A stretch of DNA of 64,000 nucleotides from Physcomitrium patens (lineage: Eukaryota > Streptophyta > Bryopsida > Funariales > Funariaceae): positions 4,371,199-4,435,198 of the forward strand of contig NC_037263.1 of the NCBI RefSeq assembly GCF_000002425.4. Direction: 5' to 3'. Below are positions 1 to 64,000 of this stretch, in pieces. Each line of letters starts with the position of its first letter. Position 1 is the stretch's first letter. The notes under the pieces are model-generated. The model was not told the origin of the DNA and did not search any database. It saw nothing but the letters and a program-made list of their open reading frames with translations. Position numbers and translations under genes: made by a program.

Positions 1-461
1 TTCTTTATTTGGAGTTTTCTACTAGGCTTGCTTTTGGGTGGTTTTGTGGGAAAGGTCATCTTCAGTAACCTCCAATCTATGGATGGATTATGCTTTTTCA
101 ACCAGGAAAGATCAAGAATAATAGGATTTGATGGGGCTCTAATAATATTGAAAATAATATGACTACTATGGCCCTTAAACGTCACTTCTATAGGTTCTGA
201 TTCATCAGTGACACTACCAAATAATAAAGGTCACCTATCTATGACCTCAACGTAAATAGGTTTGGATTTTTGTACTAAAAGAATCTTATGATGCTTCACA
301 AATTCTTCATCTAAGAAACAAGTAGATATTTTTGAATCTAATAATGCTAAGGTTCTCAATTTCTGAGGGCCAATAAGCAAAGGGATTGTAAAGCAAATGG
401 CAGGTTGAGCGGAAAGAAAGGAACCTGGTTGTTGTTGTGATATTTTACTATCCAGCTGCAC
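1..461 (-). pseudogene. CHR0 protease (retropepsin) fragment
   Basis: Minus-strand reading gives FLSAQPAICF, then LLDSKISTCFLDEEF, which aligns with the retropepsin active site LLDSGASACFLDEEF of CHR1. The glycine of the D-S-G triad is replaced by lysine, so the enzyme would be inactive. An in-frame stop follows VEVIDR near 231. The region continues to the left edge as the protease-RT linker (IILDLSWLKKHNPSIDW). In a Ty3 element this protein matures the Gag-Pol polyprotein. Confidence 0.8.
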
Positions 462-479
462 GGTTCCTATTGTGGCTGG

Positions 480-1465
480 GCATCCTCGTTTTCCTGAACA
501 AACGTGCCCCTAGTCCTGACAATATGTCGATTTTGCTTCTTTGGGTAGTTTCCAACTTTGTGGCCTTCTTCCATACGTCACTTTTTTTCTTCTAGAGTAA
601 GGGATTTGATACGTACTGCATCAATTTACATATCTTCTATCTCTGAATGTGAATTCATGCTGCTTGCCGAAATAGTTCAGGCATGGCCAACCGTATGTTA
701 TCTTGAATGTTGGTCTTGGTGGCGTTGGAATAGGCAATTATCGCACTTCACAGCTTGGCTAATAGCTTCGTTGAGCATTTGTGGATCAAGAAGAGTTAAC
801 AGTAAATCCTTCATATCGTCTCTTAAATCCCAATAGAATTGACTCATCAACGCTTCTTCATCTCAATTGATGTCGCATGCTAATTGCCTAAAGTCCGATG
901 CATAGAGTGATGTAGAGCGCATCCCTTGTCGTAGGGATCGGATCTTTGTTGTAGCCCATCGAACCTTGTCGTGTTCACCAAATGCTTCTGCAAACGCCTC
1001 CAAAAAGGTTTCAAAGTTGTTTAGTATGGACAATCGTTTTTCAAACAAAGAAGCAAACCATAATAGAGCTTCCCCTGTAAGTAAGGTTCCAACAAGCCCA
1101 ACACGTGACTCCTCTGTTGAATAGTGTTCGGACTGCAAAACTGTTATCAACCTAATTTGGTTGACGAATCTTCGAAATTTGGATCGCGTACCATCGAACT
1201 TATCCAGAAGGCTAACTCGGGGCTCCTTATGTTGTAGAACCAACGGTGCTTGTCGAACCTGAGGCAAAGTTGCTTCTCCAAGTCCAGAAGTTTGAGGCTG
1301 GTGCAACCTAGATTATGTCATCCTAGATGCTCCATCATTATGAAGCCTTGCCACAACTCCTTCAATCTCTGTAGTTCTTTGCGATAATGTAGCGAGGGCA
1401 TTCATGATAGCATCCAACTTAGACTTTGAACTTTCCATCATACTAATGTCTTGACCTCTGGCCAT
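480..1465 (-). pseudogene. CHR0 gag with deleted zinc knuckle
   Basis: The reading frame starts at an ATG at 1465 (MARGQDISMMESSKSK) and is stopped after ASRMT near 1313. It resumes with the capsid-like core KFDGTRSKFRRFVNQIRLIT at 1306-863. Compared with CHR1, about 28 bp are missing near 565-575, just where the first half of the CCHC zinc knuckle (CLYC) should be encoded; the second half (GHK) remains. The last part reads to the conserved gag end, DAQPQ then stop. It is a dead Gag copy. Confidence 0.85.
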
Positions 1466-1660
1466 TCTAAGAGAAGGACAAAAATGACTGTACAAGAAGA
1501 CAATATTGGTTTAGAGGAGGGTACTCCGCAACCTCTAAAATGCCTTAAGAGCTTCAAGAAAAGGGATAATCCACTCTCTCCAAGAAGAATAAGACTCCAA
1601 TATTATAACAAAAGAAGTATCAATTTAGAGGAGGATAATCCGCAACCTCTAAAATTTAGG
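1466..1660 (-). promoter_or_regulatory. CHR0 leader with two hairpin modules
   Basis: Read on the minus strand, two copies of TTTAGAGG...CCTCTAAA flank a 14-nt loop close to TTGCGGATTACCCT. The downstream module is also closed by the perfect outer pair AATATTGG/CCAATATT. These are the leader modules also present in CHR1 (8170-8386) and CHR2 (18247-18620). The upstream module is cut off at its 5' side near 1660. Confidence 0.75.
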
Positions 1661-3039
1661 AGAGAATTAGCAATAAGATAAAGCAAAACTTATATCAAAT
1701 TATAAGAAAATTGATACCCAGAGAGGATTAATTATCAACCTAGATTGAAATCAGACCTCAAGGTATAAAACCATGCCTATATAGTGACTTTGGCATACTT
1801 TGATAGCTTAAAGTGTGGAATTTTAGAATATACTTGAAGAAAGATTTTTTGATATTAGTTATATGTCAATTGAATCAATATTGAATTTTTGAGGAATTTT
1901 CAAAATTAGAGATGTTCTCAATTGGTTTCAATTTTAAGAAATAAAAATATGTTTATAAATTTGAGGATTTCTTGAGTTTTGTATTATGTATATAGATGCA
2001 TTTTGGATTGTATATTAGTGTTTTAATTGTGATTGTATGTGTAAATTTTGAAGTCAATCAAATAATTAGATCAAAATGTTTAAAGATTTTTGTGGGTTGA
2101 GGTCTCTAAAATTGGATTTTGAAGGTTAGTAAGTATTCTAAGATCTTTAGCAATTTGTCAATTGGATTGAAGTGAATTTTTTTATATAGATATTAGACTC
2201 AATTTCTATTATTTAAGTAAATTTTGAAAGCAATTCAATAATTTAAGAAGGAGAAATTGGCACTAAAAGTTTAGCATTTAGATTGGAGTAGCCTAACATC
2301 CGATTCGATTATCTTGCATTTCTTTTAGTTGGTAAGTGAAATTGATTTCATCTTTCATGTACTTGTTTTTAACTAAAATATTAAGAATTTTGAAAATTTT
2401 GAGTTGATATCAATGGTTTGATCATTAGTTGTTGAGGTTCCATTTTATTATAGGATTTCGTTTAAGATTTATCTATTATTTGGTTAAAGCTTAGGATTTG
2501 GTTTAGAATTTGATTAGCATTAGAATTTACTTGGAATTTGATTTAAAAGTTGACTAAAAGTTGATTAAGATTTATTTAGGATTTATCTAGGATTTAGGAT
2601 TTTATTAGGATTTCATTAGGATTTGACATAGGATTTAATCAAGGATTTGATCTAGGATTTGATTAAGATTCAATTAAGATTTTAATTAAGGATTTATTAA
2701 TTTTTAATTAAGGTTTTAATTAAAGATTTATTAATATTCAATTAAAATTTTTATTTTTAATATTTTAAAAGGATTCTTATTATTTCTTTAAATTTTTTTT
2801 ATTTATAGTATTTCTTTAGGATTATTAATATTTCTTTAAAGATTTATCTTTGAGTTTTTTTAAGATTTCTTGTTATTTTTCTATGAGATTGGTTTGGAAC
2901 TTCTTTGTATTTCTTTAATAACTTCTTTTAAATTAATTTTATATTAATCAAAATTTAATTAAGATTATTAAGATTTATTTAAAGTTTATTTAAAAATCTA
3001 TTAGACTTGGTAAGATTGTTGTTGCATTTTTACTTATCT
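1661..3039. other. AT-rich spacer with no recognisable gene
   Basis: No reading frame or known motif is convincing here. The stretch is very AT-rich and includes a degenerate short-unit repeat described separately at 2440-2790. It is probably old, mutated transposon sequence. Confidence 0.5.
2440..2790. repeat. degenerate short tandem repeat (AGGATTTRATT-like)
   Basis: Units close to AGGATTTRATT or TTAAGATTTATT recur many times without a strict period. Examples are ATTTAGGATTTATCTAGG and GATTTGATTAAGATTC. It looks like a decayed minisatellite or slippage product. No gene is visible. Confidence 0.55.
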
Positions 3040-3615
3040 TCTATAACTAGGTACATTCTCAAGCAAGAATACACGTAATGTAAAAATGATGAAAATGGAC
3101 TCACTTGGTTGCATCTTCAACCAACCTAGTATGTATTAACAAATTTGCAATGTGGACTAAGAGTGTAATAATTACTTCTCAATCCAAGTTACAAGATGGC
3201 CTTAACTAAGAGTTGCTTGTAATTGGTGGTATAAAGTGGAGAAAGCAAATAGTAAGAATAAAAGAAGAATAAATCCAAAATAATTGAAATAAATGAAATC
3301 AAGCAATTACACAATCTAAAACTTGGTCCAGTCTATTCATTGAGTTTTTAACTAATAGAAAGTAAAAAGTAAAATTAAAAAATATATTTTTAAAAAATAT
3401 TTTTTTTTTATCTTTTCAATGGTGTAAGATCTGAGTTACTATGAGTAAGTTATGAAGGTTTAAAAATAAAAAATAAATAAATAAAAAATTAAGTGAAAAT
3501 ATTTTATCTTAAGGATTACTTGCTTATAGATCAAAGATTTAAACCTCACCAAAGATCATATGTAGTATATAAAGGTGTTTAAGAGAGGCCACAAGGCCTT
3601 AGATTTATCCTCTTC
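3040..3615 (+). repeat. dispersed repeat F, copy F1 (left part)
   Basis: This segment resembles 53430-53935 in the same orientation; shared landmarks include AATTGCTT/GTTGCTT...AATTGGTG and AACTTACTTAT...TTTGAGC/AAACCTCACCAA. Its right end matches the reverse complement of about 16800-16905. It is continued at 13071 after the insertion of TAT1, so F1 was one unit before that insertion. It may be an LTR of an unknown family; no coding sequence is seen. Confidence 0.65.
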
Positions 3616-3620
3616 ACTAC

Positions 3621-4301
3621 TGTTGTTCTCATTGCGTTCAAGCTTCAGTAGATCAAAGCAATTGAAGTAATAGAGGTGGGTTCAAACACGAGGAAAGACT
3701 GGTTATATGAATTGGGTCTGTTAGTGTCACAATTGATTGTATTCTGACTATCTAAAATCAAGTATCAAACTACAAAACATCGAGGCTTACTACTTCCATC
3801 TTAATTCAATCCATAATCCATTCTACGATTATCAATTCAACAATACTTCTCTCAATCACCATTCTTCATAAGTAAATAATAAAAAAAATAAAGAAGTAGC
3901 ACCAAGCTTACCCAAACTTACGACTCTCAGTCTGGCTCTTGACTTACGACTCTCGGTCTACCTCTCGACTTATGACTCTTAGTCTGGTTCTTAGCTTACG
4001 ACTCTCAGTCTAGCTCTCGGCTTACAACTCTCAGTCTGGCTCTCGGCTTACGACTCTCAATCTAGCTCTCGACTTACGATTCTCAATCTAGCTCTCGACT
4101 TCTCTTTCCTCAATCTATTTATCCTACCAAAAAGTTGATCCATTGGCTAGCGGATTTCAAAGGTTATGATCCTTTGAATTCTTAATCATTTATTCTACTA
4201 ACCTACTGTTATGAACTAAATTGCCTAACCATCAGTCTAATTCTCAAGGTTGTTAATAACCAATCAGTAACTTATCACAAATTTTATTTATCTATTCTAC
4301 A
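3621..4301 (-). repeat. TAT1 3' LTR (681 bp)
   Basis: It aligns with 12464-13070. The two LTRs differ mainly in the number of copies of a 26-bp internal repeat, seven here against four in the 5' LTR. The flanking target duplication is ACTAC. Confidence 0.9.
3917..4098 (-). repeat. 26-bp minisatellite inside TAT1 3' LTR, 7 units
   Basis: Seven head-to-tail units of 26 bp start with CTTACGACTCTC on the plus strand and end in GGCTCTCGG or variants. Together they make 182 bp. The same array has four units in the partner LTR (12761-12864). Confidence 0.9.
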
Positions 4302-4318
4302 TAGCCCCACTTCTAATT
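4302..4318 (-). other. TAT1 polypurine tract
   Basis: On the minus strand AGAAGTGGGGC lies just upstream of the 3' LTR start TGTAGAATAG. This is the expected place for the plus-strand primer of reverse transcription. Confidence 0.6.
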
Positions 4319-4385
4319 ATGCAGTGTCCTCGCAAATATTATTTAGCCTCAACTTATAAAGACATAGTAGCGTTGGCTTCTTCAA

Positions 4386-4800
4386 TTAATGGCGTTGGCT
4401 TACCATCCTTTGAATTGGTGACCTTCTCTTCTTTACATCTTCGTCGTCTGTCTCGGTGTTCAATGGTTCTCCATCCAAATGCACCATCAGATCTTCATTC
4501 AACAAATCCAATTCCCATACCTGAGACTCATGTCGGGCAATTTGATTGTCACTCTCCTCCAACATCTTTTGCCATTCTTCTGTCGGTTTCAAAGGTATCT
4601 CCGAAGGTGTTATCGCTGAAACTAACATATTGGTCCGTATTAAATTATTGGCCTCCTTCGCTAATATTACTAGTTGAGTCTACAACATCGCAACCTCTAC
4701 TCGCAGCGTTCTTGCCGTTCCTTCCAATTAATCACTATCCTTACTGTCTCAGATATCATGTTCACCATCTTCTCCTTAACCACAAAAGAAAATATAATGC
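4386..4800 (-). pseudogene. TAT1 ORF between integrase and 3' LTR
   Basis: The minus strand reads LEGTARTLRVEVAML and TQLVILAKEANNLIRTN, then MLVSAITPSEIPLKPTEE and QKMLEESDNQIARHESQ, with several stops in the upstream part. The composition (E, L, Q and R in heptad-like spacing) suggests a coiled coil. I do not recognise the family. Extra 3' ORFs are known in Tat and Athila lineages, so this may be the remains of one. It lies between the integrase and the polypurine tract, in the direction of the element. Confidence 0.5.
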
Positions 4801-4899
4801 TTGTTAAGAGCCCCCCTCCTACTTCTTACTATGGTCCAATCAATTGGGTCAACTTTCTCTTTTGTAACAGAAAATCCATCCCGGGTTTATGTATAGTAA

Positions 4900-5960
4900 A
4901 GTTTAAGCCGATTACTATTGATCCATGTCTTAAATTTAGTACCCATAAAATCTTCTAATTGTACTAAACCATTTGGAAATCCGTCAATAACTCGATATAG
5001 TCCATGACTTCAAACTTGAAATTTTCTTAGAAAATTTTTAAATTGACTATCGTAAAGAAGTACCAAATCATTTGGCATAAAAGCCTTTGGTCTAAGCTTA
5101 CTATCATAATAAGTCTTCCTTCGTTTTTGGGTAGTTTCTATTATCATTATTACATTGGCTCTAGTTTCATCCAATTTTTCCAATTCTTCTAAACAATGTC
5201 GTAATGAATCTTGATCTCCCAATCTATTATCTATAGCAATTCGTAAACTTTGGACTTCCAATTCAATAGGTAAGATTGCTTCCTAGCCATAAACCAATTA
5301 GAAAGGGGTAGCATTGGTAATAACTTTATACGCAGTACGGTATGTCCATAAAGCTGTGAACAACTTAGTGTCCCAATCTGTTCCCGCTCCTGAAACTATT
5401 TTTGTTAAGATTTTACATAAAATTCCATTAGTCTTTTTCGTTTGTCCATTGGCTCTAGGATGATACGGTGTAGACTTTCAATGTTTTATCTCGTATTTAG
5501 CCATAAGTCCTTCGATTGTACTATTGTTAAAATGAGTTTCTTGATCAATAACCAATTCTCGTAGACAATCAAACCATGTAATAATATTTTCATACAAAAA
5601 GATTACTACTGTACTTGCACTATCAGTTTTCATAGCTACTGCTTCAGCCTATTTTGTTACATAATCCGTTGCTACTAGTATATACCATTTTTGTGCATTT
5701 CTTGAGGTTGATGTAATTGGTCCCACAAAATCAATTCCCCATTTTTCAAAAGGCGCTTGAGCCAAAATTGGTACCAATGGTATTGCTGAAATTCCAGTAG
5801 GTCGACCCATTCTCTAACATGGGTCACAATGACGGACAAATTGGTGGGCATCTGCAAACATTGTTGGCCACCAATGGGGTGGCCACCAATTGAGGTATAC
5901 AACCAATTCAGGTCTTATACTAAGTAAGGGGCCCATGTCAGGACCTGAATTGGATGTCCC
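4900..5960 (-). pseudogene. TAT1 integrase (N-terminal part missing)
   Basis: Minus-strand translation gives WWPTMFADAHQFVRHCDPC, the second half of the HHCC zinc domain. Next come GIDFVGPI (first catalytic Asp), VIDQETHFNNSTIEG (second Asp region) and TPYHPRANGQTKKTNGI, where the catalytic Glu is replaced by Lys. The C-terminal region has ALWTYRTAYKVITNATPF and PNDLVLLYDSQF. The zinc-domain histidines are absent because the gag-integrase deletion ends here. Several stops interrupt the frame. In an intact element the enzyme would insert the cDNA. Confidence 0.8.
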
Positions 5961-5999
5961 CGTAATTGGATCCAATTGCCCCTTCGCTTCAGGATCATC

Positions 6000-7598
6000 C
6001 AAATGTTGAATTGGTCCTTTCTCCTTTTGCTGACTTCTTGTAAAGATAGCTTGGACTACTTCTATCCGATGAAGTGGTGAATCTTGAGGACCTTGATTAA
6101 TCTCTTCCATTTTTCGTTGGCTTTGGATCTGCTGATCTCGATTATTGAAATTGAACAGAGCATTACATTGTTGATAAGTATGTCCCGACTGCTTGCAATT
6201 TACACATACTGATGCATAATCGTCACTGGCTTTGGAATTGAGACATTCACTGGTATAATGACCAATCTATCTACAACAAAAACAACGATGTGGTCTTCTT
6301 GCACCTCCAACCGGCATATTGGGTGTCTCCATCGGTATATACCTACTACACTTATTCGATGTAGGATTAGAAAATGATCCTGGTTGTCCCATTGGTATGG
6401 AAGGTACTTAGTTCGATGATGTTGGTGGAGCATATTGCTAATACCTGTGCTGCTCCTTCTTATAGTTTTGACGGTTTGATGCAGATCCTTGATTAAAATT
6501 AGAACTTTGAAAATTATTGAATGTTCGATTTTGTCAATTAGATCGATTTCCATTCCATCCATACATATTTTCCATTTGAATTTGATTTCCTCCGTAAAAT
6601 GTACATTGAACACCAATTTGTTTGGGTGATGGACATTCCGTATCAAAATGACCTTATCCCTTACAATTATTACACCATACATTAGGTCTCGTATTAGAAG
6701 GCTTATGTTGTTTCTCCTTATTTTCAGCCAAATTCACGACCAATTCTTCTATTTTCTTTATTAGATTTAATAACAAGGCTTTATTTGCATCTTTAACAGT
6801 CACATTTGTGAACAACTCTAGTTATTGATAGGTTGGCGATGTAAAATAAGGTGTCATTGTTATTAGCGCTATTGCTTAGAGTAGTGTAGCATTAATTGGT
6901 TGTTGCAATATAACATTCTTCACATTGGAGGCAGCCATTTATGGATAATTATCCATTGACACATTTTTTGGTTGTATTTATTGGCTTCTTGAACTTGGAA
7001 TCATCGTGGCCCCCAATGTTAACAATTGGTCATAATGACATTCTTCCCACACCTTTGTTCATGCCAATGATGCCTCTGTCGTAGCTGATCAAGCCTCTTT
7101 TATAAATATTTTTAATTCTGGTGGATGCAAACTGTTAATTAACAATATAAACGCATCTGGCATTTGATTATTTGACCATTTTTGAAGTATATCTATGATC
7201 CGGCTATAATGGGACTCTATAGATTCTCTCGCAAATATCTTACTATTCATAAAACTTTTTTGAAGGCGATCTTCAAATCCAATGGTCTAAAATGGATTAG
7301 GAAGGCATTCTTCAAGGCCTTCTAATTGAGAAATCTACCCAGTGGTTGCCAAATATACCATTCAAAAGTTGTATCTTTTAAAGTTGTTGGCAACCATGTC
7401 AACCAAATGTCTTCAGTTCTACCATTATTAGCCACGCAAGCTGTCAAGAATTGAGATATATGGTGATTGGGATTAAAACCCGGCCAACCATTAAAAGTAG
7501 GTAATAGTGCCACACTTGTAGTTTGGTCTCTTACTGCTCCCATTTGTACTGCAATTGGTACTTCTAGTACTCTCGTGGCCATTGATATTATCACTAGT
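6000..7598 (-). pseudogene. TAT1 gag, main part with zinc knuckles
   Basis: After the CHR1 insertion point, minus-strand translation gives a retrotransposon Gag core (LLPTFNGWPGFNPNHHISQF, then TWLPTTLKDTTFEWY). It ends in three CCHC-like knuckles: CNNCKG-GHFDTEC (stop inside), CFCCR-IGHYTSEC (stop inside) and CVNCKQSGHTYQQC (intact). Many stops are present. The frame then runs into integrase sequence at about 5960, so an internal deletion removed protease, RT and RNase H. The N-terminus lies at 12124-12292. Confidence 0.8.
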
Positions 7599-7632
7599 TG
7601 TTAGGGACATATTCCTTAGAACTTTCTAGAGA

Positions 7633-7903
7633 GAAGTTTCTAGAACCTTCTAGAAAACAAGCCTCTGGAACCTTCTAGAAGAGAAGCCTCTGGAACCTTT
7701 TAGAGAGAAGTTTCTAGAAGCTTCTAGAAGGGAAGTCTCTGGAATCTTATAGAGAGAAGTTTCTAGAAGCTTCTAGAAGGGAAGTCTCTGGAACCTTCTA
7801 GAAGAGAAGTTTCTAGAAGCTTCTAGAAAGGAATCCCCTGGAACTTTCTAGAAGCTTCCTAGTTAATAGAAGTAGCTCGAGAAGTTTCTAGAACCTTCTA
7901 GAA
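7633..7903 (+). promoter_or_regulatory. array of perfect heat-shock elements in CHR1 U3
   Basis: The heat-shock factor site is alternating GAA and TTC separated by 2 nt. Five-unit perfect runs lie at 7633-7655, 7707-7729, 7756-7778, 7806-7828 and 7881-7903. A four-unit run lies at 7841-7858. The spacers are mostly TA, GT, GC or CC. A three-unit run is enough for trimeric HSF binding in known promoters, so this U3 looks strongly heat-responsive. Expression itself is an inference. Confidence 0.8.
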
Positions 7904-7974
7904 AGGAAGCCTTTGGAACCTTCTAAAAGCTTCCTAGTTAATAGAAGTAGCTCGAGAAGCTTCCTAAGTAGGAG

Positions 7975-8007
7975 TATATATAGGGATTGAGATTGAAGAG
8001 TTCTTCA
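7975..8007 (+). promoter_or_regulatory. CHR1 TATA box and predicted transcription start
   Basis: TATATATA at 7975-7982 is followed 32 bp later by CAGTCTGGACAA (8006-8017). That spacing is normal for a plant TATA promoter. The start is further supported because these bases are complementary to the primer site after the LTR. Confidence 0.65.
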
Positions 8008-8144
8008 GTCTGGACAACACATCTATTGGAGTTCGAGCTCACCTTTCTGGTGTTGTTCTTGTACTCATCTGTTTAATCTAGTTCTGCCACTTCTTCTTGA
8101 ACTTCTTGTTAGATTTCAAGTCTGTATTTTGTGTCCGTGACATT

Positions 8145-8156
8145 TTGTCGAGACTG
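8145..8156 (+). other. CHR1 self-priming primer-binding site
   Basis: TTGTCGAGACTG begins 2 nt after the LTR end. It pairs with CAGTCTGGACAA at the predicted RNA 5' end (8006-8017) at 11 of 12 positions. No TGG-starting tRNA primer site is present at the LTR edge. This arrangement is that of Tf1/sushi-type self-primed elements. Confidence 0.65.
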
Positions 8157-8169
8157 CACTAACTTGAGA

Positions 8170-8386
8170 TATCAGAGCTAGTTCTTTCTTAGTAGAGTGT
8201 AGATTACCCCTCTACTTGAAGGTATACTAGTATTTTAGAGGTTGCGGATTACCCTCCTCTAAACTGATACTTCTTCTTTTACAATATTGGAGTCTTATTC
8301 TTCTTGGAGAGAGTGGATTACCCCTCTTCTTGAAATTCTTAAGGCGTTTTATAGGTTGTGGATTACCCTCCTATAAACCATTATTG
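8170..8386 (+). promoter_or_regulatory. CHR1 leader: two structured hairpin modules
   Basis: Module 1 (8170-8269) is closed by TATCAG/CTGATA and contains the hairpin TTTAGAGG, 14-nt loop, CCTCTAAA (8234-8263). Module 2 (8282-8386) is closed by CAATATTGG/CCATTATTG and contains TTTATAGG, 14-nt loop, CCTATAAA (8348-8377). The loops read TTGCGGATTACCCT and TTGTGGATTACCCT. Each module also has an upstream GATTACCCCTCT hairpin (AGAG/CTCT stem). The stem change from GAG to TAT-type bases is matched on both arms. Confidence 0.7.
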
Positions 8387-8420
8387 CCTCTTATAGAATC
8401 ATTTTTGTCCTTCTTTTAGA

Positions 8421-9446
8421 ATGGCCGGAGGTCAAGACATTAGTATGACATAAAGTTCGGAGTCTAAGTTAGATGCTAATATAAATGCCCTCGCTACGTT
8501 ATCACAAAGAACTGCAGAGATTGAAGGAGTGGTGGCAAGGCTTCATAATGATAGAGTATCTGGGATAGCACAATCTAAACTGCACCAGCCTCAAACTTCT
8601 GCACTTGGAGAAATAACTTTACCTTTGGTTCGACAAGAACCACTAGTTCTACAACATAAGGAGCCTCGAGTTAGCCTTCCAGATAAGTTTGATGGAACAC
8701 GTTCCAAGTTTTGAGGATTTGTCAATCAAATCAGGTTGATAACAGTTTTACAACCCGAAAGATATCCAACGGAGGAGTCACGTGTTGGGCTTGTTGGAAC
8801 CTTACTTACGAGACAAGCCCTATTATGGTTTGCTCCTTTGTTTGAGAAACGATCATCCATATTAAACAACTTCAAAACCTTTTTGGAAGCATTTGGAGAA
8901 GCATTTGGTGAACACGATAAGGTTCGATGGACTACAACAAAGATCCGGTCCCTACGTCAGGGGATGCGTTCTATATCAGTCTATGCTTCAGATTTCAAGC
9001 AATTAGTATGCGACATCAATTGGGATGAAGAAGCATTGATGAGTCAATTCTATTGGGATTTAAGAGATGATGTGAAGGATTTGCTGTTAACTCTTCCTGA
9101 TCCACGAATGCTCAATGAAGCCATTAGCCAAGCTGTGAAGTACGATAATCACCTATTCCAACGTCGCCAAGACCAACGCTCAAGACAACATACAATTTGC
9201 CATGCTCCAACTATGTCGACAAGCAGTGTGAATTCACATTCAGAGGTGGAAGACATGCAAATTGATGCGGTACGTGTCAAATCTCTTACTATAGAAGAAA
9301 AAAAGCGATGTATGGAGGAAAATTTATGCTTGTATTGCGGTGGAGAAGGCCACAAAGTCGGAAACTGCCCCAAAAAGCAAAATCGAGGCATAGTCAAGAC
9401 TAGGGGAGTATTCGTTCAGGAAAACAAGGATGCCCAGCCACAGTAG
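8421..9446 (+). pseudogene. CHR1 gag (two stops)
   Basis: The start ATG at 8421 gives MAGGQDISMT, followed by a stop at 8451. A second stop at 8712 (CGA to TGA) lies within KFDGTRSKF. The rest is the capsid-like core (FAPLFEKRSSILNNFKTF, WDEEALMSQFYWDLRDDVKD) and one CCHC knuckle, CLYCGGEGHKVGNC. The frame ends DAQPQ-stop at 9446, the same end as in CHR0 and CHR2. Gag would form the particle and bind the RNA; this copy cannot make it whole. Confidence 0.88.
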
Positions 9447-9456
9447 GAACCGTGCG

Positions 9457-11059
9457 GCTGGACAATGAAATATCCCAATAACAATCAGGATCCTTTCTTT
9501 CTGCCCAACCTACACTTTGTTTTACAATCCTTCTATTTATCGGCCCTCAAAAACTGAGAACCTTAGCACTACTAGACTCAGGAGCATCTGCTTGTTTTTT
9601 AGACGAAGAATTTGCAAAGCGTCATAAGATCTTTTTAGTACAAAAATCAAAACATGTTCATGTTGAGGTCATAGATGGGCGACCTTTATTGTCTGGTAGC
9701 ATCACCCATGAATCAAAACCTATAGAAGTAATGTTTAAAGACCATAGTAGTCATATTATTTTTAATATTATTAGAACCCCATCAAATCCTATTATTCTTG
9801 GTCTTTCTTGGTTGGAAAAATATAATCCATTGATAGATTGGAGGTTGCGGAAGATGACTTTTCCCACAAAACCACCCAAGAAAAAACCTAGTAAAAATCC
9901 TAGAAAAAAGAAATCCTTATTCATTGGAGCAAGAGCGTTTATAAGATCATCTAAGGAAGGCACTCCATTTGTCATTTATGCGGCTCCAACTACCGAGGAG
10001 AAGATCTCAACAGCAAGTATACCGGAGCAATATAAAGATTTTGAAGATGTGTTTCAAAAGAAGAACGCCGACATACTACCAGAACACCGACCATATGATT
10101 GTGCCATAGACTTGCAAGAAGGAGCACAACCACCTTTTGGCCCAATCTACAATCTATCGCAAACGGAGTTGGCAGAGTTACGAAAGTACATCGACGAGAA
10201 TCTAGCCAAGAACTTCATTCGTCATTCAAAATCATCAGCTGAAGCACCCATCTTATTTGTGAAGAAGAAAGATGGATCATTACGGATGTGTGTGGACTAT
10301 CGAGGCCTCAACAAGGTAACAAAGAAAAATTGTTACCCATTACCCTTGATTACTAGTCTCTTAGAACAACTTGGATGTGCGAAGATCTTTACAAAAATTG
10401 ATCTAAGGGGAGCTTATAATCTCGTACGAATCAAAGAAGGAGATGAGTGGAAGACAACATTCCGTACAATGTATGGTCATTTCGAGTATAATGTCATGCC
10501 TTTTGGTCTTACCAATGCTCCAGCGGTTTTCCAACATATGATGAATGATATCTTTCAAGAACACCTCAATGATTTTATTGTCATCTACTTGGACGATATT
10601 CTAATATTCTCTAAAAATAAGGAAGAGCATGAGAAGCATATTCGTTTGGTCTTGGAGAAACTACGCAAGCGAGGACTATATGCCAAATTAGAAAAGTGTT
10701 TATTTCACCAGACGGAGATGGAATTTTTGGGGTTCATTGCGACTACAGAAGGTTTGAAGATGGACCCCAAGAAAGTAGAAGCAATCATGTCTTGGGAGGT
10801 TCCGAAGACGGTTAGAGACGTATAATGCTTTCTTGGTTTTGCTAACTTCTATCGGATCTTCATCAAGAATTATTCTCAAGTTGCTGCTCCTCTCACTCGA
10901 TTAACATGCAAGGATAAGTTGGAATGGGGACCTTTGGCGGAGAAGGTGTTTTAAGACTTGAAGACAACATTTACTACAGCTCCAATTTTGGTACATCCAG
11001 ACTTTACAAAGGCCTTCTATTTAGAAACTAATGCTTCAGATTTTGCTTTGGGAGCTGTG
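9457..11059 (+). pseudogene. CHR1 protease, reverse transcriptase and start of RNase H
   Basis: The protease frame is -1 relative to gag and begins near GTGCGGCTGGAC; a TAA at 9479 (CAA in CHR0) interrupts it. LLDSGASACFLDEEF is an intact D-S-G active site. RT follows with [57 protein letters not shown] and the catalytic box VIYLDDILIFS. Stops at 10823 and near 10952 replace Gln codons (CAA to TAA). RNase H stops at GAVLS, where the internal deletion joins it to the chromodomain tail ([10 protein letters not shown]). Confidence 0.9.
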
Positions 11060-11227
11060 CTTTCAGGAGTTTCATCAATGGCATCCCGATAAACCTAAAT
11101 CAATTCGATGATAGCTTCTTTCTAAAGCTTGTTCTCTCAACAATATAAGAAAAGGGGAGAGCACCAGCAAAATTCATAGTTGATGTAGTTATTTTCTCCA
11201 AGATAGATCGTAGTTTGGTCTTTTGAT

Positions 11228-11581
11228 ATAGATAGCCAAGAGATAGATACTATGCCAGTCAGAGTATCGCAACCGAGTAGCTCACGAAGGCGACCCCGAG
11301 ATGAAGAACTACATGTACCATGACGACGACGGAGGATACCGAGTAACCGATCACTGGTGATCGTATTTGAGATCGAGCCTGCTTACGATGGTCAACCAGA
11401 AGGCGTGTTTGCAGGACAATTTCACAATGAGGACACGGAAGTTCATGCTTGGTCAGAAGTCGAAGGCATGGGCCACTACTATTGGCTTCAAGGGTCGATG
11501 AACCACTTACCTCGTGAACAACAGTTAGAGTTCATAGCAGAAGTTATGCGACAGATCTTCATTTTCTTGCGTTGGTACTGA
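11228..11581 (+). pseudogene. CHR1 ORF3 (extra 3' ORF, family unknown)
   Basis: This ORF lies after the end of pol and before the polypurine tract. Compared with CHR2 (30670-31017), its start is ATA instead of ATG and a stop replaces an Arg codon in the basic stretch (CGA to TGA). The C-terminal 74 codons are open: FAGQFHNEDTEVHAWSEVEG, YYWLQGSMNHLPREQQLEF, then a hydrophobic end IFIFLRWY. Upstream is an Arg-rich segment (SSRRRPRDEE and RRRRIPSNRS). I recognise no domain. Conservation between two diverged elements suggests it was once selected. Confidence 0.65.
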
Positions 11582-11614
11582 TCAACAACATTGCTTCTCA
11601 GAGACCTCGAAGCT

Positions 11615-11628
11615 AAAGGAGGGGATGA
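11615..11628 (+). other. CHR1 polypurine tract
   Basis: AAAGGAGGGGATGA lies immediately before the 3' LTR. It is the expected plus-strand primer position. Confidence 0.7.
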
Positions 11629-12123
11629 TGTTAGGGACATATTCTTTAGAACTTTCTAGAGAGAAGTTTCTAGAACCTTCTAGAAAACAAGCCTCTAGAA
11701 CCTTCTAGAATAGAAGCCTCTGGAACCTTTTAGAGAGAAGTTTCTAGAAGCTTCTAGAAGGGAAGTCTCTGGAACCTTCTAGAAGAGAAGTTTCTAGAAG
11801 CTTCTAGAAAGGAATCCCCTGGAACTTTCTAGAAGCTTCTTAGTTAATAGAAGTAGCTCGAGAAGTTTCTAGAGCCTTCTAGAAAAGAAGCCTCTGGAAC
11901 CTTCTAAAAGCTTCTTATTTAATAGAAGTAGCTCGAGAAGCTTCCTAAGTAGGAGTATATATAGGGATCGAGGTTGAAGAGTTCTTCAGTCTGGACAACA
12001 CATCTATTGGAGTTTTAGCTCACCTTTCTGGTGTTGTTCTTGTACTCATCTGTTTAATCTAGTTCTGCCACTTCTTCTTGAACTTCTTGTTAGATTTTAA
12101 GTCTGTATTTTGTGTCCGTGACA
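11629..12123 (+). repeat. CHR1 3' LTR (495 bp)
   Basis: It matches the 5' LTR with one repeat block fewer in U3. It keeps perfect heat-shock-element runs, TATA at about 11955 and the R-start sequence CAGTCTGGACAA at 11987-11998. Confidence 0.92.
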
Positions 12124-12292
12124 CTGGTTTCCTTATTATTTGAATCTGAATTTTTCTTCCTTTGATTTTTCTTGGACCAGTAATTCCTTTTTTTTGTTCC
12201 CGTAGGCTATTTCTTATACGTAATTGCTCATGTCTTTCTTTTGCTTGTCGATTATATCTTTGATAATCTTCCTCCCCGTGATTATCACTCAT
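12124..12292 (-). pseudogene. TAT1 gag N-terminus
   Basis: The minus-strand ATG at 12292 opens MSDNHGEEDYQRYNRQAKER and continues as a very basic, Gln/Lys/Arg-rich segment until the CHR1 target site. It resumes at 7598 on the other side of CHR1. It is the start of TAT1 Gag, just downstream of the primer site. Confidence 0.75.
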
Positions 12293-12443
12293 AATCTTTC
12301 TTTCTTCTTTACGAAATCAATATTGCCTTGAATTATAACTCATATATTTGTAATTCTAAAACTGGTTCTTCTCATGTTCTCATTCAACATATAATTCCAT
12401 CTCTCATACAATCAATTTCTAAGATTTCATATTGTTATCATTT

Positions 12444-12460
12444 CTTCGATTGCAGCACCA
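12444..12460 (-). other. TAT1 primer-binding site
   Basis: On the minus strand TGGTGCTGCAATCGAAG starts 3 nt after the LTR end AATAACA. The TGG start is what a tRNA 3' CCA end would pair with. I cannot name the tRNA. Confidence 0.6.
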
Positions 12461-12463
12461 AAA

Positions 12464-13070
12464 TGTTATTCTTGTTGTGTTCAAGCTTTAGTAGATCAAA
12501 GCAATTGAACTAATAGAGGTGGGTTTGAACATGGGAAAAAAATTGGTTATATGAATTGGATTTATTAGTGTCACAATTGATTATATTTTGGCTATCTGAA
12601 ATCAAGTATCAAACTACAAAACACCGAGGCTTACTACTTCCATCTTAGTTCAATCCATAATCCATTCTATGATTATCAATTCAACAATACTTCTCTCAAT
12701 CACAATTCTTCATAAGCAAATAATAAAGAAAACAAAGAGGTAGCACTAAGCTTACCTGGGCTTATGACTCTCAATCTGGCTCTTGGCTTATGACTCTCAG
12801 TCTAGCTCTCAGCTTATGACTCTCAGTTTGGCTCTCGGCTTACGACTCTCAATTTGGCTCTCGGCTTCTCTTTCCTCAATCTATTTATCCTACCAAAAAG
12901 ATGATCCGATGGCTAGCAGATTCCAAAGGTTATGACCATTTGAATTCTTAACCATTTATTCTACTAACAACCTACTGTTACCAGCTAAACTACCTAACCA
13001 TCAGTCTAATTCTCAAGATTATCAATAACCAACTAGTAACTTACCACAAAGTTTATTTACCTATTCTACA
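12464..13070 (-). repeat. TAT1 5' LTR (607 bp)
   Basis: It is the partner of 3621-4301, with the same termini. It contains only four copies of the 26-bp repeat (12761-12864), which accounts for its shorter length. Confidence 0.9.
12761..12864 (-). repeat. 26-bp minisatellite inside TAT1 5' LTR, 4 units
   Basis: Four units start CTTATGACTCTC or CTTACGACTCTC. The array is homologous to the seven-unit array at 3917-4098. Confidence 0.88.
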
Positions 13071-13757
13071 ACTACCTTCAAAGTACTACAATCCATATGT
13101 AATTTGTGCGCCTCTTTTCTTACAAAGACTATACTAGCTACTGGTCTTTCTATTTTTTACTTATAGATCCAATATTTTTGTAATTTTGACTTCACCATTA
13201 TATTTAAAAATACCCAATTAGCTTGGAAATCTTGTGAGGCCTTCAAATCTTGCTCCATTTCTTCATAATAGCTCCCAAAGTAATAAAACTCATTTTTATC
13301 AAAGTCTTAAAAATTACTCAAAAAATTCTAAATAAATTCTAAATAAAATCTAAAAATTCTTATAATAGTTTTATAATATTGATATAAGTTTAAAGCTATA
13401 ATTTCATATCTCAAGTATTTTTTTTAGTAATAAAATCAATTTAAATCTACTATATATCTGACTATCTATATAAATAAATAAAAAGACATGAGATTCTTTT
13501 TCATACTTCTTTTAGCTACTAACTAATATTTATAGTTTTCTATAAGTAATAAATATAGATAGAAGGCAAATATAAATATTAATCTTAATAAATAATCCTT
13601 AATATTTAATAATAAATAAAAATATTAAATCAATTAAGATAATTGCTTCCAAGACTTATTAAAATTCTATTTGTACAACTGCATTCTAATTTTCTATTTT
13701 TCTAAAGATTTCTATACTATTCACCATAAATTATAATTTTAAATATTCTAAGTACAT
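13071..13757 (+). repeat. dispersed repeat F, copy F1 (right part)
   Basis: This continues F1 from 3615 after the TAT1 insertion. It is similar to the reverse complement of 16143-16800; an example is the shared stretch around AGCTACTAACTAATATTTATAG. The two copies form an inverted pair about 2.4 kb apart. Confidence 0.7.
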
Positions 13758-14429
13758 CTATTTTTCCTATAATAATTAGTGAGTTGATTTAGTGACTTTC
13801 ATATGGTGACCATCTAGGACAGCTCAAAGAAACAAAGAATCCAAAACTCTTATTCTGAAGGCAAGCCTTTATCTAAGGTTAGCCATATTAGATTTATTAT
13901 TCTATCAAGATTATACTAGTAGTGCTATAGAATCCAAAAAAAATTTACGTGAAAGATTTTTCTTAGCATTATTGCACTCCTATCTTTTAGTATTATTTCT
14001 CTTGAGTTAGAAATCTATTGAAGAAATTAATCTACTTTATAAAATAAGACAAGATAAATCTATGGGATAAGAAAAGAAACTACAAAAGAAGAAGAAAATT
14101 AAATTTTTATATGTAAAAAATCTAAAAGTTAGTGTTATATAATTCTTATCTAAGGAAAAGAATTTAAGTTTGAAGCCATGAGACCTATATATCTTCTAGG
14201 TTGCTTAAGTTTGTCACTGTCCTACTTTAACACAACTTATATAGATAAAGAATATATTTACATTTATGTAAATAAAGAATATAGTTTTTTTTCCTTCTAT
14301 GAGATGAATTGTTCACACTTTATAATCTTTGCATCTATTTTGAGATGTTCTTGTTGAAAATAATTCATCGTTAAATGTTTTTAATTATAAAAACTTATTA
14401 TCAAATATATTATTGGTATGATAAGGCCT
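13758..14429. other. AT-rich stretch with no recognisable gene
   Basis: I see no conserved motif or long frame. It lies between repeat F1 and a Ty3 integrase scrap, so it is probably decayed retroelement sequence. Confidence 0.5.
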
Positions 14430-14645
14430 AAATCAAAGAGCATCAAATTTAGCAAGGAAATTTATTCTCATAGAATCTTGTAACAATACTAACATCCTTG
14501 GCTATAAGTCCCTCTTCTTGTATTTTTATCAAAAATAATTTTCTTCTTTTTTTGAATTGCTTCTATATGTTGAGTCCTAGTCCTTTGAATTTTATCAAGG
14601 CCCTCCAACTGATCTAATCTATTCTTTAAGGATTCTTAAATCGTT
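14430..14645 (-). pseudogene. TAT2 integrase C-terminal scrap (downstream half)
   Basis: Minus-strand reading gives LKNRLDQLEGLDKIQRTRTQ and KKKKIIFDKNTRR. This aligns with the post-catalytic region of TAT1 integrase (RHCLEELEKLDETR and KRRKTYYDSKLRP). The upstream half is at 15899-16100; the two were separated by solo LTR H1. Confidence 0.65.
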
Positions 14646-15898
14646 CTTGTACTGTAAAAGCTTATAGTATGTAAAAATTAGTTAGAACATATAATATGTT
14701 CATAAGTCTTGGTATATGTTAGAATAGTTAAATAGATTAATTTAAAGAAAAAGAATTCAAGAAACTTTATTTTGAGTTTATTTTTTTAGTTATAGCATTT
14801 CAAAAAAATATTATAGAACCTAAATGTTTAGTATTGAGCCTTGAGAAGAGATTAGAGCCTAAAGAAGAAATTCTTAACTTGTAGGAGGCTTATTGGGAGG
14901 GATGAAAGCAAGGCATGGTTGGATGAAGGCAAGGAATGGAAAACTTCATTCCTGTTGGACGAAGGCCATGCCCAATGGGCTTCAAGGAGGCTGTCCGAGG
15001 CCTTATTAGGGATTAGGATTTCTCTTTCGAGGTCATTCGAGCTTTGGAGGCCAGGGTCAGCAAGTTCAGGGTTTTGGATATAATTTGGATGAAGAGTTTG
15101 TGTGATTTCGAGTTTTTTGAAGGAGATATAGGTATTCAAAGTTAAGGTGTCAAATTTGTACCTACTATCACTCTTTGAAGCATAACATATGCATACGAAG
15201 AGCAATGAAAGAGTGGAACCTGAAGTTGGAGAGGAAACTTTCTTGGCTACACTTTGCATATAATTTTTGATGAATTTCAAGTCTAGATGAAGGAGTTAAA
15301 GACATTTGAAGACAGCACATGTAATTCAAAGGCAATAAGTAAGTCATTTTATTGATAGTAATGGTTGGAGCCATATCATGAGTTTCTGGACGAATTTTTG
15401 GCTCAAAATTTCCAAAAGTGTGATTTATTAAGTTAAAAAGCTATAGATCAAAGTTTCATGGTATTTGAGCACTTATTTTGTGAGATATAAAGAAATTAAC
15501 ATGTGGGTATAAGTAAGCTAGGATTTAAAGCTATTATTAGGATTTTGGTGATATCTCAAGTTTCGTAATGAATTTGAAGTTGAATTTTTTTGTGGTAGTT
15601 TTTGAAAGCATATCGGTACTTTATGTAAAATTTAAATTTTTTTGGACGGTTTGATTATGAGATATGAGCTGATGAAGTTTGAGAAACATCTTTCATAAGG
15701 ATATATAAGGTTTTAAGATACTTTATCATACATTTGGGTGTTTTCTTGGTACTTGGGCTTATATTTTGATGTAATTACCCTAAAAGGGAAATTATTATAA
15801 ATATAAACTTGGTATTTTTATATCTTAGACTTGATTGAATATTTAGTGGCAGCCAGAAGCTCAGCGCTTTCTTGGGACAAACTCTCTCTTCCCCGACA
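14646..15898 (+). repeat. solo LTR H1 (about 1.25 kb)
   Basis: The 5-mer TCGTT lies on both sides (14641-14645 and 15899-15903), and the right end is CCGACA. The interior matches the reverse complement of 32989-34295; an example is CATGCCCAATGGGCTTCAA with its flanks. A TATA-like TATAAATATAAAC near 15797 fits a promoter in U3. It interrupts an integrase fragment. The ORFs inside (for instance 14852-15280 on the minus strand) are not supported as genes. Confidence 0.7.
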
Positions 15899-16100
15899 TC
15901 GTTAATCTATCATCTATTGCTACTCTTAGAAAATTGACTTCAAATTCTATTGATAGTATAGCTTCTATTCCATACACTAAGAAAAATGGAGTAGCTTTGG
16001 TTGTGACCTTATAGGTTATTGGATAAGCCCACAAGGCTGCTAATAATTTTATGTCTTAAGAATCATCATATTCACTCTAGTTATTTTAGGACAAAAGAAT
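15899..16100 (-). pseudogene. TAT2 integrase scrap (upstream half)
   Basis: The minus strand reads LLAALWAYPITYKVTTKATP, then FFLVYGIEAILSIEFEV and RVAIDDRL. This is the conserved region after the integrase core in Ty3 elements, as in TAT1 (ALWTYRTAYKVITNATPF). It is continued at 14645 after H1. Confidence 0.75.
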
Positions 16101-16142
16101 ATATGTACAGTGCAAAAATTATAATTTTTAGGTGAAGATGTA

Positions 16143-16905
16143 CTTAGAGGATATTAAATGAAGGAAAATAGTATTAGTGGAGAAGAAATGGAATCTTAAT
16201 AAGTCTTGGAGGTAATTATTTTAGTTGATTTAGGATTTTTACTTATTGTTGAATAGTGAGCATTAGTTAATAAGGTCAATATTTATATTGGCCTTCTATC
16301 TATACATATGACTTATAAAAAAAACTATAAATATTAGTTAGTAGTTAAAAGAAGCATGAGAAAAAATCTCATATCTTTTTAGTTAGTTATATAGAAAGTA
16401 AGATTTGTAGTAGAGTTAAATTGATTTTATTATTATAAAAATTATTAAGATAATAAATTATATTTTTAAACTAATATTAGAATTATAAAACCATCATAGG
16501 AATTTTAGAATTTATCTAGAATTTATTTAGAATTTTTTAGGAATTTTTAGAGCAATTTCTAAGACTTAAGTAAAAATGAGTTTTACCACTTTTAGAGCCA
16601 TTATGAAGAAATGGAATAAGATTTGAAGGCCACGTAAGGCTCTTAGCTAAATATGATATTTTTAAACACTATAACAAAGTCATAAATATAAAATTATAGA
16701 GTTTACTAGTAGAAAATAGGAGGACCAATAGCTTGTATAGTCCTTATAAGAAGAAAGGTGCACAAGTTCCATATGGGTTGTAGCTCCTTGAAGGTAGTTA
16801 AGAGGATAAGACTAAGACCTCGTGGCCTCTCTTAGCAATCCATATACACTACTTCTGAGCCTTGGTGAGGCTCAAACTTTTGATCTCATAAGTAAGTTAT
16901 CCGAA
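16143..16905 (-). repeat. dispersed repeat F, copy F2
   Basis: It is the reverse complement of F1 (3480-3615 plus 13071-13757). A shared segment runs AACTTACTTATGAGATC, then GAGAGGCCAC. It ends abruptly at a truncated OLD1 LTR near 16910, so a deletion or rearrangement joins them. Confidence 0.65.
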
Positions 16906-16912
16906 GGCTTCA

Positions 16913-17271
16913 CTCTTGCCTCTATATATACTCTTAACTAGGAGCTACATGGTGATATCTTGTAGGACTTCTAAAACATGTTGACTTTGCTAACTACATG
17001 TTTTAACTTGAAAGGTAAGTTATCTATGTATGCACAATATAGTTAGCTTATTCTACAAGCTATTATATAAAATTAACTTGTTCTACAAGCTACCAAGATG
17101 TGGTTAACTTATTGGCTAAGTTTCTATGCTATAAATACATCTAAAGTCAAAACCACATCTATAAAGCTTTTAGAAAGCTTCTCTAGAAGACTTTATGAAA
17201 TCAATCTATATTTACTTATTTCTGCTTAATTATATAAGTAACTATTGAGATAAATGTATATGTCCATGATA
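16913..17271 (-). repeat. OLD1 3' LTR, 3' part deleted
   Basis: It matches 37070-37639 and 47686-48245 from AAGGCTTCACTCTTGCC to TATATGTCCATGATA. About 200 bp of the sense 3' end are missing at the junction with repeat F2. Confidence 0.8.
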
Positions 17272-17770
17272 GTTGTTGATGAAAAGCCTCTATCATCTTT
17301 ATTGCATTTGTAAGATTCTTTGCTTGCTCTCATGTACATTTATTAATCATATGTAGGCCAATTGACAAGATCTTTTAATTTATTTTGATACCGCCTTGAG
17401 TCTAGAACTTCTTCTACTTCAAACTCTTTATTATTATCTATTTCTATAGGAGGAGGTGGAACTTATTTTCTTCTTAGTATATTCATAGTCTTATATGGTT
17501 CAAGAAGAGATACATGAAATATAGGATGGATTTTTATTTATTCCAATAGATTTAATTAATAAATAATTAGATTAATTTATCCACAAATAGGAAAAGGTCT
17601 AAGCTTATGATAATCTAACTTATCACAAAGATGAATAGTCTTAATATTATGATAAAGTAAGCATATCTTATGATTTACATTAAATTATGATTTTTTCTTT
17701 TGATGGGCATCCAAATTGATCTTTTGTGGTTCTTGAACTTCTTTTAATTCCCTCTTTATTATTGCATGTA
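17272..17770 (-). pseudogene. OLD1 integrase tail and chromodomain start
   Basis: The minus strand reads KICLLYHNIKTIHLCDKLDY, HKLRPFPIC, then KIHPIFHVSLLEPYKT and KEFEVEEVLDSR. These are the GPY/F region and the first strand of a chromodomain. Stops interrupt the frame. The sequence is cut at the CHR2 insertion and is continuous with 31540. Confidence 0.75.
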
Positions 17771-18222
17771 TGTTAGAGACATAGTCCTTAGACCTTTCTA
17801 GAAACAAGTTTCTAGAACCTTCTAGAAAGAAGTCTCTAGAAACTTCCAAAAGATTCCTTGAATATTCTTTTGGTATATTCTTTAAAGATTCCCTAAAGAT
17901 TCCCTTAGAAGGCTCTAGAAGATTCTTAGAATATTCTAGTAGATTCTAGGAAGTTACTTGAGAAGCTTCCTAGCTCTTGGGTAGTTGCTCGAGAAGCTTC
18001 ATAGTTCTTGGGAAGCTTCTTGATGCGCTTCCTTAGAACCATAGGCTAGTAGTATATATAGGAGTCGAGGCTGAAGAGTTCTTCAGTCTTGACAATGCAT
18101 CTCTTGAAGCTCTAGCTCAATTCTCTTGGCGTTGCTCTTGTATTCATCTGATAATCTAGTTCTTGTCATTTCTTCTTGAACTTCTTGTTTAGATTTCTTG
18201 TTTGTATTTTTGGTCCGTGATA
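17771..18222 (+). repeat. CHR2 5' LTR (452 bp)
   Basis: It pairs with 31068-31539 in U3 but differs from it after the R start (see findings). It contains a four-unit perfect heat-shock element at 17810-17827 and further GAAGCTTC sites at about 17970-18020. Confidence 0.92.
18053..18095 (+). promoter_or_regulatory. CHR2 TATA box and predicted transcription start
   Basis: TATATATA at 18053-18060 is followed 32 bp downstream by AGTCTTGACAA (18085-18095), the sequence complementary to the primer site. The spacing is identical to that in CHR1. Confidence 0.65.
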
Positions 18223-18224
18223 GT

Positions 18225-18235
18225 TTGTCGAGACT
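18225..18235 (+). other. CHR2 self-priming primer-binding site
   Basis: TTGTCGAGACT starts 2 nt after the LTR. It pairs with AGTCTTGACAA at the predicted RNA 5' end over all 11 positions, counting one G-U pair. Confidence 0.7.
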
Positions 18236-18246
18236 ACCTTTATCTT

Positions 18247-18620
18247 AATATCAGTGCTGAATCCTTCTTGTTTGAGAGCGGATTACCCCTCTTCTTGAAG
18301 GTATTCTAGCGCTTTAGGGGTTGCGGATTACCTTCCTCTAAACTGATATTTTCTCAATCACAATATCAGAGCTTAGTTCTTTGAGGCAGAGAGTGGACTA
18401 CCCCTTTCCTTGGAGATACTTGAGCGTTCTAAGGGTTGCGGATTACCCTCTCTTGGACTGATATTAATTCCTTCTTTTTGTTTAGCATAGCTAGTAGAAA
18501 AGTCTGTTAACATCGATTTCAGAGCTTTGCCTTCTTGATAGAGTGCGGATTACCCCTCTTCTTGAAAGCATTGAGGCATTTTTAGACGTTGCGGATTACC
18601 CTCCTCTAAAACTGAAATCG
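18247..18620 (+). promoter_or_regulatory. CHR2 leader: three structured hairpin modules
   Basis: Modules lie at 18247-18350, 18362-18465 and 18514-18620. The first two are closed by AATATCAG/CTGATATT, the third by CGATTTCAG/CTGAAATCG. Inner hairpins are TTTAGGGG/CCTCTAAA (18313-18342), TCTAAGGG/CTCTTGGA (18428-18457) and TTTAGACG/CCTCTAAA (18581-18610). Each has a 14-nt loop, TTGCGGATTACCYT. Each module also has an upstream hairpin presenting GGATTACCCC or the variant GGACTACCCC. The leader spans 18223-18741 and has no long ORF. Confidence 0.75.
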
Positions 18621-18741
18621 TTTAGTGTTTTTTTTTCCTTTTCTCCGAGTAGGTTTTAGTGACAGGTAGTGCTACAATTTTCTCCAAGAGACTTAGCAAT
18701 TTCTTCTTCTTTCAAAATTTTAATCCATCTATTTTCTAAAT

Positions 18742-19791
18742 ATGGAAGTAGACCAGGTCATAGATAGTGCATCTCCACAAGTAGACAATAGAGTGGCAAC
18801 TCTTGCACATCTTCAAGTTCTTATGAATAGTGTACGAAAGGAGATTACATTTCTTCGCAATCCAAGTAAAGAACCTCAAATTGATCTAGTGACCGAAGAA
18901 GCTAGACGCAAAATTCATAGCCTACAACAAGAGATTATTCGACTGAGAGAAGCAAGACATGTGTCACATACGACCCCTATAGATACTTCAAGGATTAGTA
19001 CGAAAGAACCAAAAGCGAGTATGCAAGACAAGTTTGACGGAACAAGAGCCAACTTCCGAGGTTTTGTGCAACAAGTACGACTTTACCTACGCCTATACCC
19101 TTCTCGTTATCCAAATGGATTTACCCAGGTTGCTTTCATAGGTACTCTTCTATCAGGAAATGCTCGCTCTTGGTTTGCTCCACTATTGGAGAAAGATTCT
19201 CCAATATTGTACGACCTAGAGGCTTTCATAGAGAGACTTACTGCTGCGTTTGGAGATAGCGATCGAGAAAGAGTGGCTGAAAGAAAGATACAAAATCTAC
19301 AACAAGGATCACGTTCTGCTGCAATCTATGCTGCAGAATTTCAACAGCTTACATGTGATCTTGATTGGAATGATAAGGCGTTCATGACACGATTTCGATA
19401 TGGACTGAGAGATGATGTCAAGAACTTATTGATCACCATGCCTAAGGCGGATACTTTAGAAGAACTTATATCTCAGGCAATTATTTGTGACAACCGCCTC
19501 TTTGAATTACGACAAGAAAGACGATCAGGCTAGAGAAATGATGGAGCATTTGCTACATTTTCAAAAGGTCCAGAGAATCACTCCACAGATCCTGAACCCA
19601 TGCAAATAGATGCGGTACGTTTCAAACCCCTCACAGCTGAGGAAAGGAAGCGACGGTTTGAACAAAACTTGTGTTTATATTGCGGAGAAGTGGGCCATAA
19701 AGCTGTAGATTGTCGGAAGAAACAGAAACCTCAAACAACAAGACTTAGGAGTACAAGCATGCAGGAAAACAAGGACGCCCAGCCACAATAG
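18742..19791 (+). pseudogene. CHR2 gag (one stop)
   Basis: The ATG at 18742 opens MEVDQVIDSASPQVDNRVAT. A helical, probably coiled-coil region (EEARRKIHSLQQEIIRLREA) comes next, then the capsid-like core KFDGTRANFRGFVQQVRLYL. A single TAG at 19531 (CAG to TAG) lies before the knuckle [14 protein letters not shown]. The frame ends DAQPQ-stop at 19791. This Gag is clearly diverged from CHR1 Gag, although the last residues and nucleotides are nearly identical. Apart from one stop the frame is complete. Confidence 0.9.
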
Positions 19792-20348
19792 GGACCGTGC
19801 GGCTGGACATCTCAACATCCAAAATTAATCAAGGTCCCTTTCTCTCAGCTCAACCTTCAGATTGTTTTATGGTGCCTTTACATCTGGGTATTCAAGAACT
19901 ACAAGTCGATGCTTTATTAGACTCGGGTGCATCCGCTTGCTTTATAGATGAAGAGTTTGCCAAGCTTCACAATATTTCTCTTGTAAAGAAACTTAAGCCT
20001 GTCCATGTAGAAGTCATAGACGGACGACCATTGTCTTCGGGCAATGTTATCCATGAAACTAAACCATTGAAGGTACGTCTTGAAAACCATGAGAGCAATA
20101 TTGTGTTTAATGTTATCAAGACCCCTTCATGTTCTATCATTTTGGGACTATCTTGGCTTGATAGATATAATCCATTGATAGATTGGAAGTTGCGGAAAGT
20201 GACATTTCCAACAAACTCCTTGAAGGTGGAATCTGCCAAGACAATGTCTAGAAACAAATCCTTGTTTATAGGTGCAAGGGCTTTCATGAAGGAAGCCAAG
20301 CAAAATACTCCTCTTGTCATCTTCGCAACTTCGACTCGAGAAGATGCC
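19785..20348 (+). pseudogene. CHR2 protease, truncated by deletion
   Basis: The frame is -1 to gag and reads VRLDISTSKINQGPFLSAQP, then LLDSGASACFIDEEFAKLHN with an intact D-S-G site. It continues through the linker (IILGLSWLDRYNPLIDWKLR and KSLFIGARAFMKEAKQ). It is cut after TSTREDA, where it joins LTR sequence of FLD1. No codons for the front of RT remain on this side. Confidence 0.88.
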
Positions 20349-20945
20349 AGTTCGGGTTTCATTGGAGGTTTTTGAAAGATCAAGGGAATTAGAGAGAGGA
20401 GCTTCATGCTTCGGGTCGGGGAAAGAAAGACATAGAATTTGGATTTTCCTTCTTCGTAGAGTTTTGGAAAGACTGAGGCAATCGCTGCTGAAGTCAGTGT
20501 TGTAATGGTAAATCGAGATTTTTAAATAAAGTAGGTTTGAATACTCTTGACTGTTTTGTAAAATCGAGTTATGTCTGTGATTGAAGGATTAAAGGGGTGT
20601 CTATAGGATTCAGTATGCGGAGTGAATGAAATTTATTGGGTTAATCTAACAGGACAGTCAGTGAATACAAGATCGTAAGTACAAAGCGGTATTGAAGATT
20701 AACAGTTTGGGTTGTTCGGGGTTCTCTGTAACGTCTAGAGACCTACCGGCTGGGGCAAAAAAAAAAAAAAAGACTTCGACAAGCGGTCGAAAAGCATCCG
20801 TATAGATTTATAGTACATTGTTGCAGTCGTTTATATTCCAACAGTCAAAAACTGATAGACTGCTTGACTATCGGCGAATCTCCATACTACCTTCTACAGC
20901 CAAACGCCCGGCGCGTTCTCGAGCAGGAAAGCACGTAATACGACA
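20349..20945 (+). repeat. FLD1 5' LTR, first ~710 bp deleted
   Basis: It matches 27639-28236 and 42539-43129 from AGTTCGGGTTTCATTGG to TACGACA. The first part of the LTR, present in the other copies, is absent at the CHR2 junction. Only AG is shared at the breakpoint. Confidence 0.9.
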
Positions 20946-20949
20946 TAAG

Positions 20950-20967
20950 TGGTGAACCCGACGTGAA
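20950..20967 (+). other. FLD1 candidate primer-binding site
   Basis: TGGTGAACCCGACGTGAA begins 4 nt after the LTR end. In FLD2 it is TGGGGAACCCGACATGAA (43135). The TGG start fits a tRNA 3' end; I cannot identify which tRNA. Confidence 0.55.
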
Positions 20968-21016
20968 AGCTTGAAGTCGAAGGTATTGGATTTCGGTTGA
21001 TTTTATCTTTATTTTT

Positions 21017-23389
21017 ATGGAAAACGAAAATAAAAATTTTGAAGGATTTTTGGGAGAAGTTTCTGATGGGGAGTCTTCTAAACGACAAGGTATGCACATG
21101 GATCTGTCTATTGCTAGTTTGTTTCAAGCCTTCTCATTGTCAATGCAGCAACAGCAAAGCAATGATCGAAAGGAAGCTTTGGCAACCAAAGCATTGCAAG
21201 CAGTGGTCAATAAAATTGATCAATTTGATGGGAGGAATATTTCAAGATATTTAAGATGTTATGTTCGTGAAATGGAATTAAATCGGGTTTCTGAGAAGAA
21301 AATGGTTGCACTATTTGGACTTGCCACGATATCGGAGATAAGGGACCACATTACATCGATTACGGATCATTATGGGAATTCATGGGATGATTTTTTACAT
21401 GCATTGAAAGACGAATATTTCTTGGAAGATGCTGATCGCGTTACTAAGAAGCTGTTTCTGGGATGGATTGAATGGCCCAATAAGAATTTGCAAGGAACAG
21501 AGCTACTAAGGGAATTTGAGAGGCAGTACTCTCAATTATCGAAGGTAGAAAAATTGACATTGGAGCCAAACAAAGATGATCTATTTCTTCAAGCTGCTGA
21601 TGGAGAATTGCAAGAGAAATTAGAACCCCTTTTTGAAGACAAAGAAGAAGATGAAGGATTGACAACGAAGTGGAAGAACATTGAAGATGCGGTGGAGTTG
21701 CTTACAAAAAAAGAAAGGAGGAAGGATAGGAGCTATATTCCGAAAACAGTACAAGCACCCAAAGCTCCAGTACGTACAACACCACCAACAATGCCTACAG
21801 TTCAACCTTCGACATCCTTGTCAAAGAAAGCAGATATGGGTATGGAAGAAATTATACAAGGAATGCGAGATCTTCAAATCAAATTGGCAAGACTTGAAGA
21901 GAATACTTCTATAAACAATTCGAAGAATGTTTCAAAACAAGGATATGTACAAAGATGCATTTGGTGTGATGATACTTCACACACTAGAAAAGATTGCAAT
22001 GAATTTAATAATATGATATGGCAGGGAATTATTTGCTGGAAAGATGGGAAGATAGCATTGAAAGATAGGGAGGATCTTCTTCAAACCAATTTTGGCAAGG
22101 GAGGAATGAGAGCATTGGTTCAAAATTACTTAAAAGAGCATGAAACAGTAGTACGAGAAAGTGCAAGTTATGGTGCTAAAGTAGATGATGAAATTGGTGG
22201 AAGTACGGAAACTAGTGAGTTTTGGGCTTCTGTCGTTTCTACAATGCAAGAAGGGAAATTACCTCGAGAAGCGTTATTGAGAACTGCAGCTACAATACGA
22301 GGAAGAACAAGTTGGGAGGATCCTATTGAATCTCTTTCAGTTCATGCATATATTGCTAAGAGCCAACATAAAGCTTTGATGGAAGAAAAGAGACGAGGAA
22401 ATTTTGATGATACTAGAGAAGGAAATTCTTTTAAGAGGCAAATTCGAGGAGACAAGGCTCGGGAGGCAGCTTCACAAGAATTGCATGTAAAGGATACCTC
22501 AGCATCATTAGGAGAAAAAACAAGGGAGACAAAAGATAAGGGCAAATCAATTGCTTATAAGCTACTTTCTGACATTGAAGCGGCAACAAATTTGAAAGGG
22601 GTATTGGAAGAACGTATATTAAATGCTAAGGTAGAATTTACATTGGAAGAAGTCTTGAAAATTGCAAAGAAGGAGTTTCATGATGTTATCATTGACAGCA
22701 TTAAGCGAAAGAGGCAATTAATGAGTGAAACTGGAATGACTCATGCTATTGATGCAAGAATATGTAGAGATGAAGAAGAGGTTGATATTGGTTACAAGCA
22801 ACCAACAAATGAAAAGAATGGATATAATCAGCGAGTACGTTTCGAAGATTCTAGTGACAAGGAAATGGAAACTTTGAGCCATTATACTCGAAAGCATTGG
22901 GCAAGGGCAACTACTGAGGTATTGGTGAAGGTAGGAGATATAGAAGAACCAATAGTTGCTTTGGTGGACCATGGTTCTGAAATAAATCTCATGTCTAAAG
23001 ATCTTTATAAGAAGCAAAAATGGCCAATTGATATGGAACATGGATGGGCAATACGAGCAGGTAATAATACACGAGGCGAATTATATGGAGCTTGTCCAGA
23101 TGTCAAAATTCGGATTGGGGATGTTGCGACGGAGCAACATTTCTTTGTTCAAGATACAACGTCTTATCCGTTGATTTTAGGACAACCTTATATCACGGCA
23201 ACACGGATGGAAACAAAGGTACTTGACGATGGTTCTGCCTATGCAAAGGTACGGAGCAAAGATGAGAGGAAAGCTGTACAATTTCTAACAGTACCTCCTA
23301 ACCATGAACGAAATCGAGATAGGTTGAGGGAGAAACCATTGCCAAAGATTGTTGAAGGATTTAAGGATTTTGGGGAGGTACCACTGTAA
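21017..23389 (+). CDS. FLD1 Gag-protease polyprotein (790 aa, intact frame)
   Basis: The ATG at 21017 opens MENENKNFEGFLGEVSDGES and the frame is unbroken. Residues about 70-230 form a Gag core (KIDQFDGRNISRYLRCYVRE, YGNSWDDFLHALKDEYF). Near residue 315 is one zinc knuckle, CIWCDDTSHTRKDC. Near residue 640-655 the protease site is IVALVDHGSEINLMS, so D-H-G stands where D-S/T-G is usual, followed by SYPLILGQPYI. The ORF stops 13 codons after the overlap with the pol frame begins. Gag would build the particle and the protease would mature it. It is the only long intact retroelement frame in the window. Confidence 0.88.
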   Translation: MENENKNFEGFLGEVSDGESSKRQGMHMDLSIASLFQAFSLSMQQQQSNDRKEALATKALQAVVNKIDQFDGRNISRYLRCYVREMELNRVSEKKMVALFGLATISEIRDHITSITDHYGNSWDDFLHALKDEYFLEDADRVTKKLFLGWIEWPNKNLQGTELLREFERQYSQLSKVEKLTLEPNKDDLFLQAADGELQEKLEPLFEDKEEDEGLTTKWKNIEDAVELLTKKERRKDRSYIPKTVQAPKAPVRTTPPTMPTVQPSTSLSKKADMGMEEIIQGMRDLQIKLARLEENTSINNSKNVSKQGYVQRCIWCDDTSHTRKDCNEFNNMIWQGIICWKDGKIALKDREDLLQTNFGKGGMRALVQNYLKEHETVVRESASYGAKVDDEIGGSTETSEFWASVVSTMQEGKLPREALLRTAATIRGRTSWEDPIESLSVHAYIAKSQHKALMEEKRRGNFDDTREGNSFKRQIRGDKAREAASQELHVKDTSASLGEKTRETKDKGKSIAYKLLSDIEAATNLKGVLEERILNAKVEFTLEEVLKIAKKEFHDVIIDSIKRKRQLMSETGMTHAIDARICRDEEEVDIGYKQPTNEKNGYNQRVRFEDSSDKEMETLSHYTRKHWARATTEVLVKVGDIEEPIVALVDHGSEINLMSKDLYKKQKWPIDMEHGWAIRAGNNTRGELYGACPDVKIRIGDVATEQHFFVQDTTSYPLILGQPYITATRMETKVLDDGSAYAKVRSKDERKAVQFLTVPPNHERNRDRLREKPLPKIVEGFKDFGEVPL

Positions 23390-26300
23390 AGCGAGATTAT
23401 GGAGGTACAAAAGAGGAGGTACTCTCGCGAGATGAAGGTGCCTTTGATGCGAGTTTTATTGGTATATTGGAGAATGGAAATATTATGTATAAGAAAGTTG
23501 ATGATTTTAAAAGAAAAGAAAGAAAAAGATTATATGATATTGAAGGAGAGTTACGCAAGATAGGTACATTGCAAGATGATGAGAGGATTTTGGGTGTTTA
23601 TTAAGAAAATGGACTGAAAGATTCATTGGAATTGATTACATCTATTGGGTTAGGGGATAATGATAAGATTGTTGAGATTCATTCGAGAGAGGTTTATACC
23701 ATGCTTGAATCTTTTCAAGCACCAGAGGTCACGGTAGAGACGAGATATAAAACGGCAGATAAGAAGGTAAAGCCTGTTGCCGGACCACTACCAGAGGATT
23801 CTAAAGAAAAAATGGGAGAAGCATCAAAAGAAGCAAGTTTAAGAGATCCAATGGGTATTGGACATCAGTTTACTGAAGAGACTTTTGAAGAATTGAAGAT
23901 TGGTTCTGATGGTTCTTTATTGCCAGAGGAAATTACTTGCTTCAAAAAGATGTTGGCTAAACAAGGTAGATCGTTTGCCTTCGAATCTCATGAAATTGGG
24001 TGTGTGGATCCAAATATTATAACACCTATGGTTATCTTCACTGTACCGCATGTACCTTGGAATCTAAGACCGATTCTAGTACCAAGGGCACATTTACCTA
24101 AATTGGTGGAACTATTGAAAGAAAAGATAAAGATGAAAATATTGGAACCTTCATTTACACCATATTCTTGTCGATGGTTTATGGTACCTAAGAAGAATGG
24201 GTCACTACGGTTTATTCAAGATATGCAGCCGGTGAATGCTGTAACTGTTAGGAATGCAGGAATTGGACCTATTATGGATGAATTTGCTGAGGCGTTTGCT
24301 AGAAGAGCGATCTATTCAATGGGTGATTTGTATTCAAGTTATGATCAATTTCAACTTGCCGAAGGAAGTAGAGATATGACAACGATGAGGACACCGCTTG
24401 GATTGGTTAGAATGTGCACTCTTCCTCAAGGCGTGACCAACTCAGTTGCGCATATGATGAATGGGATGAATAAGGTATTGAGAGATTATATTCCGGAAAA
24501 GACTATGCCTTTTTTGGATGATGTTCCTATAAAAGGGTGCAGAGAAGGACATAAGGATGAAACTTTAGATATGAGGGAGTGTCGCAAATATGTTATTGAT
24601 CATATACAGGATTGTGAAAAGATTTTAACTCGGCTTGGAGAAGTTCATCTTTCATTATTGGGTATGAAGTCCGTATTTGGAGTGCGAGAGGTTGTAATTG
24701 TTGGACATTTATTCGGATCTTACGGAAGAAAACCAGATCCGACTAAAGTTGATGCAATTGGAAGGATGAAAGAGGATTGTGGTTCTTTAACAGAGGTTCG
24801 CAGGTTTTTGGGTGCATGTGTATTTTATCAAATCTGGATCCCTCATTTTGCTCACATAGCGGATCCATTATATGAACTGTTACGCAAGGGTTACCGATTT
24901 GAATGGGAAAAAAGGCATTTTCAGGCAATGCAAAGATTGAAGAAATTATTGATGTCACCTCCAATATTGAGGAAGGTTGATTATAAGTGCAATAGACTAG
25001 TGATTCTTACTGTAGACGCTAGTCCAATTGCTGTTGGATGGGCTGTGGGTCAAGATGATTCGAATAGGAGTAGATTTGCAGTTTGATTTGGGGCTAAAGT
25101 TTAAAGTATTCGTCAGTGTGCATATTCGCAAGTCAAAAGAGAACTTTGGGGAGTCTTTTCGGCTATGAGAGCTGAAAAGGACTATTTGATTGGAGCAGTA
25201 GTAGTAATTGAAACAGATTGCCTGCCATTGCTTGGAATGATTATTAACTGTTCAATGCCAGATATTGCATTGTTGAGATGGATTACTTATATTAAGTCAC
25301 TAAATCCAGAATTTAAGCATATCACTGGAAAGGACAATTTAGTAGCAGACATGCTATCTCGAGCAAGATACGAGAGGGAGGACGAAATGGTTGAAGACAT
25401 TGATGATGTCGGATTGAAGTTCTATTCAATATCAAATCTCAACAGAGAAGACAAGCTATTTCTTGAAGAATCTTATGAAGGAGAATTATTGGATATTGGT
25501 CATTATTTGAATACCTTGTCTAAGTAGGGGAATTGGTCTGCAGAAAAATTCAAACAAATAAGAAAAAAAGTATATGGATTTTTACTTCGAGATGGATTCT
25601 TATGAAAGAGACCGAAGAAAGGAATTGGGATGCCACAACGAGTGATAGGCAAAAGGGAAGAAAAACTAAAATTATTAAAGGAGTTTCATGATAGTTTATG
25701 GCAGGGCATAGAGGGATCTGGGCTACTTTTGCTAAACTCAAGGAACGATATTGGTGGAAAAATATGTATCGAGATGTGCTCTCATTTGTAGAGTCATGTG
25801 AAATCTGTCAATCGTATTCTAATATCCGACATCGAGATGGTCTTCATCCTACATATCCTCTGGCTATTCATTTTAAATGGGTTGTTGATTTGGTTATTAT
25901 GCCGGTTGGGTTATGGCAGATGAGATATTTGGTTTTAGCTCGTGAAGATTTATCAAATCAAGTAGAAGGAAGAGCATTGAGGACAAAATCTACAGAGGGG
26001 ATTTGTAGGTTTTTGCTTGAAGATGTCATTTGCCATTACGGGTGCGTAGGAAAAATCACTGCAGATCGTGGAGAATTAAATGCACAAGAAGCTCGTAAGT
26101 TCTTTGAAAAATGTGGAGTTAAGCTATCATTGACTACTGCTTATAATCCGGAAGGGAATGCAAAAAGCGAACGCGGTCACCCGCCGATTGTGAAAGCATT
26201 GGTTAAAGCTTGTAATGGGAAAGTTAAAGAGTGGCCACGGCTTTTGTCATTTGTATTATGGGCTGATCGAACAACACATAGTTTGGTGACAGGATATATG

Positions 26301-26864
26301 CCAGTAGAACTTATGAGAGGTCAAAAACCAATTATGCCGATTGAAGAAAGAATACTTACTTGGAGTATGCTACCATGGAAAGATGGATTGACGAGAGAAG
26401 AACTTCTGGCTATTAGGATTCGACAATTGGAGCAAAGAACGGAAGATGTCCAGATAGCATTGGGAAGGTTAAAAAGAGTAAGGTTATAAAACAAGGCGCG
26501 ATTCAATAAGCAACATCGATTGAGACCAAAAGCAATCGAGGAAGGTGACTGGGTACTTGTTTATGACAATAGTCTGGATAATCAACATAGTACTTTGCGA
26601 AAATTTTCAAAACGTTGGTTTGGACCATATGTGGTAACAACTGTTCATGATAATGCGACTTACTCATTACGGGAGTTAGATGGTACAAAATTGAAAATAC
26701 CAATTGCAGGGAAGCGAGTAAAAATATTTAAACGAAGACACGCAGAGATGAATATGGAAGACCTTAATGAAGGTACAGAGATTCTGCAGCAAGAAGATGA
26801 AAGTGATTTGGATAATGAAGGTGACGAAGACGAACTGGACAAATACGTAGGGGATATATTCTGA
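23366..26864 (+). pseudogene. FLD1 pol: RT, RNase H, integrase (broken)
   Basis: Pol is in the -1 frame relative to gag-protease, overlapping it by about 25 nt. A TAA at about 23603 is shared with FLD2. RT is at 23626-25086: SCRWFMVPKKNGSLRFIQDM, then MGDLYSSYDQFQLAEG and the catalytic box PFLDDVPIKG. RNase H has a TGA at 25084 and a TAA soon after (ITGKDNLVADMLSR is its end). A one-base frameshift lies near 25696. Integrase has an HHCC domain, VVDLVIMP, ITADRGELNAQEARKF and NPEGNAKSERGH. A stop at 26487 precedes the GPY/F-like tail (SKRWFGPYVVTTVHDNATYS) and an acidic C-terminus. Confidence 0.85.
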
Positions 26865-26911
26865 ATCAAACAGCAATTGGGTAAATTGGTGCATACCGGA
26901 GGATGCACAGG

Positions 26912-26926
26912 TTCAGAGGGGGTGGA
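26912..26926 (+). other. FLD1 polypurine tract
   Basis: TTCAGAGGGGGTGGA ends exactly at the 3' LTR start TGTCGTG. Confidence 0.65.
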
Positions 26927-28236
26927 TGTCGTGTTGTAACACGAGTATACAGTGAAAATAAAAAAAAGAAGGGGAATTTTATTAATATTCAGTCACCTCA
27001 AATATTGGGAGCATCGACCAACTCCAGCGCAAATACTGAGTGGTCAGGTTCAGGCACCCCGTTACAGTCAGCCGGGGCACACTGAAATGCTCCGTTCGAT
27101 TCTAATAACCGGAGTTAGCAAGATGAGAAGGACCAATTCACACGACGGGTTTGAAGAGCCAATTGGATCCAATTTCGAGAATCCAATCTGCGTCCTCTTA
27201 CCCAATATGAGACTTGTATTGGTGGAGCAACCCTATATAGTGTAATTACGGAAAAATCCGGGTCTTACTACGGGCCTCAGCCAGTTTGATGCGAAGACCA
27301 ATTTGACTCAATTACGCGAGCATCCAGGTTACTACGGGCATCTTACCCAATATGGGACCTGAATTGGTCGGGCGACTCATTGTGGTCCCGATTACGGGGT
27401 TTCAATTCTGTTTCGGGTTGTCCTGTTCTCTGTGCCGTTTCAGGGAACTTTGTTTACGGTAAATGGATCTCTTAAAGGTAAAACGGAGGAGAAGGCCTTG
27501 ATGACGTGAGCCAATTTCGGATCTAAGCTCTAACGATGGGAGCCAATTCCGGATCTAAGATGGAAGATTGAAGAAATTCAGAGGATAAGGTTAGGAGAAT
27601 CGGGGGGGAGGGGGTTTTCAAGCTTTTACAAGGTTACTAGTTCGGGTTTCATTGGAGGTTTTTGGAGATCAAGGAAATTAGAGAGAGGAGCTTCATGCTT
27701 CGGGTCGGAGAAAGAAAGACATAGAATTTGGATTTTTCTTCTTCGTAGAGTTTTGAGAAGACTGAGGCAATCGCTGCTGAAGTCAGTGTTGTAATGGTGA
27801 ATCGGGATTTTAAATGAAGTGGGTTTGAATACTCTTGACTGTTTTGTAAAATCGAGATACGCCTGTGATTGAAGGATTAAAAGGGTGTCTATAGGATTGA
27901 GTATGCGGAGTGAATGAAATTTATTGGATTAATCTAACAAGACAGTCAGTGGATACAAGATCGTAAGTACAAAGGGATATTGAAGATTAACAGTTTGGGT
28001 TGTTCGGGGTTCTCTGTAACGTCTAGAGACCTACCGGCTAGGTTAAAAAAAAAAAAAAAAAAGACTTCGACAAGCGGTCGAAGAGCATCCGTATAGATTT
28101 ACGGTACATTGTTGCAGTCATTTATATTCCAGCAGTCAAAAACTGATAGATTGCTTGACTATCGGCGAATCTCCATACTACCTTCTACAGCCAAACGCCC
28201 GGCGCGTTCTCGAGCAGGAAAGCACATAATACGACA
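26927..28236 (+). repeat. FLD1 3' LTR (1310 bp)
   Basis: It starts TGTCGTGTTGTAACACGAGT and ends TACGACA. It aligns with the FLD2 5' LTR and, strongly decayed, with 49469-50802. Short ORFs inside (26952, 28109) have no support as genes. Confidence 0.93.
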
Positions 28237-30344
28237 ACGTTCATCTGGTACTCAAAAAACTACGGGAGCGAGGACTCTATGCCAAATTGGAGAAGTGCTT
28301 ATTTCACCAAACTAAGATGGAGTTTTTCGGATTCATCGCGACTACGGAAGGCTTGAAGATGGATCCAAAGAAGGTGGAAGCAATCATGTCTTGAGAAGTT
28401 CCGAAGATGGATAGGGACGTACAATGTTTTCTTAGATTTGCTAACTACTATCGGATCTTCATCAAGAATTATTCTTAAGTTGCTGCCCCCTTCACTCGGT
28501 TAACGTGTAAGTACAAGCTCGAATGGGGACCTATCGCAGAAAAAGTATTTCAAGATTTAAAGATGGTATTTACTACAACTCCAATCTTGGTACATCCGGA
28601 CTTTACAAAGGCCTTTTATTTGGAGACAGATGCTTCGGATTTTGCTTCGGGAGCTGTACTTTCACAGATGGACGTAGATGAGAAGCTCCATCTAGTTGCG
28701 TTCTATTCTCGAAAATTCTCTGCTGTTGAGATCAACTATGAGATCCACGATAAGGAACTCCTTGCTATAGTAGATTCTTTCCAAGAGTGGCGCCACTTTC
28801 TCGAAGGAACTGCACATCCAGTGACCGTATATACGGATCACAAGAATTTGGAGTATTTTATGTCGGCTCGGGTTTTGAATCGGCGTCAAGCTCGGTGGAG
28901 TATGTCGCTATCCAAGTTCGACTTTGTTATTACTTATCGGCCTGGGAAGCAACAAGAGTTGTCCGATGCATTATTAAGGAGATCATATCTCGCGCCAAAG
29001 GTTGGAGATGCAGCATTTGATCAACAGTGCACGACATTGTTGAAGTCAGAGAAATTTTGGCTCAACACAGCTATTGTACCAATTGATGCTGACTTCCTCG
29101 ACCAGGTATGGGCCGCAACCATTGAAGATTCTCTAGCCCTTGATATCAAGCAACATGCTAGTAATGATAAATTCAAGATGGAAGGAGATCTAGTATATTT
29201 CAAAGAGCGATTGTATATCCCAAAAGGGCCAACACGACTCCGAGTTCTTCAATCTCGTCATGACTTTTCAACTGCGGGACATTTTGGATTCAATAAGACC
29301 TTGGAACTTATTTCCCGTGATTTTTGGTGGCCTCAAATGTGGAAGGATGTGAAAGATTTTGTTGTATCTTGTGACATTTGTTCAAGATCCAAAAACCCTC
29401 GACATCGGCCTTATGGACTTCTACAGCCATTGGCTATTCCGCGCCGACCATGGTCTTCGGTTTCCATGGACTTTATTACGGATCTACCACCATCGAATTC
29501 ATTTGACAGCATTTTTGTTGTCGTAGATCGGCTTACAAATATGGCGCATTTTGTCCCTTGCAAGAAGACATCGTCAAGCGAAGACACAGCAAGACTCTTT
29601 TTTGATAATGTGTATCGATATCATGGTCTACCAGATGATATCGTATCGGATCGAGGAACCCAGTTTGTGTCAAAGTTTTGGAAATCTCTTTTTGAGATAT
29701 TGAAGGTGGATATTAAGCTTTCTTCGGCATTTCATCCTCAAACGGACGGCCAAACAGAACGGGTGAATCAAGTTTTAGAGCAATATTTACGTTGCACCAT
29801 CAACTATCAACAAGATGATTGGGCCACATATCTACCGCTAGTCGAGTTCGCATATAACAACACCCTTCATGTGTCAACTCAACAAACGCCATTCTTTTCT
29901 AATTATGGATACCATCTAAAGCTTGACTTATGGAGTTCGTCAATGATTAACAATTCGGCAGCTGAAGGATTGGTGAAGGAGCTTTTGCAGCTTCAAACTA
30001 CATTGAAGCTTCAATTGCAAACTTCCCAAGAATCTTACAAGGCATCCGCGGACAAATTTCAGAATCAGGCACCTAAATTCACGATTGGAGACAAAGTTTG
30101 GCTGCTTCGACAAAATATTAAGACCAAGCGGCCATGTGACAAATTGGACTATCGGAGATTGGGACCATTTGTTATCCAGAAGCAGATCAATCCTATAGCG
30201 TATCGTCTGGATTTACCAGCTACTATGAAGGTACATCATGTCTTTCATGTTTCTTTGTTGGAGCCTTATCGAGAATCGTCTTTTTCTGGAAGAGTACAAT
30301 GTCCACCACCTAGCATAGAAATAGAGAACCACAAAGAATACGAG
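28237..30344 (+). pseudogene. CHR2 pol: RT end, RNase H and integrase
   Basis: It begins within RT (VHLVLKKLRERGLYAKLEKC) directly after FLD1. Two stops occur near 28394 (TGG to TGA) and 28477. From 28563 the frame is open: RNase H FYLETDASDFASGAVLSQ, YEIHDKELLAIVDSFQEWR, TVYTDHKNLEYF. Integrase has H-x3-H (HDFSTAGHFGFNKT), CDICSRSK, SMDFITDLPPSNSF, DDIVSDRGTQFVSKFW and HPQTDGQTERVNQVLEQYL, so D, D and E are present. The GPY/F tail includes YRRLGPFVIQKQINPIAYRL and KVHHVFHVSLLEPY. Confidence 0.92.
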
Positions 30345-30524
30345 GTGGAAAAGGTCCTGGATTGATGGCAAAGATAGGGTAAATTAGAATACTTTGTGCA
30401 TTGGAGCGGTTACGATATTAATGAACGAACATGGGAGCCGGCCGAAAATCTCACGAATGCGCCGTAAAAGGTACAGGAGTTTCATCGACGATATCCTGAG
30501 AAACCCAAGCCGGTTCGACGATAG
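30345..30524 (+). pseudogene. CHR2 chromodomain (three stops)
   Basis: In the pol frame the sequence reads EYEVEKVLD, stop (30363), WQR, stop (30375), GKLEYFVHWSGYDINERTWE, PAENLTNAP, stop (30465), KVQEFHRRYPEKPKPVRR, stop (30522). This is a typical chromodomain, which in chromoviruses directs integration to marked chromatin. The last stop is the natural end of pol; the other three are mutations. CHR1 retains only the tail after its deletion. Confidence 0.88.
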
Positions 30525-30669
30525 CTTCTTACTGAAGCTTGCTCATCTAGAAAACAGAAAAGAGGAGAGAGCACCACCAAAATCCATAGTTGATGTAGTC
30601 ATTCTCTCCAAGATAGCGTAGAACTTTGTTAGTAGCCCAAGTTTGTTCTTATTGTTTAAGCCTTTGAAT

Positions 30670-31017
30670 ATGGATAGCCAAGATACTACACTTGTCATGT
30701 CATCTCAAGCAACTAGCTCACGAAGACGATCGTGAGATGAAGAACCGCCTGCACCACGACGACGTCGAAGGATTCCGAGCAACAGATCGCTGGTGATTGT
30801 ATTTGAGGTCGAGCCTGCCTACAATGGTCAACCAGAAGGAGTGTTTGCAGGACAATTTCACAATGAAGACACGGAGGTTCATGCTTGGTCAGAAGTTGAA
30901 GGCGTGGGCCACTACCGTTGGCTTCAAGGACCATTGAATCACTTGCCTCGTGAACAACAATTGGAGTTCATAGCAGAGGTTATGCGACAGATCTTCATTT
31001 TCTTGCTTTGGTATTGA
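30670..31017 (+). pseudogene. CHR2 ORF3 (extra 3' ORF, family unknown)
   Basis: The ATG at 30670 lies 145 nt after pol and the ORF ends 50 nt before the 3' LTR. It encodes 115 codons with one TGA at 30733 (CGA to TGA). The N-terminus is Ser/Arg-rich and then strongly basic (PPAPRRRRRIPSNRS). The conserved part reads VIVFEVEPAYNGQPEGVFAG, EVHAWSEVEGVGHYRWLQGP, LPREQQLEFIAEVMRQIF and ends FLLWY. CHR1 has the same ORF (11228-11581). I know no matching domain; a nucleic-acid-binding or cofactor role is only a guess. Confidence 0.7.
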
Positions 31018-31053
31018 CTGACGATAACATTGCTTCTCGGAGACCTCGAAGCT

Positions 31054-31067
31054 AAAAGAGGAGGTGA
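31054..31067 (+). other. CHR2 polypurine tract
   Basis: AAAAGAGGAGGTGA lies directly before the 3' LTR. Confidence 0.7.
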
Positions 31068-31539
31068 TGTTAGGGACATAGTCCTTAGACCTTTCTAGAG
31101 ACAAGTTTCTAGAACCTTCTAGAAAGAAGTCTTTAGAAACTTCTAGAAGATTCCTTGAATATTCTCTTAGAATATTCTTCAAAGATTCTTTAAAGATTCT
31201 TTGAAGATTCCCTAAAGATTCCTTTAGAAGGCTCTAGAAGATTCTTAGAATATTCTAATAGATTCTAGGAAGTTACTTGAGAAGCTTCCTTGCTCTTGGG
31301 TAGTTGCTCGAGAAGCTTCATAGTTCTTGGGAAGCTTCTTGATGCGCTTCCTTAGAACCATAGGCCAGTAGTATATATAGGAGTCGAGGCTGAAGAGTTC
31401 TTCAGTCTTGACAACACATCTCTTGGAGTTCTAGCTCACCTTTCTGGTGTTGTTCTTGTACTCATCTGTTTAATCTAGTTCTGCCACTTCTTCTTGAACT
31501 TCTTGTTAGATTTCAAGTCTGTATTTTGTGTCCGTGACA
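31068..31539 (+). repeat. CHR2 3' LTR (472 bp), mosaic
   Basis: U3 (31068 to about 31414) matches the CHR2 5' LTR. From 31415 (ACACATCTCTTGGAG) to the end it matches the CHR1 LTR instead. The flanking target duplication ATGTA is intact. Confidence 0.9.
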
Positions 31540-32988
31540 ATGTAGCTCTGATAAACGATTTGCCAAATTTTCTATCACAGGATTATCAAGTTATAAAAAG
31601 TCAAGAGTATCAAATCATAGATGGTAACCATAATTAACAAAGATAAATATTTGTTGCATAGAAGAATATATTGTATTATTATAAGCAAACTCAACCAATG
31701 GAAAAATAATTTTCTAATCATCTTGTTGATAATTGATGATATATTTTAAGTATTGCTCCAAAACTTGATTTACATGCTATGTTTGTACATCAATTTGAGG
31801 ATGAAAGGCCAAAGAGAGCTTTATATCTACTTTTAAAATCTTAAAAAAGGTTCTCTAAAATCTTGATACAAATTGAGTCCTCCTATCTAATGTAATATTT
31901 TTTAACAATCTGTGATATTAATAGATATTGTCAGAAAAAAGCTTGATATTTTCTTCACTTATGATAGATTTTGTGCATAGTACAAAATGTATCATTTGGT
32001 ATAACGATCTACTATCACAAATATAGAATCACACAAATCTAAGACTGAAAGATCCATAATAAAATCTATAGAAATAAAAGACCATAATTGTTCTAGAATA
32101 GGTAATGGCTAAAATAGTCCATAAGGTCAATGATAAGGAATTTTTAACCTTGAATAAATATTACATGATTAAACAAAGTCTTTCATAGCTTTTCATATTT
32201 GCGGCCATCAAAAATCTTTAGATATTAGTTACAAAGTCTTGTTGTATCCAAAATATTCTGCCCCTAGAAAGTCGTGATGTGCTTGAAGAACACGTAAACA
32301 TGCTTCTCCTTCTAGAACATATAGGCATCCTTAGAAATAAAGTAGGTTGTTCTTGAACTCAAATTTGAAAGTATGATAAGACTTAGAAGAAGTATTCTTG
32401 ATATCACAAATAAGAGGACCAGAAGATATACTTGATTGAATTTACTTAGAAAATGTTGAATCAATAGTTAATGTTGATTTCACTGCTCAAAGATGAAATT
32501 ATTCTAGCTTTAATAAAATTCGCCTTTGTTGATCAAAAGCTGCATTTTCTTCTTTTGATACAAGATAGGAACGTTTAAAAAGAGCATCACACAAATCTTG
32601 TTGTTTTTCTAATCCATAAGTGATATTGAACTTGAATTTTGACAAAAACATGCTTCAACGAGTTTAGTGACAATTCAAAATACATGCTAATATAAAATAC
32701 TTAAGGTTCTTATAAAATATATCTATATATATATATATATATATATATGATGATTAGATTGGAAGAGCCTTCTAGATAATGACCCCAATCTTAAAAAAAT
32801 CTACAATTATAAGTATTTTTTTATAGATCTCATAGTTAATCTTGACTACTAAAAAATTTATAAAATAGAAAGCTATTATGTGAAGCTTATCATTTTTTCC
32901 TATTTGTGACAAAATACACCTATTGTAAAATTCAATGCATATGTTTCTATAAAAAATGCCTTGAAAAAATTAACGTTATCATATGGCA
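31540..32988 (-). pseudogene. OLD1 RNase H and integrase remains
   Basis: Minus-strand reading gives RNase H scraps near 32950-32500 and integrase near 31800-31545. Examples are VNQVLEQYLKYIINYQQDD, PLVEFAYNNTIYSSMQQ and NPVIENLANRLSELH. Many stops and frameshifts are present. The left edge is the CHR2 target site. Confidence 0.75.
32724..32748. repeat. (TA)n microsatellite
   Basis: A pure TA run of about 25 bp lies in decayed OLD1 sequence. Confidence 0.9.
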
Positions 32989-34295
32989 TGTTTTACAATC
33001 TGAGAATACACTAGGTACTTAGTTGTAGAGAGTTTAGCTTTGGCTTATATATAATGTCTTACCTCCCAAAAATCCCTTTATCTTGTACAAAAGCTCAAAT
33101 TACAATATAATCCTTCAAAATATTTTCTTTTTGTAAAAAATATTTTTACTTTGAACTTTCGAAATTCATATCTCTTGATCCAACTGTTCAATTTTTTTCA
33201 AATTTCTATAGATTCTATCTTTAAGTTTTACTACAAAAAAAATTAATTATAAATCTATTACTAATCTTTTGGCATCTTTAAAATCCTAGTAGGTGCTCCA
33301 AACCTTAATCTATAAGGATCCAAAAATTATTTTCCTTATATCCCAAAAATCCAAAATCCAAATACCACAAAACTTATACATTAAGTTTAATAACATGAAA
33401 ATACAAATTCTTAAAAAATTTTAGCTAAAATCTTATCAAATTGTACAAGATATAGCTTAAAATATAACCATTAGCAATTCAAGTCACTTACTACTCATTA
33501 GATTCCAAGTACCAATTTCAACTTCTAATATCTCCTTTAATCTAGCTTAGAATTCATTAAAAAATATGCATATAGTATAGCTGAAAAAGTGCTCTCTTCA
33601 ATCTCAGTCGCCGATCCTCTGTTGTTTTCTATATGAATGAGTTATATCCAAAAAAGTGACAATAGGTACAAAATCAACACCTTAACTTTGAGCACCCATA
33701 TTTCTTTCATATAAACTCCAAATCATACAAAATTTATACCAAAATCATAACCAAAAATCTAAACTTGCTAATCTTAGCCTCCAAAAGCTTGAATGGCTTG
33801 AAAGTATAATCCTAATCTCTAATACGGCCTTGAAAAGCCTCTTTGAAGCCCATTGGGCATGATTTTTAGCCAAAAGGAATGGATATTTTATCATCCATCT
33901 CCATTCATCCATATAGATGCCATTAACTCTCTTTTTTCTACCAAAATCCCTCTCCAATTCTTTTCTTTATAAGATTTCATAATATATTCCCTAAACTCCA
34001 TATAAAAGAAATAAAATAAGACTTTAAGGGTCATTAATATCTAACAAAGGTGATTCTAAATATTTAAAAGTTACTACTAATAAGATCAACTTCAAGGTCA
34101 TTATCAAAAGAAAATAAAGTTATCTAAATTCTAATAGAAGCCCTTTTAAACAACCTCTTTTTGAATTAGTAATCTATCCACATCCTATAACTAACAAAAA
34201 TCTACTAACATGGCTTTCACTATATTGTCTAGTATATTGTATATTAAATATATAAATCCATTATTTTCACATGGTAGCCAAATCACAACATGACA
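32989..34295 (-). repeat. solo LTR H2 (about 1.3 kb)
   Basis: It is the reverse complement of H1 over its length; a shared segment is CATGCCCAATGGGCTTCAAA. Sense termini are TGTCATG...AAAACA, with a TATATATAAG box near the end. It splits OLD1 between RT and RNase H. I could not find a convincing target duplication (TGGCA against ATACA). Confidence 0.65.
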
Positions 34296-35230
34296 ATACA
34301 ATACAAGATTGGTGTAAAAATAAATGTCAACTTCAAAGCTTCAAAAGATACTTTAGCTTCTTTGTTCTAATCAAGTTTTTCTTTGCATGTGAAACGTATA
34401 ATAGGAGTTGCAATTTAAAAAAAAAATCTTAATGAAGATCCAATAGTAATTGACAAATTCTAAAAATTATTGTACATCTCTTATTATTCTTGAAATCTTT
34501 CAATTTATAACAGTTTGAACCTTCTTCAAATCCATCATAAGTCCTTCGTTGGAAATGATATATCTTAGAAAGTCAACTTTAGTGAAGAATATATATTTTT
34601 CTAATTTAGCATATAATCTCGTATCTCTAAGTTTTTGTAATACATGATAAATATGAATTTTATGCTCTTTTATATTTTTAGTATAGATTAAAATGTTGTT
34701 TAAATCGTAGACAACATTATCTAGAAACTTACAAAAAATATCATTCATAAGATATCAAAAAGCAGTTGATGCATTCCTGAGTCCAAAAAACATGATATTA
34801 TATTTAAAGTGTCTATACCTTATTTGAAATACAGTCTTCTATTCATCTCCTTTTTTAATGCAGACCAAGTTGTATACACTTTGTAGATTTATTTTTGAAT
34901 AAATCTTAGTTTCATTTAATTAATCAAGAAGTTTAGATATCAAGAATAAAGGATATCTATTCTTAATGGCAATTTTACTGAGTCCTTGATAATCTATGCA
35001 CATTTGCAATGATCCATCTTTTTTCTTCACAAATAAGATAGGAGCTTTTATAGGAGATTTTGATTGATATATAAAATTCTTTGCTAAGTTCTCATAATTA
35101 TACTTTTTGAGTTCAGGCAACTCATTTTGTCATAAATTACAGATTGGACCAAATGGTGGATGACTTCCTTCTTTAAGATTGATTGATATATCATACGGAT
35201 GATGCTCTAAGAGGATATTTGTATTCTTCT
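34296..35230 (-). pseudogene. OLD1 reverse transcriptase remains
   Basis: Minus-strand pieces read [40 protein letters not shown], then VYDLNNILIYTKN and RLYAKLEKYIFFTKVDFL. The catalytic box LDD has become LNN. The frame is broken by several stops. It lies between protease and solo LTR H2. Confidence 0.8.
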
Positions 35231-35339
35231 TCTCAAAAATATCTTAAAAGTCTTAATATTAACTTGAAATATTACTTGAAGTCTTTCTATCATTAAAAAT
35301 GGATGTGGCATAAATAAAAAAAAATGTGATTCTTCTTTT

Positions 35340-35881
35340 GCAACATGCAAGAAAGCTTTTGTACCTACAAATATGGGTTTGGCTATACTAGACTCATGGC
35401 CTTCTATAAAACTTTTAATAATAGTCTATAAAAAGTTAAATTTATTAAAAATCTAATCTATTAGAAGATTATAATTTTTTAGTTGCAATTAACTTAAAAT
35501 AACTAGATTAGAGGGAGACCTAATTATATTAAAAATTATGCAACTATTATGAATATTTATTACTATATCTATAGGAAGTATTTTATGAATAATATTTCTA
35601 GAAGATAATGGATGGCCATCTATGACTTCTACATATATGGATTTAGTTTTTTGTACTAATTATATTCTATGGTTTTTAATAAAGTCTTTATCTAAAAAAT
35701 AAGTTGAGGCTTTTGAATCTATCAAGGTAGAGGCTTTTGAATCTATCAAGGCAGAGGCTTTTGAATCTATCAAGGCAGAGGCTTTGTGATTATTAAGTCC
35801 TAAATACACATCTATTATAAAATAAGGAGAGGATTCTAAAGAAAGGATAGGTCCTTTATTTATATAAGATTCTACTTGCAT
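35340..35881 (-). pseudogene. OLD1 protease with triplicated active-site motif
   Basis: The minus strand reads MQVESYINKGPILSLESSPY, then ALIDSKAS three times, then TYFLDKDFIKNHRI. The 24-bp unit is repeated at 35706-35729, 35730-35753 and 35754-35777. The motif corresponds to LLDSGAS, with Gly replaced by Lys as in CHR0. The rest runs toward the RT with stops. Confidence 0.75.
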
Positions 35882-35889
35882 GGTCCCTA

Positions 35890-36890
35890 TTAAAGCTAGA
35901 CAAATTTATTTTTTGATATTTTTTCATCTTAGACAATTGTACTACTTATTTTTTAATTATCTTGTTTCTTTGGATAATATTGAGAAGTGCTCTTAGCTTC
36001 TCCATGATATAAATATAGTTCCTCTTGACAACTATAAGTCTCTTCTTATTTAGTAAGATGTTTAAAATATACCTTATCAATTTGCATGTCTTTTACTTAC
36101 AAATTTTTAGATTGAGAGATTATCGGTATTGTCATTAAAGTATAATAATACGGAGGTTCTCTTGCATGATTCTCAAATTGAAATTAAAAAATCCAACTAT
36201 CATATTTTAAAAGAAAGTCAATTCCTTGACTCAATGTTTGAAGATCAAGTAAGTTGAACATCAATTTTTTTACCTCATATTCTAATCTGTAGAAAAATTG
36301 GTTGATAATGGCAGCATCATCCCACTTGACATCAGTTGCTAGTTATTAAAATTATGAAGTGTATGATTTCATTGATCAATTGCCTTGATAAAAGATACAA
36401 ATCTTATTGGTTGCAACACAAATTGCATCATGTTCTTCATATTTAGATTGAAATTCTACTAAAAAAATCTCTAATATTAGATCTTATCATTCAAAAAAAG
36501 ATGAAAACTATGATAATTCTAAACTTGAAAGAAGTGTACCAATGAATGTAACTTGTAATTCTAATGATGGATAGCTTTAGAATCAAAGTTCAATCACAAT
36601 CTATACTTGATTAATAAATCTTCAAAACTTGGATCTTGTGCCATCAAACTTCTTGGATAAGGCAACTCTGAGTTTTCTAATACTAGAAGAATATTCTAAT
36701 ATAAAAAAAAAGATGTGATTTGGTGTAGATTTTGAAGCGGTTCCAATCATGTCTGTATCTTCAATTCTTGTTATTTTTATTGCTCTTGGTGGCAATAAAT
36801 TGAATTCATGCATTACAAGCATTAATTCCTTCAATTGTTCTTGCATTTGTGCCATTGCATTCTTTATTTCAAGAAGCTTTGGCATAATAA
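35890..36890 (-). pseudogene. OLD1 gag remains
   Basis: Minus-strand MPKLLEIKNAMAQMQEQLKE at 36885 leads to KLRVALSKKFDGTRSKF and, with stops, further core fragments such as VKWDDAAIINQFFYRLEYEV. It is homologous to CHR1 and CHR2 Gag. No intact zinc knuckle is readable. Confidence 0.75.
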
Positions 36891-36959
36891 TACTTAAAAA
36901 AAATGTCTAATATTGCTCGAGACAAGTAGAAAAGAAGACTTTAGAAGAATGAAATACTA

Positions 36960-37069
36960 ATAATAATATTAATTTAGAAGAGAGTAATTTACAACTTCTA
37001 ATATGCTTATATCTTATTAAGAAAAAGAGATAATCCACTCTTAATCAAAAGAAGATAAAGGTCTAATAT
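36960..37069 (-). promoter_or_regulatory. OLD1 leader with decayed hairpin module
   Basis: On the minus strand TTAGAAG, a loop TTGTAAATTACTCT-like, and CTTCTAA repeat the leader hairpin of CHR1/CHR2 with matching changes on both arms. An upstream GGATTATCTCTTT hairpin is also present. Confidence 0.6.
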
Positions 37070-37639
37070 TGTAAGTATACTCTTTTTAATCTATCAAAGA
37101 AATGAACTCAAAAAGATGCATAAATCTGAAAAATCTGTGTTAAAAGAAAAATAAATAAAAAAAAAATAAAAATATGTATATTAAAAAGAAACTAGAATTA
37201 CTATTGCTAAAAGATAAGAAAACTAGAGACTCTTGAATCTAGACTAGAAGCAAGAAAAGAATTGACAAGAATGAAGAAGGCTTCACTCTTGCCATTATAT
37301 ATACTATCTACTTAGGATCTTTGTGGCAACATTCTATTGGACCTCTAAAAACATATTGACTTTGCAAGACACATATTTTGACTTATAAAGCAAGTTTTCT
37401 ATGTAAGTACCACATAGTTAGCTTGTTTTATAAACTATCAATACATGTGGCACATAGATAGTTTGTTGATCAAGTTTTTAACCTATCAATCAACTACAAA
37501 CATATATAAAGTCAAAACAACATCCAAGAAGCTTCTAAAAAGCTTCTCTAAAAGGTATTATGAAATTAATTTACTTTTACCTAATTCTACATGTTCATAT
37601 TACTTAGATAATGATTACAATAGGTATATATTCATGACA
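37070..37639 (-). repeat. OLD1 5' LTR (about 570 bp)
   Basis: Its right edge is the sense start TGTCATGAAT. It matches 47686-48245 and 40899-41451. It includes GAAGCTTC-type half sites and a TATATATA-like box before AAGAGTGAAGCC-type R sequence. The left edge is approximate. Confidence 0.75.
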
Positions 37640-40600
37640 TCCATTCAAAATCTCCAACAACAGCTCTAATCTTATTTGTGAAGAAAAAAGATGCATCTCT
37701 ATGGATGTGTATAGACTATTGAGAACTATCAAGATCACTATCAAAAATATGTATATTTTATCTTTAATTTCAAAATTTCTTGACCATTTCAATAAACTAA
37801 GATTACACAAAAATGGATCTATTATGAGCATACAATCTAGTTCACATCAAAGAAGGAGATGAATGGAAGACTCTTTTTTGAATTAAGTATAGAAATTTTG
37901 AATATAATTTCATGCCTTTTGGATTCAAAATGCAATAGCAACTTTTTAGCATCTTATCAATGACATTTTTCATGAATTTCTTGATAATTTTATTGTCTAC
38001 TATTTAGATGACATTCTAATCTATTCTAAGAACTCAAAGGAACATGAACTTTATATTTGTTGTATATTACTAAAACTTAGAGATATAAGATTATATACTA
38101 TGATGAAAATTAATAAAAGATTAATTCTAAAGTGTATATTTCACACTACTCAAGTTCACTTTTTAGAATACATTATTTTCAACAAAAGCCTTACGATGGA
38201 TTCTAAAAAGGTCCAAACTATCATACATTGGAAGAACTTAAAATTAATAAAAGATGTACAATGATTTTTGAGATTTGCCAATTAGTACTAGATTTTCATT
38301 AAGAATTTTTTTCAAATTGCAGCTCCACTTACATGTTTCACTTGTAAAAACAAACTTGGATGGAGTAAAAAAGTCCAAATATCATTTGATATTTTAAAAA
38401 AAGAATCTATTTTTATACCAATTTCATATAATATTGATTTTTTTAAGGTATTTTTTATAGAAATAGATGCATTGGACTTTGCTTTGGATATAGTATTGTC
38501 ACAAATGGAAGTAAATAACAAATTCCACTCAATAGCTTTCTATTCTAAAAATATTTCAGCAGTAAAGATTAACTATAAAATCTATAATAAAAAATATCTT
38601 ATAATTATAGATTCATTCTAAAAATGGCATCACTATCTAGAAGGTGCTTTTAACCCACTCACTATATATATGGATCACAAGAATCTCAAGTATTTCATGT
38701 CAATATGCATGTTGAATCATTGCTAGGCTTATTAGAATATGTCATTATCAAGATTTGATTTTAAGATCACATATCGATTCAAAAAATAATAAGGTTTATC
38801 AAATTCACTTTCTAGATGTTTTAATCTTGCATCAAAAGATGAAAATGCAACTTTTGATCAATAAAGAATGGTCATCTTGAAGTCCAAGCAATTTCATTTT
38901 CAAGCAAAAAAATCAACATTGACTATGGATTCATCTTTTTTTAAGAAAATTCTTTCAATTATGTATTTTGATCCTCTTATTTATTATATTAAAGATATTT
39001 ATTTTAATTCTCATGATATTTCTAAGTTTAAATTCAAGAATAACCTATTCTATTTTAAAGGTTGTCTGTGTGTTTCAAAAAGAGAAGTACATTTATGTAT
39101 TCTTCAAGATCATCACAACTTTCTAGCAATATGACATTTTGCATATAATAAGATTTTAAAACTATTATCTGAAGATTTTTGATAGCCACAAATACAAAAG
39201 GATGCAAAAGACTTTGTACAATCATGTGACATTTTTTTAAGTTAAAAATTCCTTGACATTGACTTTATGGACTTTTTTAATCATTTCTTAAAAGAACAAC
39301 TATGGTCTTTTAGTTCTATAGATTTTATCATAGATCTTATAAATTTAAGTTTATATAAATCTATATTTTTGAATTTAGATTACTTCACTAACATGGCACA
39401 TTTTATACTATATATGAAATCTATTTCAAAGAAAGAAACATCTAAGCTTTTTGTTGATAATATCTATAACTATTATGGATTACTAAAAGCTATTATATTA
39501 ATAAAAAAATATAATTTATATCAAGATTTTAGAGAATCATTTTTAAGATATTGAAGGTAGATATAAAATTGACTTTGGCTTTTCATCTTCAAACTAATGG
39601 AAAAAAAAATAAAATAAAATAAATTTTAGAGCAATATTTGAGGTGTACCATTAACTATTATTAATATGATTGGACAATTCTTTTGCCATTAGCAAATTTT
39701 ACATACAATAATTTTCTAAATTCTTCTATTCAATAAACACCTTTCCTTGCCAATTATGATTATCATCTATAATTTGATACTTTTAACTTTTTAAAAGTTG
39801 ATAATCCTGTAGTAAAAGATTTGACAAATTATTTGTCAGAACTACATACAATAATAAAGGAAACTCAAGAACGACAAAATATCAATGCAAATGCCTATTG
39901 CAAGGAACAATATAAGTGACAAGATATGATTACTTTGTTGCAATATCAAGACTATTTGTTCTTGTAACAAATTGGATTATTATAAGTTTAAAATTTTTAT
40001 TATTTGTGAATAAATCAATTCTATTGCTTATTAATAATACCTATCAAAGTCAATAAAGATCCATCTAATATTCCATATATCTTTTTTTAATTCATATAAG
40101 ACAATAGATATACCAAAAAGATAATAAGTGTCACTTCTTCTTATTGAAATAAACAATAATGAAGAATTTAACATTAAAGTCTTAGATTCAATGCAATGTT
40201 GAAATAGGTTAAAATATCTTATTCATTGGTGGAGATATGATATTAGTGAATATACAAAAGATCCAATCATGAATCTTGTAAATATAGCAAAGAAGATTGA
40301 TACTTTTCATTGATGACATCAATCAAAATTAAGGTAAAGGATATTAAATCTTTGCTATAAAAGAATTGTAGTTAAAAAAAATTATATTCAACCTTTTCTT
40401 TATTTGTAACTTTTGTATATTTTTAGTCCTAAAAAGATAAAAAATTAATACCTACCATATTCATCACAAGAGCCATCATTTGTTAAGTTACTGAATAATA
40501 TATTTCTATTATCATAGCCTTTAAGATGACGTAATTGAGATGAAGACCTTTAAAAATAAGATATTATGTTTCAAATGAATGATAAGATTCAACACATTTG

Positions 40601-40898
40601 GTATCATGACCTACGAAGAGACTCTTGATGTTTGGTGATTTATTAGAGATAGGAATGATTCTTGAAGGTATTTTACATGTTTTGTTTGAAGGAAGTTATA
40701 AAGGCCTCAATAATGATCAAATAATATAGTAGTATTTTTGCCTTTGAATAGAATATTATTGGTGGCTTAGAGGATCTATTAACTATCTTAAAAAAAATAA
40801 CAATCAGAGTATGTTATAAATATAATTTGTCATATCTTAGACTCCATCAACATGTGATCACTATTCCTTATGAAACTTATTCTTAAAAGGAGAAATAA
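37640..40898 (+). pseudogene. OLD2 pol remains: RT, RNase H, integrase, chromodomain
   Basis: It begins inside RT, right at the OLD1 insertion ([18 protein letters not shown]). RT continues with HIKEGDEWKTLF and FMPFGF. RNase H follows near 38450-38720 (FFIEIDALDFALDIVLSQ). Integrase lies near 39080-39800 (SIDFIIDLINLSLYKSI, LEQYLRCTINYY). Chromodomain remains lie near 40160-40330 (EFNIKVLDSM, LKYLIHWWRYDISEYTKDP). Stops and AT-shift are heavy. No ORF3 is clearly readable before the LTR. Confidence 0.8.
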
Positions 40899-41451
40899 TG
40901 GCAAAGACATATTTATTCTAATAATAATTTAAATAATATAAATAAATAGAAGTAGATAAAAGTAGATTAATTTAATCATATCTTGTAGAATAGCTTCTTA
41001 GAAGCTTTACAGATATGGTTTTACCTTTATATATTTTTTTAGGTGATTAATAGGTTAGAAACTTGGTTAATAATTTAATCTTGTGTCACTCATATTGATT
41101 GCTTGTGATATAAGCTAACAATATGCCATACATATAAGAAACTTATCTTATAAATTAAAACATGTATCTTATAAATTAGACACATATTGGAGGTTCTATA
41201 AAATATTATTATGTAACTCTTAGGTAGATATTATATATTAAGGCAAGAGTGAAGTCTTCTTCACTCTTATCAATTTTTTTTTTGATTATAATCTAATTTC
41301 AAGTGTCCCTAAACTTCTAGTCTTTGGCAATAGTCATTTCAATTCCAATTTTTTCTTGAATATATATACTTTTTTACTATCATTTTATCATCTCTCTTTG
41401 ATATTTATTTCATTTATTTATGTATGTTCTTTTAGATTTGTATCCTTGACA
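40899..41451 (+). repeat. OLD2 3' LTR (553 bp)
   Basis: It is the reverse complement of the OLD1 and OLD3 LTRs, ending TCCTTGACA. A purine stretch AAAAGGAGA sits just upstream, as expected for a polypurine tract. Confidence 0.78.
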
Positions 41452-41614
41452 ACTAATCAAGAATTTTACAAATATAGCAAAAAAAATCAAAGTTTTTTTT
41501 ATTAACAACATTAATCAAAAGAAATATGAAGAATTAAGCAATTTTTTATAATAAAAAAATGAAATTCAATAATTCATTTTTCTTAGGCACTATAAACCAT
41601 CAACTAGAATACGG
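41452..41614 (+). pseudogene. chromodomain-tail scrap of another chromovirus
   Basis: The sequence AATCAAGAATTTTACAAATA and its continuation resembles the end of the OLD2 chromodomain region (40268-40330). It is probably the element into which OLD2 inserted. Nothing else is readable. Confidence 0.4.
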
Positions 41615-43129
41615 TGTCGTGTTGTAACATGAGTATACCGTGAAAATATAAAAAAAGGGGACTTTTATTAATGTTCAATTACCTCGAATATAGGGAGCAA
41701 CGACCAATTCCAGTGCAAATACTGAGAGGCCAGGGTCAGTCACCCCGTTGTCGTGTTGTAACACGAGTATACAGTGAAAATAAAAAGAAAGGGGAATTTT
41801 ATTAATATTCAGTTACCTCGAATATTGGGAGCAACGACCAACTCCTGTACAAATACTGAGTGGCCAGGTTCAGTCACCCCGTTACAGTCAGCCGGGGCAT
41901 ACTGAAATGCTCCGTTCAATTCCAATAACAGGAGTCAGTAGGAAGAGAAGGACCAATTGACACAACGGATTTGAATAGCCAATTGGATCCAATTTTGAGA
42001 ATCCAATCCGGGTCCTCTTACCCAATATGAGACCTAAATTGGCCGGTCAACCCAATGCAATCTAATTACGGGAAATCCAGGTCTTACTACGGGTCTTAAC
42101 CAATCTGACGTGAGGACCAATTTGACCCAATTATGCAAACATCCAGGTTACTACGGACATCTTTCCCAATATGGGACCTGAATTGGTCGAGCGACTCAAT
42201 GTGGACCCGAGTACGGGGTTTAGATTTTGTTTCAAGCTGTCCTGTTCTCTGTGCCGTTTCAGGGAACGTTGTTTGCGGTAAATGGATCTCTTAAAGGTAA
42301 AAACGGAGGAGAAGGCCTTGATGACGTGAGCCAATTTTGGATCTAAGCTCTCACGGTAAGAGCCAATTTCGGATCCAAGACGAAAGATTGAAGGAATTCA
42401 AGAGGATAAGGTTAGGGGGAGAATAAGTTTGAAGGGGAATCAGTTTTTAGGGGTTTTTTTTTTTTTCAGATCAGAGATCATGGGGGGTTTTTATTTTCTC
42501 TGGAAATCGGAGGGAGCTAGTTTCAAGCTTTTGCAAGGTTACTAGTTCGGTTTTCATTGGAGGTTTTTGAAGATCAAGGGGATTAGAGAAGAGGAGCTTC
42601 ATGCTTCCGGTCGAGGAAAGAAAGACATAGAATTTGGATTTTTCTTCTTCGTAGAGTTTTGGGAAGACTGAGGCAATCGCTGCTGAAGTCAGTATTGTAA
42701 TGGTGAATCGGGATTTTTAATGAAGTGGGTTTGAATACTCTTGACTGTTTTGTAAAATCGAGTTACGTCTGTGATTGAAGGATTAAAAGGGTGTCTATAG
42801 GATTGAGTATGCGGAGTGAATGAAATTTATTGGGTTAATCTAACAAGACAGTCAGTGGATACAAGATCGTAAGTACAAAGCGGTATTGAAGATTAACAGT
42901 TTGGGTTGTTCGGGGTTCTCTGTAACGTCTAGAGACCTACCGGCTCGGGCAAAAAGGACTTCGACAAGCAGTCAAAGAGTATCCGTATAGATTTACGGTA
43001 CATTATTGCAGTCGTTTATATTCCAGCAGTCAAAACTAATAGACTGCTTGACTATCGGTGAATCTCCATACTACCTTCTACAACCAGACGCCCGGCGCGT
43101 TCTCGAGCAGGAAAGCACGTAATACGACA
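41615..43129 (+). repeat. FLD2 5' LTR (1515 bp) with duplicated first 134 bp
   Basis: It starts TGTCGTGTTGTAACATGAGT and ends TACGACA. The first 134 bp (41615-41748) are repeated at 41749-41882 with several differences, so the duplication is not recent. Compared with the FLD1 3' LTR, it also contains an extra stretch near 42420-42535. Confidence 0.9.
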
Positions 43130-43134
43130 AAAAG

Positions 43135-43152
43135 TGGGGAACCCGACATGAA
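43135..43152 (+). other. FLD2 candidate primer-binding site
   Basis: TGGGGAACCCGACATGAA lies 5 nt after the LTR, at the same place as in FLD1. Confidence 0.5.
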
Positions 43153-43201
43153 AGCTTGAGGTGGAAGGTATTGGATTTCGGTTGATTTTATCTTTATTTT
43201 T

Positions 43202-45574
43202 ATGAAAAACGAAAATAAAAATTTTGAAGGATTTTTGGAAGGACTTTCTGGTGGAGAGTCTTCTAAAGGACAAGGTATGCACATGGATCTGTCTATTGCT
43301 AGTTTGTTTCAAGCCTTCTCATTGTCAATGCAGCAACAGCAAAGCAATGATCGAAAGGAAGCTTTGGCAACCAAAGCATTGCAAGCAGTGGTCAATAAAA
43401 TTGATCAATTTGATGGGAGGAATATTTCAAGGTATTTAAGATGTTATGTTTGTGAAATGGAATTAAATCGGGTTTCTGAGAAGAAAATGGTTGCACTATT
43501 TAGACTTGCCACGATACCGGAGATAAGGGACCACATTACATCGATTACGGATCATTATGGGAATTCATGGGAGGATTTTTCACATGCATTAAAAGACAAA
43601 TATTTCTTGGAAGATGCTGATCGCGTTACTAAGAAGCTGTTTCTGGGATGGATTGAACGGCCCAATAAGAATTTGCAAGGAACAGAGCTACTAAGGGAAT
43701 TTGAGAGGCAGTACTCTCAATTATCGAAGGTAGAAAAATTGACATTGGAGCCGAACAAAATTGATCTATTTCTTCAAGTTACTGATGGAGAATTGCAAGA
43801 GAAATTAGAACCCCTTTTTGAAGACAAAGAAGAAGATGAAGGATTGACAATGAAGTGGAAGAACGTTGAAGATGCGGTGGGGTTGCTTACAAAAAAAGAA
43901 AGGAGGAAGGATAGGAGCAATATTCCGAAAACAGTACAAGCACCCAAAGCTCCAGTATGTACAACACCACCAACAATGCCTACAGTTCAACCTTCGACAT
44001 CCTTGTCAAAGAAAGCAGATATGGGTATGGAAGAAATTATATGAGGAATGCGAGATCTTCAAATCAAATTGGCAAGACTTGAAGAGAATACTTCTATAAA
44101 TAATTCGAAGAATGTTTCAAAACAAGGATATGTACAAAGATGCATTTGGTGTGATGATGCTTCACACACTAGAAAAGATTGCAATGAATTTAATAATATG
44201 ATATGGCAGGGAATTATTTGCTGGAAAGATAGGAAGATAGCATTGAAAAATAGAGAGGATCTTCTTCAAACCAATTTTGGCAAGGGAGGAATGAGAGCAT
44301 TGGTTCAAGATTACTTAAAAGAGCATGAAACAATAGCACGAGAAAGTACAAGTTATGGTACTAGAGTAGATGATGAAATTGGTGGAAGTACGGAAACTAG
44401 TGAGTTTTGGGCTTCTACCGTTTCTACAATGCAAGAAGGGAAATTACCTCGAGAAGCGTTATTGAGAACTGCAGCTACAATACGAGGTAGAACAAGTTGG
44501 GAGGATCCTGTTGAGTCTCTTTCAGTTCATGCATATATTGCTAAGAGCCAACATGAAGCTTTGATGGAAGAAAAAAGACGAGGAAATTTTGATGATACTA
44601 GAGAAGGAAATTCTTTTAAGAGGCAAACTCGAAGAGACAAGGCTCGGGAGGCTGCTTCACAAGAATTGCCTGTAAAGGATACCTCATCATCATAGGAAGA
44701 AAAAACAAGGGAGACAAAAGATAAGAACAAATCAATTGCTTATAAGCTACTTTCTGACATTGAAGCGGCAACAAATTTGAAAGGGGTATTGGAAGAACAT
44801 ATATTAAATGCTAAGGTGGAATTCACATTGAAAGAAGTCTTGGAAATTACAAAGAAGGAGTTTCATGATGTTATCATTGACAGCATTAAGCGAAACAGGC
44901 AATTAATGGGCGAAACTGGAATGATTCATGCTATTGATGCAAGAATATGTAGAAATGAAGAAGAGGTTGATATTGGTTACAAGCAACCAACAAATGAAAA
45001 GAATGGGTATAATCAGCGAGTACGTTTCAAAGATTCTAGTGACAAGGAAATGGAAACTTTGAGCCATTATACTCGAAAGCATTGGACAAGGGCAACTACT
45101 AAGGTATTGGTGAAGGTAGGAGATATAGAAGAACCAATAGTTGCTTTGGTGGACCATGGTTCTGAAATAAATCTCATGTCTAAAGATCTTTATAAGAAGC
45201 AAAAATGGCCAATTGATATGGAACATGGATGGGCAATACGAGCAACTAATAATACACGGGGCGAATTATATGGAGCTTGTCCAGATGTCAAAATTCGGAT
45301 TGGGGATGTTGCGATGGAGCAACATTTCTTCGTTCAAGATACAACGTCTTATCCGTTGATTTTAGGACGACCTTATATCACGGCAACACGGATGGAAACA
45401 AAAGTACTTGACGATGGTTCTGCTTATGCAAGGGTATAGAGCGAAGATGGGAGGAAAGCTGTATAATTTCTAACAGTACCTCCTAACCATGAACGGAATC
45501 GAGATAGGTTGAGGGAGAAACCATTGCCAAAGATTGTTGAAGGATTTAAGGATTTTGGGGAGGTACCACTGTAA
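43202..45574 (+). pseudogene. FLD2 gag-protease (three stops)
   Basis: It has exactly the same length in codons as FLD1 gag-protease and no frameshift. Stops occur at 44042 (Gln codon to TGA), 44693 (TTA to TAG) and 45437 (CGG to TAG). The knuckle CIWCDDASHTRKDC and the protease site VALVDHGSEINLMS are retained. The shared D-H-G shows it is not a private mutation of FLD1. Confidence 0.9.
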
Positions 45575-47029
45575 AGCGAGATTATGGAGGTACAAAAGAG
45601 GAGGTACTCTCGCGAGATGAAGGTGCCTTTGATGCGAGTTTTATTGGTATATTGGAGAATGGAAATATTATGTATAAGAAAGTTGATGATTTTAAAAGAA
45701 AAGAAAGAAAAAGATTATATGATATTGAAGGAGAGTTACGCAAGATAGGTACATTGCAAGATGATGAGAGGATTTTGGGTGTTTATTAAGAAAATGGACT
45801 GAAAGATTCATTGGAATTGATTACATCTATTGGGTTAGGGGATAATGATAAGATTGTTGAGATTCATTCGAGAGAGGTTTATACCATGCTTGAATCTTTT
45901 CAAGCATCAGAGGTCACAGTAGAGACGAGATATAAAACGGCAGATAAGAAGGTAAAGCCTGTTGCCGGACCACTACCAGAGGATTCTAAAGAACAAATGG
46001 GAGAAGCATCAAAAGAAGCAAGTTTAAGAGATCCAATGGGTATTGGACATCAGTTTACTAAAGAGACTTTTGAAGAATTGAAGATTGGTGCTGATGGTTC
46101 TTTATTGCCAGAGGAAATTACTTGCTTCAAAAAGATGTTGGCTAAACAAGGTAGATCGTTTGCCTTCGAATCTCATGAAATTGGGTGTGTGGATCCAAAT
46201 ATTATAACACCTATGGTTATCTTCACTGTACCGCATGTACCTTGGAATCTAAGACCGATTCCAGTATCGAGGGCACATTTACCTAAATTGGTGGAACTAT
46301 TGAAAGAAAAGATAAAGATGAAAATATTGGAACCTTCATTTACACCATATTCTTGTCGATGGTTTACGGTACCTAAGAAGAATGGGTCACTACGGTTTAT
46401 TCAAGATATGCAGCCGGTGAATGCTGTAACTGTTAGGAATGCAGGAATTGGACCTATTGTGGATGAATTTGCTGAGGCGTTTGCTGGAAGGGCGATCTAT
46501 TCAATGGGTGATTTGTATTCAAGTTATGATCAATTTCAACTTGCCGAAGGAAGTAGAGATATGACAACGATGAGGACACCGCTTGGATTGGTTAGAATGT
46601 GCACTCTTCCTCAAGGCGCGACCAACTCAGTTGCGCATATGATGAATGGGATGAATAAGGTATTGAGAGATTTTATTCCGGAAAAGACTATGCCTTTTTT
46701 GGATGATGTTCCTATAAAAGGGTGCAGAGAAGGACATAAGGATGAAATTTTAGATACGAGGGGGTGTCGCAAATATGTTATTGATCATATACAGGATTGT
46801 GAAAAGATTTTAACTCGGCTTGGAGAAGTTCATCTTACATTATTGGGTATGAAGTCCGTATTTGGAGTGCGAGAGGTTGTAATTGTTAGACATTTATGTG
46901 GATCTTACGGAAGAAAACCACATCCGACTAAAGTTGATACAATTAGAAGGATGAAAGAGGATTGTGGTTCTTTAACAGAGGTTCGCAGGTTTTTGGGTGC
47001 ATGTGTATTTTATCGAATCTGGATCTAGA
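45551..47029 (+). pseudogene. FLD2 pol, RT only
   Basis: The pol frame carries the same early TAA (about 45788) as FLD1. RT is open from 45811: SCRWFTVPKKNGSLRFIQDM, MGDLYSSYDQFQLAEG, PFLDDVPIKG. It ends in EVRRFLGACVFYRIWI at the truncation. RNase H and integrase are absent. Confidence 0.88.
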
Positions 47030-47685
47030 TCCAAAGAGCACTTTCACATAAAAGTGCGCCTATAAAGCCGACTTGAGTAAATCCATCTGCGTATTGGAAA
47101 GGATGTAAACTTAAGTAGAGCTTAACTTATTGTAAAAATCCTCAAAATTTTGATCTTATTCCATCAAACTTCTCAAGCATATTAATTCTTGCCTATCTTG
47201 AGCTTATAGAAGCAAGATCTCCTGAATTTGGTTGTGAGGTTGATCGACTTGTTTCCCTCAACTGCACGACTTCTTGATGTAGACTCTAGACTTCTTCCAC
47301 AGGTATAGAAGTAGTGTTCCCATGATTGACATTGGTGATGCATGAAATTTCTACCTTAAGAGTATTAACAAGCTCATGAAGATCTGCAATAGTTATAAAT
47401 CTATTTTCACTTCTGCTAGGAGTAGCATCCATAATCTTTCCTTCCATAGAAAACTCAAACAAATTCAAAAAATTAAATTAGAACAAAGTAATTCACAACC
47501 TCTAATAAAAATTTCTACAAAGAGAGATAATCCACTCTCTTTAAGAAAAAGATGAGTGTTAGAAAACAAGATTTTTTGTTTAAAGGTAGGTAGTCCACAA
47601 CCTTCAAAATACAACAATAGAAGTAGGCTAATCCACTCACTTCTAAAACCTATACAAAAACAGTATGTTAACATTCTTATCAAAC
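47030..47685 (-). pseudogene. OLD3 gag 5' part and leader
   Basis: Minus-strand Gag begins MEGKIMDATPSRSENRFITI at 47450 and reads on, with stops, to SLHQEVVQLRETSRS and KFDGIRSKF, then VKLYLSLHPFQYADGFTQVG. This resembles CHR2 Gag. It is cut at 47030 by the FLD2 junction. Upstream (47470-47670) are leader modules, for example TTTGAAGG, loop TTGTGGACTACCTA, CCTTTAAA. Confidence 0.75.
47672..47683 (-). other. OLD3 self-priming primer-binding site
   Basis: On the minus strand TTGATAAGAATG begins 2 nt after the LTR. It pairs with CACTCTTGTCAA, which lies downstream of the TATA-like box in its own LTR, at 11 of 12 positions including one wobble. The sequence differs completely from that of CHR1/CHR2, yet the complementarity is kept. 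Confidence 0.55.
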
Positions 47686-48245
47686 TGTCAAGGATAAGTA
47701 TCTCAAAGAAAGAAAATCCTCAATACACTCTTGTGTCACTAAAAGGAACTAGAATGTCACCCAAAGATGATATAATATTGAACTGAAATAGCTTTTGCTA
47801 AAAACAAGAAAACTAAAAAGTTTTGAAACAAGACTAAGGATTAGAAAGGCATTGACAAGAGTGAAGAAGGCTTCACTCTTGCTTCCATATATACTCTCTA
47901 ATTAAGAGTAATGTGGCAATATTCTATAGGACTTCTAACATGTGTTGATTTTTTAGCCACATGACTTAACTTATAAGGCAGGTTATCTATGTATGTACTA
48001 CATAGTTAGCTTATTCCGCAAGCTACCACATAGAGTTAAGTTATTTTACAAGCTACCAACACGTAGTTAACTTATTGGCCAAGTTTCTATCCTACAAATA
48101 CATCGAAAGTCAAAACCTCATCTATGAAGCTTTTAGGAAGCTTCTAGGAAGCTTCTCTAGAAGACTTTATAAAATTAATCTATATTTACCTACTTCTATC
48201 TAATCTTATAAGTAACTATTAGATTAAATGTATATGTTCATGACA
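47686..48245 (-). repeat. OLD3 5' LTR (560 bp)
   Basis: Sense termini are TGTCATGAACATATACATTT and TCCTTGACA. The LTR matches 37070-37639. Sense order shows GAAGCTTC repeats, a TATATATGG box and then the R sequence with CACTCTTGTCAA. Confidence 0.85.
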
Positions 48246-48514
48246 TAGACATGTGTTAGAGGTCCTATAAAGTGTCATTATATAGCTCTTAGTTAGATAG
48301 TATATATAGAAGTAAATATAAAGCATTTTTCATTTTTGTCATTTTTTTTTTTTTTTGCTTTTATTCTAGTTTTAAGAGTCTTTCGATTTCTACTCTATAA
48401 CAATAGCTATTCTATTTTTTCTTTTATATATATATTTTTATTTTTATTTTTTTATCTCTCTTTGATACATATCTTACTTGTTTACATACCTTCTTTGAGT
48501 TCTTGTCCTTGATA
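48246..48514 (+). repeat. partial OLD-family LTR, opposite orientation
   Basis: It starts in mid-LTR (GACATGTGTTAGAGGTCC) and ends TCCTTGATA. It abuts the OLD3 LTR head-on, forming an inverted junction at 48245/48246. Confidence 0.75.
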
Positions 48515-48654
48515 CTATCTTAAAGAGATTTTGAACTAATATACTTTTTATACAATCAACTATGATTTAATAATCTATAACTATAATGACATTGATTAGG
48601 TTGAAGAAACTAGGGATAATACATCAATTCAAGGATTTATGTTCATGACAAGCT

Positions 48655-49030
48655 CTAGTTCTATTATCAAGATATTAAAAAAATAGCCATTATTACAATG
48701 AGCTTTTTCAAAGACAAATATATAGATCTTTACATAGCCACTCAAAAAGCTGTGTGGCTATAAAAACTTGGCTAAGATTTTTTTCACACACAAATCTTGT
48801 CTAATATCATCTATTGTAATAATAACAGTGCCATTCAAATGGTAGACAATCCAAACATAAATCTCCTAATCAAATACATAGCTACATATTAATATTTTAT
48901 ATTAGAAAAATTTGAGCTAAAGCCATTAGTTTACAATCAGTTCTATCTTTAGAACATATTGTTGATATATTTACAAAATTTTTAGAAAAAGCCTTCTTTA
49001 AAAAATTCAAAATCCTATTTCATATTCTTT
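48655..49030 (+). pseudogene. Ty1/copia RNase H scrap
   Basis: The reading shows IATTQKAVWL, CNNNSAIQMVDNPNINLLIK, EKFELKPLVYNQF, then an ADIFTKPL-like end (LLIYLQNF-KKPSLKNSK). This order is that of a Ty1/copia RNase H C-terminus, with stops. It is the only copia-type trace I see. Confidence 0.65.
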
Positions 49031-49468
49031 TTATTATCATCACCATAACCTACACTCTTACAACTATTTAATACTTTGCATTATTTCTATCAATCTTCCT
49101 TTATATCCAAGTATTGTTGCAATATATAAGTTTCAATCACCCAATTCTATTTTGAAGTAGTCTCTATAATACAACATAGCATCAACATGTTATACTTTGT
49201 TTCACTAGCTTAGATATTATTCTAATCTACCGACATGAGAATTAAATTTAACGAGCAAATTTTAAGATAATAATTAATAAAATATACTAATATCTTCAAT
49301 ATCTTTAGAATTGATACCTTCAAGATCAAAAAAAATCCTCTTTCAAGAATAAACTCACTTCAACTTATAAATTTGCTATCAAACATGATTCTTAGGATCT
49401 CAAATTAAATAACTTATCCAAGTCTTTTTTAACATTTCCAAACTCTTCATTCTTATTACACTCATTGT
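49031..49468. other. AT-rich stretch with no recognisable gene
   Basis: Nothing recognisable is seen between the copia scrap and an old solo LTR. It may be the 3' end of the copia element. Confidence 0.45.
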
Positions 49469-50802
49469 TGTCATGTTATAACATGAATATATAGTGAAAA
49501 TAAAAATAAAAATGATATTATAATTTATACTATATTATCTTAATTCAGTAATAACTTTAGATATTTAAATAAGGCTTTTATGAAAGCTTCTTATTTTATT
49601 TTTTATTTTAATAGCTAATAGATTAAAAATTGATTAGTAAATTTATCTTCTAGATTATAAAAAAACTCTTCTAGTATCTTAAAAAAGCCGTCAATTAATA
49701 AAAAAATTAAAATAGATTAGATAAATATTTGGTATAATAAACTCTAAGATGAAACTAAAGATAGGAACATGCTAAAAAATTCCTAGAAAAGATTAGATTG
49801 ATATCTAGGAGATGACCATTTATAGATTAGGATTGAAATTAAACCTCCAACTACTAAAATAGTCATTTAGAGAAAAGTAAAGGAGATGTTGGAGATCAAA
49901 GAGCTAACTTTAAGCTTCTTCCAAAATTGTAAAGATTGTTTTCATAGATTTTGAGATAACTTTATAATTTCTTTGCAAAACCAAAGTTTGTATTGGTGAC
50001 TTTGGATTTATGCAATAAAATTAACGCTAGCACTGTCGATTGGTTCATAAGATGTGTATAACATCTATAATTCAAATTTTGTTAAAGCATAGTTAAATAG
50101 ATGTATTAATTGTGTATAAATTTTTGTATTATTTTAACAATGTGATTGAAAGATATTTAGTTATTGGTGCAAGAAGATACTGGAAGTTGAAAATGTAGGA
50201 TTAGGTAGGATTTTTGTAATATCTAAAGATTTACTTATGGAATAAAAAAAAATTAGCATAATTTTAATAGACTAATATATAAAGATATATACTAATTTAG
50301 AGCTAAAGTTAACAATTAGAGACGGAGAAATTATTGCTCAAATTTCATCATCAACCTTCAAATTAGTGGCTAAGGGTCACTAATGTGGTTCTTTTGCATT
50401 TTTCTCATAATCTGTAAATTAAATTGGATTGAAATTTTTTAACATATAAAAGACATATTGTTTCATTAGTATGCAAAATTTTGTACCAATTTGACATTTA
50501 AAACAAGAATTATAGTTAATTGAAGCTTATTATCTAGTGTTAGAGTTTGGAGAGAAAATTAGAACTTACAAAAAAAGAGCAAATAATAAGACAATTTGGA
50601 TTTGTTTGCACTTGAAGTAATTAAAAAGAATTTTTTTGAGCACTTTTAATTGGCTTTAAATTCTTTTGCATTGGAATTATAATTACTTCATTTTTAATAG
50701 TTGAAATCTATTAAGATTTTTTAGGTAATTACAACATACAACTTCATCTTCTATAGCCAGGTGCCCAATGTATTTCCAAACAAGAAGACTTATAATACAA
50801 TA
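49469..50802 (+). repeat. old solo LTR of the FLD family (about 1.33 kb)
   Basis: The start TGTCATGTTATAACATGAAT corresponds to TGTCGTGTTGTAACACGAGT of FLD1. The end AGCCAGGTGCCCAATG...TAATACAATA corresponds to AGCCAAACGCCCGGCG...TAATACGACA. Changes are mostly CG to CA/TG and C to T. ATTGT occurs next to both edges, with a possible one-base loss on the right. No internal region is present. Confidence 0.75.
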
Positions 50803-51620
50803 TTGTCACAATCAAAAATATTTAAGATGAGGTAAATCTCAAAATCTAAGATTTAGCTTAGCAAAGAAGACAAAATCAATTAGTTAAGAATATCTATTTA
50901 AGAACATGACAACCATCGCAAAAAAGAACTTACAAAAGCCAATGGCAATACAATTATGGAAAATTATATAAATTCCATCTATAAAATAATCTCTTAAAGT
51001 AATACTCTATTATCAAACAAAAGCACAACTTTCAAATCTTCTTTATACAGTCTTTTCTTCACTTAGACAACTTTGTAGTAAGGAAGGATGTTAAAATTAT
51101 TTTTTATTCACTACTTAGTCATCATATAAATGAATGAAGTAGTACCATAGATAAAAATATATAGATTTAGATATTTTGAATCTTTAGTATTCATATATCA
51201 AATTTGTAATAATTTACAATCAAATAAAGCTTATATTATTATACTCATGGTGTTGTCTTATGAGATTTTTTAAGTTCGTATCATGGAATTAGTAAACAAA
51301 GACTCTTTTTACGAAATATATTATAATACTTGATCCATGAAATTTGTGGATAGATCAATTATATTCAATATGAAAAATTGCTCTCTTTTAGACCATCCAA
51401 TACTTCACATGTTTTTTTAAGTTTGCTTCTTGTAATGTTGTGAATGAGTTTTGCAATCAAATACTAAGTTTGTTGAATTTTATAATGCTTATTAGAATAT
51501 TAATGGCTGTCATGTTGGCTCATCCTTGAAGAAAAAGTTCTTTAGTATTCTATTATTATATCAGTTAATAAGATTATGGAATGCCAATTAAGCATTTATA
51601 ATTAAGACTTGGATATTTTT

Positions 51621-51655
<35 letters not shown>

Positions 51656-52238
51656 TCTTCTTTTATTCTCATTATTACTTATTACAATAGTATTTGAAAG
51701 TAAGAGCATGAATATAATAATATAGTAGAAGCTAATAGATATTTTATTTTATTTTATTTTATTTTACTATAGATTATAATAGAATAATTTATGTTAAAAT
51801 AACATCTTTTTAATCTTAATAAATTAACTAAATAGATGAGTTTAGGTCTTTTAGGACAAGTCAAATACAAGTTGAATACTTGCTTATCTCAAGAGATGTG
51901 AAGGGGAGAGTTGGAAGATTTTTTCTATTAATAAAATAAATATAAATTCAGCTATAATCATCAAATTTCACATGGATCTATCTTTTATCCTTTTATGTAG
52001 ATATTTGCTATTATTTTTTAAATCACCAAGTCCACAACTTCAAAATTAAGAATCAATCATTGTTTATCACCATTGGCTAGCAAGAAATACAAAAATTATA
52101 CTTAAAATATGAATCCAAATTTTATGAATTCTATGATATGTTGTAATATATCAAATAGAAGTAGCAAAACTTGGGACAATCTTTTAATAAAAAACAATTT
52201 CTAAGTAAAACTTTATCCAAATTACTGATATAAATATA

Positions 52239-52277
<39 letters not shown>

Positions 52278-52717
52278 TTTATTGATTTTTATTGCATAAA
52301 AGAACAAAACAAGCCCCAAAACAACCATCACTCTTGCTTCAAAGTTTTTTATATTTATATTTATATTTTTTTTTATTTTTGTCACACTTAACAACAGTCA
52401 ATGTACACAATACCTTTGTTTCCTCAAAGAATTTTTACAACTGAAAAAAAAAAAAAAAAAAAAAAATCTTAAAAACTTTTTTCCAACATAGATATTTTAT
52501 AAACAAGGATTCAAAATTGATTTAACTTGATTAAAAATTCAAACTTTCATGATTTTTAAATGCCTTCTTTTTTGTATTGATTAATCTCCATGTTATTTCA
52601 TTACACTGTCAAGGATTATATATATATATATATATATATCTATATATATAACAGTGCTGTATCTTGCATTTTGTAGATACAAGTTATTTGATTATAAATG
52701 TGTTATTTGAATAAATT

Positions 52718-52752
<35 letters not shown>

Positions 52753-53429
52753 ACAAGCCAAATCAAGTCTAAGTTTGGATCCTTATTACAATCAATGCTA
52801 GATGTTTATTTTGATTTAATTTCAAACCTTATGTATAGAGCTAACCACAAATATTATTACTATCTTTATTGTGTATAATTTGGAGTCAGGTTTTGAGTTT
52901 GTTGTATAAGATTTTTATTTTTATTTTATTTCACTATTTAACTTGGGATGTTAATGAGCTATTTGAGTTATTTAAGTGTAATATGCACTTATAAAAATGC
53001 ATGCACTTCTATATATCATGTGTGAACAAAAAGAATGACATCTAAATGCTTTTATTTGTATAGTATTCTTTATTCTTTTTCAATCCCACAAATTAATATT
53101 GAGAAATATTTTTAAAACCTATTACAAATAAACAAGCAATAGTAATAAAAATAGTTGAAATATGATTATTTATATTGAAATACGTTTATGATTTTTTATA
53201 TCATTATTTATATTGAGATACATTGAAATATTTTGCCATGTCTTTTAGAAAAAGAAACCTTTTTGTGGAAGATCAATTATGCACTCTCACCAACTAACTT
53301 CAACTTATTAGCAAGATTTTGCATATTTAAGAGTTGAATTTAGATTGATTCAAAACTTAATGTAGTCACCTTTTGAACTTGTTTTCCACATTTCTATCTT
53401 TATTTAAAAGAGATGAATTTTTATAAATA
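50803..53429. other. AT-rich intergenic DNA with microsatellites
   Basis: I see no gene. TA runs lie near 51627-51651, 52243-52271 and 52617-52640. Poly(A) runs lie near 52445-52466 and 52722-52751. The poly(A) runs could mark old insertions, but no body is recognisable upstream. Confidence 0.6.
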
Positions 53430-53935
53430 TAACAATACTATGTTTGTTGTAAAATATATAAAGGTGTAAAAATAATATTTGTTTTCAACCTAAATTATAA
53501 GATAGACTTACTTAAGAATTGCTTTTAATTGGTGATGGAAATTTAAATATACTGTTAAAAGAAATAATAGTAAAAAAACATAAAATAAGTGAAAGAAGTT
53601 CAATAAAACAATCACACACTCCTAAAACTAGTTGTAGTATTTTTAGTGAAATATCATTAAGTAAAAAATAAAGTACAAATTAAAATATGTCTTTTTGGAT
53701 AGATAATTTTTATCCTTCTTAAGATGTAACAAATATGTATATCTGAGTTAATATGAATAAGTTATAATAGTTCAAAGATAAGAGGTAAAAATAAAAAAGT
53801 TAAGTAAATATGTTTAAGACCAAGGATAACTTATTTAAGAAGTCAAAAGTTTGAGCATCACCAAGATTCATAAGTATTATATATAGATGTCTAAAAGAGG
53901 CTACTAAACTTGTTTAGGTTTAGGGTTATAACATT
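53430..53935 (+). repeat. dispersed repeat F, copy F3
   Basis: It resembles 3040-3615 in the same orientation, ending with GGATAACTTATTTAAGAAG, AAGTTTGAGCATCACCAAG and AAAAGAGGC. It is the copy nearest to the genes. Confidence 0.6.
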
Positions 53936-54377
53936 AAAGCTTGTTGCTAATACCATTCAATAGATTTTCAGCTTCATCAACTTATGAAACAATTCAACTC
54001 CTCTTCATAGAACTTATTGTCAAAAAAAGGAGATGAAGATAATGTAACAAATACATACATTAGCTATATAAATAGAAATAAAATAGATGAAACTTGATAG
54101 AAGTATATAAGCACATGTTGGCCACTTTAATTTTATCTTAGAATAATGATACTAATTTTATATGTATTTTATCTTATCTTGTCCTATTTATGGCTCTACA
54201 AAGTAAAAAATATTTTCATCAAAAACCTACATAAATATATATATATATATATATATATCAATCTTCATCTATTGGAGTTCTATAAATTCATTTGTAAATA
54301 AAAATCTCAAAGTTTGTGATTGAATATGAAACTAGCCTTCCAACTCAAACAAGACAAATCTGCCATTGTACAAAATA
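53936..54377. other. AT-rich border of the transposon block
   Basis: No gene is recognisable; a TA microsatellite lies at about 54236-54259. Base composition changes sharply at about 54,380, where GC-richer gene sequence begins. Confidence 0.6.
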
Positions 54378-54850
54378 TGTTCTAAATGGGACAATTCGAC
54401 AGAGGGCAACCCGGTGGGGGCAGGCCAAACCTGGGCACGGCTGACAGGGAGAAGCTCCCATCACCTGCTCCCCCTGATGGATGTTCGCATCCACTTCCTT
54501 CATCCATCGGCAGTTCAGCCATTCCGGGGGATGTTCTGCCGTCGTGCTTGGTCTACGCCACTGCACAATAAACATCTCAACTTTGACCGCGTCGAGCTGA
54601 TCCAGCCTCTGCACTCCGGACACAATCGCGCACACTCTGTGTTTTGCAGCATCTGCCACTTTGCAGCGCCAACGATCTCAGGGTTTGGTCGCGACTCTCT
54701 CCCGGCTTCCACTCGATGTGCTGCTCCTCGGCCTCTGCACTCTCCTCCAGATGTTTTACCTTTCCGACCGAACTCAGTGGCGAGTCGGTATACGCCTCTG
54801 CACGATCGCAACAGCTTGTCGGTCCTGGACAGCGTGGGTTGCGGAGTTTG
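54378..54850 (+). promoter_or_regulatory. 5' region of the kinase gene, duplicated at 62429
   Basis: This GC-richer segment is repeated at 62429-62878, both times upstream of kinase sequence. Shared landmarks are GACAGA(G/C)GGCAACCC, CAACGATCTCAGGGTTTGGT and GTCGGTAT. It contains the hairpin TGGATG-TTCG-CATCCA (54478-54493). Frames on both strands overlap and none is convincingly conserved, so it is probably promoter or 5' untranslated sequence, possibly with a small first exon. Confidence 0.5.
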
Positions 54851-55493
54851 CTAGTGAGAATAGCGAATAATAAGGTCATTCTTGCAAATAGAGAGTATCT
54901 ATTCTTCGTCGTTCAAGGCCTGTGAAGTTAGATGGTATGTAATTGGTAATGAAGCACATAGCACAGTCAAAGAGTGTCCCTCACCTCAAAATCTACCTCC
55001 AGATTACGATGTAAGTCGAATTCAAGTGCATAGGAAACTCTGCGTCTTTTCGTTCCTAGGGTATATTGTTATTGAAAGCAGCTTAAAGAATCAAGGTGCA
55101 GGTAATACATTGAATGTTCACATTTTTATAAGAGCGGAGCATGGCCCTGCCTAGTTCCAAGTAGGTTTCCATGAGTATTGGGTGCTTGCAAGATGACAAA
55201 GTCTTTGTACAAGAGTACGTCCAATCTGAAGTTTACTGCGGAATATGGTAAGTTCCGCTCATTTAGTGAAGGATCCGTGCAGCTAGGTGTAGTTTGAGCA
55301 TCCGTGTTGCGTGCTTGCACTCACACTATGTGTACAAATGTCGTGACGTTCAATTTCATATTCAGTTCTCTTTTCCTTTACTGAGTACGAACTCAAGTTA
55401 TAATTTCCTTTTTTCTGTGTGTATTTACAAGATCGGAAGACCTAACGCTGGTACAATGTGCCGAATGACGTGTTGATTGTGCTCTTTATGCAG
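54851..55493 (+). other. probable first intron of the kinase gene
   Basis: The stretch is T-rich toward its end and finishes in GCTCTTTATGCAG, a good 3' splice site at 55493. I could not place the matching donor or the start codon. Confidence 0.45.
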
Positions 55494-57014
55494 CCAACAC
55501 TCTCGAGCAGTTCCTGAAGCTCACCAAAGAATGCAGGGAACGAGCTCAAAAGATGACTACGCCAAGTGCGTTTTCCAGCCCACCTAAAGTCAACTCTGAA
55601 CTGTGCAAACATCTAGCTGATAAGCTGAAGTCTGCTGTCGAGAGTGCACAGTCGTTCCTCCACAGAAGGTTTCTTTCCCTTGAGGACAAGGCAAAGTATA
55701 TCGATGTTTTCAAGCTGTTTTATGCTTTAGCTTACATGGCAGTGAAGGTCATCCGAAGTTGTTGCCAAGAGGAATGGATTCAAGCCGCCTTTCTGATGAC
55801 AAATGTGCCGGAGCATATTCTGTCAACAAGTTTTGACTTGGAGATGTTAGCACATTTCTTTTCTGGAAGCTTGAGATCGACGGAAGTACTTGAGAGCATT
55901 TTCAAAGCTGAAGTTGCAATTGTCAACGAGAAGGCATCACATGATAGAGAGTCGTTGGTAGGGGATTTGAATGCATTGCTCCAGAGAAGAGAAAATGTGA
56001 GCACAGAAACGTACCGGCTGGCTTCTCTTCTACTGGAGAGGCTTGATCCCCAAAGGCAGAACTTGGGAGGCAGTTCATCAGGGGCATATTGCGTGGACAT
56101 GGAGAGTTTGAAAGAGATGGAGCAGTTGGGAAAAGGTTCCTTTGCTACTGTGTTCAAAGCAATGTGGCTAGGAGTTGAGGTTGCCAAGAAGACGTTCTAT
56201 GCACCAAGTTCCCCAGATTTTGAGAAGGAAGTATCAATCCTAGCACGGCTGTCTCATCCCAATATCGTGTCCTTGCTTTGTTATGCAGAAGGTAAGCGGG
56301 AGAGCTGCATGGTAATGGAGTTGATGGATGGTGACCTTTGCGGGTTAATGCGGAAGATCATGGCAGAGGACGAGAGTCGCAGTTGTCCATTTAGCATGTT
56401 GGAAGCAGTTGACCTCATGCTTCAAGTTGGAAGAGGCATGGAGTACTTGCACGAAATGAGGATTGTTCACCGAGATTTGAAGGCGATGAACATCCTTGTG
56501 AAACAGGTGAAAGGAAAAGACGGTAGAAGTTGGTATATATGGGCAAAGGTGGCAGACTTTGGGTTGTCAAAGACGAAAGAAAGGAGTGTAACTTACAGCA
56601 ACCAGACTCTGAATACGGGGACAACACGATGGATGCCTCCTGAGATGATAAAAGAAAGTGTAAATGGAGGGCAAGAAGAAGTGACAAATGTCGGTATGAC
56701 AGCAAAGTATCCTTTTGGTGGTGACGTGTATAGTTTCGCAATGGTGTGTTATGAGATTTTGACTGGAGATGTGCCCTTTTATGACATAGCACAACATAAT
56801 GAGGTGAAGAAGAAGGTATTGAAGGGTGATCGTCCTGGGCTACCAAAAGATTGTCCAACTTCATTGGAGCGATTGATAAGGAGGTGTTGGAGCCAAGATG
56901 CTAGTGCACGGCCTCGATTTGATGAAATATGTGTTGAATTGCGGAATGTGAAATGTCAAACTGTCAAGTCTCGACCCAATTTGAGTAAAGTCGAGAATGT
57001 TGCTCGGTCTGCAG
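55494..57014 (+). CDS. TKL-type serine/threonine protein kinase exon
   Basis: The exon opens after CAG at 55493 with NTLEQFLKLTKECRERAQK and stays open to an AG|GTACGC donor at 57014 (phase 1). The first 190 residues or so form a helical, MLKL/NLR-like N-terminal region (SAVESAQSFLHRRFLSLEDK). The kinase follows: GKGSFATVF, VAKKTF (ATP lysine), HRDLKAMNIL, VADFGLSK, TTRWMPPE and GDVYSFAMVCYEILTG, all intact. It is therefore likely active and cytosolic; no signal or membrane segment is seen. The Met at 55553 is internal. It probably continues into 57146-58227. Confidence 0.85.
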
Positions 57015-57145
57015 GTACGCTGCAGTTTTATTTATTCATTGTTCACATTAGTTAGGCTTGGAGGTAGTTCTCATTTCATTCGTTGTTCAAAAAGGTTTGG
57101 CATGCAAATCCAAAACAAACGACGGTTGATTGATCAAAAATCCAG
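57015..57145 (+). other. candidate intron joining two kinase exons
   Basis: GTACGC at the donor and ATCCAG at the acceptor define 131 bp. Both sides are phase 1, so splicing would leave one open frame from the TKL kinase into the second kinase domain. The pyrimidine tract is weak. Without splicing, translation would end at 57055. Confidence 0.5.
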
Positions 57146-58227
57146 AATACGAAATCTCCACAGAGGTTCTCATTCATTTCCAACCATCAGATCTAAGAGA
57201 CTACTCACTTGCGGAGATAGCTGCTGCAACGGAGCAATTCAAAAGAATTATAGGGAGAGGATTCACTGGCGATGTCTACTTTGGCAAGTTGGAAGATGGG
57301 TCGCCGGTGGCGGTGAAACGAGGAAAGCGTCAAACTCCGCAACGTATAAATTTTTTCGAAACCGAGATTGCTATTTTGTCAAAGCTTCGACATCGCCACC
57401 TTGTTTCACTGATCGGGTATTGCGAGGAGGGTGGTGAGACTATCTTGGTGTATGATTACATGGCCAATGGACCTCTTGTGGACCACCTTTACGGAACAAA
57501 CAGGGCCCCTTTGGCGTGGAAGCAGCGACTGGAGATCTGCATTGGTGCGGCACGGGGCTTGCATTACCTTCACACCGGAACCGACCAGGGTATCATTCAC
57601 AGGGGCGTCCAGTCAAGGCACATCCTGCTTGACGAGAATCTTGTTGCTAAGGTTGGTGGCTTTGGAATAGCGAAGACTGGACCTGCCATGGGGCAAACTT
57701 ATGTGACCACGGCTGTTAGGAGTATTGGCAGCGACGCCTTGGATCCCGAGTACTTGTTCAGTGGACATTTGACGCAGAAGTCTGACATGTACTCCTTCGG
57801 TGTAGTCCTCATGGAAGTGCTGTGTGCGCGCCGGGCAATCCACCCTGCACTTCCACGTGAGCAAGTAAACTTGGGTGAGTGGGCGATGTTGTTAAAAAAA
57901 GCTGGCAAGCTGGATCAGATCGTTGATGAGAAGATCCGACACCAAATCAGCCCCGATACCCTGAATAAGTTTGTCGACACTGCTTTGAAGTGTGTGGAAA
58001 AGCAGGGTGTTAATAGACCTAGCATGGTTGAGGTCCTGTCAAACTTGGAGTACTGCTTGCACCTACATGAAGTATCTCAGGGGTATGTTGATGTTCCAAG
58101 CCCTGAGCAAGGAAACTCTAGCGGGCTTGAAGGGACAGTGGTGTTCAAAGCAGAATTCAGTCAGGTACCTCGGATTGATAACTGCGTGAATGCTGCCAAG
58201 CCTGGAGGTCATCTTGAATTTCATTGA
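57146..58227 (+). CDS. CrRLK1L (FERONIA-like) pseudokinase exon
   Basis: The domain opens YSLAEIAAATEQFKRIIGRG and keeps the Gly loop (GRGFTGDVYFG), VAVKRGK and FETEIAILSKLRHRHLVSLI. The sequence is close to FERONIA-group kinases ([31 protein letters not shown]). The catalytic loop is HRGVQSRHILL, so the HRD Asp is Gly and the loop Asn is His. DFG is GFG. Three key residues are therefore lost, while the frame is intact through [19 protein letters not shown] to a stop at 58227. No ectodomain or transmembrane segment is encoded. It may work as a scaffold or decoy. Confidence 0.8.
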
Positions 58228-58239
58228 TTCCTTATCCAG

Positions 58240-59122
58240 AAAAGTTTGGCCTGGATGCATATAGCCACGGACAATTGGATGATAGAATGTGCAAAATATT
58301 CAACCTGATCAAGGATGTATTTTTCATTCCACGACTGCCAGGTGCAAGAGAATTCTCACTTGCGGAGATAGCTGCTGCAAAGGAGTACTTCAAAATAGTG
58401 ATAGGAAGAGGAGGCTTTGGCGATGTCTACCATGGCAAGTTGGAAGATGGGTCGCAGGTGGCGGTGAAACAGGGACACCGTCAATCCGAGCAAGGTGTGC
58501 ATGAGTTCGAAACCGAGATTGCGACTATGTCAAAGCTTCGACGTCGCCCCCCTTGTTTCGCTGATCGGGTATTGCGGGGAGGGTAGTGAGACTATCTTGG
58601 TGTATGATTACATGGCCAATTGACCTCTTATAAGCCACCTTTACGGAAGCAGCGACTGGAGATCTGAACTGGTGCGACACGGGCTTGCATTCCCTTCACA
58701 CCGGAACCGGCCAGGGTATCATTCACAGGGGCGTCAAGACAAGCAACATCCTGCTTGACGAGAATCCTGTTGCTAAGGTTGCTGACTTTGGATTGGCGAT
58801 GGTTGAACCTGTCATGGAGCAAACTTTCGTGTGCACCACTGTGAAGGGTCGTTTCGGCTACTTGGAGCCCGGATACCTCCACAGTCAACAGTTGACGCAA
58901 AAGTCTGACATGTACTCCTTCGGTGTAGTCCTCAAGGAAGTGCTGTGCAATCGACTCTGCACTTCCACGTGCGCAGGTCAACTTGGGTGACTGGGCGATG
59001 CAGTTAAAGAAAGCTGGCAAGTTGATCAGATCAGTGTTTGGAAGAGCAGGGGGATGTAAGACCTGGCATGGTTGAAGCCATCTCGACCTTGGAGGACTGC
59101 GTGCGGCTAAACGAAGCAACAT
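58240..59122 (+). pseudogene. third kinase copy, CrRLK1L-type, broken
   Basis: It starts after TTATCCAG with KFGLDAYSHGQLDDRMCKIF and REFSLAEIAAAKEYF, then GRGGFGDVYHGKLEDGSQVA. A one-base insertion in a C run near 58550, a TGA near 58620, a small deletion, and a larger deletion near 59020 break it. It keeps DFG (VADFGLAM) and the loop Asn, but also has HRG ([13 protein letters not shown]). It arose by tandem duplication of the preceding exon, including its acceptor site. Confidence 0.85.
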
Positions 59123-59926
59123 AATCGTAGGTTACTATTTTAAGCTTTGAACAAGGAATTTTGGGCACCGACGCCGACAACCATCGTCAGATAGTGTCCA
59201 TGCGAATTGATGTGCTGAAGCTTTTCGACGATTCATCGAGGGTATCGTTAGAATGAAGAATACTGAAGGAGACTTCTGAGGAGAAATCGGCTAGGCGTAA
59301 TCCTCACAGCTTAGCAATCCTTGTGGAAGGTATGGCTCACTGCCATTTTAAGTCTTGATTCAAAGGATAATTAATATACCGATATGAGGCTCTAACTTAT
59401 GACCATCCAGATTGGGATTGTCCGAGTGTCTATTTGCTTATTTGCTGACTTGGAAGGTGTCATCTGGAGTTAAAAGAGTCGGGAAGTATTTTTTGGTTTT
59501 TCTCTCCTTACAAGCAGACTTATTGGCTTTGTATCTCTTCTGATCATTGAAATGATCCCCTTCGTTTGTACCATGTGTGGGCTGTGTTCATAGAAAACGT
59601 TGCACATGATTTAGCGATGCTTTGATAGTATCAAGTTAGGTTTTAAAATAGCCACATCTCTTTGTGGAGCAGGGTGTAACGTCCGGGTGTTGGTGGTTGA
59701 TCAGAAACGTTGTACCCTTGCATTTCATTTAAATTAAATATGTTTTCATGATATCTTCCCAAAGTTGTTTATTTGTGCACGTTCTGGATCTTAGCAGAGA
59801 GTCAGGTTCTTAGTGGCATGTTAATTCTTTTTTATATCGTCAACATTTGTATTGGCTGAATTTATATGTCTAATTTCTCACAAAAATAAATGGTCATGTA
59901 GTTTCAATTTTTGTGGTGGTGTGCAG
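59123..59926. other. spacer between kinase copies and GWD pseudogene
   Basis: No frame is convincing. The end (TTTGTGGTGGTGTGCAG) is the 3' splice site of the first recognisable GWD exon. Earlier GWD exons are not seen. Confidence 0.5.
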
Positions 59927-61500
59927 ATACAATTTTGCTACGGGGTTGACTGAACAGGCCAAGGTGCAAGGAGGGCTTGCTCTGGCTGGAATTTCGGTCT
60001 GGTTGCGGTCCATGGCCACCAGCCAGTTACCTTGAAACAAAATTACAACAAACTCAGGTTAGTTGATTAAAAGAGGAAAAGAGGGAAAGAGGGAAAGAAG
60101 GGATTTGCCTCCGGCTACATTTTCCTCAAACCGATAGTGGTTGGGCGGACAGGGTGAAATAATTATCTTTTTTAGTTTTATATTTATATCTCAAATTCTT
60201 GTTCTTGGGATGTGGGTTCATTTCCTGTAGCCGAAGTTGATCGTCTTTTATCTAGTGGGCATTCCAAACTTCATCTCTACTTCCAAACGTGCATGTTATT
60301 TACAAAGAAATATATTGGTGCCGAGAAATCAGCTCAGCTCAAGACAAACTTACCAACCTGCTTCGAGAGATATACTCTAAATAGCCTGAGAACACAGATG
60401 GTCCGTCTTATTATAGGTACTGGAGGTCGTGGAGGACAAGGTGGTGTGGGTCAACGTATCCGTGATGAAATTCTTGTTGTTCAGGTGAGAGTTTTTTACC
60501 CGCAGTCCGGAGCAAGGGAGAATGACCTGATATGAATTCAAGAATATGATAGATTTGGACTCGAAGAATTAGAGTTTCAGTAAAACAGAAGAATGATGAT
60601 ATCATTGACAACCACTGATCTTGCATTTTTCTGCTGAGAATCTTAAAGATTTTGCTGGTTTGGTGTTAACCTGCAGTGCAATGACGATGATGCGGGATGT
60701 ATGATCGAAGAGTAGCACCAGAAGCTTCACAAGAACACCAGCCCGTGTGTTGTGATCATTTTCCAGCTAATAATAGTCTCCCGCAACTGTCGAATTTGTT
60801 ACTACGTTGCACGCTTGGTCTGAGTAGGTGACATATTCATCTCTTTTAAGTTCTCATTTACGCAGAGAGCCGCAAGGATGGCCCTTGTTTATTAAGAGTA
60901 ATTCTTGTGCTAGGTCAAGATATGCAATTTATCTTGTGTTCACTTTCAACGTAGTAGATTTACATTCTACCTTACGGAAAGGAAATTAATTATGCCTTCC
61001 CGCAATTTTCCCATGGAAGAGAGCTCAAGTTATTACAATATCCAAGTGATATTCTGATTCTAATGACAAGATGGTCACCAACCACTGTGGTTGCAGGCGC
61101 TTCTGGATCACATTCAGAATGGTTTCAACCTGGATGTGTGCTGGAAAACCCTGAAAGTCAATGTAGTCGCCCAAGAACGCATGCGGAGCTATGAGCGTCA
61201 AATCTGCTCAGAACCTAACCTGAGACCCCACCAAAAGTATGTTCTTATTAGAGGAGCTCACGAACTATTTGAGAACTTAGAAGGTATGCAGAAACAAATT
61301 GTTACTATATTTCTTTCTATGAATTCTACCGAATAGTGATTCTCAAGAACGTAAGCAAAATTGTCCGAAACAGTATGAGCTGCAAATTAGATATGCATCG
61401 TAGTTCGATAAGTGTCGTAGTCTTATCAAATGCTGACATATGGCAGGCTGTTCACTCCGGAGAGATGAATTGTGGAGGCTGAGTGCGGTGCATCATGCAA
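59927..61500 (+). pseudogene. alpha-glucan water dikinase (GWD) pseudogene, 5 exons
   Basis: Exons match the central part of GWD, which phosphorylates starch glucan. Exon a (59927-60057) reads YNFATGLTEQAKVQGGLALA and ISVWLRSMATSQL, then TGA and a frameshift. Exon b (60231-60484) ends RGGQGGVGQRIRDEILVVQ. Exon c (60677-60766) reads CNDDDAGCMIEE, stop (TAG for Trp at 60713), HQKLHKNTSP; its donor is CT instead of GT. Exon d (61097-61283) is clean: LLDHIQNGFNLDVCWKTLKV. Exon e starts at 61447 with AVHSG and then decays. The N-terminal and catalytic domains are absent. The family call rests on the order of these motifs. Confidence 0.85.
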
Positions 61501-61523
61501 CGCTAGGCCCCACCCCACCTCAC

Positions 61524-61767
61524 TGACACAGTGATGGCGATTGAATGATCCCGCACAGCTTTGAAATAACCTTGTCGTTGCATGAGCTGAACGAGGAGAT
61601 GTCGACTCGTTTCGGTGCCGGATAATAGCTTTGGGACAGGAAGCGACAATTTGCCAGTGTCGTTAAGGGCGTCGGAGGCCTCCTTGTCGCCTCTTGCGAT
61701 GAGGATGTGGTATTTCCAGAGTGGGGTCTCGACCCCTTGAGTTCATTCAATCGCCACAGCGGTGTCA
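61524..61767. repeat. MITE-like segment with 25-bp inverted ends
   Basis: The ends at 61524-61548 and 61743-61767 are inverted copies, sharing TGACAC and TGGCGATTGAATGA with a few mismatches between. The whole is 244 bp. No clear target duplication is visible. It could be a small DNA transposon or a chance hairpin-forming region. Confidence 0.4.
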
Positions 61768-62428
61768 CTCTGGGCAGGTTCGCATTGGAGGAAGCACGTT
61801 AGACAACTATTTGGATAATTGGGACTTCAACTTGTATCATGATATATGGGTTGGACGATCTGTTGCAACGGGCTTGCCTGAGGTGTACTGCTCTTCTAGA
61901 TATATTTAGATTGAGTGTAACATTTTGACAGTATAGAATCGCTATTTTCTTAAGGTTTGTGTTGTTTAAAGTGGTGATTAACTCTACTTTGAAGAGATTG
62001 GAGGAAAGAGGAAAGAAACATCCTTCTTTAAAACCACATTGTGATGGTCCATCTTGATTGTCTTGTTTCAAGAAATATTTTTTCTTGCGTTGCTGATTGC
62101 AGTTTACTCTCAAGATATAATGGTTTCTATTAGGATAGTAGTTTTCTTATCCTCTACTTTATCTTGTTTGGTTTGGATTTTTGATGAGTGGTTTGTTAGG
62201 ATGTTAGTATTTGTAACAACCATTGGCTTTTTGTTCTCAGTAATATTGGCTTCAATCCAGTATTTTCTTTTTTCTTTTTGTTCTATACATCCATGTTTCT
62301 CAATTTGGAATTTTGGTGAGTTTTTTTTGGCGTAGATTGATGAGGGAATCTCTACTTAGTGTGTTCAACAGTTGAAACATTCGTTGTGGTCTTTGTTTCT
62401 TTTATTTAGTTCTGCTCCGATCAATAAA
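61768..62428. other. intergenic DNA with no recognisable gene
   Basis: Short frames such as 62054-62335 are T-rich and hydrophobic only because of composition. I see no gene here. Confidence 0.5.
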
Positions 62429-62879
62429 ACAATTCTAAATGAGACAACACGACAGACGGCAACCCGCTGGGGCTAAGCCAAACCAGGGTAGGGCTGATTG
62501 GAAGCAGCTCCTATCACTTGCTCCCCATGGTGGATGTTCGCATCCACTCCCTCCATCCATCGGAAGCGCTCGTTCCATGATTCGGCAAAAGTTGCATCTC
62601 GACTTTCCGGCGTCGAGCTGGTCCAGCCTCTGCACTCCAGACACAGTCGCGCACAGTCTGGGTTGCAGCATCTACCACATGCAACGCCAACGATCTCAGG
62701 GTTTGGTCGCGACTTCCCCCCCCCTCCGCTTCCACTCGCTGTGCTGCTCCTCGACCTCTGCACTCATCTCTAGATGTTTTACCTTGCTGACCTAACTCGG
62801 TGGCGAGTCGGTATTCGACTCTCCTGCCTCTGCACGTTTGCAACAGCTTGTGGGTCCTGGACAACCTGAGTTTACGGAG
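62429..62879 (+). promoter_or_regulatory. second copy of the kinase 5' region
   Basis: It corresponds to 54378-54850. It conserves the hairpin, here GTGGATG-TTCG-CATCCAC (62530-62547), and CAACGATCTCAGGGTTTGGT. It is followed directly by the tail of a TKL kinase exon, so most of the gene body was deleted in this copy. Confidence 0.55.
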
Positions 62880-63211
62880 TTTGATGAAGTATGTGTTAAA
62901 CTGTGGAATGTGAAATGTCAACTTCTCATGTCAATATCCCATATTGGTAAATTGGTGAATGCATGACTGTGAAGGGTAGTTTTGGCTACTTGGATCCCGA
63001 GTACTTTCGCAGGCAACAGGTGACGCAGAAGTCAGACGTGTATTCCTTTGGTATAGTCCTCATGGAAATGCTGTGTGCAATCAACCCTGAACTCCCACAT
63101 GAGCTGATTAATTTGGGTGAGTGGACGATGAAGTATAAGGAAGCGGGCAAGCTGGATCAGATCGTTGATGGGAAGATCCGTCTCCAAATTAGCCCCGATA
63201 CCCTGAATTAG
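62880..63211 (+). pseudogene. kinase-locus remnant: TKL tail plus CrRLK1L tail
   Basis: FDEVCVKLWNVKCQL (62880-62930) matches the end of the TKL kinase exon (FDEICVELRNVKCQT). After a stop, [20 protein letters not shown] and [16 protein letters not shown], with [19 protein letters not shown], match the C-lobe of the second kinase. The remnant keeps the order 5' region, TKL, CrRLK1L. This supports the two exons having been one unit before duplication. Confidence 0.8.
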
Positions 63212-63624
63212 TAGATGTTCATGATTGTTTTACAATATGGGAGTCGGTACGCTGAAGGGTGGATGGGAGCTGTGACAGGTTTTTTCGGAAGGTAGGTAGT
63301 CAAACACCATTTTCTAGTACCAATTCCTCTTTTTTCTAGTGCCATAAAATTCGAAAGAATGTGACAATTGCTGGGAGATACTTTGCAGGGTTTAAGTTTG
63401 TCTTTTTAATCACTAAGTCTGGGAGTGGATGTGTTCTTTGGTGTCCAGGAGTAGCTAAATTATCGCGAGATGCTTCCAGAGTTTAACCGGGGATTCCAGC
63501 AAGGATTTTTGGTGAAGGTGACGAGTTACTTTATGTGAACTGAGGGAAGAAACATAGCTTTCACTGCATTTCTTCTGGTCCTGGCCAAAAGTGTTCGACA
63601 GCCCGCTTAGAGCCTGCCCATGCG
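63212..63624 (+). other. region upstream of the Hsp70 gene
   Basis: It should hold the Hsp70 promoter and 5' untranslated region. I see no perfect TATA box or long heat-shock element; only scattered TTCCAGA-type half sites occur near 63475-63500. Confidence 0.4.
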
Positions 63625-63847
63625 ATGGCTGAATCGAAGCGTATAAGAGCAGCTATCGGCATAGATTTAGGAACCTCTAACAGTCGTGTTGGGATCTGGC
63701 TGGATGAGGAACATCGTTTCGAAGTCATTTCCAATGACCATGGCAAACGGTCCACGCCCAGCTATGTCGCGTTCACCGAAACAGAGCGTCTCATTGGAGA
63801 TGCTGCCAAGGATCAAGTGTCGAAAAACCCTGCACATACAGTGTTTG
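63625..63847 (+). CDS. Hsp70 family chaperone, first exon
   Basis: The ATG at 63625 opens [20 protein letters not shown], the first ATP-binding motif of the Hsp70 ATPase, followed by [20 protein letters not shown] and [20 protein letters not shown]. The exon ends after NPAHTVF plus one base at a GTAAGT donor (63848). This is the conserved Hsp70 intron position after codon 74 here (codons 71-72 in many homologues). LGTSNSRVG replaces the usual LGTTYSCVG, so it is a somewhat diverged member. No organelle transit sequence is seen, so it is probably cytosolic. The gene runs out of the window. Confidence 0.9.
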
Positions 63848-64000
63848 GTAAGTTTCTGGTCACTGGTTGGTTGTGATCATTACTCTAGACATGAGCCAAA
63901 ACTCAGAGTAACTGAAATTCGTTTTCAGCTGTAATCTTGAAATAGGTGCATTGAACAACACATGTTTTGAGGTTGAAGCCTTTGATTTCGTCCGAAGTTT
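63848..64000 (+). other. start of Hsp70 intron 1
   Basis: It starts GTAAGTTT. The acceptor lies beyond the window. Confidence 0.75.

Follow-up and report, generated by a model that had tools for sequence, protein, structure and literature searches.

Repeated three-way-junction RNA modules in the leader of a chromovirus-like retrotransposon of Physcomitrium patens

CHR2 and the modules of its leader

The window, that is, the whole stretch of 64,000 nucleotides that was analysed, contains CHR2, a Gypsy element at 17771-31539 with a 5-bp target repeat, split at about 20.35-28.24 kb by another element (Table 1). CHR2 is chromovirus-like, of the Ty3/Gypsy group, and its relatives in the P. patens genome number in the thousands; its LTRs (17770-18220 and 31067-31537) are 88% identical, and its proteins are a Ty3-type Gag, protease, RNase H and an integrase with an SH3_Tf2-1 domain. 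A chromodomain (PF00385) is listed for many relatives and gave no match in the integrase ORF of the window, which ends at 30365. The CCHC zinc knuckle of CHR2 is encoded 3′ of the gag ORF, in frame but beyond its stop; a knuckle also follows gag in CHR1 (in a different frame of the stretch) and in the relative L002 described below (in the same frame), and a zinc-knuckle match was absent from the scanned CHR0 and OLD3 stretches. The family is probably RLG1, assigned by copy number alone, because among the five families tabulated in the accessible part of PMC7466625 only RLG1 has thousands of complete copies, in agreement with the number here; the other four do not fit. RLG1 is described there as a Gypsy element with a chromodomain integrase and 5092 complete copies, and as the highest-expressed element, in protonema.

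The nested element (20349-28237) has its own end repeats (20349-20945 and 27639-28236), is 96% identical over 4.5 kb to a second copy at 42544-47025 (region 42521-47025), and contains a 790-aa ORF (21017-23389) that matched no Pfam family at E 0.001. Elsewhere in the window, a GC-richer gene island at 54366-63212 holds at least two kinase ORFs (55553-57055 and 57130-58227) and several diverged duplicate pieces; a 'light-sensor protein kinase-like' protein of P. patens matches the ORF at 55553-57052 at 99% identity.

Three modules at 18247-18620 were located letter for letter as first described in an earlier note on this DNA, and their outer stems read as it had given them, AATATCAG/CTGATATT in modules a and b and CGATTTCAG/CTGAAATCG in module c. 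The inner stems also read as written in all three, but the third contains a C-C mismatch. The shared plan it proposed was an outer stem, a small GATTACCCC hairpin and a hairpin with a 14-nt loop; the first and last stand, whereas the GATTACCCC hairpin proved to be the tip of an arm of about 55 nt, so that each module is a three-way junction. The module is about 105 nt long and present in one to three copies per leader among those sampled. By RNA folding, the outer stem P1 has 8-9 pairs and encloses a long arm, P2, capped by a 12-nt loop. About 2 nt of linker separate P2 from the hairpin P3, which has 8 pairs and a 14-nt loop and whose 3′ arm continues straight into P1 (with one additional base in module c). 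Both arms of the junction, although they differ in length, end in the identical loop G-Y-GGANNACC. RNAalifold applied to eight modules gave the same junction unaided, with 40 pairs, 18 of them changed on both sides. The outer-stem arms of CHR2 modules a and b (18247-18465) are identical, so partner swapping between the two is possible, and a longer stretch folded in the swapped form; in two three-module leaders folded, where the P1 arms of a and b are likewise swappable, the mean P1 probability was 0.33, and there was no sign that swapping is used.

Table 1. Features of CHR2 and modules elsewhere in the window (bits: score with the covariance model)
Feature	Position (strand)	Description	Bits	Training set
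CHR2 target-site repeat	17766-17770 and 31540-31544	ATGTA
CHR2 5′ LTR	17771..18222 (+)	begins TG, ends ATA where most relatives have ACA
Inverted repeat over predicted transcription start	18064..18093 (+)	GTCGAGGCTGAAG / CTTCAGTCTTGAC; paired in two subfamilies with different sequences
Predicted RNA 5′ end / self-primer	18085..18095 (+)	11 nt; about 32 nt past start of TATATATA box at 18053
Primer-binding site	18225..18235 (+)	TTGTCGAGACT; complements the 11 nt at 18085 (one G-U); 2 nt past LTR end
CHR2 module a	18247..18350 (+)	P1 18247-18254/18343-18350; P2 18256-18310; P3 18313-18320/18335-18342, 14-nt loop	109.9	in
CHR2 module b	18362..18465 (+)	P1 18362-18369/18458-18465; P2 18371-18425; P3 18428-18435/18450-18457	106	in
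CHR2 module c	18514..18620 (+)	P1 18514-18522/18612-18620; P2 18524-18578; P3 18581-18588/18603-18610	99.2	in
CHR2 gag ORF	18742..19533 (+)	Retrotrans_gag, Ty3_capsid
RNase H / integrase part of CHR2 pol	28563..30365 (+)	SH3_Tf2-1 domain; past nested element
CHR1 module a	8166..8273 (+)	9 nt past primer-binding site 8145-8156	114.3	in
CHR1 module b	8282..8386 (+)		116.6	in
CHR0 module b	1501..1605 (-)		116.5	in
CHR0 module a	1615..1719 (-)	truncation near 1655 removed 5′ part; P3 and 3′ P1 arm remain	47.6	outside
OLD1 single module	36964..37071 (-)	decayed	76.2	in
OLD3 module a	47570..47663 (-)		50.7	held out
OLD3 module b	47474..47561 (-)	outer stem not visible	38.7	held out

With a covariance model the same plan was recovered in CHR1, CHR0, OLD1 and OLD3, the other places in the window where modules had been reported. 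OLD3a, OLD3b and the truncated CHR0a, none of them in the training set, were detected by the structure model; a sequence-only model gave them 33.3, 36.7 and 30.6 bits (as against 50.7, 38.7 and 47.6 bits) at E-values equal or better, so that the held-out modules were detected about equally well without structure in the model. A match to the module model at 38822-38921 (-), E 0.012, was read and dismissed as chance. Rfam 15 gave 0 matches above family gathering cut-offs within the window.

The primer-binding site and the distribution of modules

Genome-wide (470,438,890 bases), a pattern made of the P3 loop and the end of the 3′ arm had 4282 exact matches, as against 1 for the reversed control. 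Two subfamilies carry different matching start and site words, AGTCTCGACAA/TTGTCGAGACT and ACTCTTGTCAA/TTGACAAGAGT, and the exact LTR-end-plus-site word of the first occurred 1676 times, its control 0 times. We fetched 80 stretches hand-picked among the first 100 listed of the 4282 pattern matches, several of the last 20 being chosen for rarer loop letters, and 40 hand-picked by the exact primer-binding site among the first 100 listed of the 1676; all 120 are from contig 1, and many of the copies are decayed. The module plan was present in 80/80 stretches of the first set (one module in 31, two in 42, three in 6, and four in 1, which holds two leaders) and in 40/40 stretches picked by the primer-binding site alone (one in 1, two in 29, three in 10). 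Since the pattern includes the P3 loop, conservation of that loop is biased in the set of 80; in the primer-binding-site set, column conservation was 91% in the P2 loop, 94% in the P3 loop, 84% in the stems and 76% elsewhere.

The R word was recognised in 78/80 stretches, the exceptions being L075, in which it was absent, and L091, which is cut at the edge. In 70 of these 78 leaders the best 11-nt complement lay 7-11 nt 5′ of the module (elsewhere in the other 8), with 11 of 11 positions paired in 48, 10 in 19 and 9 in 3. Position 12 was unpaired in 56 of the 70, showing that the primer match stops at eleven. When 12 leaders chosen from the 78 by hand were folded from the predicted 5′ end, the mean probability of primer:PBS pairing was at least 0.7 in nine. 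By its sequence, with this complementarity present, the element appears to prime itself in the manner of Tf1. The inverted repeat over the predicted start (about 12 bp, also found in other LTRs of the family) has the self-primer word as its 3′ half and a 5′ half that resembles the primer-binding site; both halves change together between the two subfamilies, and 12/78 leaders lack the GAAG anchor. The repeat may fold where U3 meets R, close to the RNA 3′ end, or compete with priming. A further old LTR in the window, OLD4 (40936-41600), has a near match to the R word, followed by no module recognised by the model; from near 41.6 kb, after OLD4, the DNA passes into a different sequence, which has a 134-bp tandem repeat.

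The first module began 6-10 nt past the best 12-nt site in 73/78 leaders (41-129 nt in the other five); in the 40 stretches picked by the site alone, it began 10 nt past the site in 15 and 11 nt past it in 25. Because the first module hugs the primer site in this way, the main rival of the packaging role proposed below is that it is part of the self-priming machine: it would stack on the 11-bp primer:template duplex, place reverse transcriptase so that it cuts after nucleotide 11, or hold the register of the duplex, and further modules would be spare. The spacing and the predicted primer:PBS pairing both favour this, and RNA structure is reportedly required for Tf1 priming, going by the titles of Lin and Levin 1997 and 1998. 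However, modules two and three are distant from the site and yet covary and retain their loops, the spacing may be merely inherited, and the display of one loop twice per module suggests a binder; we consider a priming function rather unlikely.

Modules were also sought in six relatives from bacterial genome records, and the search of related genomes that had been recommended succeeded in one, L002 (CADCWO010000091.1), with nothing credible in the other five. L002 is a biocrust contig in a cyanobacterial bin, with 86% protein identity in the best segment; although deposited as Synechococcales cyanobacterium, it is, in all likelihood, contaminating DNA of a eukaryote present in that sample. It carries one module, whose DNA is 91% identical to CHR1b and 95% to CHR0b, as against 78% identity to CHR1 for its gag DNA. 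The viral contigs searched held no relatives.

Support for a selected RNA structure

Seven well-kept modules folded 2.5-4.3 SD below dinucleotide shuffles, with energies of -28 to -36 kcal/mol, and three decayed ones 1.3-1.9 SD below; the sense strand folded at lower energy than the antisense strand in 9/10 modules. In eight aligned modules 91.5% of 213 cells were paired, compared with 41-54% after slides of 1-3 columns, the structure having been derived from the same sequences, and 12/27 pairs were changed on both sides, several of the paired exchanges being transversions such as G-C to U-A. With up to ten modules 232/253 cells were paired. When intact 3′ arms were swapped among modules, own-arm pairing was matched in 8 (P1), 147 (outer P2), 28 (inner P2) and 11 (P3) of 20000 trials. 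In tree-aware simulations, in which the substitution counts were fixed per branch and relocated to other stem columns, the observed values of three measures were reached in 0/5000 with 9, 7 and 5 modules; here and in the arm-swap test the helix arms were placed by eye.

The larger sample gave the same picture. The 80 stretches gave 137 modules, 120 of them distinct, in which pairing held for 90.6% of 3190 cells, as against 42-52% when slid. The observed paired cells and double-change cells were reached by the tree-aware null in 0/1000 simulations with 26 modules, 0/1000 with 53 and 0/300 with 120; the number of doubly changed pairs was reached in 0, 2 and 2 simulations. In plain column shuffles of the 137-module set, 2/5 measures were non-significant (doubly changed pairs, 41/500; further pair types, 351/500). 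G-U exceeded A-C by 21 to 4 in up to ten modules and by 252 to 89 in 120, and single changes from Watson-Crick pairs, inferred with one resolution, went to G-U in 70 cases, to A-C in 42 and to other mismatches in 32. These last counts bear on the reading that the modules are a DNA-level array of binding sites, an enhancer or insulator with no role as RNA. The gypsy insulator sits in the 5′ untranslated region of gypsy, and a DNA-binding protein might well recognise the repeated word GGATTACC; but such an array does not account for complementary arms with paired changes or the preference for G-U, and it would be expected to fold without the strand bias described above. We regard it as very improbable.

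The earlier note had named gene conversion between tandem modules as a possible source of the paired changes, and this is answered by the fit of arms within modules. In 42 two-module leaders, own arms paired at 91% of positions in P1, 99% in outer P2, 86% in inner P2 and 96% in P3; with arms swapped for those of the sister module the values were 74%, 62%, 76% and 94%. The own arm was the better partner in 42/42 leaders for P1 and for outer P2, in 34/42 for inner P2 and in 8/42 for P3, with ties in the rest and none worse; P3 thus contributes little to this test. That the modules are duplicates of each other and many copies are decayed would allow tandem duplication, gene conversion or biased mutation to mimic compensation; but the 42/42 preference for own arms, the transversions and the failure of the tree-aware null to reach the observed pairing together leave an artefact scarcely credible. 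Repeat-induced point mutation, for which the thresholds are TpA/ApT 0.89 and (CpA+TpG)/(ApC+GpT) 1.03, was considered separately as a source of the paired changes and rejected, the host being a moss and the signs being mixed over 32 bins: the first ratio was above 0.89 in some AT-rich bins, the second above 1.03 in all 32.

Significant covarying pairs in both stems had been named as what would support the claim. Some of the proposed pairs in P1 and P2 qualified, but none in P3, and tests over all pairs gave none. With a null that was our own R-scape-like implementation, not R-scape itself, no pair fell below E 0.05 in a per-pair G test among 5253 column pairs, and a pairing-aware score yielded no significant pair among the same 5253. 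When that score was confined to the 27 proposed pairs, 4 passed with 130 rows, 1 with 30 and 4 with 18, all in P1 or P2, and the mean covariation score of the structure was above all of 150, 300 and 300 simulations; the alignments A4, A5 and A6 were fitted to the structure and lean towards it. The lack of any significant pair in the tests over all pairs likely reflects the small number of module classes, so that support is stronger for the entire structure than for its individual pairs. In the 12 hand-chosen leaders folded whole, mean pair probabilities were 0.00-0.99 for P1, 0.42-1.00 for outer P2, 0.00-0.90 for inner P2 and 0.30-0.95 for P3, so that, within a whole leader, the prediction does not always favour the module. 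We concluded that the proposal of a selected RNA structure is supported, by covariation beyond the tree-aware null, the preference for G-U, the sense-strand bias and the own-arm fit.

Possible roles and comparison with known systems

From place, form and analogy, we tentatively propose, at somewhat less than an even chance, that the modules are a genomic-RNA recognition element in the self-priming leader, most likely for packaging by Gag. They lie between the primer-binding site and the gag start, a location that we count in favour of packaging. Directly past the primer-binding site, each module would present two copies of the G-Y-GGANNACC loop; the element's own Gag, with its CCHC zinc knuckle, would recognise the paired loops, full-length RNA would thereby be selected for virus-like particles and gathered beside the primer:template duplex, and additional modules would be additional Gag binding sites. 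The occurrence of one, two or three modules per leader fits a binding platform rather than a unique catalytic part. In HIV-1 the first nucleocapsid sites are near three-way junctions, according to the accessible text of PMC7395439. A priming role would explain the fixed short distance to the primer-binding site equally well, and the derivation of the covariation from few module classes counts against the packaging reading. That the leader holds a copy-number-variable packaging RNA, a self-contained junction, stackable in one to three copies past a self-primer site, with a Gag-binding loop displayed twice in each copy, is a suggestion we advance more hesitantly.

The loops might instead be read by a host RNA-binding protein, an export or stability factor of the moss. 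Their sequence is conserved while the stems vary, and the structured leader of a plant pararetrovirus recruits an export complex (accessible text of PMC12786077); nothing specific argues against such a partner, but Gag or reverse transcriptase would account equally well for the place of the modules and their conservation across the element, and we think a host factor quite improbable. Loop-loop dimerisation was rejected, since the loops are not palindromic or self-complementary. Pairing of the loop with another part of the element was rejected as well: no complement of the 13-nt loop at up to 3 mismatches was found in the CHR2 parts, CHR1 or L002.

Between the predicted RNA start and the last module, 78 leaders contained 53 ATG where 313 were expected, and 44/78 had none; the control word CAT occurred 369 times (355 expected, 1.04), and six further words were at 0.72-1.17 of expectation. 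In CHR2 itself, an ATG at nucleotide 11 of its predicted RNA opens a six-codon upstream frame (18095-18115); the leaders of CHR1 and L002 have no ATG before gag, and that of OLD3 has two. With ATG so rare, ribosomes seem to pass through these leaders, and the folds might slow, switch or redirect scanning ahead of the gag start codon, for which the fold energies of the seven modules also speak. A mere roadblock, however, needs no constant loop sequence, and one to three modules would be very different blocks among related subfamilies, so that control of translation appears improbable. Under the packaging reading a link to translation would also exist: the leader RNA is also the gag mRNA, and Gag binding would withdraw it from translation.

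If packaging is the role, priming and genome recognition would be joined in one leader. The modules would then amount to a genome-selection signal, defined by sequence, in an LTR retrotransposon of a plant; the dominant chromovirus of its host genome would be using it, in common with a relative outside that genome. How LTR retrotransposons select their own RNA is poorly known; for Ty1 and Ty3, the sequences important for packaging are 'not precisely defined' in the accessible part of a yeast review (PMC4974528). The compact, well-supported fold, its thousands of copies and the transcription of the probable family in protonema make the question directly testable with short RNAs.

The earlier note knew of no described leader of this kind, and we found none in Rfam or in the literature searched, which covered few subscription papers; in the accessible main text of the RLG1 paper (PMC7466625), 'leader', 'UTR' and 'primer binding' are absent. 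Self-priming, structured leaders and double-hairpin packaging signals all have precedents, whereas a three-way junction that can be stacked and displays a single loop twice is, within the literature accessible to our search, an undescribed variant. With Tf1/Tf2 and Tj1, the self-primed Gypsy elements of fission yeasts, the moss element shares 11 nt at the predicted RNA 5′ end that complement the primer-binding site, and an integrase SH3 domain of the Tf2-1 type. Tf1 is also said, in the title of a paper, to have a U5-IR-like structure. In Tf1 the first 11 bases complement the site and the cut falls between 11 and 12 (PMC7175516, accessible text); the accessible texts on Tf1/Tf2 and Tj1, in contrast, do not mention tandem three-way-junction modules. 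The Tcn1-clade chromoviruses of mosses, Selaginella and fungi are alike in their moss host, the comparison here being of similarity and domains only, and most plant Tcn1 elements are predicted to prime themselves (PMC6317226, accessible text). In SM-Tcn1 the interval from LTR to gag contains a conserved thymine-rich stretch; unlike in the moss element, neither a primer-binding site nor self-priming was found there, and the accessible text of PMC2864245 describes no RNA structure. The HIV-1 core packaging signal is comparable through the three-way junctions near its first nucleocapsid sites, but tandem repeats of the junction are not mentioned in the accessible text of PMC7395439.

Both module loops read G-Y-GGANNACC, and GACG tetraloops are absent. 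Gammaretroviral packaging signals contain a double hairpin with GACG loops. The likeness to these (the GACG pair, spleen necrosis virus) lies in two same-loop hairpins between primer-binding site and gag (titles of papers cited in PMC5086612); the moss modules differ in that the GGANNACC loop lies within 12-14 nt, the hairpins are arms of a three-way junction, and the whole unit is repeated.
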